NCBI RefSeq assembly: GCF_020731145.1
Contig: NZ_JAJFZN010000003.1
Location: 1-64,000 of the forward strand
Origin: Sneathiella sp. HT1-7
Lineage (GTDB): Bacteria; Pseudomonadota; Alphaproteobacteria; Sneathiellales; Sneathiellaceae
Length of the DNA: 64,000 nt
Reading direction: 5' to 3'
Shown here piece by piece: positions 1 to 64,000 of the stretch. How positions within the stretch are numbered: the first letter of the stretch is position 1; every line of letters starts with the position of its first letter. The notes under the pieces were generated by a model. That model was not told where the DNA came from. It was given only the letters and a program-made list of their open reading frames with translations, and did no database searches. The translations under genes and the position numbers were made by a program.

Positions 1-297
1 ATGGGTCATTCCCCGCCATTCCCGAACCAGCCTGCTGCCGGGACTAAGCTTGTGAGTTGCCGGCATTCCTGTATCGGCGGTCATCGTTCCAGGCGAAGCC
101 GGTACATATCGCCGAAGCTGGCGAAGGGTCGATTTCTTCAAACCACCGCAATCCTTTGCCTGACGGTTGTAATGACAGGCGTAGAGAAGAAGCCGGGTGC
201 TCAAGCCCTTGGGCGGCGGTCCGCCGTAATCCTTAATCCAGGCGTCAACAAGGTCAGGTCGAGATGGTTGGGCGTCCGTAGTTACGTTTGCCATCAT
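1..297 (-). CDS. DUF2924 domain protein, partial (3' end beyond the left edge)
   Basis: An open minus-strand frame runs from ATG at 295-297 (a second ATG at 292-294 is equally possible) to base 1 without a stop, so the C-terminus lies outside the window. The readable part has LSTRLLLY near residue 34, a lysine/arginine-rich stretch (LKKSTLRQLRRY) and LVREWRGMTH at the edge. These are the conserved blocks of DUF2924, a family of unknown function. It starts 1 nt after the stop of the DUF3489 gene, so the two are probably co-transcribed. In alphaproteobacterial islands this pair often precedes a serine recombinase gene; whether one follows here cannot be seen. Confidence 0.8.
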   Translation of the reverse strand, partial: MMANVTTDAQPSRPDLVDAWIKDYGGPPPKGLSTRLLLYACHYNRQAKDCGGLKKSTLRQLRRYVPASPGTMTADTGMPATHKLSPGSRLVREWRGMTH

Positions 298-298
298 C

Positions 299-634
299 TC
301 ATCCCTCAACGGCTTTATATATCGTCTTTCCGGAAGGGGTTCGAGAATGATCAATTCGCACGCCCTGTTTGCGCAGCCCCGTCAGCGCCGCCCAGATACT
401 ATGGGCCTGCCATCCGGTTGCCTTCTGCAGGTCCTGCATCCGCGCGCCTTTTGAACGTTTGACAAGTTTGAGGATAATATCGGGCTTTTTAGGGGAGGGG
501 TTTACCGGTTTCCGCGCTCCGGATGAAGCCGCCCGTTTGGTTGCCGTTTTGGCGTGCGCTTTACTCGGGGGCAACGTTCCTGCTGCCTTTGCTTCGATTG
601 CCTCCGGTTTCGGTTCTGTCTTTGCTGCTGTCAT
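299..634 (-). CDS. DUF3489 domain protein (small HTH-like)
   Basis: The product is about 111 aa and of unknown function. The first half is a low-complexity Lys/Ala/Pro-rich tail. The second half (KLVKRSKGARMQDLQKATGW, then HSIWAALTGLRKQG) matches the winged-helix-like DUF3489 module, which suggests nucleic-acid binding. An upstream in-frame start at 679 exists, but ATG 632-634 (MTAAKTEPK) gives the usual family N-terminus. It lies directly upstream of the DUF2924 gene with 1 nt between them. The IS6 element begins 136 bp upstream and may have separated the pair from its original promoter or neighbours. Confidence 0.75.
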   Translation of the reverse strand: MTAAKTEPKPEAIEAKAAGTLPPSKAHAKTATKRAASSGARKPVNPSPKKPDIILKLVKRSKGARMQDLQKATGWQAHSIWAALTGLRKQGVRIDHSRTPSGKTIYKAVEG

Positions 635-770
635 ATCGACCTCCGTGCTATTGTCCCGACGGTGCGCCGGGGCTTGCACTGAGGCGAGCCCGACGCCTGA
701 GGGAAGGAGAGCCGGGCTGGCGAGGGGAGGCGGTCAGGCACCCTTAAATCGCTGTCACAGTACCGCTCTC

Positions 771-787
771 GGTGTTGTCAGAGGAAA
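771..787 (+). repeat. IS6 copy 1 left inverted repeat
   Basis: A 17-bp sequence is perfectly complementary to 1563-1579. It marks the left end of the element, 57 bp before the transposase ATG. Confidence 0.88.
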
Positions 788-827
788 ATGGCTTGAGCCG
801 TAACGAAGCTGGATTTACGGTCGGCAC

Positions 828-1526
828 ATGAAAAATCCATTTCGCTATTTTAAGACTTCACCTGATATCATTCGACTGGCTGTGATGATGTATGTTCGGT
901 ATCCGCTGTCATTACGTCAGGTTGAAGACCTCCTGCATGAGCGGGGTATCGACGTCAGCTATGAAACAGTCCGGGCATGGTGGAATCGTTTCGGGCCAGT
1001 GTTTGCGGCAGAAATCAGAAAAGCCCGCTCCGTTTCCTTCCATAACTCATCTCAATGGAGATGGCATCTGGATGAAGTTTTCGTGCGGATCAATGGCGAG
1101 ATCCATTATCTTTGGAGAGCCGTTGATCACGAAGGTGAAATTCTTGAAGCCTTCGTATCTAAGCGGCGCAATCGCAGCGCTGCCTTGAAGTTTCTGAAGA
1201 AAGCCATGAAACGATATGGCAGCCCGAAGATTATTGTGACGGATAAACTTCGCTCCTATCGAGCGGCAATGAAAGATATAGGCAACGCGGATCATCAGGA
1301 AACTGGTCGATGGCTGAACAACCGGGCTGAAAATTCGCATCAACCGTTCCGCCGACGAGAACGCGCGATGATCAAATTCAGGAGTACAAAATCATTACAG
1401 AAGTTTGTCTCTATTCACTCGTCAATCCACAACCATTTCAATCACGAACGTCATCTCCATAGCCACGAAAATTTCAAGTTGAAACGTGAAGCCGCTCTTA
1501 TGGAGTGGCGTCAGCTTGCCGCTTAA
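828..1526 (+). CDS. IS6-family DDE transposase
   Basis: The 232-aa protein has the full length of IS6-family transposases. The N-terminal HTH region (SLRQVEDLLHERGIDVSYETVR) is followed by the DDE catalytic core. The visible acidic triad is D82 in WHLDEVF, D139 in VTDK and E168 in NNRAENSH, with the conserved K/R-rich block after the glutamate. No frameshift or internal stop is present, so it should be active. The protein is clearly different in sequence from the second IS6 transposase in the window. Confidence 0.95.
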   Translation: MKNPFRYFKTSPDIIRLAVMMYVRYPLSLRQVEDLLHERGIDVSYETVRAWWNRFGPVFAAEIRKARSVSFHNSSQWRWHLDEVFVRINGEIHYLWRAVDHEGEILEAFVSKRRNRSAALKFLKKAMKRYGSPKIIVTDKLRSYRAAMKDIGNADHQETGRWLNNRAENSHQPFRRRERAMIKFRSTKSLQKFVSIHSSIHNHFNHERHLHSHENFKLKREAALMEWRQLAA

Positions 1527-1554
1527 GGATCGTCATCTTTCCTCTTTACTTCGC

Positions 1555-3222
1555 CTAACAACTTTCCTCTGACAACACCCGCTCAAGACCTTCTCTTTCC
1601 TGCCCTTTGGCGAGGTGCCGGCGAGCATCTATGGCTATTGGTCTGGTTGCATCGTGCAAACCGAGCCGATCACCTTGAAAGCTAATTACGATTGATGCCT
1701 TTCGGAGTTGACGAAGCACTATAGCCGCCTCTGTTTCAGAAAGTTCGCCAGCACCTAGCAGCTCAATAGATTCAATCTGCGTCAGGGGCACATCGGCAAG
1801 ACTCAGCAGCGCTGCTGCGCGAGAGGCACTTGGTTCCAGTTTCGCGAATACTTCTTCAAGGATGATGTCTTGAGCTGTGGCCTGAGCATGTACACGCCGT
1901 TCGATAGCGTCGCAGAAAGCAGAAGCATCACCGTGATAGTCCCGCGCCGCCAGCATTGCGGCGTTACGTACATAAAGTGGTAATCCGCCAGTCAATGAAT
2001 GCACTCGATCTGCGGTCTCTAAGGAAATCGGTGCATCCACAAGATTGAATTCAGCTGCGATATCTTCTCTGGACCACCCAGCAAGACGCTCAGCTGTAAT
2101 CTGATGAAACGCCTCTATCTGAGCGGCGCCATCCCATGGCTGGGCAAGACAAAGAAATCGAAGATTGGGCGCCGCTTCCAGGAGTGCGCGAACTGTCGTT
2201 GAATCGAGTCGATGGGCATTGTCGAGTATGACGCTTACCGACAAACCATCGTCAGACATCTTTTTATCGCAAGCGCGCAGGACATTCAGCCCGCTCTGTT
2301 CTGCTAAGAGCGCGCCTCCGAAACCTTTTTCCCTCCCGCCTGCGAACCGAGCGGCGAGTTCTCGTGCGAGGCCCGTCGCGATCGACGCAGCTGGGATTTC
2401 GCTGACATCAAAATATACAATTGGATCGGGACAATGGAGCGCCGTTTGTGATGCCCAAGCTGTCTTTCCTGCACCCGAAAACCCAATAACCAATCGGAGT
2501 CGAGCGTCAGTCACTAGCGGCGGCTCGTCCGTCTGCGGCCTATAGTGATCTGGTGGGTCCGGGAAGTCCTGCAATTGGAGCACAAGCTGTTCCAGAAGCT
2601 CTGGCAGCTCTTTAGCGCGGAATATCCGGTCTCGCCCACCCGTCGATGCGTAAGCGACCTGTGCGGCTAGCTTCCAGACAAGAGTTTCAGCAGACAATGT
2701 CCCAAATGGTATGTCCCGAGCTTTTTCTACACACCATGCGAAAGCGTCCTCTATGGTTGGCCATGCTGGAGGAAACGATCCATCCGCAGAGCTGGGAACC
2801 GTGAGGGCGACATCTGGAAGCCAGTCAGTTTTCAAGGCAGCGGTCAGTGTCGGCCCCAATTCAACGTTGCTGACAAATGAGAATGAAGCCGTACCTGTGC
2901 GGTGGCCTCCGGCATGTTTTTTTCGAAGTAGATCAAAGCGCTCCTTCGCGCCGCCAAGGTCACCTGGCTGAAGTGGGCGGTTTCGGGTTTTTACTTGAAC
3001 ATAGTGGTGGCCGTTTGGAATTGAGATTTCGATATCTTCATCGTGCTCGATGATGATAACTGTCTCGTCCACGCGGCCAACGGTAAGTAGGCAGGCTACA
3101 CCGTACAAATGTTGGTAAAGGAATCCCCGATGGACAGCGCCGATCCGGGTGACTTGCGCCGGGTCGAGCGGGGAAGGTAATTGGAAAAGCTTACCATCTG
3201 TTTTGGTATTATTTGCGCTCAA
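1555..3222 (-). CDS. Cap4-like nuclease-STAND NTPase, 3' truncated by IS6
   Basis: The 555-aa protein looks like the front part of an antiphage STAND defence protein. Residues 30-80 resemble the DUF4297/Cap4 dsDNA-nuclease fold, with GFLYQ (33-37), EHDED (59-63) and the QVK core (76-78). A P-loop follows (GFSGAGKT, 247-254) with Walker B VILDNAH (331-337). In this family the nuclease cuts DNA when a C-terminal sensor detects phage and the NTPase oligomerises. Here the last seven or eight codons and the TAG stop come from the IS6 right end. The sensor half, often several hundred residues, is therefore missing. The remnant may be inactive or deregulated. The nuclease assignment rests on short motifs. 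Confidence 0.68.
   Translation of the reverse strand: MSANNTKTDGKLFQLPSPLDPAQVTRIGAVHRGFLYQHLYGVACLLTVGRVDETVIIIEHDEDIEISIPNGHHYVQVKTRNRPLQPGDLGGAKERFDLLRKKHAGGHRTGTASFSFVSNVELGPTLTAALKTDWLPDVALTVPSSADGSFPPAWPTIEDAFAWCVEKARDIPFGTLSAETLVWKLAAQVAYASTGGRDRIFRAKELPELLEQLVLQLQDFPDPPDHYRPQTDEPPLVTDARLRLVIGFSGAGKTAWASQTALHCPDPIVYFDVSEIPAASIATGLARELAARFAGGREKGFGGALLAEQSGLNVLRACDKKMSDDGLSVSVILDNAHRLDSTTVRALLEAAPNLRFLCLAQPWDGAAQIEAFHQITAERLAGWSREDIAAEFNLVDAPISLETADRVHSLTGGLPLYVRNAAMLAARDYHGDASAFCDAIERRVHAQATAQDIILEEVFAKLEPSASRAAALLSLADVPLTQIESIELLGAGELSETEAAIVLRQLRKASIVISFQGDRLGLHDATRPIAIDARRHLAKGQEREGLERVLSEESC
1563..1579 (-). repeat. IS6 copy 1 right inverted repeat
   Basis: This 17-bp sequence is the exact complement of 771-787. 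It is read as codons for the last residues of the leftward nuclease-STAND gene, showing that the IS end lies inside that gene. Confidence 0.88.
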
Positions 3223-3309
3223 CAGGCAGGCCTTTATAAATGGTTGGAAACTACTATAAGTATAGCAATAGCATAACAGCGAGTGTTTTTAAGTAGTGGG
3301 TTTTCTCGC

Positions 3310-3870
3310 TCAATTCTTCTTTTTCCGATTTGCCATGAGTTTCTTCAGTGCTTTCATTTGCAGCGCATGGCGCAAACTGACGGCTTTGCTAATTTCCAGC
3401 GTAGTTTCTGCATACCCCTTGCCCTCTGCAAGCTCGGCTGCGGTTTTGCTGGACGTTGTCTGAGCGCCTGTGTCTGCACCGCACCCTAGCAATATCGATA
3501 GGGTTTGGGCGTGCCCAGCCCATGCAGCGATATGCAGTGGGGTCCAATCTTTATCTGCTTTCGCTTCAATATCAGCACTGTGAACCAGTAGCTCTTTGGT
3601 AGTTTCGGCGTGTCCGTAACTCACGGCTATGTGGAGAGCAGTCCAGTTGCCTTTGCCGCAGCGGGCGCTGGTGGAAGCTCCGGCTTCCAAGAGTAGGCCG
3701 GTGATCTCTGGCGTTTCTTCCAGTGCGGCCAGATGTAATGGTGTCCATCCGTTTTCATCTGTGGCGGTGAAGTCAGCGCCAGCGGCAATTAGTGCCCGGC
3801 ATTTTGGCAGATCACCTTGTCGGATGGCTTGTCTCAATTGCAGTTCTTTGAGTTTATCCTTGTCCGTCAC
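3310..3870 (-). CDS. Ankyrin-repeat protein
   Basis: The 186-aa soluble protein has about four ankyrin repeats, recognised by GWTPLHLAA, NWTALHIAV and DWTPLHIAA spaced about 33 residues apart, each followed by a GADxxA-type turn. A basic tail (RKKKN) closes the protein. There is no signal peptide or catalytic domain, so it is probably a protein-binding partner. The start is GTG at 3868-3870, and no in-frame ATG lies closer to the repeats. It lies 29 bp downstream of the Fic gene on the same strand, so it may be a partner of the Fic enzyme. That pairing is inferred from position only. Confidence 0.82.
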   Translation of the reverse strand: MTDKDKLKELQLRQAIRQGDLPKCRALIAAGADFTATDENGWTPLHLAALEETPEITGLLLEAGASTSARCGKGNWTALHIAVSYGHAETTKELLVHSADIEAKADKDWTPLHIAAWAGHAQTLSILLGCGADTGAQTTSSKTAAELAEGKGYAETTLEISKAVSLRHALQMKALKKLMANRKKKN

Positions 3871-3899
3871 CTCTCTTGCCTTTCATTATCGGCGGTTTT

Positions 3900-5000
3900 C
3901 TAGCCTTGTGTCAGATCATAGCTGGTGCTGCGCCCGCCGCCAGGGTTTTTCTGAAGAGCACCTTTTTCAAGTAAATCAAGGATATCCCGATAGGCTGTGT
4001 CCTGCGAGCATTTGGCAAGCTTCGCCCACTTCGAAGATGTTAGTTTACCTTCAAAACCGTCCAACATTCTGTTGAGCACTTTGATCTGGCGCTCGTTTAA
4101 AGCTTCAGTCGCAAAGCGTTCCCAGAAGCGTGCTTTGATCATAACGGAGCCAAGCGTCTCCTGTGCACTTTCAGTCGCGCGGAGGAGGCAGTCCAGAAAC
4201 CATACCAGCCATCGCGTAACGTCCAGCGGGCCTTTCTGCGTAGCTTCCAGAATATCGTAATAGTCATTCCGTTCACTGCGGATCTGGGCTGACATGCTGT
4301 AGAAGCGCTGGGCACTGCCTTCGGAGCGCGCTAGCGCCATATCAGCAATTGCCCTGGCGATACGCCCATTGCCATCATCAAAGGGATGAAGGGTGACGAA
4401 CCAGAGATGCGCTAATCCTGCTTTCAAAACCGGATCAATTTCCTGTTTACCGCTGAACCAGTCCAGAAACCGAGACGTTTCAGCCTCCAGGCGCATTGCC
4501 GGCGGTGCGGTATAGTGAACTTGCTCCCGACCAATCGGACCGGAGACAACTTCCATCGGTCCGTTGGCATCATCACGCCAGTCGCCAACTCGGATTTTAG
4601 TCATCAGGTTGCGCCCGGTGGGGAAGAGGGAGGCATGCCAATCAAACAGCCGATCCTTCGTCAGTGCCTGATCGAAGTGGCGGGTGGCATCCAGCATCAT
4701 CTCAACAACGCCTTCAACGTTGCGGTCGGCAGGTTTAAGTCCGCCGATATCCATTCCCAGCCGGCGGGCAATAGATGAGCGAACCTGATCCGGGTCGAGG
4801 TTTTCGCCTTCGATTTCACTGGATTTGAGAACATCTTCAGTGAGTGTGCGCAAGACAGCTTCTTCCTGTAGCTGGAAGCCTAATGCCTCCATATGTCCCA
4901 GAAGTCGCCCTTGTTCGTGACGCGCTTTTAAAAGCGTTGTTGTGATCTGTTTTCCGTCCCAGCTAAACTCCGGCCAGTCCGTTTGTTCCCAGATATACAT
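3900..5000 (-). CDS. DUF4172-Fic domain protein with C-terminal winged helix
   Basis: This is a Fic-family protein that probably transfers AMP, or another nucleotide moiety, to a target. Starting at ATG 4998-5000 (MYIWEQTDWPEFSWD) gives the typical DUF4172 N-terminus and a good ribosome site (GGAG). The longer frame to 5069 would run through the repeat array. The N-terminal SSEIEGE segment fits the inhibitory helix motif [ST]xxxE[GN]. The catalytic motif HPFDDGNGRIAR is complete. A C-terminal winged-helix region (KLTSSKWAKLAKCSQDTAYRD) suggests DNA binding and autoregulation at the repeats just upstream. No classical antitoxin gene is seen next to it. Confidence 0.88.
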   Translation of the reverse strand: MYIWEQTDWPEFSWDGKQITTTLLKARHEQGRLLGHMEALGFQLQEEAVLRTLTEDVLKSSEIEGENLDPDQVRSSIARRLGMDIGGLKPADRNVEGVVEMMLDATRHFDQALTKDRLFDWHASLFPTGRNLMTKIRVGDWRDDANGPMEVVSGPIGREQVHYTAPPAMRLEAETSRFLDWFSGKQEIDPVLKAGLAHLWFVTLHPFDDGNGRIARAIADMALARSEGSAQRFYSMSAQIRSERNDYYDILEATQKGPLDVTRWLVWFLDCLLRATESAQETLGSVMIKARFWERFATEALNERQIKVLNRMLDGFEGKLTSSKWAKLAKCSQDTAYRDILDLLEKGALQKNPGGGRSTSYDLTQG

Positions 5001-5002
5001 TT

Positions 5003-5102
5003 TAATCTCCGCACAATGTGCGGTTATTATTGCTCGTATTCTCCGCAAAAACAAGATTATTCGGCGCAATATATGCGGAGATTAAGCGTTGTATTCTCCG
5101 CA
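5003..5102 (-). promoter_or_regulatory. Operator-like repeat array upstream of fic
   Basis: Four copies of a 10-bp unit (A[AT]TCTCCGCA) lie in 100 bp: 5004-5013, 5038-5047, 5074-5083 (inverted) and 5093-5102. A further palindromic GCACAATGTGC follows the first. The copy nearest the gene covers the ribosome-binding site. Spaced direct and inverted copies ahead of a gene with its own winged-helix domain suggest an autoregulatory operator. Binding is inferred. Confidence 0.55.
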
Positions 5103-5131
5103 TGCGTTGAAAACAGTCAAGAATTCAGGGC

Positions 5132-5365
5132 TTAAAGCCCCGGATGAGGGGCTATTATACAGCGCGGTGCCGGTATGAAAGCGCGCATCTGGGCATCTTT
5201 GAATGCGATAATTTGAGCGATCTGGCGGATGGCAGCAACGGTTTTGGCGTGTTCTGCGGTGCAGGGGCTTGTTGAGATCACGGCCTGACGTGCTGTGGCG
5301 AATAAAGCGGTGAGTTGTCTAATCGTCAGATTCTGAAGCTGATCTCTGCTCATGAAATAGGCCAT
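5132..5365 (-). CDS. Small conserved-type hypothetical protein
   Basis: The 77-aa protein is without a recognised domain. It begins MAYFMSRDQLQNLTIRQLTALFATARQAV, a helical N-terminus like that of short island-borne alphaproteobacterial proteins that travel with DUF2924/DUF3489 genes. A strong ribosome site (GGAGAA) lies 7 nt before ATG 5363-5365, which supports translation. It could originally have been part of the left-edge gene group, now separated by the IS6 element and the defence genes. Function unknown. Confidence 0.5.
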   Translation of the reverse strand: MAYFMSRDQLQNLTIRQLTALFATARQAVISTSPCTAEHAKTVAAIRQIAQIIAFKDAQMRAFIPAPRCIIAPHPGL

Positions 5366-6168
5366 TGCGCTTCTCCTTTTGTCTCTTGAACCGCGCCTGT
5401 CGCGGCCTTGATGACGATCGAAGAGCGCGCCGCTCGACGCTGCATCCGCCAGGACCGAAACACCAAGAGAAGGACTGGACCCGCATATGCGGCAGCCAGT
5501 TGCAGCGCACCTGAAGCGGTGCGCTAGAACAAAAGAAAAAGGCCCGCACGGGAACGCGCGTTACAAAAGAAAGGAGAAGGGGGGCATTGTCAGAGCAGTG
5601 TTCTTCACGGCCCAATAAGACAGCTTGCTTTTGTTAAAAGCACGGCTCATACAAAGGCAGACTCATTCACAGCTGAAAAAGAATACGCCCGTTTGCGCTT
5701 CTGACACTGGACTCAGCTGAAGGCCAATTGTGGAATTGGAACGGGAGCAGAGATACCATCACCGCCACCATGCTAGCGTTGGCCACCCAAACGATATCGA
5801 TGATTTAGGTTCGTGATTTTGCCAGAGTCGTTAAGCGATGCTTCGCCGTACAGGTCTTGGGTGTAATGGTTCAGACTTGAACTGAATTTGAAGCAAACGA
5901 AATCTCCGAGTCCTCTCAAGGTCTGCGACATCGCATTACGCACTGGTGCTTCCGGCCTAAAGCTGACCTTGAGGGGAGCCCAAACATGCTGCAGTGCGGC
6001 TCACTGAAGCAGACATTCGTCGAATCTTCAGCGGCTCTGTGGGGGCTATGAAACGTGTTGTTCGCGCTCTCACATGGCCAAAGCTCAGTGCATACATCTA
6101 AGGATGTGTTTTGTACTCTAGCAAGTACCGGGCGAAACTGCTTAAACTGAACAATTATTTTCACCAAT
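5366..6168. other. 803-bp region without a supported gene
   Basis: Short frames here (for example minus 5916-6167) have no recognisable domain and no convincing ribosome site. The only clear structure is a perfect 8-bp hairpin, AGCGCACC at 5504-5511 and GGTGCGCT at 5518-5525 with a 6-nt loop. It sits in the upstream region of the small gene that starts at 5365. It lacks a T-run, so it is not an obvious terminator. The region may be recombination scar between island modules. Confidence 0.5.
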
Positions 6169-7368
6169 TTAACTAGAAAACGCCACCTTTTGAAACTTCA
6201 AAACAATCTCTTTTCGCATTCTTGAGGCAAGTGCGTTGTTTTCCTTCGGTGTAGGTAGGTATCTGCTACCCAGCGGAATTTCACGTTCTGAACGGTCCAA
6301 AAGCGTCAAACCCACTAATTCTGCGGCGTTTGCGAGCGCGGATGCGTTATCTATGTACACACCTTTTAGACAAGAGTTTCCCATGACGTACAGAGCAGTT
6401 CCGTTGGGTTTTAGAATACGTTCCGCTTCCTTTGACAACCTGTGGAGATCAATTGCATATCTTGATATCATAGCTTTCTGGCGAGGCGCGAGATTGGATA
6501 TGTCGCCGAAACCAGCAAGAACCTTGGAAACCATCTCCACGGACTTTGTTGTTGCTCGTTCGGCGCCGACGCTCATTGATCGCAATTGCCGAATTTGAGG
6601 AATGGTGAAGCCTAGCCAAACTAGGGACAACTTGTGACCACGCAAGTAGTCGATAGCGTTGAGGTAAGGAGGTGAGGAGACAATTGCATCGCAAAAACCG
6701 TCGCCAATTGAATCAATTTTTCTTGCATCTCCTCTCTGGATCGTAGCATTTCCATCAATTTTCAATTTTGAATGCCGCTGCAACATCTGGGTGACTGATT
6801 GCTCAAATCCCTTGAAGACATCGTAGTCGCTGGTCTTTGCTACTCTATGCGGTCTGCTATGAGATGTATCACGTGCAAGTGATGCCTTGCTCTCTTTTGT
6901 TACAATAATTCTGCTTAATGCAATTTTGAGCGCGTCGACTTCCTTGCTTGGTTCACTTTGATGGAGTCGATCGAGTTCCACCGCAATGCCGGACAGCGCC
7001 CGCTTTTGCTTGTCTGCAAACCAAAACCCTATGAACTTGTGGGTTTCATCTTCGACTTCAACCCAAGGAAGGTCTGCTGGTGTAGCTGAGTTCAATCTCG
7101 CTTGCCGTATGATTGTCTCGAACAATCCGCGCACCCTGTCGTAATCCAAGCAGCTTGTTGAAACTTGGGCTATCAAAGCTGCTAAGGGATCAAGATCAAA
7201 ACCGTAGAACTGGTGCCCAGCGGCTACGGCAGTCATGGCAACAGTGCCTGATCCGACCATTGGATCGACTATGATACTGCCTGCGTCAAAGCGTTCAATC
7301 TCTTCAAGTGCAATATTCGGCGCCATCCGAGCGGGAAACGGGTGTAAGTATGATCGTGAATGAAGCAT
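6169..7368 (-). CDS. DNA methyltransferase (N4-cytosine/N6-adenine type) of MORC-like R-M system
   Basis: The 399-aa protein is a S-adenosylmethionine-dependent DNA methyltransferase. Near the N-terminus is HPFPARMAP, common in amino-methyltransferases, then motif I DPMVGSGT (about residues 35-42), and later the catalytic motif IV SSPPY. SPPY methylates an exocyclic amino group rather than C5. The start ATG (7366-7368) directly abuts the stop of the GHKL ATPase/nuclease gene, so the two are translationally coupled. The likely job is to protect host sites from the partner nuclease. The recognition sequence cannot be read from the protein. Confidence 0.88.
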   Translation of the reverse strand: MLHSRSYLHPFPARMAPNIALEEIERFDAGSIIVDPMVGSGTVAMTAVAAGHQFYGFDLDPLAALIAQVSTSCLDYDRVRGLFETIIRQARLNSATPADLPWVEVEDETHKFIGFWFADKQKRALSGIAVELDRLHQSEPSKEVDALKIALSRIIVTKESKASLARDTSHSRPHRVAKTSDYDVFKGFEQSVTQMLQRHSKLKIDGNATIQRGDARKIDSIGDGFCDAIVSSPPYLNAIDYLRGHKLSLVWLGFTIPQIRQLRSMSVGAERATTKSVEMVSKVLAGFGDISNLAPRQKAMISRYAIDLHRLSKEAERILKPNGTALYVMGNSCLKGVYIDNASALANAAELVGLTLLDRSEREIPLGSRYLPTPKENNALASRMRKEIVLKFQKVAFSS

Positions 7369-9927
7369 CTATTTTCCAAGAGACAAGCTGACTTGTCCTT
7401 TTTGGTACTTTTCGGGAAGCGCGTCTAGCTGTTGTTGCAGCGCTTCCCCGATTTTCTTGGGTGTCGTAAGCAGATAAACATCGCCACTCATGTTTGCCGA
7501 AATTACGTTTGGAACCATCAGCTGCAATCCACGCATAGCGGCTATAATGTTTAGCTTTTGTGGAAAATTTTCGTTGTCAAGGATTTCACGGCAACTCGCT
7601 GCGATCTGTGTAGCGTGGATAACATCTGGCAACTTGGGGTTCTTGGATACTATCTGATCCAAGGCCTGCATGATTACACTGATTGTAAGCGTTTGGTCAT
7701 GGATCAGACCATTCTCAAAATCTTCTACCCATTTGGCGGTTTCTTCAGGAGTGTGAAGATCAAAGAGAGGTTTCAATTTGCGTAGATCGAGTGGTCCCTG
7801 CTGTAACGTGACCGAAACCAATCGACCGAGCGCTTCTGCCGTCATCGGGGTAACACTGTTTGCCTTGCACTCCTTTTGCAATGCACCGTTGGCGAAGTCC
7901 TGAGCCACAACCAAAGCATAGTCAGCGTCGAAGTCTTTTTTATGCCTAGCTAGACCCGAGACACCAACGTTGCCAGCCGAAGCTTTCCCGTGAATGGAAG
8001 ATTTTGCATCGTAGGTCAGTTTATAGTCCTGTTTTTGCTCGTCCTTTTCTCGAGAAATGATAGCAGACGCGACCCCTTCTGGTTTGCCAGACTGTCCCAT
8101 GCGCTCGACTACAAATCCAAGATAGTCCAATGCGTCGCCGACGATCACTTCAAACCCCTTAACATGATCGGTGGTTTCGCTCAAAAGCTTTACGATTTGC
8201 GGTGCAGTTCGCCTCCGGAGAGTGGCCACAAGACGGAGCATTCTGTCTCTATAATCGCTTATTTCTGTCAGCCGGTCCTCCGGCAAGCCACTGTCCAGCA
8301 TATACGTGTCAGTAAGAAATTCGACCAATGCTGTGTCTTGCAGCATTCGAAGCTGTTCTGGGTTGTCAGAGTATTCAACGCTAAACGGGTGGCTCTTGTT
8401 GATTACAATCTCTTGTTTAGAGACGTCGTACCGGACCAGTTTTTCAGAAGGCTCCAACTCGACCATTGGCATCTTACGGACCAAGTTTTCAGGTTTTCCA
8501 ATGATCTCCTCACGCCACTTATTACGAAACGAAACGGAGTCTTCAACACCTCGCGCGTCGATGAAATCTGGAGTATCGTTGACGTCAACTAGGTATTCCT
8601 CGACGAGACGTTCAAGAGGCTGAAATGGCATTCGCGCGCCAAACTCGCCGGCTACGGCATCACCTTCGGTGGGCCAGCTTTCCTGTGCTGCCTTGTTTGC
8701 CGCACTTCTAGCGTCATTGAAAAAACGCATCAGAATTGCACGAGTTGCAAGAAGTTCGCGGCTAGCCGCTACCCCTTCACGATCTACAGAAATTTTCCCA
8801 TCAAGGTAATCAGCTCTAACGGCACATCTGAAAGAAGCCCACGTTGAGTGGCTTAGGTTCTCAAGTCCAAAATAGGGGTCTTCCGGTAGGATATTTCGTC
8901 CTAGGACATTTACTATAAAGCCATTTGAACTCTCTTTCTCTTCACTGCGGCCACCAGAAATTTTGTCAGCAAATAGTCTCACAGTTCCGGATAATTCCCC
9001 AATGCCCTCTAGTTTAATATGTGGGTGAGGTGTCGTATGGTGGGTCACAGGGACCAATTTTTCATCAACGACAATGCTTTCAAAATCGTAGTCCTTTCCG
9101 AGCGTCCACTCCGAAATAACCTTCGTTTCGACCTTCCGTGGCACAATGGTTTCACCGTTCACTGAAATGCGAATTGAATCGCCAAGGGGCAGCGATGTCT
9201 TTAGCAGGTGCTTGACCCAACCTAATTTAAGTTGAGTTCCCTCCGTTTTTAGCTCTGAAAGGATTGCAACAGTCCAAGTATGATTGCGTGATGATGGCTT
9301 TTCCTTTGGGCCACCGAATTCATCGACATAATCTGCTGCAACAATGTCCGGCACATCTTGGGACAAGAGATCATACAATCTAGCGCCTTCGTCAGTTTCG
9401 GAGAGCAACCCTTCTACTTCATCCATCGAAACCTCTCGCACAGGCAACGGCAAGGCATCAATGTGCAGCTTCTCTCGGTTTTTTTCCGCGTCAATGTCTC
9501 GGTAGTCCAAAGTGACAGCGCGAATTATTCCGTCAGATGCCCTGCAAATATATGTTAGTTCGTTGGCCAGAAGATAGGTAGCAAGTTTACCGACGCCAAA
9601 TTTACCAATTGGCTTACGCATGGCTTTGTATTCAGGTTGGCGCTTCTTGGATGTAGCGACCGACCAAAGGTCTTTGAATCCGGAAACATCCATGGAGATT
9701 CCATCATCAAGAATCCAGATTTTTGCGCTAACGCTATCAAGGTTTTCTGGGACGCTAACATAAACGTTTTCAGCATCCGCGTCCCAAGAGTTGCTTATCA
9801 ACTCCTCAAAAGCTTTGTTAGGCGACGAATATAGCTGCTTACTAAATAGGTTCAGGAACTGTGGGCCAATTTGAACACTAACTTGATCGACTTCACTGCC
9901 AACTGACTTGATCGCATTTTCGGGCAT
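7369..9927 (-). CDS. MORC-like GHKL ATPase with C-terminal nuclease-like domain
   Basis: The 852-aa protein has an N-terminal HSP90/MutL-type ATPase: N-box EELISNSWDADA (41-52), DDGISM (74-79) and lid GKFGVGK (108-114). The middle part holds the transducer fold. A restriction-endonuclease-like domain is suggested at about 590-680, with E617, YDAK (D640, K642) and RHKKDFDADYALVVA. This architecture next to a DNA methyltransferase matches prokaryotic MORC/MutL-like ATPases described from restriction-modification systems. ATP-driven clamp closure would govern cleavage of unmethylated DNA. The ATPase call is firm; the nuclease active site is inferred from spacing. It is the first gene of a two-gene operon. 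Confidence 0.82.
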   Translation of the reverse strand: MPENAIKSVGSEVDQVSVQIGPQFLNLFSKQLYSSPNKAFEELISNSWDADAENVYVSVPENLDSVSAKIWILDDGISMDVSGFKDLWSVATSKKRQPEYKAMRKPIGKFGVGKLATYLLANELTYICRASDGIIRAVTLDYRDIDAEKNREKLHIDALPLPVREVSMDEVEGLLSETDEGARLYDLLSQDVPDIVAADYVDEFGGPKEKPSSRNHTWTVAILSELKTEGTQLKLGWVKHLLKTSLPLGDSIRISVNGETIVPRKVETKVISEWTLGKDYDFESIVVDEKLVPVTHHTTPHPHIKLEGIGELSGTVRLFADKISGGRSEEKESSNGFIVNVLGRNILPEDPYFGLENLSHSTWASFRCAVRADYLDGKISVDREGVAASRELLATRAILMRFFNDARSAANKAAQESWPTEGDAVAGEFGARMPFQPLERLVEEYLVDVNDTPDFIDARGVEDSVSFRNKWREEIIGKPENLVRKMPMVELEPSEKLVRYDVSKQEIVINKSHPFSVEYSDNPEQLRMLQDTALVEFLTDTYMLDSGLPEDRLTEISDYRDRMLRLVATLRRRTAPQIVKLLSETTDHVKGFEVIVGDALDYLGFVVERMGQSGKPEGVASAIISREKDEQKQDYKLTYDAKSSIHGKASAGNVGVSGLARHKKDFDADYALVVAQDFANGALQKECKANSVTPMTAEALGRLVSVTLQQGPLDLRKLKPLFDLHTPEETAKWVEDFENGLIHDQTLTISVIMQALDQIVSKNPKLPDVIHATQIAASCREILDNENFPQKLNIIAAMRGLQLMVPNVISANMSGDVYLLTTPKKIGEALQQQLDALPEKYQKGQVSLSLGK

Positions 9928-10101
9928 TTCGAATCCAAATTAAATCTAACGCGTTGGGGCGATCATCACAGTAACGCGACTAGTTTTCAACCTTTACTTG
10001 CGAGATCGAGTGGAGACCGTAGGCACCGAGTGTTGGAATTGTGCCAACGGGCCAAGGGATCTTTTTCCGCGCTAAACGGGATTGAATGGGGCTCAAGGGC
10101 A

Positions 10102-10116
10102 TTGTCACATTAACTT
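10102..10116 (+). repeat. IS6 copy 2 inverted repeat (left)
   Basis: TTGTCACATTAACTT is an exact inverted match to 10883-10897. It lies 34 bp beyond the transposase stop. Confidence 0.8.
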
Positions 10117-10149
10117 GAGAAAGTCGCATAGAAACCTCAGAAAAAATGT

Positions 10150-10845
10150 TTAGGCCGCTGCGCTTGCATTTTCCCAAACGCCAAATGCTTTAGCACGGCT
10201 TTGCTTGAGATGAGATCTGTTTATTAGGTGACGTTGAAGATAAAAACTATTGTAAGTGGCAGACTGGATATTGAGAAATCTCTGGGCTGAACCTGGCGAT
10301 TTAAACTTCTGCATTTTTCTTTCTCTTCGCCGGATGGGAAGATGTGAATTTTCTGCCCGATTATTCGCTCTTTTCTTATCAATATGCTCGGCTTTCATGC
10401 CTAGAATTCGAAGCGCCTTATGATAGGATTTTAGCTTATCCGTGACGATCTGCATCGGCGCGAAACCCTGCTTCTTCAATAATTTTCTCATCAGTTTTAA
10501 GGCCGCTTTGGCGTTTCGCCTTGGTTGTACAAGGAAATCCAAGACTTCACCTTCGCTATCGACAGCACGCCATAGCCAATGTCGTTTACCACGAATAAAA
10601 ATGACCATTTCATCCAGATGCCAGATATCGTTGGGAGAAGGGCGGTTGGATCTCAGATTTCTGGCTATTGGTTCGCCAAACTTTAGAAACCATCTTCGAA
10701 CTGTTTCGTATGAAATATCCAGGCCTCGCTCGGCCAACAGATCTTCTACATCTCGATAGCTCAGCGTAAATCGAGCATAAAGCCAAATTGCATGTTGAAT
10801 GATATGAGGTGGAAATCGGTGCCGGGAATAAGAGATATTTTTCAT
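10150..10845 (-). CDS. IS6-family DDE transposase
   Basis: The 231-aa full-length transposase has an N-terminal HTH (TLSYRDVEDLLAERGLDISYETVR) and a catalytic triad D78 (WHLDEM), D136 (VTDK) and E165 (NNRAENSH). It has no frameshift. It differs from the first transposase at many positions, and the inverted repeats of the two elements are unrelated. They are separate IS6 members, so the two copies do not form a classical composite transposon. Confidence 0.95.
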   Translation of the reverse strand: MKNISYSRHRFPPHIIQHAIWLYARFTLSYRDVEDLLAERGLDISYETVRRWFLKFGEPIARNLRSNRPSPNDIWHLDEMVIFIRGKRHWLWRAVDSEGEVLDFLVQPRRNAKAALKLMRKLLKKQGFAPMQIVTDKLKSYHKALRILGMKAEHIDKKRANNRAENSHLPIRRRERKMQKFKSPGSAQRFLNIQSATYNSFYLQRHLINRSHLKQSRAKAFGVWENASAAA

Positions 10846-10882
10846 CGATCGAGATTAGAGCACCAATAATTTTTCCGCCACT

Positions 10883-10897
10883 AAGTTAATGTGACAA
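10883..10897 (-). repeat. IS6 copy 2 inverted repeat (right)
   Basis: AAGTTAATGTGACAA is the complement of 10102-10116. It lies just upstream of the transposase start and 28 bp before the FNR-like box of the next operon. Confidence 0.8.
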
Positions 10898-10924
10898 CAA
10901 CCTGACAGAACTATCTGCTTCCAC

Positions 10925-10966
10925 TTGACCTCAATCAAGGACATGGTGGGGGGTGGGCTGTACAAC
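10925..10966 (+). promoter_or_regulatory. FNR/FixK-like box and promoter of the nucleotide-salvage operon
   Basis: TTGACCTCAATCAA at 10925-10938 matches the FNR/FixK consensus TTGAY-N4-RTCAA. A class II activated promoter has the box centred at -41.5. That predicts a start near 10973 and a -10 hexamer at 10961-10966, where TACAAC is found. The 22 nt to ATG 10995 leave a short leader. IS6 copy 2 ends only 22 bp before the box. Confidence 0.68.
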
Positions 10967-10994
10967 AAGGCTAAGAGGGGGCATAGGGTGGGAA

Positions 10995-12488
10995 ATGCTT
11001 GAATTAAAACGGGTTGCCATTGATACCTACCGGGACAATGTGGCGTTTCTGGCAAGAAATTGCAGTGTGTACCGGCCCGAGGAATATCAAGCCTTAAAGA
11101 AAATTGAGGTGATGAATGGAAAACACCATCTGCTGGCGTCCCTTCTGATTGTTGATGATGAGTCAATTGTCGGGCCAAACGAACTCGGCCTGTCGGAGCA
11201 GGCTTTCCGGCGGATGGGGCTGAAAGAGGGGGCGGATGTAACCATCTCCCCGGCAGAGCCTCCTCGCAGCCTTGATCATTTGCGGAACAAGATTCACGGC
11301 CATACTCTTGATTTCCGGCAAATCGAGGAGATCATCGAGGATATTGTCAACTACCGTTATTCGGAAATGGAAATTGCGGCCTTCCTTGTATCCTCAGCCG
11401 GCTTTATGACGACGGACGAAATGCTGTCGCTAACGAAAGCCATGGCGCAGGCGGGCACACAGCTTCGCTGGAAATCGCCGGCTGTCGTCGACAAGCATTG
11501 CATAGGCGGCATTCCGGGCAATCGTACCTCGATGATCATCGTGCCGATTGTTGCCGCCCATGGCCTGACCATCCCAAAAACCTCGTCGCGGGCGATTACG
11601 TCGCCTTCTGGAACTGCGGATACCATGGAAGTGCTTGCGAAAGTGGATCTATCCATGCCGGAGATGCAACGAGTTGTGGAAGAATGTAACGGCTGCATTA
11701 TCTGGGGTGGGCATGTCAATCTGTCGCCGGCGGATGATATACTGATCTCGGTGGAGCGACCGCTTTCAATTGATACGCGCGAGCAGATGGTTGCTTCCAT
11801 CCTGTCGAAAAAACTCGCGGCCGGTTCAACGCATCTCCTGATTGACCTCCCGCTCGGTCCCTCCGCAAAGGTCCGCAACCACACTGATGCCATGCGTCTG
11901 CGCAAACTTTTTGAATATGTCGGCGATCAGGTCGGACTCGCCATAGACGTGATCGTGACCGATGGAACGCAACCGATCGGCAATGGCATCGGTCCGGTGC
12001 TGGAAGCGCGTGACGTGATGGCGGTGCTCCGCCGGGAGGAGGGCGCGCCGATGGATCTACGCGAAAAATCCCTGCGGATTGCGGGGGCCTTGCTTGAGAA
12101 CGACCCGGGCTTGCGCGGCGGCGGCGGCTATGCACGGGCACAGGAATTGCTGGATAGTGGCGAGGCGCTGAAATCCATGGAGCGGATAATTGCGGCGCAG
12201 GGCCGGGCGGCGGAAATCTCTTGCGTTGGTGAATTAACCCATGATGTTCTCGCGCCAAAAAGCGGCTCCGTCACAGCGATCGACTGCTTTCGTCTTGCCC
12301 GGATTGCGCGATTGGCGGGGGCACCGATGGATAAGGGGGCGGGCATCGATCTGTTCACGAAAATCGGTGACAATATCGCCGAGGGCGAACCGCTTTACCG
12401 CATCCATGCCTGTTTTCAATCTGATTTTGGTTTTGCAGTCAGATATGCGGGCGAGGGAAATGGCTACACGATCGGGGGCGGAAGATGA
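10995..12488 (+). CDS. AMP phosphorylase-like (thymidine phosphorylase family)
   Basis: The product is about 497 aa, the length of archaeal-type AMP phosphorylases and longer than standard DeoA. It has the pyrimidine-nucleoside phosphorylase fold with the motif [19 protein letters not shown], whose TSPSGTAD loop is typical of the NMP-using branch. The expected reaction is AMP + phosphate giving adenine and ribose 1,5-bisphosphate. ATG 10995 ([11 protein letters not shown]) matches the family start; an upstream GTG-type extension from 10953 is unlikely. The last 4 bases overlap the PRPP synthetase ATG. No ribose-1,5-bisphosphate isomerase or RuBisCO is present, so the archaeal route is not complete here. 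Confidence 0.82.
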
Positions 12489-13372
12489 GTGCGGCATCCC
12501 TGCATTTCCTGCCGACAAGCCGGGCGGCCGCCGAAGAACTTTCTGCCCGTCTTGGCATTCGCGCTCATGAAATCATCATCCACCGCTTTCCTGACGGCGA
12601 GAGCCGGGTGCGTATCCATCCTGTGAAGGGAACGGCTATCCTGTTCGCGAGCCTGAACAATCCCAACGAGAAACTCCTACATCTCGCCTTCGCCGCGGCC
12701 ACACTGCGGAACGACGGGGCAACGCGCCTGATCCTTGTGGCGCCTTATCTTTGCTATATGCGGCAGGACATGGCGTTCGAGACGGGCGATGCTGTCAGCC
12801 AACGGATCATCGGCGATTATCTATCCCGCTATTTTGACCGGGTGATCACTGTCGATCCGCATTTACACCGTATCGACAATCTGCAAAGCATATTTTCGAA
12901 TTGCCAAGCGGATGCCTTGACCGCAAGTGGCTTGATCGCCAATAGCCTTTTGGCGAAAGTAGATCGCAGTCTGCTTCTTGTTGGTCCGGATGCCGAGTCA
13001 TTGCAATGGGTTGGCGCGATTGCGGAAAAACTTGATGCGCCCTTTATTGTTGCGACCAAAGTTCGACATGACGACCGGAACGTAGAGGTCCGCTTCGCAG
13101 ATGAAAAAAAGATAATGGGCGCGAATGCCGTTATTCTTGATGACGTGATTTCGAGCGGGATGACGGTCTGCCGTGCCGCGGAAGCCTTGCTAAAGGCAGG
13201 CGCGAAGACTGTCGAGGTTATCGCAGTTCATGCGCTCTGCAGTGATGCAGATCTGATCGCAATACAAACGGCTGGTGTCCTAAGTATCCGTTCCACAGAC
13301 AGCGTGCCACATTCGACCAATGCAATCAGCCTCGCGCAGCTTCTTTGCCGCGCATTGACAAAGGAGACGTGA
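12485..13372 (+). CDS. Ribose-phosphate pyrophosphokinase (PRPP synthetase) paralogue
   Basis: The 295-aa member of the PRPP synthetase family normally makes PRPP from ribose 5-phosphate and ATP. Visible signatures are the RFPDGES segment (34-40), the loop PYLCYMRQD, the divalent-cation site VDPHLHRI (123-130) and the PRPP-binding loop [12 protein letters not shown] (216-227). It is translationally coupled (ATGA overlap) to the AMP phosphorylase. In this setting it may recycle ribose phosphate released from nucleotides rather than serve as the housekeeping Prs; that is an inference from context. Confidence 0.88.
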
Positions 13373-13373
13373 C

Positions 13374-14957
13374 ATGACAACGCGGATCAAATTTTGCGGC
13401 GCGGCCGGAACGGTTACCGGATCCTGTTACAGATTGCAAGTCGCAGGGCGACAGTTCCTTGTGGATTGCGGTATGTTTCAGGGCACAAAGACCTTGAAGG
13501 AGCTAAATTACGGGCCTTTCCCCTTCGATCCGGCGGAGATTGATTTTGTTCTTCTCACCCATGCTCATATCGATCATAGCGGGGTTATTCCAAAATTGAT
13601 CAAGGCTGGCTTCACAGGGCCAGTCTATACCACGGCTCAGACACGCGATCTTTTGAGTTATATGCTGCCCGACAGCGGTTATATTCAGGAGGTCGAGGTC
13701 GAGCGTCTCAACCGGCGCAACCAGCAGCGCGGCAAGGCGGCGGTTGAACCGATCTATACGCGCAAAGACGCCGAACAATCGATTGCGCAGATTCATCCTG
13801 TTGAGTTCGAAGAGTGGCTGCAACCCTGCGCCGAGGTAAAGGCAAAATTCTGGAATGCAGGTCATATTCTGGGGGCTGCTTCAATCGAGATAGAAATCAC
13901 CGAGCGTGATGAAACGCTCCGACTATTGTTTTCTGGCGATATCGGTCCGGACAACAAGCTGTTTCATAGCGATCCTGAGGCTCCCGGCGGCTTCGACTAT
14001 GTGGTTTGCGAATCTACTTATGGTGGGCGGTTCCGCGAGGATGCCACGTCGGAGGCGCGACGGGAAATCCTGTCGGCTGAAATTAACGAGGCCATGAAAG
14101 CGGGGGGCGCGCTGATTATTCCTTCCTTCGCCGTAGAACGGACACAGGAACTACTGCTCGATATCGACGACCTTCTTGATAATGGTCAAATCGCTTGCTC
14201 GGCGGTTTTTCTTGATTCACCCCTTGCCATCCGGGTCACATCAGTTTTTTCAAAGTATAAAAATGACCTTGAAGATGTCAAAAAGGGTGACCACCCCTTC
14301 TCGAACCCGAAGTTTCACTTCACCGAAACCGTTGAGGAAAGCAAATCCATCGCCCGATTTGATGGCGGCGTTATCATCGTGGCGGCGAGCGGGATGTGCG
14401 ACGCGGGACGTGTTCGCCACCATCTTAAAAATCACTTATGGCGGCCTAAATCGACTGTTCTGCTGGTCGGGTATCAGGCGGCAGGTACGCTCGGCCGCTT
14501 GCTCCAGCAGGGGCTTAAGAAAGTCCGAATTCAAGGCGAGGAGATCAAGGTCCGCGCTCATATCCGATCCATAGATACTTATTCGGGCCATGCCGACGGC
14601 AATGGGCTTGTCGCGTGGGTAGAGGCGCGCAAACCCGTTCGTCAGGCTATCTTTCTCACTCATGGATCTCAGGAATCTCTTCAGGCAATGCAAGCCCAGT
14701 TGCTGGAAAAGGGATTTGAGGAGGGGAAGGTTATTACCCCTGCGCTTGACGAGGAATATGAGCTGCGTACTTCCGGTAAAACGGGTAGGTTGCGTGGTGT
14801 TAGCAAGCGTTTGGCGATGGATAGTGTCGACAAGCTTGATTGGCATAACGAGCTCGCCCAGCTGACACTTGATATTCGATCGGAACTGGAAAGTACACCA
14901 GATACCAAGCAGAAGTCTAAGTTGCTTTCAAGGTTACGCCGGGCTCTGAAGAAGTAG
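13374..14957 (+). CDS. MBL-fold beta-CASP hydrolase (CPSF73/Ysh1-like exonuclease)
   Basis: The 527-aa metallo-beta-lactamase protein has the zinc motif THAHIDHSG (H63, H65, D67, H68), a further conserved CESTYGGR segment and the beta-CASP histidine in SGHADGNGL. Members act as RNA 5'-3' exonucleases or endonucleases, so an RNA-turnover role is likely. It starts 1 nt after the PRPP synthetase stop with a good AAGGAG site. The triad nuclease, AMP phosphorylase and PRPP synthetase could form an RNA-to-PRPP salvage line under oxygen limitation. Function in vivo is inferred. Confidence 0.88.
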   Translation: MTTRIKFCGAAGTVTGSCYRLQVAGRQFLVDCGMFQGTKTLKELNYGPFPFDPAEIDFVLLTHAHIDHSGVIPKLIKAGFTGPVYTTAQTRDLLSYMLPDSGYIQEVEVERLNRRNQQRGKAAVEPIYTRKDAEQSIAQIHPVEFEEWLQPCAEVKAKFWNAGHILGAASIEIEITERDETLRLLFSGDIGPDNKLFHSDPEAPGGFDYVVCESTYGGRFREDATSEARREILSAEINEAMKAGGALIIPSFAVERTQELLLDIDDLLDNGQIACSAVFLDSPLAIRVTSVFSKYKNDLEDVKKGDHPFSNPKFHFTETVEESKSIARFDGGVIIVAASGMCDAGRVRHHLKNHLWRPKSTVLLVGYQAAGTLGRLLQQGLKKVRIQGEEIKVRAHIRSIDTYSGHADGNGLVAWVEARKPVRQAIFLTHGSQESLQAMQAQLLEKGFEEGKVITPALDEEYELRTSGKTGRLRGVSKRLAMDSVDKLDWHNELAQLTLDIRSELESTPDTKQKSKLLSRLRRALKK

Positions 14958-14981
14958 GGCTCGCCGGCAAGCTTGCAGATT

Positions 14982-15022
14982 TTGATCAGGATCAACGCGA
15001 GGAATTTATTATTCTGTAAAGT
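14982..15022 (+). promoter_or_regulatory. Consensus FNR box and promoter of the N-ATPase unit
   Basis: TTGATCAGGATCAA (14982-14995) is a perfect TTGAT-N4-ATCAA palindrome. A weak -10-like TAAAGT lies at 15017-15022, placing the box at about -40.5. It stands between the hydrolase stop and the coiled-coil gene, so it can drive that gene and the ATPase operon behind it. The box is strong evidence, the -10 weak. Confidence 0.75.
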
Positions 15023-15081
15023 CGTAGCCTGTGCCTCTTAAGCCTACCCCAATCCAATTCTTTTGACATGAGGAGCGAGAT

Positions 15082-17490
<2,409 letters not shown>

Positions 17491-17494
<4 letters not shown>

Positions 17495-17787
17495 CGAAAG
17501 CTCTGAAAAGGCCTGACAAGGTAGTAGAAGATATCGGACGTCGGGCCCAGCGGATAGAAGAGGCGCGGAATGCGCCGCCCTCTAGCCCATTACGCGGTCT
17601 TGGGGTTTTCGGCATGATCGGCTGGTCCGTTGCGGTTCCGACGGTCGGTGGGGCCTTCCTTGGCGTTTGGCTTGATCGCGTTGCACCGCAAAACTTTTCC
17701 TGGGCAATCGCCCTGATTATTGCCGGCGCAATTGTCGGGATGGGGATAGCCTGGCGCTGGGCAATCCGTGAAGGGGGCGAGGAATGA
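17491..17787 (+). CDS. atpQ: N-ATPase accessory membrane protein AtpQ (AtpI/AtpZ-like)
   Basis: The 98-aa protein has a charged N-terminal half and two transmembrane helices. The first is GMIGWSVAVPTVGGAFLGVWLDR and the second contains WAIALIIAGAIVGMGIAWRW. The GxxLGxWLDR turn is typical of AtpI/AtpZ-like proteins, thought to help rotor assembly or ion handling. Position between atpC and atpR matches AtpQ of N-ATPase operons. It starts inside the atpC stop (ATGA). Confidence 0.85.
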
Positions 17788-17824
17788 GTTGGAATAAGCT
17801 GGACATAAGAGAGAAAGGACGACG

Positions 17825-18106
17825 ATGGACGTGATCGATTTAGCTGTTGGTGCGGCCTTTGGCATTGTTGCCGGTATTCTCTTTTTTGCCGGTCTCGGAC
17901 TGGGCGTCCGAATAGCACTTAAGGGCGGGAGGCCGGGACCGATCCTTCTTATGAGTACCGCGCTCCGGATTTCACTGTTGTTACTGAGCGGCTGGGCCGT
18001 GGCGCAGTGGGGACTTTGGAGCGCAGTCGGTTTTGGTGTGGCGTTTTTGGTTGCGCGCTATGCCATCGTCACCTGGGTCCGTGCGCCGATCGGACGGGAG
18101 GGGTAG
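17825..18106 (+). CDS. atpR: N-ATPase accessory membrane protein AtpR
   Basis: The 93-aa very hydrophobic protein has three predicted membrane helices. An arginine sits in the second (STALRISLLLLSG), and polar turns lie between helices. AtpR is found only in N-ATPase operons, where a role in c-ring assembly or interaction with the rotor has been proposed. A ribosome site AGAAAGGA precedes ATG 17825. There are 37 nt between atpQ and atpR, the largest gap in the operon. Confidence 0.85.
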   Translation: MDVIDLAVGAAFGIVAGILFFAGLGLGVRIALKGGRPGPILLMSTALRISLLLLSGWAVAQWGLWSAVGFGVAFLVARYAIVTWVRAPIGREG

Positions 18107-18108
18107 CG

Positions 18109-18801
18109 ATGGAACTCACACCTGATGCTCATGTGGTTTTTACGGCTTTTCGCATTCCCATTAACGCGACCATTTTTAATACCTGGATCGTGATGGCGGT
18201 GTTGACAGTTGTCTCGATGATTGTGACCTGGCGGCTGCGGCCCGATGCGCCACCAACCCGCTGGCGCACCGCGCTTGAAGTGATTGTTCAGGGCATTGAA
18301 AAGCAAATAAACGAGATCACCCGCCGGCCGACTGGGCGCCTGATCTATTTCGTTGGCACGCTCTTCCTGTTTATCGCTGTGTCCAATCTGCTTCTGGTCG
18401 TACCGGGGTTCGAACCGCCGACGGCATCCCTCTCTACTACCGTCGCGCTTGCCTTTTCGGTGTTTATTGCGGTGCCCATATTCGGCATTGCGCGTCAGGG
18501 CATCAGGACGTATCTCAAGCGCTATATAGAACCTTCTTTCGTCATGCTGCCATTTAATATTATCGGCGAATTTTCGCGGGCGCTGGCACTTGCCGTCCGT
18601 CTTTATGGCAACATCATGAGTGGCGCGGTTATCGCGGTTATTCTGCTCAGTGTTGCGCCGTTCTTTTTCCCGGTGGTGATGGATATGCTGGCGCTGCTCA
18701 CCGGCTTGATCCAAGCTTATATTTTTGCCGTGCTCGCCACGGTCTACATTGCCGCCACGACAGAAGGTGACGGAAAAATGACTTCCACAAAGGAGGAATG
18801 A
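18109..18801 (+). CDS. atpB: N-ATPase subunit a
   Basis: The 230-aa membrane stator subunit forms the ion half-channels against the c-ring. The essential arginine is R164 in LAVRLYGNIMSG. Several hydrophobic helices and the ANAT-type N-terminal region are visible. The start is ATG 18109 (MELTPDAHVV), two bases after the atpR stop; a longer frame from 18007 is out of phase with atpR and not credible. Its stop abuts atpE, with a very strong AAAGGAGGA ribosome site inside its last codons that would lift c-subunit translation. Confidence 0.94.
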   Translation: MELTPDAHVVFTAFRIPINATIFNTWIVMAVLTVVSMIVTWRLRPDAPPTRWRTALEVIVQGIEKQINEITRRPTGRLIYFVGTLFLFIAVSNLLLVVPGFEPPTASLSTTVALAFSVFIAVPIFGIARQGIRTYLKRYIEPSFVMLPFNIIGEFSRALALAVRLYGNIMSGAVIAVILLSVAPFFFPVVMDMLALLTGLIQAYIFAVLATVYIAATTEGDGKMTSTKEE

Positions 18802-19089
18802 ATGACTGAACTAGGTATTATTGCAGCGGTCTCGATTTTTACTGCGGGACTGACTGTTTCCTTCGGCGCCCTCGGGCCAGCTCTCGGTGAAGCTCGTGCG
18901 GCAGCGCAGGCGCTTGCCTCCATTGCCCAGCAACCGGACGCGGCGGGTACTCTGTCACGAACGCTTTTCGTCAGTCTCGCGATGATTGAATCGACAGCCA
19001 TCTATTGTTTTGTTGTGGCGATGATCCTGATTTTTGCCAATCCCTTCTGGAACGCAGCGCTAGCCGCCGCCAAAGTTGCAGGCAGCTAG
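18802..19089 (+). CDS. atpE: N-ATPase subunit c (rotor ring)
   Basis: The 95-aa two-helix hairpin has the loop RxxAxQ-P form (IAQQPDAAG). The ion-binding carboxylate is E63 in MIESTAIY. S64, T65 and Y68 match the sodium-site ESTxxY pattern known from Ilyobacter. At the position of the Ilyobacter Q32 the protein has E30 (GPALGEAR), as in other N-ATPases, so sodium or proton use cannot be decided from sequence. The preceding ribosome site is near-perfect, fitting the many copies per enzyme. Confidence 0.95.
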   Translation: MTELGIIAAVSIFTAGLTVSFGALGPALGEARAAAQALASIAQQPDAAGTLSRTLFVSLAMIESTAIYCFVVAMILIFANPFWNAALAAAKVAGS

Positions 19090-19092
19090 TCC

Positions 19093-19857
19093 ATGTCAAT
19101 CGATTGGGTCACGATTGCGGCGCAGCTTGCCAATTTCCTCATTCTGGTCTGGCTGCTCAAGCGCTTCCTCTATCGGCCGATCCTTGATGGGATCGATGCA
19201 CGAGAGGCGGAAATCTCGCAGCGCGTTGCTGAGGCAAAAGCCGCGACAGAAAAGGCTCATTCGGTAGAAGCCGAACATCGATCTGAGCTTGAAAAGCTCC
19301 ATGCTCAAAAATCCGAGTTCCTTGAAGCCGCCCGCACAAAAGCAGCAGAGGAGCTGGAGAAGCTCGAAGCCGAGACACAGGGTCTTATCGAGGTGGATCG
19401 AGCGAACTGGCAGGCGGAAATGACTAAGATGAGAGCCGACTATGCAGCTGATCTCAAGGCGGCTGGCGCGGGTGCCATCCTGTCTCTGACCCGGAAGGTC
19501 CTTAATGATCTCGCAAACGCCGAACTGGAGGACTACATTGTCGCGCATCTTGAAGGCAAGCTGCCCGAGCTTGGGCAGGAACTTCAGGCATCCTCGGGGA
19601 CGAGCGAAAAAGCTGTTGTCCTGACCAGATTCAAACTGTCCGAAAAATCCCGCACCCGGTTTACGAAAAGCTTTCACAAGCTGGTTGCGGGCGTGCCGCT
19701 GAAGTTCGAGACGGACGGGGATCAATCACTTGGTGTCATTTTACAACTTGGTGGCGCGCGGATCGGCTGGACGATTGAGAGTTATATCGACGGGCTTGAG
19801 GGGATGCTGGAAGAACGTCTGGCGACGCAAACGATACATCGAAAAGGTGGATCATGA
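19093..19857 (+). CDS. atpF: N-ATPase subunit b, long form with C-terminal delta-like segment
   Basis: The 254-aa protein has one N-terminal membrane helix ([20 protein letters not shown]), then a long charged coiled coil to about residue 130. A folded tail follows, ending [28 protein letters not shown], which resembles the C-terminus of subunit delta. The operon has no separate atpH, so this tail may do the work of delta by joining the stator to F1. Length is well above the usual 160 aa. It overlaps atpA by 4 bp. Confidence 0.9.
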
Positions 19858-21404
19858 AACTCCCCAGCAACAATGGTCTGGCCGGTTCGGATGCGCTCGC
19901 TCTTATCGGAGAACTGATATCCGGTCCCTCACCACAGCCTACCGTCAATGAAATTGGCAAGGTATCGGAGGTTAGCGCCGGGATTGTCATGGTATCCGGG
20001 CTTGGTCGGGCGCTTTCGGACGAACTTGTAGTTTTTGCGTCTGGCGTGAAGGGCATTGTTTTTGATCTTGAACCGACGCGGCTAGGGGTGATCCTTTTGG
20101 GGCCTTCAGATAATGTTGCAGTCGGTGACGATGTGCGCCGGACGGGCAAGGTGGTGAGTGTGCCAGTGGGCGAAAAGCTGCTGGGCCGGGTTGTGGATGC
20201 GATGGGAAAGCCGTTGGATGATCTGGGGCCAATAACGGGCGTGCAGTTGCGACCGGTGGAAGCGGACGCCCCGGCAATCCTTTCCCGCGTTGAAATTACG
20301 CGCCCTCTGTCGACCGGTCTAAAGGCGATTGATGCGGCGGTACCGATCGGCCGGGGACAGCGTGAACTGATTATCGGTGATCGGCAGACCGGTAAAACTT
20401 CAATCGCTGTCGATGCCATTCTCAATCAGGCGACGACCGGTGTGATCTGTATCTATTGCGCCATTGGCCAACGCGGCGATGCCGTTGCGCGAGTCATTGG
20501 CGCGCTTAAAGACAGCGCGATGATGGAAAATACCATTGTCATGGTGACAAGTGGTGAGGAAACGCCGGGGCTGAGCTATATTGCGCCTTATGCAGCGACG
20601 ACAATGGCTGAGTATTTTTCTGATCAGGGACGCGATGTTCTGGTTATTTATGATGACCTTACGCGCCATGCGCAGTCATACCGGGAACTTTCTCTGCTGT
20701 TGCGTCGGCCGCCGGGACGGGAGGCCTACCCCGGCGATATTTTCTATGTTCATGCCCGCCTCCTAGAGCGGGCCGGACAGTTTTCCGCGTCGCATGGCGG
20801 GGGATCGTTAACGGCACTTCCCGTCATAGAGACACAGGCTGGCAATCTTTCCGCCTATATTCCAACTAACCTGATTTCCATCACCGATGGTCAGGTCTAT
20901 CTATCGCCTCATCTGGTTCGGAAGAACCAGTTTCCCGCCGTTGATCTCGGGAAATCCGTTTCTCGCGTTGGCGGTAAAGCGCAGAGCCCGGCATTTCGGG
21001 AGGTCGCCGGGAATATTCGTGTGACTCTATCGCAGTTCGAGGAACTGGAAAGCTTCGCCCGCTTTGGCACCCGGTTGGATGAGGAGACGAAGAAACGCCT
21101 GATGCGGGGAAGCGCGGTTCGCGGGGCCCTCCGACAGCCCGAACGTGATCCGATCCCTGCACCTGAACAGTTGACGATCCTGCTGGCGGCAATGAACGGT
21201 CTGCTTGATGGCATTGCCGAAAATGAAATGGCAGCGGCGATGACAGCGTTGCGCGAGACGGCGCGGATCCGGCTTGGCCTAGTTGCCGATAGGATCATGG
21301 CACTAGAAAAGCTTGAAAAAGAAGATAAGCAAACCATCCTTGACTTCGCACGGGACGCGCTTGCCGAATTTGAAAAAGGGGAGGGTGATGGCACAGACCC
21401 TTGA
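19854..21404 (+). CDS. atpA: N-ATPase subunit alpha
   Basis: The 516-aa non-catalytic nucleotide-binding subunit of F1 has P-loop GDRQTGKT at 175-182, followed by [43 protein letters not shown] and SISRVGG-like [10 protein letters not shown]. The N-terminal segment, which normally binds delta, is short, in keeping with the missing atpH. ATG lies in the atpF stop (ATGA), and the last 17 bp overlap atpG. Confidence 0.95.
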
Positions 21405-22311
21405 AACGCTAAACCATCGCATGTCAACCTTGCAAAGCATCCGCAGTATCGTGCGGACGATGAAGACGCTCTCTGCCGTGAACGCTGCTCCTTATGATCG
21501 CGCGGCGGCCTCAATCAAGGCCTATCATGAGACCGTTCTGCAAGGATTGCAGGTTTTTGCGATGTCTGCGCGGCTCCCTGATATAAGCGTGGATGTGGAT
21601 CGCCATGCGCCGAAAATTGCTCTGGTTTTCGGCTCGGACCACGGTCTTTGCGGCGGATATAACGAGACCGTTGCCGCCGCAGCCAAGGCGCATGTGGGCG
21701 CAAATAGTTGGCATATTCTTGCTGTTGGGGCACAAATGGAGGATGCGTTGTGCGGCCTTGGACTTGACGTTTCGAACCGCTTTACACCGCCAGCCTCGCC
21801 CGATGGTATCGGTCGGCTTGCGGGCGAGATTTTGGTAGCGTTAGATGAGTATCGCGCGCAGATTCAGATGAGCGAGATTGCCTTGACGTTGATCTATATG
21901 CAGCGGAGCGGCCACATTCTTCAGGCACCGAAGGCGCAAGAGTTACTGCCGCTCTCTTCCACATTCCTGACGGACCTTGCAAAACGGCCATGGGAATCCC
22001 GCTCCTTACCAATCCTGATGATGGATGATGCTGCAATTTTTACGGCACTGATCCGAAATCACCTTTTTGCCAGCCTGTTTCGCGCTGCCGCCGAGGCCAT
22101 TGCAACGGAAAATGCTGCTAGGCTTTCCCTCATGCAGCAAGCAGAACGGGCCATTGATGATCGCCATGAGGAAATGCTTCAGGCTGTCCGGTCCGCACGC
22201 CAGTCAGAGATTACCAATGAGCTTCTCGATGTAATCACGGGATTTGAAGCATTAAAAAAGAAAAATTCAAAAGACAAAGATTCGGGCGGCAAGTTACCGC
22301 CGTTCAGCTAA
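21388..22311 (+). CDS. atpG: N-ATPase subunit gamma
   Basis: The 307-aa central rotor shaft runs from ATG 21388 ([31 protein letters not shown]), chosen because it gives the standard N-terminal helix and has GGGGAGGGT before it. The conserved C-terminal helix ([23 protein letters not shown]) is present. The sequence is divergent from housekeeping gamma subunits, typical for N-ATPases. It is the last gene of the operon; the ABC exporter operon converges on it 57 bp further on. Confidence 0.92.
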
Positions 22312-22368
22312 TTCTTGCGTCGGAAAAGCTAACGCCGCGTTTTTAGATGACAAAATCCACGCCAATCT

Positions 22369-23493
22369 TCATCTCGCAGAGGCGAGTGTTGCCCTGAAAC
22401 GAGCTAGGCCGAAAGTGAAGAAGGCTACCCCAATCACTGTAGTTGCCAGCAGTTGAGGCCAAACAATCTCAATCCCCGCGCCACGATATAGAACGGCCTG
22501 CGCGAACTTGATGAAATGCGTGGAAGGCAATACCTGTACTGTGTTTTGCAGTGCCTCTGGCATGCTTTCCAACGGTGTGATACCTCCCGATAACAGGTTC
22601 ATTACAACGAAAACCGGGATAGAAAGTAACCCAAACTGTGGCATCGTTGTCGCTAGCGTCGAAAGCGTAATACCCATTGCGGTTACGGCAAAAAGATATA
22701 CGGCGGAACCAAGCGCAAAGAGCGCAATCGAACCGACGATGGGTATCCCGAGTAGCCCCTGTACGACAAAATGCAGCGAGAGCACCGCCGCAAGTACAAT
22801 CACCAACCCATTTGCCCAGATTTTGGCCAACATGATTTCGCTGGAGGTAACCGGCATCACCAGCAGATGCTCGAGGGTTCCGTGCTCACGCTCGCGGATT
22901 ACGGCGGCGCCGCTCAGGATAATTGCGAGGATTGTGAGGTTGTTGATGATCTGCATCACAGCCATGAACCAAGTGGAATCGAGGTTTGGGTTGTATTTAG
23001 CTCGCACCCGTAAATCGACTGGTAAAACCACAGCGCCACTGGATCTACTAACAAATTTCAGCAGTTCGGCATTGACGATGCTGGAAATGTAAGTTGCCCC
23101 GTTACCGGCAATCGTCATCGCGGTCGCATCGACGTTCAACTGGATTTCAGGAATGCGTCCTGATAACACGTCTGACTCAAAATCAGGGGGGATATCCAGC
23201 ACAAAAGTGTATCGGCCCGCGTCCATGCCCGGATCGACCGCGCTTAAATCAATCACCTCCGGCGTTTTAAAGTACGGGGGCAGAAACGCTCCGGTGATCT
23301 GTCCCGACAGTTCCGACCGATCCTCATCTACAACAGCGATGGACGCATTGTGCAGCTCGGTCTGTACTCCGTGGGCGACGGTGTAGATCGCAAATGTGAA
23401 GGTGTAAAAGATCAGGCCCATCAGCACCGGGTCGCGCAGAAGGCTGAATAATTCCTTTACGCCCAGGCGGTATATGTTGGTAATCCAGCGCAT
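22369..23493 (-). CDS. yhhJ: ABC-2 permease, YhhJ-like
   Basis: The 374-aa inner-membrane permease of the ABC-2 type has an N-terminal membrane anchor and a large periplasmic domain (about 45-170). Five or six further helices follow, with the conserved EREHGTLEHLLVMPVTSSEIMLAK loop at about 200. It is the third gene of a YhiI-RbbA-YhhJ order, 3 bp after the RbbA-like gene. It probably pairs with the RbbA permease half to export a compound across the inner membrane. Substrate unknown. Confidence 0.88.
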   Translation of the reverse strand: MRWITNIYRLGVKELFSLLRDPVLMGLIFYTFTFAIYTVAHGVQTELHNASIAVVDEDRSELSGQITGAFLPPYFKTPEVIDLSAVDPGMDAGRYTFVLDIPPDFESDVLSGRIPEIQLNVDATAMTIAGNGATYISSIVNAELLKFVSRSSGAVVLPVDLRVRAKYNPNLDSTWFMAVMQIINNLTILAIILSGAAVIREREHGTLEHLLVMPVTSSEIMLAKIWANGLVIVLAAVLSLHFVVQGLLGIPIVGSIALFALGSAVYLFAVTAMGITLSTLATTMPQFGLLSIPVFVVMNLLSGGITPLESMPEALQNTVQVLPSTHFIKFAQAVLYRGAGIEIVWPQLLATTVIGVAFFTFGLARFRATLASAR

Positions 23494-23496
23494 GGC

Positions 23497-26232
23497 TCAG
23501 GCCTCCTGCTTACGCAAGAATACAGTTGCGGTCGCCAAGAAGAGGATACAAAATCCGGCAAGGATCAGATGATTGGGAAGCAATATCGCGAAATCGAGAC
23601 CTTTGTTGAAGACTCCCGCGCTAATCTGCTGAAAATAAAGTGCAGGGAAAGCCTGACCGATGAACCGCGCGCCGCCTTCGAGGGTGGAGACCGGATACAT
23701 CATGCCCGAAAAATTGACGGTTGGGATCATGACAATAATCGCTGTCGCAAAAATCGCAGCGATTTGGGAGCGAACAAATGTCGATACGACGAGGCCAAAT
23801 GCCGTGGCAGCTGCCGTGAACAATAGCGCCCCGACGACCAATGCCAGAAAGCTGCCCGGCATTCCAATACCAAACACTGTAAGCATCAGGACAACAAGGC
23901 TAACGAAGCTAACCATTGCAACGCCAATATAGGGTAGTTGCTTTCCGAGCAGGAACTCGATTTTATGAACTGGGGCTGCATAAAGATTGACGATTGAGCC
24001 CATTTCCTTTTCACGCACTACGCCGAGTGCTGTAAGCATGGCCGGGATCATGATTAACAGCATCATTAGCACGCCGGGCGGTATCGCATATTGCGAACGG
24101 AATGCCTGATTGTAGCGGAAGCGGGGTTCAACAGTCGCAGGGTAGTAGCTTGGTATCTCACCGTATTCCCGCATTGATATATCACCTAAGTGCGAATACA
24201 GCGCACCCTGTAGATATCCGCGTCCTGTTTCTGCACGCGTCGTATTCGACCCGTCCAGCCACGCACCAATTTCTGGTGTTCGGCCCGCCAAGAGGTCTCG
24301 GCCGTAGTTGGGGGGGATGACTATCGCAAGCGAGATATCACCGGCTTTCATGCGGCGATCCAGTTCGGCGAAATCCTTTATCGGGGGTCGTTCATCAAAA
24401 TAGCGCGAACTCGAAATTGAATCGAGCAGCATCCGGCTTTCACGGGACTGGTCTTGATCTAATGTTGAATAGGACAAGTTCTCGACATCAAAAGTGATGC
24501 CGTATCCCATCGCCAGCATTAGGGCGATCGGGCCAAGCAGTGCGAAAACCAGCCGAATTGGATCGCGCAGAATTTCCATGGTCTCGCGCCGGGCGAATGC
24601 CCAGATACGGGAAGGGGACACCCATCCGATTTTGGCGGCGCGCTGACCGGTCGTCGTGGGAAGGTCAAGTTCTTCATTGGGTGTATTATCCTCGGCGCCA
24701 GCCTCCTTTAAATAAGCAATAAATGCTTCTTCGAGTGTCGCGGCATCGCGCTGCTGACGCAATGCATCGGGAGTACCCTGAGCCAGAACTTTACCCGCGT
24801 GCATCAGCGAGATGCGGTCGCACCGCTCGGCTTCGTTCATGAAATGGGTGGAGATGAAAATCGTCACACCGTCCTTGCGTGATAACTCGATCAACAAAGC
24901 CCAAAATGCATCACGAGCTATTGGATCAACGCCGGAAGTTGGTTCATCAAGGATCAGTAACTCGGGCTTATGCAGAACCGCCACAGCCAATTGGAGGCGC
25001 TGGCGCACGCCTAGTGGAAGACTTTCAGGCATAGCATCCGCCACGTCGCTTAGATCAAATCGTGTAATCAGTTCGTCGACACGCACATCGCGGCTTGCGC
25101 GGGGTAAGTGGAACAAATCGGCGTGCAGTGCCAGATTACGTCGTACCGATAATTCCGAATAAAGAGAAAAAGATTGCGACATGTACCCAACGCGCCGTCG
25201 TGTCGCCAAGCCATCGGTGCCGACGGGTTTGCCGAAGAGCTTTGCATCGCCTTCGGTTGCCGTCAAAAGTCCGGTCAAGATCTTCATGGTCGTGGTCTTA
25301 CCGCAGCCGTTTGACCCGAGAAAGCCAAAAATCTCGCCTGGCTCAATGCGGAAACTGACTTGGTCGACCGCAGTAAAGTCGCCAAAACGCATAGTCAAAC
25401 CGTCGGCCTCAATAGCAAGTGGGCCATCCTGAGCTTTGCGCGAAGGCAGCGTAATAGTTTGATGATCCTGCCTATCTTCTTCAGGCAATAGCGCGATAAA
25501 CGCTGATTCAAGTGTATCGGTGCCAGCCTGTGACATCAATTCTTCTGGCGTTCCGATAGCGAGGATGTGGCCTGCATTCATGGCAATCAGGTGTTCGAAC
25601 CTCTCGGCCTCCGACATATAGGCCGTTGCGGTAATGACGCTCATGCCGGGACGCCGCGCGCGAATGCGGTCGATTAGTTGCCAGAACTGTTGGCGTGATA
25701 GAGGATCGACACCGGTTGTCGGTTCATCGAGGATCAGTAAATCGGGATCGTGGATAAGTGCGCAACAAAGCGAAAGCTTTTGCTTCATTCCTCCGGAAAG
25801 CTTGCCTGCCGGGCGATCCATGAAGGGCGCAAGTCCCGTGCTCCTCAGCAGATCAGTGATGCGTGTGGTGCGTTCCTGAGCCGACTGGCCGTAAAGACGA
25901 CCAAAAAAATCTATATTTTCAATGACTGAAAGTGTCGGATAGAGGTTTCTCCCGAGTCCTTGCGGCATGTAAGCGATGCGTCTGCAAACCCCATCACGAT
26001 GCTCCCGGTCACTCATCGAGCCGTCGAGCACTTCTACCGTACCGTTTTGTAGTCGACGCACGCCCGCAATCAGTCCCAGAAATGTGGACTTTCCGACACC
26101 GTCAGGTCCAATTAAGCCAACCATTTGGCCCATGGGGATTGCAACCGACACATCCTCAAGCGCTGCGGTCGCCCCGTAGCGGTGGGTTACGCTGGTGAGG
26201 GTGGCGACCATGTCGGAAGCCGATTTAGTCAT
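23497..26232 (-). CDS. rbbA: RbbA-type ABC transporter (two ATPase domains fused to ABC-2 permease)
   Basis: The 911-aa fusion has a first ABC ATPase with Walker A GPDGVGKST (42-50) and signature LSGGMKQKL. A second has GSNGCGKTT and a degenerate signature LPLGVRQRL. A C-terminal ABC-2 membrane domain includes ALGVVREKEMGSIVNLYAAPVHKIE. E. coli RbbA was named for ribosome association, but the fused permease and flanking HlyD and YhhJ genes favour an exporter. It overlaps the HlyD gene by 4 bp. All three genes read away from an FNR-like promoter at about 27.3 kb. Confidence 0.9.
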   Translation of the reverse strand: MTKSASDMVATLTSVTHRYGATAALEDVSVAIPMGQMVGLIGPDGVGKSTFLGLIAGVRRLQNGTVEVLDGSMSDREHRDGVCRRIAYMPQGLGRNLYPTLSVIENIDFFGRLYGQSAQERTTRITDLLRSTGLAPFMDRPAGKLSGGMKQKLSLCCALIHDPDLLILDEPTTGVDPLSRQQFWQLIDRIRARRPGMSVITATAYMSEAERFEHLIAMNAGHILAIGTPEELMSQAGTDTLESAFIALLPEEDRQDHQTITLPSRKAQDGPLAIEADGLTMRFGDFTAVDQVSFRIEPGEIFGFLGSNGCGKTTTMKILTGLLTATEGDAKLFGKPVGTDGLATRRRVGYMSQSFSLYSELSVRRNLALHADLFHLPRASRDVRVDELITRFDLSDVADAMPESLPLGVRQRLQLAVAVLHKPELLILDEPTSGVDPIARDAFWALLIELSRKDGVTIFISTHFMNEAERCDRISLMHAGKVLAQGTPDALRQQRDAATLEEAFIAYLKEAGAEDNTPNEELDLPTTTGQRAAKIGWVSPSRIWAFARRETMEILRDPIRLVFALLGPIALMLAMGYGITFDVENLSYSTLDQDQSRESRMLLDSISSSRYFDERPPIKDFAELDRRMKAGDISLAIVIPPNYGRDLLAGRTPEIGAWLDGSNTTRAETGRGYLQGALYSHLGDISMREYGEIPSYYPATVEPRFRYNQAFRSQYAIPPGVLMMLLIMIPAMLTALGVVREKEMGSIVNLYAAPVHKIEFLLGKQLPYIGVAMVSFVSLVVLMLTVFGIGMPGSFLALVVGALLFTAAATAFGLVVSTFVRSQIAAIFATAIIVMIPTVNFSGMMYPVSTLEGGARFIGQAFPALYFQQISAGVFNKGLDFAILLPNHLILAGFCILFLATATVFLRKQEA

Positions 26233-27206
26233 GGCAGTTTAACTGTCAGCATTTCCGGCCATTCCGCGTCTGGAGAAACGCGGACAATGGCAAATCCGGG
26301 AACGCCAGTTTTCACTACCTCTTGATATTTCTCGAGAACTTCTGCCGGTATTTGCAATTTGACGCGAAATGTCAACTTCGCGCGTTCGCTTTCGGTTTCA
26401 ACATACTTGGGAGTGAACTGCGCCTCGGAGGCGACGAATTCAACAGATGCCGGGATCACATATTGTGGTGCGGCATCAAGGATCAGCCGTGCTTCGGCCC
26501 CAAAGCGGAGCCGGCCCGCATCATCAGTGGGTAGATAAACATCCATATAGACATCTGTCAGATCAAGCAGGGTGATTACTTTCCCGCCCGCCGCGAGAAC
26601 CTCGCCGGGCTGGGCTAAGCGATATTGCACACGGCCGTTTCTAGGGGCGGTCAAAGTATAGTCAGCGAGATTTGCCCTCAGGGCTGCGACTTTCGCCTCC
26701 GATGCTTCTATTGCTGCCTTGGCAGAGGCAATTTGAGCATGCGCGGTATTTAGTGCCGCAATCGCGGTGATCTCTTGTGAACGTCTCTGATCCAACGTCT
26801 GTCCGGTTGCATATCCGCGCGATATCAGGGTCTCTGTGCGCTTTAACTCAGCTTGGGCAAGGGTCACTTCGCCCTCACGCTGAGCGACCAAAGCCTTTGC
26901 CTGCGCTAGCTCCTGTTCGGCCTGACGAGTTGCCGCTTCGGCGGCACGGATTTCTGCTTCTAGCTCAGTGGAGTCAATGCGAGCGACAACATCACCGGAC
27001 GCAACCATTTGCCCTTCGTCAGCCAAAACTTCAGCAATCCGTCCACCAAATTTGAGAGCAACGTCTACTCGCTCCGCCTCGATTCGCCCATTGGCGCGGA
27101 CGAACCCATCAGGTAGATCGCTTTGCTGTTGTTGCCACCAGTAATAACCCCCAGCCGCAACGGCAACAACCATGACACCGATCGTCAGGATGGTTTTTAA
27201 TTTCAT
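26229..27206 (-). CDS. yhiI: HlyD-family membrane fusion protein, YhiI-like
   Basis: The 325-aa periplasmic adaptor is held by one N-terminal membrane helix (ILTIGVMVVAVAAGGYYWW). A lipoyl half (VALKFGGRIAEVLADEGQMVASGDVVARI), a long coiled-coil hairpin rich in Ala, Glu and Gln, then the second lipoyl half and beta-barrel follow. ATG 27206 is preferred over a longer frame to 27251 because it places the membrane helix at the N-terminus. It is the first gene of the exporter operon, 71 nt after the predicted FNR-dependent start. Confidence 0.9.
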   Translation of the reverse strand: MKLKTILTIGVMVVAVAAGGYYWWQQQQSDLPDGFVRANGRIEAERVDVALKFGGRIAEVLADEGQMVASGDVVARIDSTELEAEIRAAEAATRQAEQELAQAKALVAQREGEVTLAQAELKRTETLISRGYATGQTLDQRRSQEITAIAALNTAHAQIASAKAAIEASEAKVAALRANLADYTLTAPRNGRVQYRLAQPGEVLAAGGKVITLLDLTDVYMDVYLPTDDAGRLRFGAEARLILDAAPQYVIPASVEFVASEAQFTPKYVETESERAKLTFRVKLQIPAEVLEKYQEVVKTGVPGFAIVRVSPDAEWPEMLTVKLP

Positions 27207-27283
27207 TTCATGCCGCTCCCTTAGAGAGTAGGATTTAGTCTGGCCTAACAAACCGGATATGCCAAAGCACCGAACCGAATGAT

Positions 27284-27325
27284 AACATAGGCTGAGTGTA
27301 CTGGCTCAACATTGATTGTGGTCAA
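27284..27325 (-). promoter_or_regulatory. FNR/FixK-like box and promoter of the yhiI-rbbA-yhhJ unit
   Basis: TTGATTGTGGTCAA (27312-27325) fits TTGAT-N4-RTCAA. For the minus strand a box at -41.5 predicts a start at 27277 and a -10 at 27289-27284, where TATGTT is read. The spacing is exactly that of class II FNR promoters. The rest of 27207-27480 holds only an AT-rich 6-bp inverted repeat (27403-27408 / 27419-27424). Confidence 0.7.
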
Positions 27326-27505
27326 AGGTATTTAGCAGAAAAGGGCGGAAAATTCAGTGGTCATTCATACAACGGCACTTGCATCTCGGTAAGCTCGCCG
27401 CTTAAAATCAATAGATAAATTTTAGCCAAGATTCACTGCACCTAAATAAGCCTTACTAATAAATAATCTGGAGATGGACACTCGCATTTCAGGAGGTGTT
27501 CATAG

Positions 27506-27568
27506 ATGAAAATTTCAGTATTCCCTGAAATGCCCCAAGACTGGAAAGGAAGCAAAAATGCCGGTTAG
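27506..27568 (+). CDS. Possible leader ORF overlapping nicX start
   Basis: A 20-codon frame (MKISVFPEMPQDWKGSKNAG) starts at ATG 27506 behind AGGAGGTG, one of the strongest ribosome sites in the window. It ends at TAG 27566-27568, 10 bp inside nicX. Translation of the leader would bring ribosomes onto the nicX start, so coupling is plausible. Codons 3-9 lie in a hairpin. It could also be a chance frame; no homologue is known to me. Confidence 0.35.
   Translation: MKISVFPEMPQDWKGSKNAG
27512..27531 (+). promoter_or_regulatory. Hairpin with alternative partner at the leader ribosome site
   Basis: ATTTCAG (27512-27518) and CTGAAAT (27525-27531) form a perfect 7-bp stem. A second ATTTCAG at 27486-27492 overlaps the leader ribosome site and could pair with the same CTGAAAT, which would make two mutually exclusive folds. 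Confidence 0.35.
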
Positions 27569-28601
27569 CGACTATCAGATGATTACAGCTTGGACTGAAG
27601 TTCTGAAACTTTCAGAGCTGCAGAAAGGCCAAATAGTTACCATTCTGACGTCGATTAATACGCATCCACAAACTCTTTCAACGGCGACAATCGCGGTTCA
27701 GTCTTTTGGGGCGATCGTTAGCAGGATTGATTTGCCCCCCGTGAATGGGGAAAAAGCATTAAGCCGCGACCCGCTTGCTTATTTGGGCACGACTCCATTG
27801 ACTGGTAACACTGCGGTAATTGAGGCCCTCAAGCAAAGCGACATTGTTCTGGACTTGATGACATTGTTGTTCTCGCCTGAACAAATGGAAATTCTTGAAA
27901 CAGGAACAAAGATCCTTCTTGCGGTGGAGCCACCGGAAGTTTTGGCGCGTATGATACCAACAATTGAAGATAAAAGTCGTGTCCTGAAAGCAAAGAAAGT
28001 ATTTGAACAAGCCCGTGTCATGAAAGTAACCTCTCCCGCCGGAACCGACCTTACCTGTCAATTAGGGGAATTTCCGGTGATAGGAGAATATGGTTTCGTG
28101 GACGAGCCTGGACGATGGGATCATTGGCCAAGTGGTTTCCTTTTCAGCTTTCCCAATGAAGGCGGCAGTGAAGGGCGGATCATTATCGATAAAGGTGACA
28201 TTCTGTTGCCGCAAAAATCTTACCTTCAAGAATCAATTATTGTTGAAATGTTAAACGGTTATGCTGTCGATATCAGTGGCGGTTGGGAAGCGGAGTTATT
28301 GTCAGAATATATGGACTCGTTTAAAGACCCAGAAGCCTATGCCATGTCGCATATAGGCTGGGGACTGCAACCTAGGGCAAAGAGATCGACACTGGGTTTA
28401 TATGACCGCGAAGCGACGATTGGTATGGATGCGCGGGCTTACGAAGGTAATTTTCTCTTTTCTCTGGGTCCAAATAACGAGGCGGGAGGCTCGCGCACAA
28501 CGGCCTGTCATATGGATATCCCGCTCCGAAATTGCACAGTATCACTTGACGGTGTCGAAGTTGTCCGTGACGGCAAAGTGCTTGATGAGGCCTTTCAATA
28601 A
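27558..28601 (+). CDS. nicX: 2,5-dihydroxypyridine 5,6-dioxygenase (NicX-like)
   Basis: The 347-aa protein closely resembles NicX of Pseudomonas putida along its length, including TGTKILLAVEPPEVLARM, YGFVDEPGRWDHWPSGFLF, SHIGWGLQPRA and CHMDIPLRNC. NicX opens 2,5-dihydroxypyridine with oxygen to N-formylmaleamate using a mononuclear Fe(II). The expected ligands H265, H318 and D320 fall at the same numbers. The fold is M29-aminopeptidase-like. Downstream genes of the maleamate pathway (nicD, nicE, nicF) are not in the window. It converges with the molybdenum hydroxylase operon, which could supply its substrate. The product may act on a related hydroxypyridine. Confidence 0.88.
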   Translation: MPVSDYQMITAWTEVLKLSELQKGQIVTILTSINTHPQTLSTATIAVQSFGAIVSRIDLPPVNGEKALSRDPLAYLGTTPLTGNTAVIEALKQSDIVLDLMTLLFSPEQMEILETGTKILLAVEPPEVLARMIPTIEDKSRVLKAKKVFEQARVMKVTSPAGTDLTCQLGEFPVIGEYGFVDEPGRWDHWPSGFLFSFPNEGGSEGRIIIDKGDILLPQKSYLQESIIVEMLNGYAVDISGGWEAELLSEYMDSFKDPEAYAMSHIGWGLQPRAKRSTLGLYDREATIGMDARAYEGNFLFSLGPNNEAGGSRTTACHMDIPLRNCTVSLDGVEVVRDGKVLDEAFQ

Positions 28602-28682
28602 TAAATCAGAACGTGCCACGTCTTGTGACGAGTAAAAGGCTTTGAATAAAATGGATGTAGCTGATTTATCTTAACTACAAAG

Positions 28683-31058
28683 TTAGTATGACGATGTCCT
28701 GCCTAGGGTGTTTTTGTGCCATTCACTGCTGATGTGCGTGAGTGATAATCCGGTGTACCCGTCATCATCCAAAAGCGCTAAAACACGGGGCGGTGTAAGG
28801 GGCAATTCAGAAACCGCTTTACCTGTTGCATTGGCAACAGCACAGGCAATTGATGCGCCGACGTTCAGGATCGGAACTTCGCCCGCGCCTTTAGTGCCCA
28901 ATGGTCCGCAAGAGGGGGCTCCCTCAAATAGTTCAAAATCTATGGGCAGAACATCACCGGCGAGTGGAAGCCTGTAGGTTTCGAAACCAGTTTGATCAAA
29001 CGCGCCATCGGCATTTATGGTAATTTCCTCTTGAAGGGCATAGCCCAATCCTTGGACAATACCTCCTTGTATCTGGCCGTGGATGGCGCGTGGATTCAAG
29101 GCGCGTCCCACATCCTGAATGATGCGGTACGACAGTACTTCGACGTGACCTGTATCCGGATCAACGGCGACTTCACAATCATGTACGGCAAAAACAGGAA
29201 TATCTATTGCCTCGATAAAGTGACCTGAGGCGCAACCGGGCATCGCCTTTACTCCGGGATTGGTGAAAGCGCCGCTTCCAGAAATGGGGCCAAAATCAAG
29301 CTCTGCTTGCTGGGCAACGGTTTGAATGGTCGCGCCGGATCCAGGGCGGTCCTTAATTTCTATCCGTCCGTTTTTCAGGACCAAATCTTCGGCCTTGGTT
29401 TGTAACATTTGGCTGGCGACTGAAAGCAGTTTTTCTCTCACTTCTTCGCAGGCGGCCATGCTCGCGGCACCAATTGACACTGTTGTGCGACCGCCACCGA
29501 CGCCCAAATCGCGGCCGGAAGCATCGGTGTCTGCTGTTTTCACGATCACATCGCTTGGATGGAGACCAAGACTGGCCGCAACCATCTGCGGCAGTGACTG
29601 CATCATGGTACCGGAGCCGATCTCGACGCCTGATGTCACAAGGGTCGCGCTGCCATCGGCATTCAAATTCACCGTAGCCGCCGATGGTCCAACAAAGATA
29701 AACCAAGTGCCGACTGTTGTCGCGCGTCCAAATAGCCGACCATCGGGAAGAACTTCTTGTGTATCACCGATGGGATATTTTTCGAGAAGTTGTTCAAGCA
29801 TTGGCCGGAGAACATCTCCCTCGAACACCTGACCCGTAGCGCCAATATCGCCATTGCCAATAACGTTACGACGGCGAAATTCAATCTGGTCCATGCCAAT
29901 TGCGCTGCAAATTTCATCCGTATGACGTTCAAGCGCGAAGGTGTTGTAGACGCCATTACAGGCGCGAAACGCACCGTTAGGCGGGGTATTGGTGTAGATA
30001 GCGCGACTTGAGATGCGCACCGAACCAAGCTTGTAATTGCCCCCAAGTGTGTGTGCCGTCATGCTTGTAAGAAATACCTGCTCTCCGCCATAGGCGCCAC
30101 AATCCATCAGAACTGTTGCTTCACGACCGACAATTTCACCTTCTTTGGTAACTGCCGAACGAAGGCGGATTTCCGCATTTTCACGGCAAAGGCAGGTCAT
30201 TTGCTCCTCTCGCCGTGAGTTATAGAGCGAGACACTCCGGCCCGATTTCTTGGCCAGTATGGCGGCATAGGGTTCTAAAGAACAATCGAATTTCAGGCCA
30301 AAACCGCCACCGACGGCAGGTACAGTAACCTGTACTTGCGCCTCCGGAATGCCCAAGACCTTCGCCGTTACATGCCGGACAGTCCACGGCACTTGTGTGG
30401 ATGTTTGAATATGATAACGACCGTCCTCAAATGAGGCGACCACTGCGCGGGGTTCAAATGGCACGTGGCTTTGCCGGCCAACCCGGTAGCATCCTTCAAC
30501 TATTGTGACATCGTCACGACAGAACGCAGCATTTGTGTCGCCACGTTGAACGGTTGCTTCCCAGGCAATATTTCCTCCCCGAGCAGCGCCATCAAAAAGG
30601 ATTTCGTAATTTTCCCAATCTGGATGAACAAGTGGTGCGTCTATACTCAGCGCATCTTCCATGGTTAGGACAGCGTCGTCTTGTTCAAACGTTACTTTTA
30701 TTGCCGCGGCTGCAGCTTCAGCCTGTGCTTTCGTTAAGGCAGCTACCGCAGCAATTGGTTCACCATGATATCGGACAACATCACCGGCAAAAATGGGATG
30801 GTCAGAAATGCCAATACCGTGAAGACCCGGAGCATCCAAGTGGGTTGCGATTGCTTTTACGCCGGGCATTTTTTTTGCCTCTGACGTATCAATGCTGATC
30901 AAGCGTGCGCTTGGGATCTCAGCACGTAGTAGCGCCGCATGAAGAACATCTGAGTTTTCCATGTCCACTGTATATTTGGTGCGGCCCCGCAATTTATCTT
31001 GTGAGTCACGACGCGGAAAGTTCATGACAGCGCTATTCGAATTGAATTTGCCGCTCAT
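28683..31058 (-). CDS. Xanthine dehydrogenase-family molybdenum-binding subunit
   Basis: The 791-aa catalytic subunit of a molybdenum hydroxylase adds oxygen from water to an electron-poor carbon, typically of an N-heterocycle. Family landmarks are GGGFGLKFDC, GAFRACN, the cofactor region GVGGGRTTVSIGA and the catalytic glutamate E727 in GPLGTKGAGE. It has no signal peptide, so the enzyme is cytoplasmic. It is the last of three overlapping genes (FAD, 2Fe-2S, Mo; 4-bp overlaps). Substrate is unknown; the nearby NicX suggests a hydroxypyridine precursor. Confidence 0.93.
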   Translation of the reverse strand: MSGKFNSNSAVMNFPRRDSQDKLRGRTKYTVDMENSDVLHAALLRAEIPSARLISIDTSEAKKMPGVKAIATHLDAPGLHGIGISDHPIFAGDVVRYHGEPIAAVAALTKAQAEAAAAAIKVTFEQDDAVLTMEDALSIDAPLVHPDWENYEILFDGAARGGNIAWEATVQRGDTNAAFCRDDVTIVEGCYRVGRQSHVPFEPRAVVASFEDGRYHIQTSTQVPWTVRHVTAKVLGIPEAQVQVTVPAVGGGFGLKFDCSLEPYAAILAKKSGRSVSLYNSRREEQMTCLCRENAEIRLRSAVTKEGEIVGREATVLMDCGAYGGEQVFLTSMTAHTLGGNYKLGSVRISSRAIYTNTPPNGAFRACNGVYNTFALERHTDEICSAIGMDQIEFRRRNVIGNGDIGATGQVFEGDVLRPMLEQLLEKYPIGDTQEVLPDGRLFGRATTVGTWFIFVGPSAATVNLNADGSATLVTSGVEIGSGTMMQSLPQMVAASLGLHPSDVIVKTADTDASGRDLGVGGGRTTVSIGAASMAACEEVREKLLSVASQMLQTKAEDLVLKNGRIEIKDRPGSGATIQTVAQQAELDFGPISGSGAFTNPGVKAMPGCASGHFIEAIDIPVFAVHDCEVAVDPDTGHVEVLSYRIIQDVGRALNPRAIHGQIQGGIVQGLGYALQEEITINADGAFDQTGFETYRLPLAGDVLPIDFELFEGAPSCGPLGTKGAGEVPILNVGASIACAVANATGKAVSELPLTPPRVLALLDDDGYTGLSLTHISSEWHKNTLGRTSSY

Positions 31059-31549
31059 GACGTGACCTTTTCTGATTTTTGTGAGGAAACTTGTTCTAGC
31101 CCCTGTACCGACATCAGGGCATCAATAATGCGTTCATAGCCCGTACATCGACAGATATTTCCAGTCATTGCAGACTTCACTTCATCACGTTCGGGGTTTG
31201 GGTTTTCTTTTAGGAATGCGGACAGGCTCATAACCATGCCGGGAAAACACATGCCGCATTGGACAACATCAAAGTCCTCAAAAGCCTGTTGGACAGCATT
31301 GAGTTCATCTAATGGCGCAATGCCTTCAATGGTGGTGACCTCCGCGCCGTCAAGAACCCCGATCGGTTGCAGACAAGCCATGATGGGTTTGCCATTGACG
31401 TGAACAGTGCAAGCGCCGCAAAAACCTTCGCCACAAACAGCCTTTGTTCCGGTCAGGCGGAAATGGTTGCGGAGTACGTCCAACAGGGAGGTACGCGGAT
31501 CTCCCTCGTAAGTACTCGCGTCGCCATTAATAGCCAGATTGACGGTCAT
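31055..31549 (-). CDS. Xanthine dehydrogenase-family 2Fe-2S subunit
   Basis: The 164-aa iron-sulfur subunit carries two clusters. The plant-ferredoxin-type cysteines are in AVCGEGFCGACTVHVNGKPIMAC. The second cluster uses CGMCFPGMVMS and GNICRCTGYE. It passes electrons from the molybdenum centre to FAD. Both ends overlap neighbours by 4 bp (ATGA), so the three subunits should be made in fixed ratio. Confidence 0.95.
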   Translation of the reverse strand: MTVNLAINGDASTYEGDPRTSLLDVLRNHFRLTGTKAVCGEGFCGACTVHVNGKPIMACLQPIGVLDGAEVTTIEGIAPLDELNAVQQAFEDFDVVQCGMCFPGMVMSLSAFLKENPNPERDEVKSAMTGNICRCTGYERIIDALMSVQGLEQVSSQKSEKVTS

Positions 31550-32433
31550 CGGGTACTCCTATCATATTCTGAGGCGACCTCTTTAAACGCTCTAGCAGCA
31601 AGAACGGGCAACATTCTTTTGCGGTACCAACCGGGGGCGTCTGTATCGTCGCGCGCATCGAACTCATCAACATAAGATTTCGCGAGAGCTTTCACGTCGG
31701 TAGCGGCAATGCGTGCGCCTAAAATGGCGCGTTCCAATCCAATCCATTGTTTTGGACGCGTTTCTACCGAGCCAACAACAATGCGTGCATAGTTTACTAT
31801 GCCGGTAGGGTCGAAACCGGCACAAAGGCTGAGGTTGGCAACCGGATATTCTCCAGCCTTTCGCATCAACATTCGGCTATGTGAACTAAAGTGACCACAG
31901 CGAGGGATATGAATATTGGTGAGCAATTCATCGTGCGTTGACTGACGACCGGTTGCAACAAAATCGGCGAGTGGAATATTTCGTGATCCAGACAGACTCT
32001 TTAGTTTTACAGACGCATTCAGGGACAAAAGCATCGGCAGTAAATCGGCGGCCGGAAAAACGGTCGTACAGATATTTCCACCAATTGTCGCCATGCGACG
32101 AACTGCGGGGTTAGCGGATTTGTTTGCGGCCTGAAATAGCCCTGCAGGGTCTTGCATGCCAACTAATGCTTTGGATAAAGAATCATGTGTGACCATGCTA
32201 CCCAAATTGATCGCATCTTCATTAATCTCAATCGTTTGTAGTTCTTCAATGCGGGAAAGAGAGACAAATACCTGATCCGTGGCTTCCTGGCGTGCTTTGG
32301 CGCGCATCAGCCAAGTACCGCCAGCTAGTAGAACGGAATTTGGGCCTGCTGATTTAAGAACGGTAAGCGCTTCGTCAACACTATTTGCCAAAACAAGCGG
32401 GCTTGGAGGGATTTTGTCAGGTGTTGTTTGCAT
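31546..32433 (-). CDS. Xanthine dehydrogenase-family FAD-binding subunit
   Basis: The 295-aa CoxM-type flavin subunit has FAD-binding segments LLAGGTWLMRAKARQ and TIGGNICTTVFPAADLLPML. It is the first gene of the molybdenum hydroxylase operon and hands electrons to the final acceptor. A 186-bp gap (32434-32619) separates it from the GMC/subunit III pair and presumably holds its promoter. Confidence 0.93.
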   Translation of the reverse strand: MQTTPDKIPPSPLVLANSVDEALTVLKSAGPNSVLLAGGTWLMRAKARQEATDQVFVSLSRIEELQTIEINEDAINLGSMVTHDSLSKALVGMQDPAGLFQAANKSANPAVRRMATIGGNICTTVFPAADLLPMLLSLNASVKLKSLSGSRNIPLADFVATGRQSTHDELLTNIHIPRCGHFSSHSRMLMRKAGEYPVANLSLCAGFDPTGIVNYARIVVGSVETRPKQWIGLERAILGARIAATDVKALAKSYVDEFDARDDTDAPGWYRKRMLPVLAARAFKEVASEYDRSTR

Positions 32434-32619
32434 TTAGCGATGATTCCTGGCGATGCATTCCCATTAAAGGGCTGCGTTGCAAAATATCTCTCGTTAAAAG
32501 GCTATTAAATGTGACGCGGTATGGAAAATTCAAAATTTTGATTTGGCGCATCTGCTTTTACGATGCCTCTGTGTGGAGCCAATCAAACTAAGTAAATAAA
32601 ACACCATTTACCTTGCACT

Positions 32620-33048
32620 TTAATCAGGGGCTTTACGATAAATTGCCCCTCGGTCAATAACAGGTTGAAGCAAGTCATCAATTAGGTAGTCGTGCTCTTC
32701 TTCCGGGCTTGCTGGTCGACTGATTTGCCCCGGATATCCAAGTAAGTCGCGAACTTCAGTATCCAGATAATATGCTGACGAGGCAACAAGGCCGAGTGTA
32801 CCAAAGGCTTGCGGATCACCCATATTCAGTTTTTCAAGTGCTTCGTTGGGTAACGAGGCATTCACCTTTGCCAAGGCTCGACGCAGGTCTGCCTGAAGTT
32901 CGGGGCGCAACGTCAACACTCTTTCTACATGGGTTTTATGCGCGCCTAGGTCGCTAAATGATGGCATTGACTCTGCTGCAGGGATCAATACATCCGCTAA
33001 GGTGGCGAAGGTTTCATGTTCGAGGTTAGTCAAGATTTGATCAGTCAT
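32620..33048 (-). CDS. Gluconate 2-dehydrogenase subunit III family protein
   Basis: The 142-aa small partner of a GMC dehydrogenase has the family pattern HETFATLADVLIPA near the N-terminus and the region DPQAFGTLGLVASSAYYLDTEVRDLLGYPG. Relatives usually have a Tat signal that carries the complex to the periplasm; none is visible here, so the enzyme may be cytoplasmic. It starts inside the stop of the GMC gene (4-bp overlap), and no cytochrome c subunit follows. Confidence 0.85.
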   Translation of the reverse strand: MTDQILTNLEHETFATLADVLIPAAESMPSFSDLGAHKTHVERVLTLRPELQADLRRALAKVNASLPNEALEKLNMGDPQAFGTLGLVASSAYYLDTEVRDLLGYPGQISRPASPEEEHDYLIDDLLQPVIDRGAIYRKAPD

Positions 33049-34667
33049 GATGCCACCACTACGGAGCTACGGTTTTCAATCATATGAGCCACGCAACGCA
33101 ACGCAATTGCAGCGATAGTGGCCGTCGGGTTGAAGCCTGACGAGGTGACAAACAAGCTGCCATCAAAAATGTATAAATTGGGCACGTCGTGACACTGACC
33201 CCATTGGTTGGTAACGGAATTCTTCGGATCATTCCCCATGCGACAGGTCCCCATCAGATGCCATCCGCAATCGCGCATCAACTCGGTCGTCGACATATCC
33301 GTTGCACCAGATGCCATCATCGCTTCTTTGGCGCGTTCAAGATGGAAGGCCAACAAGCGTTCAGTATTCTCTGAGTTTTTATAGATTACTTTAGGGGCGC
33401 TAATGCCGTCAGAATCTATCAAGGTATCATCCAAGACAACCCGATTGTCGAGGCTTGGCAAATCTTCCGCAATAATCCCCCATTCGAAAGATCGACCGAA
33501 GCGCTTCTTTGTTGATTGATGTAGAGTTGCACCCCAAGATTCTTCAAGTGGTTTGCCGCCGTAAACAGATCGCATGCCAAGCGGTCCGCCTGTTGGCATG
33601 GCATTCCATTTTGCGCCCCGAACAAAGCCGCGCTTTTCATCGGTTTCATAAAATTGCATCGAATGGATTGCCTGACCGGCGGGTCCAACCCAGCTCTCCA
33701 TTGGATCGTCAAAATATCCAACAACAGCAGCGAACGGGTGCATCATCAAATTGCGACCAACGAGGCCAGACGAATTTGCTAACCCGTCCGGATATGCGGC
33801 TGTGGCCGAAAGCTGCAACAAGCGCGGTGTACCTATACCGTTCGCGCATAGAATAACGGTTTCTGCGGCTTGAAATTGTTCAGCCCCCTCACGATCCAGA
33901 TAGATCGCGCCGTTTGCCTTTCCTTGGGCGTCCATAGTGATTTGGCGTACTCGCGCGCCGGTGATCAGGGTGGCGCCGGATTTTAAGGCGTCCGGCCAAT
34001 GGGTTAGGTCGGTCGACGCCTTGGCTTGTTCCGGGCAGCCTTGCATACAGGTCCCCCGCCGAGCGCATTGACTGAGATTGCGATAAGGGCGGGATGGAAT
34101 GGCTTGCGGCGCTGGCCACCAATGCCAACCCAAATCGTTCATACCTTTAGCCGCCCGCCTGCCGATCGCGCCGATCGGGTGGGGAGGCAAGGGGGGAGGT
34201 GACATAGGCGGATAAGCCGGATCACCTGCTAACCCGGACACGCCCATTTCAATATCAACAAGATCATAAAAGGGTTCAAGGTCTTCATACTTAAAAGGCC
34301 AGTCATCCGCGACTCCGTCGAGTGTGCGAACGCGAAAATCCGACGGCATGAAACGCTGCCAATGCGCCGCATAGATTACACTGCTGCCACCAACGGCACT
34401 GTACATTAGCGGATTAACATCAGATTCAGAGACGTCGATCGGATAATCTGTGGGTTGGTCACGGACATTTGGATTAGGGTGCCAACGCTTTTGAGACATT
34501 AATTCCCATTCTGGTTTATCGCCATAAAACTCTTCCGGCTCAACCTTACGACCTTGCTCCAGGCAAACAACACGGACCCCAGCCTCAGCAAGATGTTTTG
34601 CGGCAATAGCGCCCGATACACCTGCGCCGATAATGAGGACTTCGGCCCTATCAGCTTTCTTATTCAT
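33045..34667 (-). CDS. GMC-family FAD-dependent dehydrogenase
   Basis: The roughly 540-aa flavoprotein has a Rossmann FAD motif near the N-terminus (VLIIGAGVSGAIAAKHLAEAGVRVVCLEQG). Other landmarks are the GGSSVIYAAHWQRF region, CARRGTCMQGCPEQAKAS with paired cysteines, and the C-terminal HLMGTCRMGNDP and FVTSSGFNPTATIAAIALR with the catalytic His region. It likely oxidises an alcohol or amine on a ring or sugar substrate, with the small subunit encoded next to it. ATG 34667 was chosen; the longer frame begins at TTG 34682. Neither start has a strong ribosome site. Confidence 0.88.
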   Translation of the reverse strand: MNKKADRAEVLIIGAGVSGAIAAKHLAEAGVRVVCLEQGRKVEPEEFYGDKPEWELMSQKRWHPNPNVRDQPTDYPIDVSESDVNPLMYSAVGGSSVIYAAHWQRFMPSDFRVRTLDGVADDWPFKYEDLEPFYDLVDIEMGVSGLAGDPAYPPMSPPPLPPHPIGAIGRRAAKGMNDLGWHWWPAPQAIPSRPYRNLSQCARRGTCMQGCPEQAKASTDLTHWPDALKSGATLITGARVRQITMDAQGKANGAIYLDREGAEQFQAAETVILCANGIGTPRLLQLSATAAYPDGLANSSGLVGRNLMMHPFAAVVGYFDDPMESWVGPAGQAIHSMQFYETDEKRGFVRGAKWNAMPTGGPLGMRSVYGGKPLEESWGATLHQSTKKRFGRSFEWGIIAEDLPSLDNRVVLDDTLIDSDGISAPKVIYKNSENTERLLAFHLERAKEAMMASGATDMSTTELMRDCGWHLMGTCRMGNDPKNSVTNQWGQCHDVPNLYIFDGSLFVTSSGFNPTATIAAIALRCVAHMIENRSSVVVAS

Positions 34668-34774
34668 GTTTTTGCCAATCAATTCAGTCGATTATGGGAC
34701 AATACAGTCTTTATGCGAAACGCCTATTATCTAGAACCCGACACTAATTTCAATGTCCGAAATGAAAAATTCTG

Positions 34775-35530
34775 CTACCAGGCTGCCCATCCTCCGTCGA
34801 CAAGAAGGTTTACTCCGTGGATAGAGTTGGCGTCGTCGGAGGCGAGGAACACGACTGAGCCGGTGAGCTCTTCCGGATCCAAATGCCCGACACCATTCGG
34901 TGTGAGGGACGCATTTTTTTCGTCGTAACCTTCGACTTTTCTCAGGTCTGCATTGATCTCTGTTTTAATATTACCGGGCGCTACCGCATTGACGTTAATG
35001 CCGAACTTCGCGACTTCCAGGCACATAGCCTTGGTCATATTGACGAGCCCGCCCTTAGACGCACAATAAGCGGCTGAATTCGGAAAACCCCCAACTCCTG
35101 CAATTGACGTCACATTGATAATTTTCCCGCTTTTGCGAGTTTTCATGTCTGCGATGGCAGCCTTGCTGAGAAAGAAAACCGACTTGAGATTGATGTCGAG
35201 TTGCTGGTCCCAAATTTCTTCAGTCGTTTCTTCAATAGGAGTCGGCGTAAAAATTCCAGCGTTGTTGACTAAAATATCGACGCGGCCTAATTCCTCGACA
35301 ACCTGATCAACCAGCTTTTGACAATTTGCGGGTGTCGATAAATCAATCATATGGACGTGGGCTTGGCCGCCATCAGACTTGATAGTGTCAACTAATGCAT
35401 CGGCTTCTGACTTTCTGGACCGTGCAACAACCACGACAATCGCACCTTCGCTCGCGAGCCGTTTGCTGATACAGGCACCAATTCCGCGCGAGCCACCGGT
35501 AACAATGGCAATCTTATTCTTCAGCTTCAT
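34775..35530 (-). CDS. SDR-family NAD(P)-dependent oxidoreductase
   Basis: The 251-aa classical short-chain dehydrogenase, FabG-like, has the cofactor motif TGGSRGIG near residue 12, NNAG, the catalytic tetrad with YCASK and the PG...T turn (APGNIKTEI). Start ATG 35528-35530 follows GGAGAAGAAAA; the longer frame to 35584 has no such site. It is leftward like the GMC and Mo-hydroxylase genes and probably handles an alcohol/ketone step in the same pathway. The substrate cannot be told. Confidence 0.93.
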   Translation of the reverse strand: MKLKNKIAIVTGGSRGIGACISKRLASEGAIVVVVARSRKSEADALVDTIKSDGGQAHVHMIDLSTPANCQKLVDQVVEELGRVDILVNNAGIFTPTPIEETTEEIWDQQLDINLKSVFFLSKAAIADMKTRKSGKIINVTSIAGVGGFPNSAAYCASKGGLVNMTKAMCLEVAKFGINVNAVAPGNIKTEINADLRKVEGYDEKNASLTPNGVGHLDPEELTGSVVFLASDDANSIHGVNLLVDGGWAAW

Positions 35531-35567
35531 TTTTCTTCTCCGCAAAGATGGTTGTTTTACAATAAAT

Positions 35568-36479
35568 TTATTCTGATCCGGCACCGCTGAACGAAAGATG
35601 CATAAAATCCATGAAAGCTTTTGTCATGGGGGACATCTGATTATCAGGGTTCCATACTAAACCGACGTCCATCGTTGGAATATCCCGCCCAAGGATAACT
35701 GTTTCAATTCGTTGGCCGTCAAGTGACCATGGGCGGTACACCATATCGGACAATATTGTGACCCCCACGCCCGCAGCCACCATGCTTCTTACGGCCTCCA
35801 CAGCCGATGTCGTAAAAATTGTTTTCGGGCTAAGCCCTGTCGGCATCCAATACTTACCGGCCGTCTGATCTGCTTCATCACTGGTCAGCATGACGTAGGA
35901 TTCCTTGGCTACGTCACCAAAAGTAATGGTTTTTGCTTCAAGTAGCGGATGATTTGATGGGAGCCAAAGACGTCGCTTCGAGCGGACCAAGGTTTCAAAC
36001 TTAAGGTGTTGCTTATCTCCCAAGTTTGACACCAGGATGACGGCGATGTCGAGATCCCCCTTTAAAAGACTTTTTTCTACCTCTGGCCGGGAAGCCTCGA
36101 TCATTTCAAGTTTTAAGTTTGGATAGCTTCGTGTGAAGCGAACATAGAGCTTTGGCATAAAATAGCCGGCAACAGTAGTAGTAATTCCAACGCGAATGCT
36201 GCCCGACAAATTGATTTCGGTTGATAGTGGTGTTTGGACTGCTTCATTAACAGCAGCCATGATGTTGCGTGCATGCTGTAAGAATCGCGCACCTTCATTG
36301 GTGAGTGAAACACCTGACGGCAGGCGCTCAAATAGAGGCATGCCAACTTCTTCTTCTAGCTGACGAATGGACGCAGTCACAGTCGACTGTGAAATATTGA
36401 ACTCTTTGGCCGCTTGAGATATCTGTCCAAAATCTGCTGTTGCGATGAAGTAACGAATTTGTTTCAAGGTTAATGGCAT
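35568..36479 (-). CDS. LysR-family transcriptional regulator
   Basis: The 303-aa regulator has an N-terminal winged helix (MPLTLKQIRYFIATADFGQISQAAKEFNISQSTVTASIRQLEEEVG) and a C-terminal periplasmic-binding-like effector domain. Start ATG 36479 follows AAGGATCG. It is divergent from the pxpA-led operon across about 130 bp, the usual LysR layout, and is therefore the best candidate regulator of both that operon and its own. The effector is probably a pathway intermediate. Confidence 0.93.
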   Translation of the reverse strand: MPLTLKQIRYFIATADFGQISQAAKEFNISQSTVTASIRQLEEEVGMPLFERLPSGVSLTNEGARFLQHARNIMAAVNEAVQTPLSTEINLSGSIRVGITTTVAGYFMPKLYVRFTRSYPNLKLEMIEASRPEVEKSLLKGDLDIAVILVSNLGDKQHLKFETLVRSKRRLWLPSNHPLLEAKTITFGDVAKESYVMLTSDEADQTAGKYWMPTGLSPKTIFTTSAVEAVRSMVAAGVGVTILSDMVYRPWSLDGQRIETVILGRDIPTMDVGLVWNPDNQMSPMTKAFMDFMHLSFSGAGSE

Positions 36480-36609
36480 AAACTCGATCCTTAGGCGCAT
36501 CTACAAAATCGATATCATCAAGCATTTTTTTCTATTTTACAATACCGCTTAATCGTTGCCAAACTGTACGCATAAAAAAATCCAATACAACACGATAAGG
36601 GAATGGAAA
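36480..36609 (+). promoter_or_regulatory. Divergent lysR-pxpA promoter region
   Basis: The 130 bp between the LysR and pxpA starts are AT-rich and contain ATTTTACAAT at 36534-36543. Three more copies (one with a G first) occur in other intergenic regions of the island (35554, 46425, 55250). It is a candidate regulator or promoter element. I see no unique T-N11-A box. Confidence 0.4.
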
Positions 36610-37338
36610 ATGGCGGTTACGTTGAATTGTGATATGGGAGAAGGTTTCGGATTGTACCAAATGGGCGATGACGAAGGTCTTATGCCTCTTATTTCAATTG
36701 CAAATGTAGCATGCGGTTTTCATGCATCGGATTTCAACCATATGCGGAAAACTGTACGGCTTGCGAAGCAGCATGGTGTGAAAGTTGGTGCGCATCCGTC
36801 GTTGCCGGATTTTCAGGGATTTGGCCGCCGCGAAATGAAGATGTCGCGCGAAGAGATGGCGAATTGCCTGATTTATCAAATTGGCGCGCTTAAAGGATTT
36901 CTTGACGCAGAGGGGATGACCCTCAATCATATCAAACCACATGGGTCGCTTTATGGCATGGCCGCCAGCCAAGAACATATTGCCGCCGCGGTTTGCGATG
37001 CCGCTGATGTATTCAAGGTACCTTTGCTTGGCATGATAGGGACACTTCACGAAACAATGTACCCCGCGCGCGGGCATGAATTCGTGTCTGAGTTTTACAC
37101 TGACCTGGATTACAATGATGACGGTAGTTTAATCGTTTCTCAGGTCCACGAGGCGTTCGATGCGGATGGCGCGGCAGCGAAATGTGTTCGGGCAATTAAT
37201 GAAGGCAAGGTAACGTCTGTTAGCGGGAACCAGATTGATGTGCGCGCGGATTCAATATGCGTACATTCAGATACGCCGAATGCGATTGAAATAGCGACAG
37301 CAGTTCGTACGGCCATCCAGCCGTACATGGCCGCATGA
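36610..37338 (+). CDS. pxpA: LamB/YcsF family, 5-oxoprolinase subunit A-like
   Basis: The 242-aa cytoplasmic protein has LNCDMGEGFG at the start, HPSLPDFQGFGRREM and IKPHGSLYG, the conserved blocks of PxpA. In the prokaryotic 5-oxoprolinase PxpABC this subunit hydrolyses the activated lactam. ATG 36610 is the family start; the track-length extension to 36556 would use TTG. It leads a rightward operon in which the B and C subunits are separated from it by a biotin carrier and a biotin carboxylase. Confidence 0.93.
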   Translation: MAVTLNCDMGEGFGLYQMGDDEGLMPLISIANVACGFHASDFNHMRKTVRLAKQHGVKVGAHPSLPDFQGFGRREMKMSREEMANCLIYQIGALKGFLDAEGMTLNHIKPHGSLYGMAASQEHIAAAVCDAADVFKVPLLGMIGTLHETMYPARGHEFVSEFYTDLDYNDDGSLIVSQVHEAFDADGAAAKCVRAINEGKVTSVSGNQIDVRADSICVHSDTPNAIEIATAVRTAIQPYMAA

Positions 37339-37391
37339 GGTATAATGTTACAGATAAAAATCTTATAACTTTTGGCAATGGATGAGGAAAA

Positions 37392-37634
37392 ATGGCAAAC
37401 AAACAGGTATTATCTCCGCTTCCCGGTACGTTCTATCGTAAGCCAACACCAGATGATCCGGCATATAAATCCGAAGGCGATAGCGTTGCTGTCGGTGACG
37501 TCATTGGCTTGGTCGAGGTCATGAAATCATTCCACGAAGTAAAGTCGGATGCCGCGGGCACAGTTAGTTCGTTTCTGGTTGAAAATGAAGATGCGGTGAT
37601 GGCAGGTCAGCCAATAGTTGAACTCTCTGATTGA
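37392..37634 (+). CDS. Biotin carboxyl carrier protein (AccB-like, short)
   Basis: The 80-aa single biotinyl domain has the modification lysine K45 in VEVMKSFHEV, the slightly altered form of the usual AMKM. It lacks the long Pro/Ala linker of housekeeping AccB. It lies between pxpA and the biotin carboxylase. It would carry CO2 from that enzyme to the PxpB/PxpC pair, whose fold is related to the carboxyltransferase part of urea carboxylase. Confidence 0.92.
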   Translation: MANKQVLSPLPGTFYRKPTPDDPAYKSEGDSVAVGDVIGLVEVMKSFHEVKSDAAGTVSSFLVENEDAVMAGQPIVELSD

Positions 37635-37680
37635 ACAGGAGTAAGTCAAATATATCATGTTAGAATGCTAGGGACTTATC

Positions 37681-39048
37681 ATGACTATTCGTAGGCTATT
37701 AATCGCCAATCGCGGCGAAATTGCAGTACGGATAATCCGTGCCGCGCAAGAATTGGGCATTCATACTATTCAGGTGTTCAGTGATGCCGATGCTAACTCT
37801 CTCGCAGTGAAGTTAGCAGATGAAGCTGTCAATATTGGTGGCGCACAGGCATCAAAATCTTATCTAAATGTTTCCGCAATTATAGAAGCCGCGAAAAGTA
37901 CCAAAGCCGATGCGGTGCATCCAGGCTATGGATTCTTTTCAGAGAATGCAGATTTCGCAGATGCTGTGGTCGCTGCGGGAATGATCTTTGTTGGGCCGAG
38001 CGGCGACACCATCCGATTGATGGGTGATAAGGTATCGGCGCGGCAAGTCGCCGAGAAGGCTGGCGTGCCGACTGTACCGGGTAGCGATGGCCGCATTGAA
38101 AACATTGAAGAAGCCAGAGCAGTTGCCGATAAAACGGGTTTTCCTGTGATGATCAAGGCTGCGGCGGGTGGCGGCGGCCGGGGAATTCGGATCGTCGCCG
38201 ATATGGCCGAATTTGAACATCAGGCGCCTCAGGCAAAGGCAGAAGCAGAAGCTGCGTTTGGTGACGGCGGCCTCTACATTGAAAAAGTTATAGAGTCTGC
38301 ACGGCATATTGAAGTGCAGGTACTCGGTGACGGTGAGAACGTCATTCATTGTTATGAGCGTGAATGCTCGCTTCAGCGTCGACGCCAGAAGGTGTGGGAA
38401 GAGGCACCGGCTGCGGTGCTGCCCGCAAATGTTCGGGATAAGCTTTGCCAGGCGGCTGTCGCACTGGCCGTTTCGGTAAACTACAAAGGCGCAGGCACGG
38501 TCGAATTTTTATACGATGATATGACGCAGGATTTTCATTTTATAGAAATGAATACCCGTATTCAGGTCGAGCATCCTGTATCTGAGTTAATTTGCGGTAT
38601 TGATTTGGTCCGGGAAATGATCCGTATCGCGGGCGGTGAGCCGTTACGCTATGCACAGCAAGACATTGTTCCCCGCGGTCATGCCATTGAAGTGCGTATT
38701 AATGCGGAAGATCCAGCGAAGGACTTTATGCCGTTTCCTGGCGTCGTCAGTGAACTTATCGCGCCCGGCGGTCCGGGTGTTCGCTTTGATACGATGCTGT
38801 ATGCAGGGTATGCCATTCCACCATTCTATGACTCGTTGCTGGGTAAGTTGATTGTTTGGGATGAGGATAGAAATGGAGCAATTATTCGCTTGCAGCGCGC
38901 TCTGAATGAACTCAAGACCGAGGGCGTGAAGACGACAAAATCATTATTTATTGCCTTGGCCGCGGACGAAGATGTTCGTAACGCGCGGTTTGACACCCGA
39001 TGGCTTGAGGGTTGGTTGGAGAAAAATAAGGCTAAGTTGGGCGAGTAG
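37681..39048 (+). CDS. Biotin carboxylase (AccC-like)
   Basis: The 455-aa ATP-grasp enzyme starts RRLLIANRGEIAVRIIRAAQELG. It also has the glycine loop KAAAGGGGRGIRI, ECSLQRRRQKVWEEAPA and EMNTRIQVEHPVSE. It carboxylates the biotin of the adjacent carrier using bicarbonate and ATP. A second acetyl-CoA carboxylase seems less likely than a pathway-specific carboxylase, because no AccA or AccD is near, and PxpB/C-like carboxyltransferase genes follow directly. Confidence 0.94.
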   Translation: MTIRRLLIANRGEIAVRIIRAAQELGIHTIQVFSDADANSLAVKLADEAVNIGGAQASKSYLNVSAIIEAAKSTKADAVHPGYGFFSENADFADAVVAAGMIFVGPSGDTIRLMGDKVSARQVAEKAGVPTVPGSDGRIENIEEARAVADKTGFPVMIKAAAGGGGRGIRIVADMAEFEHQAPQAKAEAEAAFGDGGLYIEKVIESARHIEVQVLGDGENVIHCYERECSLQRRRQKVWEEAPAAVLPANVRDKLCQAAVALAVSVNYKGAGTVEFLYDDMTQDFHFIEMNTRIQVEHPVSELICGIDLVREMIRIAGGEPLRYAQQDIVPRGHAIEVRINAEDPAKDFMPFPGVVSELIAPGGPGVRFDTMLYAGYAIPPFYDSLLGKLIVWDEDRNGAIIRLQRALNELKTEGVKTTKSLFIALAADEDVRNARFDTRWLEGWLEKNKAKLGE

Positions 39049-39073
39049 GTATAACTGGGAAGGTGGGTAATAT

Positions 39074-39949
39074 ATGAAAACGAGGTACACTTTCGGCGGC
39101 GATGAACACATCTTTGTTGAAGTAGACGAGGAAATGTCTCTCGAAGCCTTTTTTAAAAGCTTGTCGATGACGAATGGTGTTCGTGACAAGGGCATAAAGG
39201 GTGTTACAGAAATTTGTCCGGCAAATGCATCCTTCCAGATTAAGTTTGATCCTGATGTGATCAGTCCCAACGAGATGTTGGCGGAACTCAAGAAAATAGA
39301 AGCGACAGCGGAACACGCCGATCATACGATTGAAACCCGCATTGTCGAAGTGCCGGTCTTCTATAAAGATCCGTGGACGCATGAAACATTAATGCGCTTT
39401 CGCGAACGCCATCAGGACCCTAACGGGACAGATCTTGATTATGCAGCGAAAATTAACGGGTTTGATAATGCAGATGAATTTATCAAGGCCCATCATTCCG
39501 CGCCTTGGTTCGTTTCAATGGTCGGCTTCGTGGCAGGATTGCCATTCCTTTATCAGATGGTTGATCGCGCGCGCCAGCTTGAGGTGCCGAAGTATCTAAG
39601 GCCCCGTACCGATACGCCAAAGCAGACGGTAGGGTACGGTGGGTGTTTTTCTTGCATTTATTCGGTGCGAGGGGCCGGCGGGTATCAGATGTTCGGTGTG
39701 ACGCCTATGCCGATTTACGATCCCAAACAAGAAATCAGCTACCTTAAAGACTTCATGGTGTTCTTTAAGCCCGGAGACATCGTCAAGTTCGCGCCAATTG
39801 ATCATACAACGCATGATAAAATTGTCGCTGAAGTAGAGGCTGGTACTTATCAGCCGCGAGTGAAAACAGTCACATTTTCTCTCGATGATTTTAATAAAGA
39901 TATTGATGCCTACAACCAAAAGCTCGAGGAGGTCCTCTATGGCGATTAA
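39074..39949 (+). CDS. pxpB: 5-oxoprolinase subunit B-like / carboxyltransferase domain, extended
   Basis: The 291-aa KipI/PxpB family protein (allophanate hydrolase subunit 1 type) has GFVAGLPFLYQM and the C-terminal IDHTTHDKIV region. It is longer than common PxpB (about 220-240 aa), with an insert rich in aromatic residues and an extended tail. A good GGAAGGTGGG site precedes it, and the last 11 bp overlap pxpC. Together with PxpC it matches the carboxyltransferase half of urea carboxylase. Confidence 0.88.
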   Translation: MKTRYTFGGDEHIFVEVDEEMSLEAFFKSLSMTNGVRDKGIKGVTEICPANASFQIKFDPDVISPNEMLAELKKIEATAEHADHTIETRIVEVPVFYKDPWTHETLMRFRERHQDPNGTDLDYAAKINGFDNADEFIKAHHSAPWFVSMVGFVAGLPFLYQMVDRARQLEVPKYLRPRTDTPKQTVGYGGCFSCIYSVRGAGGYQMFGVTPMPIYDPKQEISYLKDFMVFFKPGDIVKFAPIDHTTHDKIVAEVEAGTYQPRVKTVTFSLDDFNKDIDAYNQKLEEVLYGD

Positions 39950-40913
39950 AGTCATTTCTCCAGGTCTTGCGACCACAGTTCAGGATCTCGGACGCCCCGG
40001 TTATTATCATTTGGGTATCCCGATTTCAGGTGCCATGGATCGCTTTGCCCTCCGGGTTGCCAATATGCTCGTTGGTAATGAGGAAGGTGCGGCTGCTCTT
40101 GAAGCGGTTTTCATGGGGCCAGAGCTGGAATTCACGGCAGACGCTACCGTTGCTGTTACAGGTGGCGATTTGCCACCAAAGGTCGATGGTGAAGCGCGGG
40201 AATCCTGGTCGTCTTTTGAAATAAAGGCGGGTCAGGTCTTGTCATTTGATTATCTAAAGTCTGGAGCACGGGCATATATCGCTATTTCTGGCGGTATCGA
40301 TGTTCCCGTTGTGTTAGGTAGCAGGTCAACATATGCCCTTGGTGCCCTTGGCGGTTTTGAAGGCCGCCCGCTCGGTAAAGATGATGAACTGAAGTTATTG
40401 TCTGAAACCCTCGGGGCGGGGAGTGGCAGGACCGTTGTTCCAGAGCTTCGTCGTCTGCCAGGAAATCCTGCCGAGTTGAGGGCTTTGCCGGGGCTCTACT
40501 GGCATTGGATCACCGAGGAATCGGGAACTAACTTCTTCTCCGATACATGGAAAGTGGCGCCAGAAGCGGACCGTATCGGGTATCGTTTCAAAGGGGGTCA
40601 GCACATTCAGTTCAATGAACGTGAGCGCCCATTCGGCGCGGGTTCCGATCCGTCTAATATTGTTGATGGTTGTTATCCTTATGGATCCATTCAGGTGCCC
40701 GGCGGTACAGAACCAATCGTTCTGCATCGTGATGCGGTGTCAGGCGGCGGGTATTTCATGGTTGGCACCGTGATTTCCGCAGATATGGATCTAATTGGCC
40801 AACTGCAGCCGCACTCTGAAACCCGCTTCGTCAAAGTGGATATGGAAGAGGCGCTCGCGGCACGCCACGATCGGCAGGCAATGCTCGATAAAGTAAGGGC
40901 ATCATTAGCATAG
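39939..40913 (+). CDS. pxpC: 5-oxoprolinase subunit C-like / biotin-dependent carboxyltransferase
   Basis: The 324-aa KipA/PxpC family protein has ISPGLATTVQDLGRPGYYHLGIPISGAMD and the later RIGYRF, VPGGTEPIVLHRDAVSGGGYFMVGTV blocks. Start ATG 39939 follows GAGGAGG. It forms a heterocomplex with PxpB. In this operon it is likely to use carboxybiotin made by the two preceding genes. The chemistry, N-carboxylation of a lactam or urea-like nitrogen, is an inference. Confidence 0.9.
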   Translation: MAIKVISPGLATTVQDLGRPGYYHLGIPISGAMDRFALRVANMLVGNEEGAAALEAVFMGPELEFTADATVAVTGGDLPPKVDGEARESWSSFEIKAGQVLSFDYLKSGARAYIAISGGIDVPVVLGSRSTYALGALGGFEGRPLGKDDELKLLSETLGAGSGRTVVPELRRLPGNPAELRALPGLYWHWITEESGTNFFSDTWKVAPEADRIGYRFKGGQHIQFNERERPFGAGSDPSNIVDGCYPYGSIQVPGGTEPIVLHRDAVSGGGYFMVGTVISADMDLIGQLQPHSETRFVKVDMEEALAARHDRQAMLDKVRASLA

Positions 40914-40969
40914 TAGAATAAGAATTAGGGCCGTTGCGGCAATGTATAACATTTCTAAAAGAAGAGGTT

Positions 40970-42748
40970 ATGATGGCAAAGAAGTCAGCAAATAAGCGCA
41001 AGGTTGATCCGATCACTTTATCTGTTGTTCGGGGTGTACTTGAGACCACGCAACGTGAAATGACGTTATCACTTGAGAAAACCGCTCGTTCCAGCGTGTT
41101 TAACTTGGCGCATGACTACTCAACGGCCCTATTTAATGGTGAACCCGAGATGATCTTGCAGGGGCAAGACATTCCCATCCATCTAGGGTCGCTGATCCCG
41201 GCGATGAAAGTTGTTGCCGCTTATTTTGGCGACGATATCCACGAAGGCGATCTTATCTTGCATAATGATCCAGCCTATGGCGGCAGTCATGCGATCGACG
41301 TCTGTTTTTACAAGCCAGTATTTTTTGAAGGCAAGCTCCGATACTGGACCGTTTGCAAGGGGCATCTGACGGACATTGGCGGGCCAGTGCCTGCGGGCTA
41401 TAACCCGAATGCTAAGGAAATCTATGAAGAATGCTTGCGGATTCCACCAGTAAAAATCTGGGACAAAGGAAAGCCACGCAAAGATGTATTGAATATGATC
41501 TTGACCAACATGCGGGCGCGCCGCGATCAGGAAGGCGATTTCAATGCATTGATCGGCGCCTGTCAGGTAGGTGAGCGGAACCTTCTAGGTTTGATCGATA
41601 AATACGGCATGGATGTCGTTGACGACTGTATCGATGAACTTCTGTCGATGGCAGAACAACATATGCGATCGTTAATTAAGACGGTCCCGGATGGCAAGTA
41701 TACCGGGACGGCGGTCCTTGAAGATGCTGGCCACGGATTAGGTGACTTTGATATTACGGCGACCGTAACGATCAAGAAAGATACTTGCCATATTGAAATC
41801 GCAAGTCCGCCGCAGATCCCGTATTTCATCAATTCCTATGAGGGTAACTCCTACTCAGGCGTTTATCTCGGTCTGATGATGTATGCGCAACTTCCACCCC
41901 CTTATAACGAAGGGCTGTATCGTTGCATCAGCGTCAATATGGGCCCAAAAGGCACCCTTTGTAATGCGAAGGAACCGGCCCCTCATATGAACTGCACGAC
42001 CACGCCAATGGAAACATTGACTGACGCGGTTCGCTTGGCATTTGAACAGGCGATGCCGTCGAAAGTGTCGGCCTCCTGGGGGCATTCAAACGGTTTGAAT
42101 ATTACCGGGTGGGATAAACGACATGACGAAGAATACGTCACCATGGTGTTGGCGAGCATGATTTCGGGTGCCGGCGCGACACCGCAGCAGGACGGTTGGC
42201 ACGCGTGTGGTCCAGAGTGCTGTTTCGGGGCGTTGACATCAGGGGATGTCGAGCTTTTGGAATACTCCTACCCAATCATAATTCATAAATATTCGTTGAT
42301 GGAAGACTCCGGTGGTGCAGGGAAGTACCGCGGTGGCTCTGGGACTGCTTGGGAAGTTGAGCCGTTAGATAGCGAAATGACTTTTATAACTTTTGGTGAG
42401 GGGCGGCATATTCCTGCTATGGGTGCTGCCGGTGCGAAATCGACGCTTATTGATAGCAAAGTTGGTCGCGTCGAAGTGAAGCGTAAGGGCAAGGTAAAGA
42501 TAATACGTGAAAATGTTATCGAAGACATTCAGCCCGGTGACACAGTTACCAACAAGAATCCCGGGGGCGGAGGCTATGGTAATCCGTTCGAGCGTGAGGT
42601 TCCAAAAGTCGTTGATGACGTTAAGAATGGTTTGGTGTCGATTAAGGGCGCGGCAAGTGACTACGGTGTCGTGATCAAGAGCACGAAAACTTTGGAAGTG
42701 GACGCAGATGCCACTAAGAAGTTACGCGCTAAATCCATCGCGGCCTAG
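40970..42748 (+). CDS. Hydantoinase B/oxoprolinase family protein (copy 1)
   Basis: The roughly 592-aa HyuB-type subunit has VDPITLSVVRGVLETTQREM at the N-terminus, then ILHNDPAYGGSHAIDV and the C-terminal GGSGTAWE and NKNPGGGGYGNPFER turns. With HyuA it forms ATP-dependent amidases such as N-methylhydantoinase, 5-oxoprolinase and caprolactamase-type enzymes that open cyclic amides. Start ATG 40970 follows GAAGAGG; 40973 is also possible. It is followed after 32 bp by its HyuA partner. Confidence 0.93.
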   Translation: MMAKKSANKRKVDPITLSVVRGVLETTQREMTLSLEKTARSSVFNLAHDYSTALFNGEPEMILQGQDIPIHLGSLIPAMKVVAAYFGDDIHEGDLILHNDPAYGGSHAIDVCFYKPVFFEGKLRYWTVCKGHLTDIGGPVPAGYNPNAKEIYEECLRIPPVKIWDKGKPRKDVLNMILTNMRARRDQEGDFNALIGACQVGERNLLGLIDKYGMDVVDDCIDELLSMAEQHMRSLIKTVPDGKYTGTAVLEDAGHGLGDFDITATVTIKKDTCHIEIASPPQIPYFINSYEGNSYSGVYLGLMMYAQLPPPYNEGLYRCISVNMGPKGTLCNAKEPAPHMNCTTTPMETLTDAVRLAFEQAMPSKVSASWGHSNGLNITGWDKRHDEEYVTMVLASMISGAGATPQQDGWHACGPECCFGALTSGDVELLEYSYPIIIHKYSLMEDSGGAGKYRGGSGTAWEVEPLDSEMTFITFGEGRHIPAMGAAGAKSTLIDSKVGRVEVKRKGKVKIIRENVIEDIQPGDTVTNKNPGGGGYGNPFEREVPKVVDDVKNGLVSIKGAASDYGVVIKSTKTLEVDADATKKLRAKSIAA

Positions 42749-42780
42749 TTATTTAGATAGACTAAAGAGAAGAAAATATC

Positions 42781-44865
42781 ATGCGTATGAAATATCGCTT
42801 GGGCGTTGATGCCGGCGGCACCTTTACAGATTTCGTTTTGGCAGAACAAAACGGTCAGATCAAACTGTACAAAACACCGTCCACGCCGTCCGATCCGAGG
42901 AAAGCAATCCAAACAGGCCTTGAACTTATTTCTGAAGATATCGGTGAAAGTATCGAAGAAATAATATCAAATTGTGATTTGTGCATTAATGGTACGACTG
43001 TCGGGCTAAATGCGCTCATTCAGCATAAAGGCGCGAAGACCGGTTTGATTTGTACTGCGGGCCATGAGGATTCGATTGAGATTCGATTAGGCCATAAAGA
43101 AGATGGATATCGCTACGACCCTGAATATCCTCCGGCAACGATGTTGGTGCCGCGCTATCTTCGTAAGGGTGTTCGGGAGCGGGTTGTCTCTGATGGTTCA
43201 GTTAAAACACCATTGAATGAGGCTGATATAAGAGCCGCATGCCGTTTGTTTAAGAAAGAGGGTGTCGAAAGTGTCGCCATTTCTTTTGTATGGTCTGTGT
43301 TGCATCCGGAACATGAACTCCGTGCGGCCGAGATTGCGCGCGAAATGCTGCCCGGGGTTATCATTACAGTTGGCAGTGATTTGTATCCGCAAGTCCGGGA
43401 ATATACGCGTACTTCAACGGCGATAACGAACGCTTATTTAGCTCCGATTTTGCGTAAATATGTGGAATCTGTGGATAAATATTTCTCCGATCTCGGGGCC
43501 AAATATCCAGTCCGTTATTTCCAGTCTAACGGCGGTCTTGCTATTGGCGAAGTAATGGGTGATCGCTCCGTTTACGCGATTAATTCTGGACCGGCCTCTG
43601 CGCCCCAAGCTGGGTTGTATGTGGCAGAACCTTTCAACAGCAAAAATGTCATAACCGTTGATATGGGCGGTACGTCATTCGACATTACGCTAACCAAAGA
43701 TGGGGTTACAAACCTCAACAAAGATATCGACTTTTTACGCTATAGAATTGGTGTGCCGATGATCCAGGTGGAAACGCTTGGCGCCGGCGGCGGATCGATT
43801 GGTCACATTGATGATATGGGCCTCATGCAAATGGGGCCGCAGAGTTCGGGCGCAGACCCTGGGCCTGCGTGTTATAGTAAGGGCGGTGAGTTGCCCACGG
43901 TATCTGATGCAAATCTCGTGCTTGGATATTTGAGTCCGGAAGGATTGATTGGCGGGCGCCTGCCGCTTGATATGGATAAGGCTTATAACGCGATTAAGAC
44001 CCATTTGGCGGACCCACTCGGTATTTCGGTGGAGCATGCGGCCTTTGGGATGTTTACTATCGTGAATAACAATATGGTGAACGGTATTCGCCGCGTCTCT
44101 GTTGAACGTGGTTATGATCCGCGTGATTTTGTTTTTGTGGGGGCAGGTGGTGCGACCGCCGCACATATCACAGCGCTTGCCTCTGAAATGGGTGTCAAAA
44201 CTGTCATTCTGAATAAGCTGGCCTCTGGCCTTTGCGCATTTGGTCAGATTATTTCGGATGTTAAGTATAACTATATGGCGACTTGTCCTGTTCGGCTCGA
44301 AGGTAGCGCGCCGAATAAGCGTATTAACAAGGTATTCAAGGAACTTGAGGCGAAAGGAACGAAGCATCTCATCGCGGATGGTTTCAAGAAGTCACAGATT
44401 GATGTCAAACGCAGTATTGAAATGCGATATGTTGGTCAGGTGCACGAGTGTACAGTTGAAATCGGCAATTTTGAAATTGATGATAAGTCTATCGAGGATG
44501 TGAAAATGGCGTTCCATAAGCGCCATGAGGAACTTTACACCTACTCAGAACCGCATAATTTTGTCGAAATAGTGAATGTTGAATGCACGCTTTATGGCCG
44601 GATAGAAAAGCCAAACCCGCTTAAACTCGGCAAGGGTCTCAAGTTGGAAAAAGCCCTTAAAGGCCATCGTAAAGCGATCTTTTCTGCGAAAGGCAAGGGG
44701 ACCAAAACACCTATTTATGATGGTGATAAGCTTGGTGCCGGCGCTCAGATTGAGGGGCCTGCTATCATTGAAGAAACAACGACTTCAATTGTTGTTCAGC
44801 CAGGTTGGTCAGCGAAACTTGATAAGTCTGGTTCTTACGTGCTGAAGCACAAACAAAAGAAGTAA
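42781..44865 (+). CDS. Hydantoinase A/oxoprolinase family protein (copy 1)
   Basis: The 694-aa ATPase subunit with ASKHA fold has phosphate-1 motif LGVDAGGTFTDFVLA at the N-terminus, NGTTVGLNALIQHKGAKTGL, and a second phosphate loop VDMGGTSFDITL. GAGGGSIGHID and GADPGPACY are also present. It phosphorylates or activates the amide during ring opening. It pairs with the upstream HyuB. A low-complexity Lys-rich segment near 625-665 is unusual but in frame. Confidence 0.93.
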   Translation: MRMKYRLGVDAGGTFTDFVLAEQNGQIKLYKTPSTPSDPRKAIQTGLELISEDIGESIEEIISNCDLCINGTTVGLNALIQHKGAKTGLICTAGHEDSIEIRLGHKEDGYRYDPEYPPATMLVPRYLRKGVRERVVSDGSVKTPLNEADIRAACRLFKKEGVESVAISFVWSVLHPEHELRAAEIAREMLPGVIITVGSDLYPQVREYTRTSTAITNAYLAPILRKYVESVDKYFSDLGAKYPVRYFQSNGGLAIGEVMGDRSVYAINSGPASAPQAGLYVAEPFNSKNVITVDMGGTSFDITLTKDGVTNLNKDIDFLRYRIGVPMIQVETLGAGGGSIGHIDDMGLMQMGPQSSGADPGPACYSKGGELPTVSDANLVLGYLSPEGLIGGRLPLDMDKAYNAIKTHLADPLGISVEHAAFGMFTIVNNNMVNGIRRVSVERGYDPRDFVFVGAGGATAAHITALASEMGVKTVILNKLASGLCAFGQIISDVKYNYMATCPVRLEGSAPNKRINKVFKELEAKGTKHLIADGFKKSQIDVKRSIEMRYVGQVHECTVEIGNFEIDDKSIEDVKMAFHKRHEELYTYSEPHNFVEIVNVECTLYGRIEKPNPLKLGKGLKLEKALKGHRKAIFSAKGKGTKTPIYDGDKLGAGAQIEGPAIIEETTTSIVVQPGWSAKLDKSGSYVLKHKQKK

Positions 44866-44961
44866 TCGACACGAACTTTAATATAACTCGATGTCCTTGT
44901 TTAGTGATCGAAATGAAGTAAGCGATCAGTCCACGGGATATTTGATCACGGAGATACACTT

Positions 44962-46335
44962 ATGAACTATGCACCAAATTCTCTTGCCGGTCGCGATCTG
45001 GCTTATTCGTTACATCCATACACCAACTTGGCCGTTCATCAGGAAAAAGGACCTCTTGTTATAACGAGAGGCGAAGGCATTTACATTTATGATGACCAAG
45101 ATAATAAATATATCGAAGGTCTTGCGGGGCTTTGGTGTACGGGCCTTGGCTTTAGTGAAAAACGGCTCGTTGATGCGATTAAGGGTCAACTGGACGTCCT
45201 GCCATTTTCGCATTCGTTTTCGCACCGGGCGACAGTGCCGGTTATCGACCTATCTGAAAAGTTGATTGAATTGGCCCCGGGTGACCTGAGTAAGGTTTAT
45301 CTGGTCAATTCTGGCTCTGAAGCTGTCGATACGGCCATCAAGATGGTATGGTATTATCATAATGCCATCGGCAAACCGGAGAAGAAAAAGATCATTTCTC
45401 GCAAACGCGCATACCATGGCGTAACGGTGGCGGCTGGCTCGTTGACGGCTCTGCCGTATGTGCAGGATGGATGGGATCTGCCCGCAATCCAAGGCATCCG
45501 CCATACTGACACACCATGCTATTATCGGTATGGAGAAGATGGCGAGTCAGAAGAGGACTTTGCCACACGGCTGGCAGAAAATCTCGATCAGCAAATACAG
45601 GATGAAGGTCCGGAAACGGTTGCTGCTTTCATCGCGGAACCGGTCATGGGCGCGGGTGGTGTTATGACGCCGCCCAAAACCTATTTCGAAAAAATACAGA
45701 AGGTTCTGAAAAAGCATGACGTGCTGATGATTGCAGATGAAGTGATCTGCGGTTTTGGTCGAACTGGAGAAATGTGGGGATCAGATACCTATGGAATCAA
45801 GCCTGATATCCTGACATGCGCCAAGCAGCTTTCCTCGTCTTACTTGCCAATTGGTGCCGTTTTGATTACGGACGCGATATATAGCGCATTCGTCGAACAC
45901 AGTACCAAATTGGGGACTTTTGGAACGGGAAACACCTATGGTGGACACCCTGTTGCAGCGGCTGTGGCGCTGGAAACACTAAAGATATATGAGGATGACG
46001 ATATCATAGGCCATGTTCAACGTGTCGCACCACATTTTCAAAAGAGACTTAAGGCCTTGGGCGAACACCCGCTGGTTGGTGAGGCGCGCGGTGTCGGACT
46101 GATTGGTGGCCTGGAACTGGTGGCTGATAAAGCCACCAAAGAGCAATATCCCGCCAGCGCAAAAGCGGCGCCCTTAGCTGTTGAAAAAATCTTGGGACAC
46201 AATCTTATACTTCGGCCGATGCCTGGTGACGGCGTTGGTATTTGCCCTCCGCTTATAATTACAGAGAAAGAAATCGACGAGATGTTCGATCGAATTACGC
46301 GAGGACTGGATGAGGCGAAAGAAATTCTGGGATAA
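44962..46335 (+). CDS. Class III aminotransferase (omega-amino acid type)
   Basis: The 457-aa PLP enzyme has IADEVICGFGRTGEMWG (D259) and Schiff-base lysine K288 in CAKQLSSSYLPIGAV. NSGSEAVDTAIKM binds the cofactor phosphate. Class III members move a terminal amino group to pyruvate or 2-oxoglutarate. At the end of a lactam-opening operon it would deaminate the omega-amino acid formed. A possible weak terminator follows: AGTAA/TTACT at 46337-46349, with a run of eight T at 46361-46368 slightly too far away. Confidence 0.92.
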   Translation: MNYAPNSLAGRDLAYSLHPYTNLAVHQEKGPLVITRGEGIYIYDDQDNKYIEGLAGLWCTGLGFSEKRLVDAIKGQLDVLPFSHSFSHRATVPVIDLSEKLIELAPGDLSKVYLVNSGSEAVDTAIKMVWYYHNAIGKPEKKKIISRKRAYHGVTVAAGSLTALPYVQDGWDLPAIQGIRHTDTPCYYRYGEDGESEEDFATRLAENLDQQIQDEGPETVAAFIAEPVMGAGGVMTPPKTYFEKIQKVLKKHDVLMIADEVICGFGRTGEMWGSDTYGIKPDILTCAKQLSSSYLPIGAVLITDAIYSAFVEHSTKLGTFGTGNTYGGHPVAAAVALETLKIYEDDDIIGHVQRVAPHFQKRLKALGEHPLVGEARGVGLIGGLELVADKATKEQYPASAKAAPLAVEKILGHNLILRPMPGDGVGICPPLIITEKEIDEMFDRITRGLDEAKEILG

Positions 46336-46661
46336 CAGTAATATTTACTATCTAAAGGTGTTTTTTTTGGTGAAAAAGCATTGTTTAATATTGAAAAAAG
46401 TGATGTCAGTGTTTTGATTTTCAGATTTTACAATGATAGCAGAAGCGCTAAGATGATCTTTAGTTTCAACGAGGGAGCTTCGCTAACTTCCTCGTAAGAT
46501 ACCTGCGGCACTTAAAGTAAATGCGTAGGAGCGAAGGTGACAGTTAAATAACGTCGGCAAGTAAATCATCTGATTAAGTCTGAATGAAATCGTCATAATT
46601 CTATAAGTTAGATTTCATTTTCCGACGTTCACAACAAGGCTAATACATGGAGGCGAAAATA
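46336..46661 (+). promoter_or_regulatory. 326-bp intergenic region with folded leader (46550-46629)
   Basis: Three nested inverted repeats suggest a three-way-junction RNA or clustered operators. The outer stem is AACGTCGG 46550-46557 with CCGACGTT 46622-46629. A small hairpin is AATCA 46564-46568 / TGATT 46571-46575. The long arm is AATGAAATC 46583-46591 / GATTTCATT 46611-46619. The outer stem ends 32 bp before the ATG of the binding-protein gene. ATTTTACAAT lies at 46425-46434. It matches no riboswitch class I know. Confidence 0.5.
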
Positions 46662-47729
46662 ATGAAATTAAGTCTTAAAACATCGTTAGTAGCAGCTGCT
46701 CTGGGTGCATTTGCACTCACAGCTGCAAGTGCACAGGCAGCCGATGATTGGTGGCCGGTAAAGGTCTATGATGCGAGCTCGGGCAAGAATGTGGAAACCA
46801 CATATTCTCCGTTAGAAAAAGCATCCAAGCCTTGGAACCTTTGCGTTTCCTTCCCGCATATGAAAGATAGCTTCTGGGTTGCTGTTGCCTACGGCATCGT
46901 GACTGAAGCCAAGCGCCAAGGCGTCAATATGACATTGCTTGAAGCTGGTGGTTACGAGAACCTCCCGCGTCAGCTGTCTCAAATCGATGACTGCATGGCC
47001 TCTGACGCCGATGCAATCATTGTTGGTCCGATTTCCGAAGCGGGACTGGCCAAGAAGTTCGAAGAAAGCATTGCTGCTGGCAAGCCGCTTATCGCGACGG
47101 TGAACCCCGTTAAAGAAGCAAAAACAACAGCAAAAATGTTTGTTGAGTTTGACACCATGGGCGAACAAACTGGCGCATATCTACTCGATCACCTTAAGGG
47201 TAAGCCGGCAAACGCTGTCGCATTCCCTGGTCCTGCAGGATCTGGTTGGGCAGAAGCATTCTATGAAGGCTTCCAGCGCGCTCTTGATGGCAGCAACGTG
47301 AAAATCGAAACTGAAATGTTTGGTGATACAGGCGTTGGTGTTCAGCTCAAGCTGATCCAGGACGCTCTGCAGGCTTATCCGGACATGAATGTTATCTGGG
47401 GTTCAGCTCCGACTGCTGAAGCCGCGATTGGCGCTGTTGCCGAGATCGGTCGTAGCGATGACATGATGATCATGTCTTCATATGAAAATCAGGCAATGCT
47501 CGATGCCATGAACAGTGGTGAAATTCTTGGATTTGCGACGCAATATCCGGTACTTGAAGGCATGATTGCTGTCGATATGGCAATCCGCGCTCTTGAAGGT
47601 AAAGAATTGAAAACATTCCTGAAGCCAATCCCCGATATGATTGCTAAAGCGAATGCGGACAAAATCAACATGGATCTGGTACTCGCGCCAGCGACATGGA
47701 AGCCGGAATATTCTGTGACCGCAGAATAA
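46662..47729 (+). CDS. TorT-like periplasmic sugar-binding-family protein
   Basis: The 355-aa secreted protein has a signal peptide (MKLSLKTSLVAAALGAFALT..AQA) cut before ADDWWPVKV. The mature part resembles TorT: PWNLCVSFPHMKDSFWVAVAYG and MTLLEAGGYENLPRQLSQIDDC. TorT senses TMAO in E. coli, but here the protein heads an ABC operon, so it is the solute receptor. Start ATG 46662 follows GGAGGCG. Encoded with it are an RbsA-like ATPase, two permeases and a hydantoinase pair, which points to uptake of a cyclic amide or related N-compound. Confidence 0.88.
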   Translation: MKLSLKTSLVAAALGAFALTAASAQAADDWWPVKVYDASSGKNVETTYSPLEKASKPWNLCVSFPHMKDSFWVAVAYGIVTEAKRQGVNMTLLEAGGYENLPRQLSQIDDCMASDADAIIVGPISEAGLAKKFEESIAAGKPLIATVNPVKEAKTTAKMFVEFDTMGEQTGAYLLDHLKGKPANAVAFPGPAGSGWAEAFYEGFQRALDGSNVKIETEMFGDTGVGVQLKLIQDALQAYPDMNVIWGSAPTAEAAIGAVAEIGRSDDMMIMSSYENQAMLDAMNSGEILGFATQYPVLEGMIAVDMAIRALEGKELKTFLKPIPDMIAKANADKINMDLVLAPATWKPEYSVTAE

Positions 47730-47759
47730 GCAACGAATAGCTTGAGAGAATCATAACCT

Positions 47760-49349
47760 ATGTATAAAGATTCAGATCAAGTTCTTGATGCAGTGATTTC
47801 CTCCCCAGCTAACACTGGGGAGGAGGTTCCTTCTTCAAGTATCCTTGAGATGCGTGGCATCTCTAAACAGTTTCCCGGTGTTCTCGCGTTGGATAACGTA
47901 GATTTCGATCTTCGTCGTGGTGAGGTGCATATACTTTTTGGCGAGAACGGCGCAGGAAAATCAACACTTATAAATGTTATCGCGGGAACATTCCCGCCGG
48001 ATAAAGGGACATTTCGCTATGATGGGAAAGACATTTCTCATCTGACACCCCACCGAGCGCGTGTCATGGGAATTAGCCCTGTTTTTCAGGAGTTTTCACT
48101 TATCCCGAATTTGACGGTTGAAGAGAACCTCTTTTTGGGACGAGAAACATCTACGACCGGGTTCCTTCGCAAAAAGGCGATGAGTGCCCGTGCCGCTAAA
48201 GTCATTGAGATGTTGGGCTTCGATTTAGATCCCAAAAAACGCGTGTCGTCATTGTCACGAGCGCACCAGCAAATGGTTGAGATTGCCAAAGCCCTGCTCG
48301 CCGATGTTAGGTTGCTGATTTTGGACGAGCCCACTGCATCCCTGACCGAGAACGAAACCTATAAGCTGTTCGAACTGATTGGCCGATTAAAAGCCGACGG
48401 TGTGGGCATTATTTATGTCTCCCACCGCATGCGCGAAATAAAAGAAATCGGTGATAGAATTACTGTATTGCGTGATGGTCTCAAAATTGAAACATGCAAT
48501 GCCGCCGATGTCGGTGAAAATGAGCTCGTGGAATTGATGACAGGGCGCAAAATTGATGTCCTGTTTCCAAAAATTGACCATAAGCCGGCAGAAAAACTGC
48601 TTGAGATTAATAATCTTACACTCGCCAATCACGTGGTTGAGAATGTGAGTATCTATGCTCGCGCTGGCGAGATTACAGGTATTGCAGGACTTGTTGGTTG
48701 CGGCAAATCAGAACTCGTGCGGGCCGTATTTGGGCTGGAGGCATTAGAAGAGGGAGAGATCATTGTTAAAGGCGAACAAATCTCGCACCCGCGCCCGGAT
48801 ATCAGTTTAAGTAAAGGTGTCTGTTATTTTCCTTCTGATCGGGTTGCCGAAGGCTTGGCCCTGGAACGTCCCATTCGCGAAAATGCGTCTATGGCCGCAC
48901 TCAATTTGACGGATTTCTCATGGATGCGAGTATTGAAAAAACTGAACGAGCGAAAGCTCATTCAGGGCATTGTTGATCGATTAAAATTGCGGCCACCCAA
49001 TATTGAGCGTGCAGTAGGCAATCTATCCGGTGGTAACCGACAGAAAGTCATGTTGGCGCGCGGATTAACCCGGGAAACCGATATATTTTTGTTTGATGAA
49101 CCGACGGTCGGGATTGACGTTGGCGCCAAGGTCGAGGTCTATGATCTCATGAAAGAATTAGTCGACAACGGTGCAGCAATTATTCTCGTTTCGTCAGAGT
49201 TGCCAGAAGTTTTGAACCTTTCAAATCGGCTTTACGTCATGCATCGTGCGAAGTTGGTCGCTGAATTGACCGGTGATGATATGACCGAGCAAGCTGTCTT
49301 ATCCTGTTTCTTCCAAGATGAAGAAGCAAATTCAAAAGCAGGAGCCTAG
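47760..49349 (+). CDS. Ribose-type ABC transporter ATPase (RbsA/MglA family)
   Basis: The 529-aa double-ATPase has first Walker A GENGAGKST and Walker B LLILDEPTA, and a first signature SLSRAHQQMV with a lost GGQ. The second P-loop is the typical degenerate GLVGCGKSE, with signature NLSGGNRQKV and IFLFDEPTVGID. This is the common form of RbsA proteins, where only one site hydrolyses ATP. It energises the two permeases encoded next. Confidence 0.94.
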   Translation: MYKDSDQVLDAVISSPANTGEEVPSSSILEMRGISKQFPGVLALDNVDFDLRRGEVHILFGENGAGKSTLINVIAGTFPPDKGTFRYDGKDISHLTPHRARVMGISPVFQEFSLIPNLTVEENLFLGRETSTTGFLRKKAMSARAAKVIEMLGFDLDPKKRVSSLSRAHQQMVEIAKALLADVRLLILDEPTASLTENETYKLFELIGRLKADGVGIIYVSHRMREIKEIGDRITVLRDGLKIETCNAADVGENELVELMTGRKIDVLFPKIDHKPAEKLLEINNLTLANHVVENVSIYARAGEITGIAGLVGCGKSELVRAVFGLEALEEGEIIVKGEQISHPRPDISLSKGVCYFPSDRVAEGLALERPIRENASMAALNLTDFSWMRVLKKLNERKLIQGIVDRLKLRPPNIERAVGNLSGGNRQKVMLARGLTRETDIFLFDEPTVGIDVGAKVEVYDLMKELVDNGAAIILVSSELPEVLNLSNRLYVMHRAKLVAELTGDDMTEQAVLSCFFQDEEANSKAGA

Positions 49350-49352
49350 TTG

Positions 49353-50375
49353 GTGAGCAATAACATAGCTTCAGGTCATCTGCCCCAAAAAGAAGTGAAC
49401 CATCTTGTCAGGGTCATTTCAACGATGGGATTATTGCCTATTCTGCTGGTGATCATTGTCGCCGCTTTGTCAATCTTCGAACCTCGGTTCCTGGGGATAT
49501 TCAATATCCTCAATGTGCTCAGGGAAACTTCGTTTCTGGCGATCCTGGCCGCGGGGCAAATGTTGGTTCTGATTGTCGGTGGCTTTGATTTATCCGTCGG
49601 AGCGGTTGTCGCATTATCTAGTACTGTCATGGCCACGGTAATGGCGAATATGCTCGGTATCATGCCGGATGACGTCGGTTTGGTGATTTTCATTGGCGTC
49701 GCGGCTGGGATTGGGTGCGGCGTAGTTGTAGGGTTAGTGAATGGTCTGTGCGTTGCATACCTTCGGGTGTCTCCATTTATGGTCACCTTGGGAACGCTCT
49801 CAATTGCCTCTGGTGTTGCCTTGCTGCTAACTAACGGCATTCCTGTTTATGGAATGCCGAAAGTTTTTGTAAACGGTTTTGGCCGTGCTCTTTGGCTTGG
49901 TTTACCAACCACAGTCTACGTCGCTTTGACCCTTGTTATAATCGTTTGGATTATTCAGCGATTTACGGTTCTTGGGAGATACATCTATGCCATTGGCGGA
50001 AATTTGCAGGCATCGCAGGTATCCGGTGTATCGACGAAACGCTATTTGATCACAGCCTATACGATGTGCGGCGCGCTGGCTGCGATTACTGGCGTTCTTC
50101 TGACCGCTCGTGTTGGCTCGGGCCAGGCGACGCTTGGCGGTGATATTATGATGCTGCAATCTATTGCGGCGGCGGTCATTGCCGGTGTCAGCTTGCGGGG
50201 CGGTATTGGCCGGGTCGAGCTGGTGACATTGGGCGCTTTGTTCTTGTCGATTGTAACAAATTCCATGAATTTAGTGCGGATTGACAGTAAAATTCAGACG
50301 ATCGTGCTTGGCGTTATCGTGATTTTTGCTGTTGCACTTGAAGAATATGGTAACCGGAGGAAAATTCGTGAGTGA
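49353..50375 (+). CDS. Ribose-type ABC transporter permease (RbsC family), first
   Basis: The roughly 340-aa integral membrane protein has about eight or nine helices and the RbsC motif GGFDLSVGAVVALSS. The cytoplasmic EAA-like loop is GGNLQASQVSGVSTKR. The start is GTG 49353, or TTG 49350, behind AGGAG and only 3 bp after the ATPase stop. It overlaps the next permease by 8 bp and should form a heterodimer with it. Confidence 0.92.
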   Translation: MSNNIASGHLPQKEVNHLVRVISTMGLLPILLVIIVAALSIFEPRFLGIFNILNVLRETSFLAILAAGQMLVLIVGGFDLSVGAVVALSSTVMATVMANMLGIMPDDVGLVIFIGVAAGIGCGVVVGLVNGLCVAYLRVSPFMVTLGTLSIASGVALLLTNGIPVYGMPKVFVNGFGRALWLGLPTTVYVALTLVIIVWIIQRFTVLGRYIYAIGGNLQASQVSGVSTKRYLITAYTMCGALAAITGVLLTARVGSGQATLGGDIMMLQSIAAAVIAGVSLRGGIGRVELVTLGALFLSIVTNSMNLVRIDSKIQTIVLGVIVIFAVALEEYGNRRKIRE

Positions 50376-51363
50376 CGCATCGGTTTCCGCACAAAAAGGG
50401 CAGCTTTCTCGCATTATGCCACTAATCATGCGTTGGCTGATGCCAATTTGTCTTGTCTTGATGGGGCTTGGTTTTGCCGCTGTCGAGCCGCGCATCCTGT
50501 CTGAAGCAAATCTTCTGAATATTACCACGCAAGCCAGTTATCTGGTCATTTTTGCCGCCGCACAAATGGTGGTGATCCTGACCCGTGGATTCGATTTGTC
50601 GCTTGGCATGTGCGTATCGTCCGTCAGTGTGCTGGTCGCGTTGGTTATGACGGGTATTGTTAAGTCCGACCCTGAATCCTTGACGCTGGCTATTGTTCTC
50701 TCTGTATCCGCCGGAATTGCCTTTGGTGTCCTAGTCGGTGCGTTTAACGGGTTCTGCGTTTCTGTTCTGCGCGTAAATCCCTTTATTGTAACACTTGGTT
50801 CGTTGAATATCTGTTACGGGATTGCGTCAACGATATCCGGTGGCCGGCCGGTCTTTGGGGTGCCACGCGAATTCAGTAATATGGTTTATAGTGGAGAATT
50901 TTTGGGCATACCTGCGCCAATTATTATTGCCGCAGTTCTGCTCGTGATCATCCATTTGATTTTAACTCGGACCGTGTTCGGGCGGGGTTTCTACATTTTG
51001 GGCAGTAATCCAAGGGCCGCTAAGGTTGCCGGCATGCCGAGCCGCCTGTACCTGACATATGCATATATTATTTGTTCTGTCTTGGCGGCAATCGGAGCCA
51101 TTCTGTTGACGGCGCGTACAGGTTCGGGTGAACCGAACTTAGGTGGCAGCATTGCACTGGAGAGTATCGCCGCCGCCGTGATTGGCGGGGTAAGCCTGCG
51201 TGGTGGTGTTGGGGGTATCCCGGCGGTCTTATTGGGTGCCGTGTTTGTTACTGTTCTGTCAAATGGAATGAACCTGACGCGCATTGATGGCAATGTTCAG
51301 ATGATTGTTCTGGGGTGTGTCGTAATTGCGGCCGTCTTTGTTGATCGTATACGAACCAAATAA
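50368..51363 (+). CDS. Ribose-type ABC transporter permease (RbsC family), second
   Basis: The 331-aa membrane protein has TRGFDLSLGMCVSSVS and the loop GSNPRAAKVAGMPSR. The start is GTG 50368 with a clear CCGGAGG site 6-8 nt before it; the longer frame lacks one. It is related in sequence to the first permease (SLRGGIGxxELVTLGALFLSIV against SLRGGVGGIPAVLLGAVFVTVL), suggesting tandem duplication. Confidence 0.92.
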   Translation: MSDASVSAQKGQLSRIMPLIMRWLMPICLVLMGLGFAAVEPRILSEANLLNITTQASYLVIFAAAQMVVILTRGFDLSLGMCVSSVSVLVALVMTGIVKSDPESLTLAIVLSVSAGIAFGVLVGAFNGFCVSVLRVNPFIVTLGSLNICYGIASTISGGRPVFGVPREFSNMVYSGEFLGIPAPIIIAAVLLVIIHLILTRTVFGRGFYILGSNPRAAKVAGMPSRLYLTYAYIICSVLAAIGAILLTARTGSGEPNLGGSIALESIAAAVIGGVSLRGGVGGIPAVLLGAVFVTVLSNGMNLTRIDGNVQMIVLGCVVIAAVFVDRIRTK

Positions 51364-51440
51364 CACAAGCCGATTTAGAGTAAATTTCGCTTCTGAGATA
51401 CCGCGATAGATTATTCTGGGCGGATTAACACTGGAAACTG

Positions 51441-53156
51441 ATGTCTAATAGCCCAGAGCCAATTAAGAAGGTTGATCCGGTAACAGTCGAAATTCTGACC
51501 GGGAAACTGCTGGCGACCGTCGATGAAATGGGCATCATCATGACAAAGACCAGCATGAGCCCAATCGTATACGAGGTTCTTGATTTCGCGTGTGGTATTT
51601 GTGCGCCAAACGGCGACCTGATTGCACAATCAAACGGTATCACCTTATTCACGGGTACTTTTTCTTATCAAGTGAGAGCTTTGGCGGCACGCTACAAGGA
51701 TGACATGGCGACCGGAGATATCTTTGTGACGAATGACCCGTTTGCGGGCGGAACCCACCCAAATGATGTCGCCATTATTCGGCCCATATTTTTTGAAGAA
51801 CAATTGTTAGCCTATGCGATTACTGTTGCGCATTGGTTGGACATCGGCGGTACTGTGCCGGGCAGCTTGCCTGTTGATGCGACCTCTCTTTTTCAGGAAG
51901 GATTGCGACTTCCCGGAATCCGTATCGCCCGTGAAGATAAACTCAATGATGACCTGGTTCGTCTGATTGAAGAGAATGTGCGTATGCCTGAATTGGCAAT
52001 GGGCGACCTCCGGGCTCAAATCGCAACCGTCCGAATTGCGGAGCGAAATCTTCGTGACGCCACTCAGAAATATGGTTTTGAGACAGTCAGTGCAGCGTTC
52101 TCTGAGATTAATGAGAGCAGCTCTCAGAGTAGCCGTCGAGTGATCGCAGAGCTTCCGGACGGCGTCTATGAAGCCCAAGATACAATCGATGGTGACGGGG
52201 TGACGGACGATCCCATTCCGGTATGTGTGCGGATCACCATCGCGGGCGATCATATGACAGCTGATTTTACGGGCTGTTCCCCAACAACAGCGGGGCCAGT
52301 CAATTGTACACGTGGCGCGCTGGAATCGGCTGTGAAGACTGTCTTTAAGGCGCTTGTTGATCCAAGTGCGCCATCTAATGAGGGCTGGTTTGCGCCATTG
52401 GATGTTATCGTTCCGGAAGGCACGGTTTTTAGCGCGGCCAAGCCAGCACCGACAGGCTGGTACTATGAAGGGTCCGTTCATGCATCAGAGCTTGTGTGGC
52501 GTGCCTTGGCTCCATTGAAGCCGGAACAATTCTCGGCCGGATCCTATACTAGTTTAACCGTACTCTATCTAACCGGTAAAAAGGAAAATGGAGACCTGTT
52601 CGTTCATATCGAGCCGCAGCACGGTGGCTGGGGGGCGACCTCTGATCGTGACGGCGCTAATGCGCTCATTGCTTTGACTGATGGCGATACCTATAACCAT
52701 TCTGTAGAGTTGCTGGAGGCGAAATTGCCGGTTCTTGTGCGTCGCTACGGGTTCAATATTGAAGGGGGTGTCGGCGCAGGACGCCATCGTGGTGGCTACG
52801 GTTTGATACGCGAATATGAAATGCGCACTGACGAGGCGTCTTTCTTTTGCGGCATCAGTCGCAACAGTACACCACCTTGGGGTATGGAGGGCGGCGCTGT
52901 AGGAAGTTGTAATTTCGTTGAGGTTCAGACGGCCGCAGATAGTACTCCTTCTCGTGTCCATCATCATCCGAACTGGCAACTTCAGGAGGGTGACCATGTA
53001 AAGGTTGTCACCGGTGGCGGTGGCGGTTGGGGGGCTTCAGAAGACCGCTCTATTACCGATATTCAGACGGATATCGCTGATGGATTTATGACGCCAGAAG
53101 AAGCTTTCGAGACATATGGTCTGAGTCAGACCGCCCTCAAGATGGGTGAGGAGTGA
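51441..53156 (+). CDS. Hydantoinase B/oxoprolinase family protein (copy 2)
   Basis: The 571-aa HyuB-type subunit has KVDPVTVEILTGKLLATVDEMG, TNDPFAGGTHPNDVAIIRPIF and VTGGGGGWGASEDR near the C-terminus. It differs strongly from copy 1 in the middle of the protein, so the two pairs probably act on different substrates or steps. It sits 78 bp after the last permease of the TorT-like importer, which implies that the imported compound, or a product close to it, is a cyclic amide. Confidence 0.92.
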   Translation: MSNSPEPIKKVDPVTVEILTGKLLATVDEMGIIMTKTSMSPIVYEVLDFACGICAPNGDLIAQSNGITLFTGTFSYQVRALAARYKDDMATGDIFVTNDPFAGGTHPNDVAIIRPIFFEEQLLAYAITVAHWLDIGGTVPGSLPVDATSLFQEGLRLPGIRIAREDKLNDDLVRLIEENVRMPELAMGDLRAQIATVRIAERNLRDATQKYGFETVSAAFSEINESSSQSSRRVIAELPDGVYEAQDTIDGDGVTDDPIPVCVRITIAGDHMTADFTGCSPTTAGPVNCTRGALESAVKTVFKALVDPSAPSNEGWFAPLDVIVPEGTVFSAAKPAPTGWYYEGSVHASELVWRALAPLKPEQFSAGSYTSLTVLYLTGKKENGDLFVHIEPQHGGWGATSDRDGANALIALTDGDTYNHSVELLEAKLPVLVRRYGFNIEGGVGAGRHRGGYGLIREYEMRTDEASFFCGISRNSTPPWGMEGGAVGSCNFVEVQTAADSTPSRVHHHPNWQLQEGDHVKVVTGGGGGWGASEDRSITDIQTDIADGFMTPEEAFETYGLSQTALKMGEE

Positions 53157-53163
53157 CAGGCTT

Positions 53164-55215
53164 ATGGTGAGATTGGCAACAGACGTAGGCGGCACATTCA
53201 CTGACCTGATCGCTTATGATGAGGAAACGGGAAAAATCACGTTTACAAAAACGCTAACCACGACAGATGATCAATCCACTGGTGTTCTTAACACCATTTC
53301 TGATGCATGCGAAACGAGCAATCTTGACCTAGCGGCTGTTGACTTTTTTGTTCATGGCGGCACCACAGTTATTAACGCTATTACTGAGTGGAAAGGCGTG
53401 AAAACGGCGCTTGTTACGACGCGCGGCTTTCGGGACGTTTTGGAGATTGGGCGCGGTAATCGACCCGATCTGTATAATCTAAAGGCGAGAACGCCGCCGC
53501 CTTATATTCCGCGTCGTTATCGCCTTGAAATAACTGAGCGTCTTGATGGGCAAGGCAATATTGTCACGCCGTTAGTTGAAGCCGAAGTGGCCGAAGTTGC
53601 TGATATCTGTCGAGACGCAGGTATTGAGGCTATCGCGGTTGTATTTCTACATAGCTATATCGATGATCGGCATGAAGTGCGGTGTGCCGACTTGTTGCGC
53701 TCGCTTTTGCCGGGCGTCATGGTCTCTACAAGTAGTCAGATTTCACAACAATGGCGTGAATATGAGCGAACGAGTACGGCAGTTTTGAATGCGTATGTTC
53801 AACCTGTAATAGATAGGTATTTCAGGAACCTTGAGAGCAAACTGACAGAAATCGGGATCGATTGCCCGCTATATGCGATGCAGTCTAACGGTGGGGTGGC
53901 GACATTTAATGATGTCAGGTTGCAGCCACTCACGCTTGTTGAATCGGGGCCATCGGGAGCAATTGCCGGGGCTGTGAGAATTGGCCAAGCGATTGATGCA
54001 CCGGATGTTTTGTTGCTTGATGTCGGGGGGACCACGGCTAAGTGTTCTTTAATCCGGAACGGACGTCCGCAAATAGTTCCTGAGTATAAACTTGAATGGA
54101 GCCGCTTTTCGCCAGGCTATACGGTTCAAGTCTCGGTCGTTGATATCGTTGAGATCGGCGCAGGCGGCGGTTCTATTGCGTCGATAGATGACGCGGGTCA
54201 TATACATGTTGGTCCGGATAGTGCGGGATCAACGCCGGGACCGGTTTGCTACGGGCGAGGCGGCACTTTGCCAACTGTAACTGATGCCAAGTTGGTTATT
54301 GGAATTCTTGATCCTGAGAATTTCGCCAATGGCCAAATGGTCCTAGACATAGCAAGTGCGCGTACTGCATTTGAACCAATTGCTCTTGCATTAAAATGCT
54401 CAGTTGAAGAGGCCGCAAGCGCGGTTATTCGTATCGCTGAAGCTAATATGATAAATGCCTTGAAGCTTGTAACAGTTCAGCGTGGGCATGATCCCAGGGA
54501 TTTATCCTTGGTCGTGACGGGCGGTGCGGGGCCCATGTTGGCCACTAAATTAGGGCGGGAGCTAAACGTAAAATCAACGGTAATTCCGGTATATCCGGGT
54601 GTGTTTTCCGCGTGGGGGATGCTCGCGGCCTTGCCGCGGACTGATTTGCGGAGGACTTTGTTCTGTGAAATGGATAATGAGGGATTGGAAAAGGTCCGTT
54701 CGGAATTCCAACAATTGATCGCTCAGGCAGAACAACATTTTAATGTGAGTGAAGCTGCGGAATTGCATCTTCATTTTTCCGTTGAGGCGCGCTATCAAGG
54801 ACAGGAGCATTCCGTTTCTGCCGCTTTTCAACTCAATGATACGGTGGCGAGCTTTTTAGACACATTTCATGCGACCCATGAAACCGCCTATACGTTTCAG
54901 TTGCCGGAAAGCCCGGTCGAAATCACTAATCTGCATCTGCAAGCTGAGTATAAGAGCGATATCATCGCACTAAGTGAAATACCGAAAGAAAAACAATCGG
55001 TTATCCATTCAAAGAAAGGCGTGAGGGATGTCTTTTTTGGTCCAGATTACGGCTGGGTAGAATGCCCCGTTTATGATCGTGAATTGCTTTTCTCAGGCTG
55101 CCAGCTTGAGGGACCTTTGATAATTGAAGAGCCTACGACAACTTGCTTGGTGCTACCGGGTCAAGTCGTTGAAATGACATCTACCGGTTTGCTGGTAATC
55201 ACTGAGTTGGAGTAA
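53164..55215 (+). CDS. Hydantoinase A/oxoprolinase family protein (copy 2)
   Basis: The 683-aa ATPase partner of HyuB copy 2 has ATDVGGTFTDLIAYD, FVHGGTTVINAITEWKGVKTALVTTRGFRD, and LLDVGGTTAKCSLI as second phosphate loop, plus EIGAGGGSIASID. ATG 53164 follows GAGGAG; a GTG 18 bp earlier is in frame but overlaps the HyuB stop. A weak GCGAA/TTCGC hairpin (55232-55243) follows the stop. Confidence 0.93.
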   Translation: MVRLATDVGGTFTDLIAYDEETGKITFTKTLTTTDDQSTGVLNTISDACETSNLDLAAVDFFVHGGTTVINAITEWKGVKTALVTTRGFRDVLEIGRGNRPDLYNLKARTPPPYIPRRYRLEITERLDGQGNIVTPLVEAEVAEVADICRDAGIEAIAVVFLHSYIDDRHEVRCADLLRSLLPGVMVSTSSQISQQWREYERTSTAVLNAYVQPVIDRYFRNLESKLTEIGIDCPLYAMQSNGGVATFNDVRLQPLTLVESGPSGAIAGAVRIGQAIDAPDVLLLDVGGTTAKCSLIRNGRPQIVPEYKLEWSRFSPGYTVQVSVVDIVEIGAGGGSIASIDDAGHIHVGPDSAGSTPGPVCYGRGGTLPTVTDAKLVIGILDPENFANGQMVLDIASARTAFEPIALALKCSVEEAASAVIRIAEANMINALKLVTVQRGHDPRDLSLVVTGGAGPMLATKLGRELNVKSTVIPVYPGVFSAWGMLAALPRTDLRRTLFCEMDNEGLEKVRSEFQQLIAQAEQHFNVSEAAELHLHFSVEARYQGQEHSVSAAFQLNDTVASFLDTFHATHETAYTFQLPESPVEITNLHLQAEYKSDIIALSEIPKEKQSVIHSKKGVRDVFFGPDYGWVECPVYDRELLFSGCQLEGPLIIEEPTTTCLVLPGQVVEMTSTGLLVITELE

Positions 55216-55766
55216 TTCAACGCCGAGCCGAGCGAACCTTCGCAAGACTATTTTACAATCTATTCATGCGCGGGACTATTGTTGAAGAGCTATTCACTCT
55301 TTGGGTCGGCGATAACGCTTAAGTAGTATAAACTATAGATGTGCCGCGTACCAACAGGATGATGTCCCCTGAGAACCATTACGACATTTATCGTCTTCGA
55401 CTGTCATGGTTTTATCATTTCTGTGATCATACATATAACGCCCGCTGAAAAAAACATTGATCAGTTCATCGCTTGATCATTGTTCTCACCGCTTCTGAAC
55501 TCTGCCCAAAATATCTCTATTAATGTCCAGTGCGAGAACGACTAGGGGATGCCCCTTCAAATTGGGCGTCAAATTAGTTCATCAAGATGTCTTTTGATAA
55601 TTCAACTCTCAATGGTTGAATTTAAAAAAACAAAGATTTCTAATTTGCTAATTTAGAGGATTTTGGATTAGAGTAATGAGGAAGGCGTAAAAACAGTAAT
55701 AATCGTCAATGCTCGGGGGAGAGAAAATTTGACATTAGCCTGGAACTATCTATCCGCGAGCGTCGC
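55216..55766 (+). promoter_or_regulatory. 551-bp AT-rich intergenic region with inverted repeats
   Basis: No gene is seen. It holds ATTTTACAAT (55250-55259) and three TGATCA palindromes (55424, 55458, 55474), two of them as TTGATCA direct repeats 16 bp apart. It also holds a perfect 8+8-bp inverted repeat AATTCAAC/GTTGAATT (55599-55622, 8-bp spacer) followed by an A-run. A strong ribosome site (GGGGGAGAG) precedes a TTG at 55729, starting a 13-codon frame whose TGA overlaps the permease ATG. The region should hold the promoter of the second importer. Confidence 0.45.
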
Positions 55767-56807
55767 ATGAGCAGGCAAGATCTTGCTGAGACTGCTGAAA
55801 ATGCGTCTTTAAATCAGAACTCTTATGCAAAAAAGGGATGGCTAAAAAAACCAAGTCAGGAACTGATCGTCTTGGCGACGGCCCTTGTTTGTTTTCTTTT
55901 CTTCGCGGTGACGCTCACGGGTTTCGCTTCTTTCGGGAACTTGGTGACCATGCTGCGCAGTATTGCGGTTTTAGGAATTCTCAGTACAGGAATGGCGGTC
56001 GTCGTAATCGGGCGTGGTCTTGATTTATCTCAAGTCTCGGTGATGGCCATTTCTTCAGCCTGGGTCCTGACCTTGATGTCGAGTGACATGAGTCTTGTGA
56101 CGATCATGTTCCTGGGCCTTGGTTTTGCGCTTGTAGTGGGAATTCTGAATGGCTGGATTGTAGCGTTTATAGAAATTCCACCGCTATTTGCGACCCTTGC
56201 AACCGGGTTAGTCTGTTTTGGAGTTGGCAGATGGGTGCTCTTAAGTGGCGTTCATGCTTATCCACCGAAAGAGGCTGCGGATTTTCTGTTTCTGGGGCAA
56301 GGGATCGTCTTTGGATTGCCGATGCCGGTTCTGATTTTCCTTGTTGTTGCGGGCGTTATTCATGTGTTTTTACGGCGCACAACGATCGGGCGACATATTT
56401 ACGGTCTGGGCGATAACATTCTAGCCGCGAGACTAATTGGGATATCAGTGCGGCCGCTCATAATTTTAACTTACATGATAAGCGCCGCTGCTGCGTTTAT
56501 TGCGGGTATTACGACCGCCGCAACTGTCGCGTCGATGAACACGGAAATCGTAAATTCGACACTGATTTTCGATGTGCTGCTCGTCGTGGTGCTGGGTGGA
56601 GTAAGCCTGAGCGGTGGCCGGGGAGGAATAGTCAGTGTTGTCGTTGGTGCCATACTGATCGGTATTCTACTCAACGGCATGACAATTTTGAATATCAATT
56701 CGGATGTCCAGAATATTGCAAAGGCGGTGGTTTTGCTGGCGGCAATTATCGTGGATCGCAGATTACATCCAAAAGACGAAGAAACAGATAAGCAGGGAGA
56801 CCACTAG
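55767..56807 (+). CDS. Ribose-type ABC transporter permease (second system)
   Basis: The 346-aa RbsC-family membrane protein has GRGLDLSQVSVMAISS, the loop GDNILAARLIGISVR and GGVSLSGGRGG near the C-terminus. It precedes the binding protein by 77 bp. The ribosome site before ATG 55767 is poor. A 13-codon upstream frame ends in the ATG (ATGA), so translation may be coupled. It works with the permease-beta-propeller fusion and the ATPase at 61235. Confidence 0.9.
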   Translation: MSRQDLAETAENASLNQNSYAKKGWLKKPSQELIVLATALVCFLFFAVTLTGFASFGNLVTMLRSIAVLGILSTGMAVVVIGRGLDLSQVSVMAISSAWVLTLMSSDMSLVTIMFLGLGFALVVGILNGWIVAFIEIPPLFATLATGLVCFGVGRWVLLSGVHAYPPKEAADFLFLGQGIVFGLPMPVLIFLVVAGVIHVFLRRTTIGRHIYGLGDNILAARLIGISVRPLIILTYMISAAAAFIAGITTAATVASMNTEIVNSTLIFDVLLVVVLGGVSLSGGRGGIVSVVVGAILIGILLNGMTILNINSDVQNIAKAVVLLAAIIVDRRLHPKDEETDKQGDH

Positions 56808-56884
56808 CGACTAGGTCACATAGTTCGGATGAGGTCGCGTTCTGAGAGAAGAATAAAATATCAATGTAAGGGAGGCTTACGAAA

Positions 56885-57916
56885 ATGGTAAAGGCAACAA
56901 TCAAGAAAATCGCCAGCACGCTCATGATAGCGGGCGTCGCGATTACAGTCGCATCTACAACAATGGCCGCCGGCAAAATCAGCGGTAAAACGGAACGTAT
57001 GGTGCGTAGTGATTATGTTACTGCGGTTGAAGGTAAGACGGTAGCCTATGTGCCAATTTCCTTGGGCCTGCCGCTGTCTGACTATTGGATGTATGGCATT
57101 CAGACGTCAGCTGAAGCTGCGGGCATGAAGTTCGTGGTTAAGGATCCAGCGTGGAAAGTCGATGCTATGACGCAGGCTATCTCGGCTTTGATTTCCGATA
57201 AAGTTGATTATCTTGTGGTCCAAAATCCTGATGTCCAGGTGCTGGCCAAGCTGCTGAAAAAGGCAGAAGAAAACGGAACACATGTTATTCAGCTGAATAT
57301 GGCTTCCAATTATCGCTCCAGCGGGTTTGTTGGCGTTGACTGGGTGAGCCATGGGGAAGAAATCGGACAGGATATTGTCAAGGAATGCGGCACCGGTAGC
57401 GGAAAGAGCGGCAAAGTCGCTATTGTACAAGGTGAATTGACAGCTGCGGCGAATGTCTGGTTTGTCGCCGGACTCAAAAAGGCATTGGGCGAAGATTCTG
57501 CTATCTCAATCGTCAATGATCAGGCCGCTCAGTGGGATGCCACGAAAGCCCATGATATTACAGCAGCCGTATTGCAGCAAAACCCCGATCTTTGCGCCAC
57601 TGCGGGCGTTTGGGGAATTATGATGCTTGGTTCCGGGCAGGCGGTGAAAGAGGCCGGCCTTAGTGACCAGGTGCTTGTCTACGGAAGCGGTAGTAATTCT
57701 CGTCCGGTATGTGACGCGCTGGAATCCGGAGTACTACACAAGCACTTCAGTTATGACTCTATCTTGCAAGGTCGTGATGTGGTCAATGCCATTCAGGCTA
57801 TTGCCCAGACGGGCCTGGAACCCGGGGAGAAGCCATTTGCACTCTATTCACCGATCATGATTCAGGATTCAAAAACGGTTAAGGCAACAGACTGTCACGA
57901 TTTGATAGCCAAGTAG
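56885..57916 (+). CDS. Ribose-type ABC substrate-binding protein
   Basis: The 343-aa periplasmic protein has a signal peptide (MVKATIKKIASTLMIAGVAITVA..MAA). The mature part is a type 1 binding fold: VAYVPISLGLPLSDYWMYGIQTSAEAAG, then ISDKVDYLVVQNPDVQVLAK. It resembles RbsB-like receptors for sugars rather than the TorT-like one of the first importer. Ligand unknown; the sugar-lactone-type enzymes encoded next suggest a sugar, sugar acid or lactone. Confidence 0.9.
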   Translation: MVKATIKKIASTLMIAGVAITVASTTMAAGKISGKTERMVRSDYVTAVEGKTVAYVPISLGLPLSDYWMYGIQTSAEAAGMKFVVKDPAWKVDAMTQAISALISDKVDYLVVQNPDVQVLAKLLKKAEENGTHVIQLNMASNYRSSGFVGVDWVSHGEEIGQDIVKECGTGSGKSGKVAIVQGELTAAANVWFVAGLKKALGEDSAISIVNDQAAQWDATKAHDITAAVLQQNPDLCATAGVWGIMMLGSGQAVKEAGLSDQVLVYGSGSNSRPVCDALESGVLHKHFSYDSILQGRDVVNAIQAIAQTGLEPGEKPFALYSPIMIQDSKTVKATDCHDLIAK

Positions 57917-57934
57917 TTGGTCTGGAAAAAAAGA

Positions 57935-57962
57935 GTGGGCGATGTTGATGTACGTCGTCCAC
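57935..57962 (+). terminator. Hairpin between binding protein and downstream genes
   Basis: GTGGGCGA (57935-57942) pairs with TCGTCCAC (57955-57962) over 8 bp with one G-U. It lacks a T-run, so it is more likely an RNA stabiliser or partial attenuator that keeps the binding protein more abundant than the membrane parts. Confidence 0.35.
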
Positions 57963-57999
57963 ACATAATGTCTTTCCCCGAATCTGAGTGAGCCCCTCC

Positions 58000-60123
58000 A
58001 TGTCATCTATCACTGAAACTATCCAGAAAGTCCGGTATAAATGGTCTTTTCAGCGTGCGGTCGCTGAACTTCTTGCCAAGCGATGGATGGAATCTATCAT
58101 TCCGTTTTTGATGATGTGCATGGTGTTAATATTCTGCGCCGTTGCGATACCCGGGTACCTCTCTTTCTCCAACCTATCTGATACTTTCAGCCAGTTTGCT
58201 GAATTCGGTTTTGTCGTGTTGGCGATGACACTGGTTTTGATGGTTGGCGGCATTGATCTGAGTGTCGGGGCAATGTTCGCACTCGCTGATTTCGTTGCGC
58301 TGGTCCTGTTTAATGTGTTTGAAATTCCGGTCTGGGGCGTAATCCCCTTAGTAATTTTAACGGGCGCTCTGATGGGGGCGATCAATGGCGTGCTCATTGG
58401 TTACTTGAAACTGGGAGCCTTTCTTACGACCCTTGTTACTTTGTTGCTCTTCAGGGCGACCTTCGATCTGATAACGCCGATTTACGCGGTGGAGATTGCA
58501 ACGGGCTATCAGGAAAGCGAAGTCTGGGACTTCATTGGCGATGGCACCCTGTTCGGAATTCCGGCGAATATTATTATTCTGATTATCGTGGCAGTAATTG
58601 CCCATATTCTTCTCAGTCGGTCTCGGCCGGGCTGGCATGTGGCTGCGATCGGATCGAACCGTAAAGCCGCCCGTCATGCCGGTATACGGATCGATTTTAC
58701 GATTTTTTGCACCTATGTTTTATCTGGTATTTTGAGTGCTACTGCGGGTTTGGTTTACGCTACTCGGCTGAACAGTTCTTCATCTAACACCGGCGATGGC
58801 CTGGAGGTCATGGCTTTAACAGCGGCAGTCCTTGGTGGTGTAAGTCTTGCCGGCGGGAAAGGCTCTGTCGGGCGTGCCCTGATCGGAGCTACAACAATTC
58901 TGGTGCTGATTAACGGGCTGGTCCGTCTCGGCGTTACTGGTGGCCCCACATTGGTGATGCAGGGCATGATTATGTTAATCGCCGTGGGCATCGACGTGAA
59001 ATGGTTGAAGAACAAGAACAAGGCCATTTCAAAGATCTATGTAGTGCCCGCATTTCTGGACTTAGGGGAGCGGCCGGATGCGCGTATTAATTCGCACACG
59101 GTGTTTGAGCAAAACAGTAAGCTCAATAACGCTCGTGCGATTGGCCTGGGTACAATTGACGGTCCGGAGGATGTTATTCTTGATCGACAAAACAGGCTAT
59201 ATGCAGGCACGCGGGAGGGCTGGATTGTCCGTTTTAGCGGCGACAATCATGAACATCAGGAAGTCTTCGCCCGGATTGGCGGGAGGCCGTTGGGAATGGC
59301 TTTCGATGCCGAAGATAACCTGATTATCTGCATTGGTGGAATGGGTGTTTATGGTGTTCATCCCGATGGTGAAGTTTACAAAATCACAGATGAAACCAAT
59401 CGGACACCATGGAAAATTAATGATGACAGTCGCCTCAGGCTTGCAGATGACCTTGATATCGCCCCGGATGGTAAAATCTATTTCAGTGAAGCGACCATAC
59501 GCTACGAGATGCACAGCTGGGCAATGGACGGTCTGGAAGGTCGCGGTAACGGGCGGCTGGTCTGCTATGACCCGGCAAAAAAGCAAACACGTACGATTTT
59601 GCGTGATCTCGTCTTTCCGAATGGCGTTTGTATCGCTCACGATGGCCAATCTCTGTTTTTCGCGCAAACCTGGGCATGTAATATTATGCAATACTGGATT
59701 GCCGGGCCGAACAAAGGCAAACTGGAAGTCGCGATAGAAAACCTGCCGGGAAATCCGGATAATATTAATCGGGCATCGGACGGGAATTACTGGCTCGCTT
59801 TAACCGGCATGCGTACGCCGGCCTTTGATCTGGCTATGAAGAAGCCAGGGTTCAGAACGCGTATGGTCAAGCGCGTGCCACCTGACGAGTGGATATATTC
59901 AAATATCAATAACGGTTGTGTTATCAAGTTCTCAGGGGACGGTGAAGTGTTGGAAACCTATTGGGACAAAGGCGGTGAGAGTCATCCTGCCATAACCTCT
60001 ATGCGGGAACATCGAGGGAAATTGTATTTGGGTGGGTTGATGAATAACCGGATCGGGGTTATCGATCTACCGGATGCAGATCCGAATTGGACCGGCCCGG
60101 AAAATTACTGGGGACCGAAATAA
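58000..60123 (+). CDS. ABC permease fused to SMP-30/strictosidine-synthase-like beta-propeller
   Basis: The roughly 707-aa protein is in two parts. Residues 1-340 form an RbsC-family permease (VGGIDLSVGAMFALADF; loop GSNRKAARHAGIRID; GGVSLAGGKGS). From about 365 a soluble six-bladed propeller follows (TIDGPEDVILDRQNRLYAGTREG; LADDLDIAPDGKIYFSEA; FPNGVCIAHDGQSLFFAQT). No signal or extra helix separates them, and the join at about 340-365 is continuous coding sequence. The propeller probably faces the cytoplasm and may hydrolyse a lactone as it enters. ATG 58000 or GTG 57988 are both possible starts. Confidence 0.9.
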   Translation: MSSITETIQKVRYKWSFQRAVAELLAKRWMESIIPFLMMCMVLIFCAVAIPGYLSFSNLSDTFSQFAEFGFVVLAMTLVLMVGGIDLSVGAMFALADFVALVLFNVFEIPVWGVIPLVILTGALMGAINGVLIGYLKLGAFLTTLVTLLLFRATFDLITPIYAVEIATGYQESEVWDFIGDGTLFGIPANIIILIIVAVIAHILLSRSRPGWHVAAIGSNRKAARHAGIRIDFTIFCTYVLSGILSATAGLVYATRLNSSSSNTGDGLEVMALTAAVLGGVSLAGGKGSVGRALIGATTILVLINGLVRLGVTGGPTLVMQGMIMLIAVGIDVKWLKNKNKAISKIYVVPAFLDLGERPDARINSHTVFEQNSKLNNARAIGLGTIDGPEDVILDRQNRLYAGTREGWIVRFSGDNHEHQEVFARIGGRPLGMAFDAEDNLIICIGGMGVYGVHPDGEVYKITDETNRTPWKINDDSRLRLADDLDIAPDGKIYFSEATIRYEMHSWAMDGLEGRGNGRLVCYDPAKKQTRTILRDLVFPNGVCIAHDGQSLFFAQTWACNIMQYWIAGPNKGKLEVAIENLPGNPDNINRASDGNYWLALTGMRTPAFDLAMKKPGFRTRMVKRVPPDEWIYSNINNGCVIKFSGDGEVLETYWDKGGESHPAITSMREHRGKLYLGGLMNNRIGVIDLPDADPNWTGPENYWGPK

Positions 60124-61235
60124 TGGCGGCCAGATGGATGGAAATGATTAGGGATATTGTCTCTCCTGATCGCGAAACTCATGCTATTCCGTCAATGGAT
60201 GGGCCTTTGCGGCCGAATAACAGACTGGATGATTGCGAGGTCATTTTGGGCGAAGGTGAGATCATAAAACCGGATGATGTGACCTTCGGAAATGATGGCG
60301 CTCTTTACATTTCCAGTCAAAACAGCGTCTTTCGACACACGACGGACACGGGACTTGTCGAATTTGCGATATTTGACAGCGCTGTTGGAGCGATTACCTG
60401 TTTGAGCAATGGTGGAATTGCTGTCTGCCTTGATGGAACGGGAGTCCAGATCAAAGGCGGCCCCATGGAGGGTGCGCGGCTTGACTCAGTTGACGGCGTA
60501 CCAATTGTTTGCCCTACAGCTGTTACCGAATCCGATGACGGCCATCTATATATTTGCCAAGGGTCATCGCAGCATAGCGCATCCGATTGGGTTCATGACT
60601 TAATGGAAAAAAACCGTTCAGGCAGGGTTCTACGCTGGCATCCTGAGCAAGGCACTTCCGAGGTTCTTGCCGATAACCTAGCCTATCCCAATGGCATACT
60701 GGTTGAAGAAGATGGACAGAAACTTGTCGTTTGTGAAAGCTGGTCACATTCGCTTTTCCGCATGTCATCAGACCCAAAAGTCACTTTCAAGCGAGAGGTG
60801 CTCATTCCCAATCTTCCAGGGTATCCCGGTCGTATCTGCGCCCGAGAAAATGGTGGTTTTTGGCTGGCGTTGTTCGGCATGCGAACCGAGATGCTGGAAT
60901 TCGTTCTGGAAGAGGATGACTATCGGCAGGAAATGATGGAAACCATTGATCCTGAATACTGGGTTCGTCCGAAACTAGAGCCAGAGAGGCATTTTCTGGA
61001 ACCTCTTCAAGGGGGTGGATTTCGCGTGCTGGGCATTATCAAGCCTTGGGCGCCCCCACGGTCGTACGGGCTGGTTGTGCGACTTGATGAGGATTTTGAG
61101 ATAGTCGGCAGTATGCACAGCCGGGCTGACGGAAAGGTTCACGGAGTAACAGGGCTGGCGTCTTGGTCTGGTAAAGCTGTGGCGGCGGCAAAGGGTAGTG
61201 AGATGGTAATTTGCATTGAACAAGGCGGTCAATAA
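60123..61235 (+). CDS. SMP-30/gluconolactonase/LRE-family protein
   Basis: The 370-aa soluble beta-propeller is related to the propeller of the preceding fusion. Matching blocks are KPDDVTFGNDGALYISS, LAYPNGILVEEDGQKLVVCESW and IPNLPGYPGRICARENGGFWLALFGMRTE. Family members are calcium-dependent lactonases or esterases. The ATG overlaps the stop of the fusion (TAATG) and its own stop overlaps the ATPase start in the same way, so the three are translated together. It lacks a signal peptide. Confidence 0.88.
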   Translation: MAARWMEMIRDIVSPDRETHAIPSMDGPLRPNNRLDDCEVILGEGEIIKPDDVTFGNDGALYISSQNSVFRHTTDTGLVEFAIFDSAVGAITCLSNGGIAVCLDGTGVQIKGGPMEGARLDSVDGVPIVCPTAVTESDDGHLYICQGSSQHSASDWVHDLMEKNRSGRVLRWHPEQGTSEVLADNLAYPNGILVEEDGQKLVVCESWSHSLFRMSSDPKVTFKREVLIPNLPGYPGRICARENGGFWLALFGMRTEMLEFVLEEDDYRQEMMETIDPEYWVRPKLEPERHFLEPLQGGGFRVLGIIKPWAPPRSYGLVVRLDEDFEIVGSMHSRADGKVHGVTGLASWSGKAVAAAKGSEMVICIEQGGQ

Positions 61236-62761
61236 TGAACGAAAACACTACGCCTAAACCAATTATTGAGATAAAGGGAGCGACGAAAATATACGGTGGC
61301 GTTCACGCTATTGAGAATGTTAGCTTCGACTTGTATCCGGGTGAGATACATGCTTTGGCGGGAGAAAACGGGGCAGGAAAATCGACCTTGTGCAAGTCCA
61401 TGGCAGGTACCATCAAGTTGACATCGGGCTCGATTTATATCAACGGTGAAGAGCGGAGTTTCGCCGATCCGGGTGAAGCTCTCGATGTCGGGATTGCCAT
61501 GGTGTATCAGGAAACCAGCCTGGTGCCGTCAATGTCTGTTGCGCAGAATTTGAGATTGGGTAAGGAGCAATTCCTGACACGCATGCGTGGCCTCTATATT
61601 GAAGGTCAGGTCATGCTACAAACCTTGAACTTTCATGTCGATCCAACGCTGTCAGTGTCTATGCTTGGTGCCGCGCAACGACAAATGGTTGAAATTGCGC
61701 GCGCCGTTTATCATGACGCCAAGGTCATCATATTTGATGAGCCAACGGCCACACTGACACCGGAAGAAAAACAACATTTTTTTGATCTTGTCCGTGACCT
61801 GAAAGCCCGCGGTGTTGCGATTATCTATGTTTCGCATGCATTGGAAGAATCTCTCGAAATCTCCGATCGGATCACCGTACTCCGCGATGGCAAGCATATC
61901 GTCACCGATGAAACTGGCAATATGTCGCGTGATGACCTTGTCAGGCATATGGTCGGCCGGAGCGAGGAGCAGACGATCTACCATCACGAAGGATCAAGCG
62001 GTACGACTTCAGGGGTGGCCAAGAAAAAGAAAAAAATGCTGACCGTTGAAAATGTAACCATGGGTAATATGGTCAAGAACATGTCTTTCTCAGCGTATGA
62101 AGGAGAGATCGCCGTGTTAGCCGGTTTGGTTGGATCCGGCAGGACGGAAATTGCCAAAATTATTGTCGGAGCTTATAAGCGAAACCTTTTTCATGGAGGG
62201 CGTATTTTTCTTGACGGCAAAGCCGTTCGATACCGCGTTCCCAAACAAGCCGTCGATGATGGTATTGTCTATATTACCGAAGACAGGAAAGTTGAAGGTT
62301 TTCTGGAAACGATGTCCATTAACGACAACATTTATTTGTCCTGGCTCGCCAGCAAACTAGGCAGTTCTTTTCTGGTATCAAAAAAGCAGCGCAATACGCT
62401 TGGCCCTGAAATGGTCAAGAAGATGGCCGTCCGGGCGCCATCCGGAGAAACCCGGGTCAATGAACTATCAGGGGGCAACCAGCAAAAAGTTGTTGTCGCA
62501 AAATCCGTCGTGCAGAGGCCAAAACTCGTGATTTTTGACGAGCCAACCCGCGGGGTTGACGTGGGATCCATTCCTGAAATTCATCAGATCATTCGCGATC
62601 TGGCGGCGGAAGGCGTTACGGTACTTGTGATTTCCTCGTATCTGCCAGAAGTGATGGCATTAGCGGATCGTGTGCTTGTAGCGCGGCAGGGACGCATCGT
62701 TGAAGAATTTAACTCAACAGATGTAACAGAAGAAAAAATTATGTATGCGGCGGTGCATTAA
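61235..62761 (+). CDS. Ribose-type ABC transporter ATPase (second system)
   Basis: The 508-aa RbsA-family double ATPase has first P-loop GENGAGKST, Walker B VIIFDEPTA and an altered first signature (MLGAAQRQMV). The second half has GLVGSGRTE, then NELSGGNQQKVVVAK and LVIFDEPTRGVD. It energises the permease at 55767 and the fused permease. It ends the operon; a 7-bp GC-rich hairpin lies 80 bp downstream. Confidence 0.93.
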   Translation: MNENTTPKPIIEIKGATKIYGGVHAIENVSFDLYPGEIHALAGENGAGKSTLCKSMAGTIKLTSGSIYINGEERSFADPGEALDVGIAMVYQETSLVPSMSVAQNLRLGKEQFLTRMRGLYIEGQVMLQTLNFHVDPTLSVSMLGAAQRQMVEIARAVYHDAKVIIFDEPTATLTPEEKQHFFDLVRDLKARGVAIIYVSHALEESLEISDRITVLRDGKHIVTDETGNMSRDDLVRHMVGRSEEQTIYHHEGSSGTTSGVAKKKKKMLTVENVTMGNMVKNMSFSAYEGEIAVLAGLVGSGRTEIAKIIVGAYKRNLFHGGRIFLDGKAVRYRVPKQAVDDGIVYITEDRKVEGFLETMSINDNIYLSWLASKLGSSFLVSKKQRNTLGPEMVKKMAVRAPSGETRVNELSGGNQQKVVVAKSVVQRPKLVIFDEPTRGVDVGSIPEIHQIIRDLAAEGVTVLVISSYLPEVMALADRVLVARQGRIVEEFNSTDVTEEKIMYAAVH

Positions 62762-63127
62762 AATAGTTCTTCAATTATTATTCGTCCACAAGTCCCACTG
62801 TTACTGGCTCGATGCTCTGCTTGCTGCGACGAAGCGGCGGGCGAGGGGCATTGTCGTTTCCCCCTCGAAGGACGATGATTATTTTGTCGGATGCCGCCTC
62901 CGATGAGGTGAATTCGTCATTTACTAGGGCTGGCTCGAATCTCGTGTCACCTCCTCGAAATCGACTTCCTAATCCATTTAGTGCGACATCGCGGCCCTGT
63001 CTCTAGATGCTGGTTTCTGCCCAATTCTTTGTTGCCGACATAGTTGCATATTATATTGTTGACAATATTATTGGCAATGCATATCGTTTGCTTAACAGGG
63101 AAGTCAAACGAGAAAAATCGAAAATTT
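62762..63127. other. 366-bp intergenic region before the GntR gene
   Basis: It holds a 7-bp stem CGAGGGG/CCCCTCG (62842-62848, 62861-62867, 12-nt loop) that may act as terminator for the upstream operon, although only a weak AT-rich tract follows. It also holds the palindrome at 63053-63068. No gene is seen. Confidence 0.5.
63053..63068 (+). promoter_or_regulatory. Palindromic operator candidate for the GntR/FCD regulator
   Basis: ATATTGT-TG-ACAATAT is a perfect 7+7-bp palindrome with a 2-bp centre, 59 bp upstream of the regulator ATG. The short AT-rich symmetric form is like FCD-type GntR operators, so autoregulation is likely. Confidence 0.55.
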
Positions 63128-63826
63128 ATGACAAAAAGAAATGTCACCAAGCTGACAACTGTCGCGTCTAATCCGAAGCCCGCTGGTTCTGATACTGACA
63201 GACTCGTCGACGAGCTGCGTCGACGCATTGTGACCAATGAAATGCCGCCTGGGTCTCGCATCCGAGAGAATGAGTTGGCCGAAGAATTCAGCGTATCGCG
63301 ATCCCGGGTTCGGGATGCCTTCGGGATACTGGAAGAGCGCGGGCTTATCGAGCGAATTCCGAATAAAGGTGCCGTTGTCATGCGCCTTGAGGCGGACAGC
63401 TTTCTTGAATTGTTTGATGTTAGAGAGGTGCTGGAAGGATTAATGGTCCGGCTGGCGACACAGAATACGGAGCCAGAGTATTGGGATGACCTGATCAATC
63501 TATTTGGGGATGATCTCGGAAAGGCCGTCGAAGATAACGATTTTAACGCCTATATGGCGGCGATCGCCCAATTTCGGCAAGGTTGCATCGAAGCGGCGGG
63601 CAGCGACACATTAAGAGGGTTGCTCGACGATATCTATGATCGCGTCCTGAGTATGACGCGCCGTTTGATGCTGGTGCCCGGACGGGCGAGTGAGGGCTTC
63701 CGTCAGCATCAGGAAATCCTTCGGGCTATTCAGGCGGGCAACGCAGACAGAGCGGAAGAGTTAAAGCGAGACAATATTCGAAGCGCGCGTCAGTGGTTCC
63801 TTAAATATAACGACTTCCTCCTCTGA
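63128..63826 (+). CDS. GntR-family regulator, FCD subfamily
   Basis: The 232-aa protein has an N-terminal winged helix (RENELAEEFSVSRSRVRDAFGILEERGLIERIPNKGAVV) and a C-terminal all-helical FCD domain (FDVREVLEGLMVRLA; HQEILRAIQAGNADRAEELKRDNI), which binds small carboxylates in related proteins. ATG 63128 (MTKRNVTKL) is preferred over the frame start at 63044 because the palindromic operator lies between the two. It may control the CoA-transferase gene that begins 15 bp downstream and possibly the second importer. Confidence 0.9.
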   Translation: MTKRNVTKLTTVASNPKPAGSDTDRLVDELRRRIVTNEMPPGSRIRENELAEEFSVSRSRVRDAFGILEERGLIERIPNKGAVVMRLEADSFLELFDVREVLEGLMVRLATQNTEPEYWDDLINLFGDDLGKAVEDNDFNAYMAAIAQFRQGCIEAAGSDTLRGLLDDIYDRVLSMTRRLMLVPGRASEGFRQHQEILRAIQAGNADRAEELKRDNIRSARQWFLKYNDFLL

Positions 63827-63840
63827 CATCAGGCCAGATC

Positions 63841-64000
63841 ATGACACCCAGTAAAAACAAAAAAGATACCGGGGCAGGCCCCTTGAAAGGAGTGCGGGTC
63901 ATAGAGCTGGGATCGACAGTTGCCGGGCCTTTCTGCGCGCGCCTCATGGCCGACTTTGGCGCAGATGTCATCAAGGTCGAACAGCCGGAGGGGGACGCTG
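63841..64000 (+). CDS. Class III CoA-transferase (CaiB/BaiF family), partial
   Basis: The frame from ATG 63841 runs off the right edge, giving 53 residues. After a short polar leader comes GPLKGVRVIELGSTVAGPFCARLMADFGADVIKVEQPEGD, the highly conserved N-terminus of formyl-CoA/crotonobetaine CoA-transferases. These move CoA between carboxylic acids, so acid products of the pathway may be activated here. It follows the GntR gene by 15 bp. Confidence 0.9.
   Translation, partial: MTPSKNKKDTGAGPLKGVRVIELGSTVAGPFCARLMADFGADVIKVEQPEGDA

Follow-up and report, generated by a model that had tools for sequence, protein, structure and literature searches.

Why do a biotin carrier and a biotin carboxylase lie inside what otherwise resembles a pxpABC operon? 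We addressed this question in a window of 64,000 nucleotides from Sneathiella sp. HT1-7 (contig NZ_JAJFZN010000003.1), in which five genes at positions 36610–40913 of the + strand have the order pxpA, biotin carboxyl carrier protein (BCCP), biotin carboxylase (BC), pxpB-like, and pxpC-like. The answer that we favor, with moderate confidence, is that this cassette encodes a multi-subunit, biotin-dependent N-carboxylase that resembles urea carboxylase (UC), has its own hydrolase in PxpA, and opens a cyclic amide.

Organization of the gene row

35568..36500, - strand: LysR-type regulator, divergent; possible regulator of the row (family assigned by eye)
36610..37338, + strand: PxpA-like LamB/YcsF hydrolase, predicted ring-opening subunit (PF03746)
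37392..37634, + strand: BCCP, 80 amino acids, biotinyl lysine K45 (PF00364, NF005457)
37681..39048, + strand: BC (NF009471)
39074..39949, + strand: PxpB-like carboxyltransferase half (CT_C_D) with UC features (PF02682)
39939..40913, + strand: PxpC-like carboxyltransferase half (CT_A_B) with UC features (PF02626)
40970..42748, + strand: CapB-like caprolactamase beta subunit, same gene row (NF050157)
42781..44865, + strand: CapA-like caprolactamase alpha subunit (NF050156)
44962..46335, + strand: class III aminotransferase (NF004767)
46647..51363, + strand: sugar-type ABC transporter (binding protein, ATPase, two permeases), possible importer (named by eye)

All five cassette genes were found on the + strand, in the order given by the sequence-only reading, with the biotin carrier and BC inside the pxpABC row. 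Successive genes are separated by 53, 46, 25, and -11 bases, the pxpB and pxpC reading frames overlapping by 11 bases. The pxpA start was taken as the ATG at 36610, with an in-frame TTG at 36556 as an alternative; pxpC likewise has an alternative in-frame ATG at 39885. Past pxpC the row continues through capB, capA, and the class III aminotransferase up to 46335, an extension absent from the earlier reading. Scans of positions 35500–47000 for promoters (12 promoter-like sites versus 17.2 expected) and terminators (18 terminator-like sites versus 11.3 expected, with no + strand site between genes of the row) were uninformative.

Biotin carrier and biotin carboxylase

Both biotin proteins exceed the cut-offs of their NCBIfam models (BCCP, NF005457, 121.8 bits, cut-off 87; BC, NF009471, 751.7 bits, cut-off 686). 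The biotinyl lysine of BCCP is K45, within an EVMKSF motif, where it had been placed earlier, and it is lysine in 79 of 79 alignable BCCP relatives; nine of the 88 related loci had no alignable BCCP. Ten active-site positions of BC, whose roles we presume, are kept across all alignable relatives. BC would use ATP and bicarbonate to carboxylate the biotin on K45, and the carboxybiotin would then travel to a carboxyltransferase formed by PxpB and PxpC.

The public names of these proteins are acetyl-CoA carboxylase for BCCP and BC and 5-oxoprolinase for PxpA. They agree with an ordinary, ATP-phosphorylating 5-oxoprolinase PxpABC that adjoins, for some other reason, the BC and BCCP of an acyl-CoA carboxylase. 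Two further full-length Carboxyl_trans genes elsewhere in the genome, without a BC nearby, fit this explanation, as does the equal overall closeness of cassette PxpB to UC and to other PxpBs (see below). We nevertheless consider it the least probable of the explanations weighed here: PxpB keeps the UC base, the gene set persists under shuffled gene order, and an accB-accC-like pair is present elsewhere in the genome. Service to an acyl-CoA carboxyltransferase had also been named beforehand as an outcome that would speak against a lactam carboxylase; a search for a PF01039 carboxyltransferase alongside the cassette BC and BCCP found none among the eight scanned proteins of the row. Measured from the cassette BC, the closest Carboxyl_trans genes are ~26 kb away and have their own BCCP and BC.

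The carboxyltransferase halves

PxpB is enlarged, as had been claimed, having 291 amino acids in the window versus 218 in E. coli. Its K173 aligns with K1605, the base of yeast UC. This position is lysine in 88 of 88 cassette-type PxpBs (loci L087 and L088 included), in 13 of 13 UCs, and in all eight plasmid-borne cassettes described below; the remaining aligned PxpBs, here called Arg-type, have arginine there (38 of 38). Locus L084 was omitted from the PxpB and PxpC counts, since its contig lacks both genes; 13 of the 38 UC-length matches and all 100 non-UC places (window included) were fetched. K173 may serve as the general base, as proposed for K1605, in carboxyl transfer to the substrate's amide nitrogen. 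An insert at residues 101–110 is present in every cassette and UC row (100%) and in no Arg-type row (0%); the tail at residues 251–290 is occupied in 92–100% of UC rows versus 24–59% of Arg-type rows. The fold of PxpB likewise matches UC (TMq 0.74) better than E. coli YbgJ (0.51), and the protein scores 123 bits against the urea_carbox model versus 76 bits against the PxpB model, the latter being below the equivalog cut-off (TIGR00370, 76.1 bits, cut-off 145.55).

Overall similarity is more evenly divided. Cassette PxpBs have a mean identity of 23.1% to UC and 23.0% to Arg-type sequences; ten conserved columns are common to UC and not Arg-type, seven to Arg-type and not UC, and by group-majority letters 39 columns agree with Arg-type alone and 31 with UC alone. 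The symmetric column count favors UC in conserved columns and not in overall identity.

PxpC has a clear PF02626 match (295 bits) and falls below its equivalog (NF045499, 218 bits, cut-off 500). Eleven of its conserved columns are common to UC and not Arg-type, with none the other way, and the mean identity of cassette PxpCs is 36.0% to UC and 33.1% to Arg-type; the top individual hit is E. coli YbgK (167 versus 154 bits). As separate chains, BC (533 bits), PxpC (239 bits), and PxpB (123 bits) do not reach the urea_carbox equivalog cut-off of 1303.85.

Two carboxyltransferase trees were calculated, the first from 30 of the 88 cassette sequences, 13 UCs, and 36 of 39 classic rows (L191, which was unaligned, and two identical copies being left out), and the second from 28 cassette, 13 UC, and 35 Arg-type sequences, with SH-aLRT as the sole support value. 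In these unrooted trees, which carry a long-branch warning, cassette, UC, and Arg-type sequences form three groups. Only the split locus L087 joins UC, in both trees (95/77; SH-aLRT 97). With three groups and no root, the trees by themselves cannot make the cassette sister to UC, and we rejected that reading of them.

PxpB and PxpC could instead play an accessory or regulatory part in a biotin carboxylase complex and not be its carboxyltransferase. A precedent is suggested by the title of PDB entry 9yx5, a long-chain acyl-CoA carboxylase complex of M. smegmatis with bound MSMEG_0435-MSMEG_0436, which are PxpB and PxpC homologs by sequence search. This role is highly improbable for the cassette, in which the UC base is retained without exception and the scanned proteins of the row include no other carboxyltransferase.

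PxpA

The window PxpA matches PF03746 (303 bits) and exceeds the cut-off of the 5-oxoprolinase PxpA subfamily (NF003814, 279.5 bits, cut-off 226). D8, H38, D41, H62, D67, K109, and H111 are shared by all 79 alignable relatives. Cassette PxpAs form a single group (SH-aLRT 90, the one support measure used) in a tree of 34 sampled cassette and 48 other sequences. According to an excerpt of PMC13274462, PxpA is the ring-opening part of 5-oxoprolinase; in the cassette it would open a cyclic amide (lactam, imide, or cyclic ureide) that N-carboxylation has activated. The resulting carbamate would lose CO2 to yield an amino acid.

The subfamily score, and the fact that the single LamB_YcsF and single CT_C_D matches of the genome both lie in the cassette, are also what would be expected if 5-oxoproline were the physiological substrate and only the activation chemistry differed from that of E. 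coli PxpABC. Such a biotin-dependent 5-oxoprolinase appears improbable: PxpB and PxpC are below the 5-oxoprolinase equivalog cut-offs, cassettes occur on plasmids and frequently have other lactam-type genes as neighbors, and four of eight genomes with a Lys-type split PxpB (G094, G183, G261, and G273) also hold an Arg-type PxpB.

Recurrence of the gene set

The survey of gene-order recurrence proposed earlier was carried out, and the set recurs. Among the nearest 80 loci, taken from at least 509 PxpB relatives, BC and pxpC are present in 80/80, BCCP in 73/80, and pxpA in 72/80, each missing BCCP or pxpA being at a contig end; as the best 80 of at least 509, these loci speak for close relatives. 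Among 89 matching plasmid records, the eight that were opened all have the five genes, four of them in another order, and include a haloarchaeon, Rubrobacter, and Rhodococcus; the set persists where gene order is shuffled. The BC family (NCBIfam, E≤1e-200) occurs in six of 299 Pseudomonadota genomes, in every case within 1.5 kb of a matching short BCCP and a CT_C_D gene, which argues for an association beyond chance.

The lysine itself does not mark biotin use. Arg-type PxpBCs adjoin BC-BCCP in 11 of 12 fused cases and 5 of 80 split ones (74 of the 80 split loci lack an adjoining BC or BCCP), so the lysine is dispensable for biotin linkage and was rejected as a marker. Conversely, the Lys-type locus L088 (64% identity) has pxpA-pxpB-pxpC but no BC or BCCP within 19.9 kb.

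Biotin supply and lactam-type neighbors

The biotin-supply gene bioY lies directly 3' of pxpC in 17 of 88 loci, at a distance of 20–85 nt, and within 7 kb in 19 of 87 cassette loci versus 0 of 92 Arg-type loci; in Acidiphilium, bioB adjoins the cassette. An assignment of one recurrent neighbor group (component 7) as bioY in 48 loci was rejected, as its members include frames lying within pxpC, and direct search gave 19/88. The suggestion from component 4 that many loci have a second pxpA was rejected as well, the extra frames in the listed loci overlapping the LysR gene on the opposite strand. Biotin itself was dropped as a candidate substrate, because only bioY and bioB would favor it and cofactor supply is the simpler explanation.

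Relatives of CapA/HyuA and CapB/HyuB occur within 7 kb of 19 and 23 of 87 cassette loci, respectively, and of none of 92 Arg-type controls; Fisher values for these neighbor comparisons count related loci as independent. No CapA/HyuA relative occurs within 7 kb in 68 of the 87 cassette loci, 25 of the 87 having shorter flanks. In the window, CapB (NF050157, 1107 bits) and CapA (NF050156, 1244.7 bits; best solved relative 6yra) both exceed the cut-off of 1000, and the aminotransferase exceeds that of NF004767 (690 bits, cut-off 517). The best solved relative of the latter is 6g4b, which we take to be the caprolactam enzyme of P. jessenii. The amino acid released from the substrate might be broken down with the help of CapAB and the aminotransferase. 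CapAB itself belongs to a family of ATP-dependent lactam hydrolases, and the cassette may therefore act on something else.

A UC-like carboxylase could also act on an acyclic substrate (urea, a guanidine-like compound, or a carboxamide), PxpA cleaving the carboxylated amide as allophanate hydrolase does after UC. The base and the insert match UC, as do most of the shared conserved columns, and an amidase forms a recurrent neighbor cluster of eight loci. Against this stand the ring-opening role of PxpA in 5-oxoprolinase, the enrichment of lactam- and hydantoin-type genes among the neighbors, and the lack of an amidase domain in any of the eight scanned row proteins; we regard an acyclic substrate as unlikely. 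N-carboxylation of a cyclic amide followed by ring opening is the likeliest chemistry, favored by the CapAB and hydantoinase neighbors. We infer that the subunits form a complex, that the carboxyl group is transferred to nitrogen, that the substrate is a cyclic amide, and that PxpA opens it. Of the sequence-only reading, the UC-like architecture (BC, BCCP, two-piece carboxyltransferase, and PxpA) stood, on the gene set, catalytic lysine, insert and tail, fold match, and bioY/bioB; its chemical half is retained as a proposal.

Relation to known systems

UC (yeast 3va7/5i8i and bacterial single-chain forms) shares with the cassette a BC, a BCCP, a CT_A_B/CT_C_D carboxyltransferase with catalytic lysine, and a C-D half with the insert and tail, and is its best fold match. 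UC, however, is one chain of ~1200 amino acids, whereas the cassette has four separate chains, forms its own tree group, and has PxpA in place of allophanate hydrolase. The 5-oxoprolinase PxpABC of E. coli, B. subtilis, and C. glutamicum has the PxpA, PxpB, and PxpC families side by side, and its overall PxpB identity to the cassette equals that of UC, but classic PxpB has arginine at the UC-base position and lacks the UC insert. Biotin genes also lie beside PxpA, PxpB, and PxpC relatives in fused PxpBC plus BC-BCCP operons and in P. aeruginosa PA0492–PA0496, of which PA0492, PA0495, and PA0496 are presumably the respective relatives. PA0493 and PA0494 are described as of unknown function in an excerpt of PMC6249292. 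As in the caprolactam pathway of P. jessenii, CapA, CapB, and aminotransferase homologs follow the cassette in the window; the main text of the paper on that pathway has no biotin, and part of PMC8453981 states that CapAB is not similar to PxpABC.

Among the matches listed by searches of the open-licence PMC literature, we found no account of a PxpABC that depends on biotin or of a lactam carboxylase. Should our reading hold, cyclic amides would join the acceptors of biotin carboxylases, given in part of PMC3199775 as acyl-CoAs, pyruvate, and urea. The number of genomes with a mislabeled biotin enzyme would then probably run into the hundreds (at least 509 PxpB relatives, best 80 examined), the carrier and carboxylase being named as acetyl-CoA carboxylase, the transferase often as allophanate hydrolase, and the hydrolase as 5-oxoprolinase. 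The cassette would also be a living link between the UC transferase and the 5-oxoprolinase subunits of the same fold.

A broader view is possible, if rather doubtful: carboxybiotin-driven N-carboxylation may be a third, undescribed route of cyclic-amide opening beside CapAB/OplAH and PxpABC, used by several PxpBC lineages (Lys-type split, fused Arg-type with BC-BCCP, and some split Arg-type) in Pseudomonadota and, for the Lys type, in Actinomycetota and haloarchaea as well. The NCBIfam "acetyl-CoA carboxylase" families PRK07051 and PRK12833 would then be its subunits, and PxpBC would at root be a biotin-dependent carboxyltransferase, with the biotin-free 5-oxoprolinase as one offshoot.

Flanking regulator and transporter

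Among the same best 80 of at least 509 relatives, a LysR relative occurs at 58 loci, ABC ATPase relatives at 63, and a binding protein at 37, the transporter genes varying in position and similarity.

Organization of the cassette

Five genes at positions 36610–40913 form the cassette, with intergenic gaps of 53, 46, 25, and −11 bases.

First gene, + strand: PxpA, a LamB/YcsF protein
Second gene, + strand: biotin carrier (BCCP), 80 amino acids
Third gene, + strand: biotin carboxylase (BC)
Fourth gene, + strand: PxpB-like CT_C_D protein, 291 amino acids
Fifth gene, + strand: PxpC-like CT_A_B protein

This layout confirms the sequence-only reading, which had placed a biotin carrier and a BC within a pxpABC row. 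That reading also correctly identified K45 as the biotinyl residue of the carrier, and its enlarged PxpB is borne out, the extra length being like that of urea carboxylase (UC) in alignment. The row continues with capB and capA (caprolactamase-like subunit genes) and a class III aminotransferase. Next come, as read by eye, genes for a sugar-type ABC transporter and another hyuB/hyuA-like pair, and a LysR-like gene is oriented divergently from the row. The second HyuB/HyuA-like (hydantoinase/oxoprolinase) pair, at 51441–55215 amid the sugar-type transporter genes, encodes proteins that match the same loci as CapB/CapA.

Urea carboxylase features of the PxpB-like protein

The PxpB-like protein scores 123 bits against the UC model and 76 bits against the PxpB model (cut-off 145.55). 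The best solved relative of residues 2–269 is yeast UC, with a narrow lead over archaeal PH0987 (61 vs. 59 bits). The AlphaFold model (mean pLDDT 79.7, weak in loops near 187–202) is likewise closest in fold to UC (TMq 0.74, vs. 0.51 for E. coli YbgJ). K1605 of yeast UC is described as the proposed general base of the carboxyltransferase (PMC5770610), and cassette PxpB K173 aligns with it. This position is Lys in 88/88 cassette-type and 13/13 UC rows, whereas it is Arg in all 38 aligned classic rows, including E. coli (one fused classic row was unaligned and lies outside this count). We call these PxpBs Lys-type and Arg-type. Residues 101–110 are occupied in every cassette and UC row but empty in all Arg-type rows; the C-terminal tail shows a similar pattern.

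Trees of both carboxyltransferase halves resolve three groups: cassette, UC, and Arg-type. The Arg-type proteins fall on one side (support 100/99, 79 rows; SH-aLRT 92 in the second tree, 76 rows), but because the trees are unrooted and have flagged long branches, sisterhood of cassette and UC does not follow from them. A divergent split locus (L087) alone groups with UC in both (95/77; SH-aLRT 97). In a symmetric count of columns at 90% conservation, those exclusive to a pair numbered 10 for cassette and UC, 7 for cassette and Arg-type, and 1 for UC and Arg-type in PxpB, and 11, 0, and 1, respectively, in PxpC. Mean identities of the cassette proteins to UC and Arg-type are 23.1% and 23.0% for PxpB and 36.0% and 33.1% for PxpC. 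Group-majority letters favor Arg-type over UC (39 vs. 31 columns in PxpB, 42 vs. 32 in PxpC), and E. coli YbgK is the top single match of cassette PxpC. As judged from these column counts and identities, cassette PxpBC is UC-like in its active-site and invariant features, with bulk sequence about equidistant from UC and Arg-type.

Distinction from housekeeping acetyl-CoA carboxylase

The genome has six BCs. One adjoins an AccB-type carrier on a different contig from the cassette, three lie within 659–674-amino acid frames with an adjacent Carboxyl_trans gene, and one, ~33 kb from the cassette BC, belongs to a cluster that has a BCCP and Carboxyl_trans genes of its own. The neighbors of the cassette BC are PxpB/PxpC, and the cassette is not the housekeeping acetyl-CoA carboxylase. 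Two further full-length Carboxyl_trans genes elsewhere in the genome have no nearby BC. Just past the window (60000–79900 of the same contig) is an acyl-CoA carboxylase-type cluster of BCCP, Carboxyl_trans, and BC genes with a TRAP transporter.

Recurrence and biotin linkage

Recurrence of the genes, for which the sequence-only reading had suggested a survey of gene order, was examined by scanning the genomes of GTDB species with seven aligned PxpBs as the query. Among the best 80 of at least 509 matches, BC and PxpC were each present at 80/80 loci, BCCP at 73, and PxpA at 72; loci lacking BCCP or PxpA have a contig end ≤2.4 kb upstream. Plasmid records matched in 89 cases, and all eight opened, which include Haladaptatus, Rubrobacter, and Rhodococcus, carry the five genes and the Lys, with the order kept in four and rearranged in four. 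Persistence despite shuffling argues that the five genes are likely a functional set. Public labels on these plasmid cassettes are acetyl-CoA carboxylase, carboxyltransferase or allophanate hydrolase subunit 1, and 5-oxoprolinase subunit PxpA.

Within 299 Pseudomonadota genomes, six have the cassette-family BC (NCBIfam, E≤1e-200), and in each of them the corresponding short BCCP lies ≤1.5 kb away, as does a CT_C_D gene. In a seventh, the BC gene is divided across two contigs (L084 and L085, on C34 and C103 of G218), through either insertion or assembly fault; residues ~1–159 lie on a contig that continues and 173–449 at the other contig's end.

Of the ~100 non-UC CT_C_D places in this set, 92 are Arg-type and 8, counting that of the window, are Lys-type. 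A BC is adjacent at 7/8 Lys-type, 11/12 fused Arg-type, and 5/80 split Arg-type loci. Of the other 75 split loci, 74 lack a BC and the last has one at a distance. The Lys-type exception (L088, G261 C6) is a pxpA-pxpB-pxpC row that keeps the Lys. Neither a BC nor a BCCP lies within 19.9 kb of it, and its biotin carrier may be one borrowed from elsewhere. The fused Arg-type PxpB-PxpC genes beside a BC and biotinyl domain (L182–L188, L190, L191, L213, and L246) represent another way in which the PxpBC fold is linked to biotin. By these counts, Lys marks the UC-like PxpBC lineage, while biotin linkage spans several lineages. PDB entry 9yx5, titled as an acyl-CoA carboxylase complex from M. smegmatis with the PxpBC homologues of that species bound, fits with PxpBC contacting biotin enzymes.

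Biotin supply genes accompany the cassette at some loci. bioY (PF02632) starts 20–85 nt past pxpC at 17/88 loci and is nearby at two more (≤7 kb, 19/87 cassette vs. 0/92 Arg-type loci). We found no bioY after pxpC in the window, the genome's one match lying elsewhere. The Acidiphilium cassette is followed by bioB, a relative of which occurs near 1/88 cassettes vs. 0/92.

Hydrolase, probable substrate class, and proposed mechanism

The 34 sampled cassette PxpAs cluster together with SH-aLRT 90, divide into two subgroups (99), and stay apart from E. coli PxpA, and so the hydrolase seems to have traveled together with the carboxylase. Within 7 kb, CapA/HyuA relatives occur at 19/87 and CapB/HyuB relatives at 23/87 cassette loci, vs. 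0/92 Arg-type loci; window CapA and CapB exceed caprolactamase cut-offs. P. jessenii caprolactamase is reported to convert caprolactam to 6-aminocaproate, from which an aminotransferase takes off the amino group (PMC6061476). On an Agrobacterium rubi plasmid (L282, 10934–18844), the cassette is followed by an LLM flavin oxidoreductase, the F420 biosynthesis genes cofC, cofD, cofE, and cofH, then npdG and gabT, possibly an F420-dependent pathway beside a putative lactam carboxylase. Together, the CapAB/HyuAB, aminotransferase, and gabT/F420 neighbors suggest a lactam or similar cyclic amide as the substrate, and single out no particular compound.

In the proposed mechanism, BC would form carboxybiotin on carrier K45, PxpBC would transfer the carboxyl group to an amide nitrogen with K173 as base, and PxpA would open the activated ring, after which CO2 would depart. 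Carboxybiotin formation on K45 and a UC-like site for carboxyl transfer are well supported; the amide-nitrogen acceptor and ring opening by PxpA we infer. Single-chain UC and biotin-free PxpABC are already known. CapAB activity is described as needing bicarbonate too (PMC8453981), as would the proposed cassette enzyme, but CapAB belongs to a different protein family; the row would hold two lactam-type systems. In the open-licence literature searched, we found nothing closer to the cassette than a 2011 survey recording split UC-transferase genes, without functional data in its account of them (PMC3199775), and a 2018 paper whose text on PA0493/PA0494 calls their function unknown and links them to fatty-acid synthesis (PMC6249292).

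Other features of the window

A 711-amino acid frame at 57988–60123 combines an ABC permease-like domain with a second soluble domain (SMP-30/lactonase-like, by eye), and is followed by a separate protein of similar look (60087–61235). An F-type ATPase-like operon (15693–22311) is preceded by thymidine phosphorylase-like and PRPP synthase-like genes (by eye). Transposase-like genes at 828–1526 and 10150–10845 bracket Fic-like, methyltransferase-like, and GHKL-ATPase-like genes (by eye), perhaps a mobile island.
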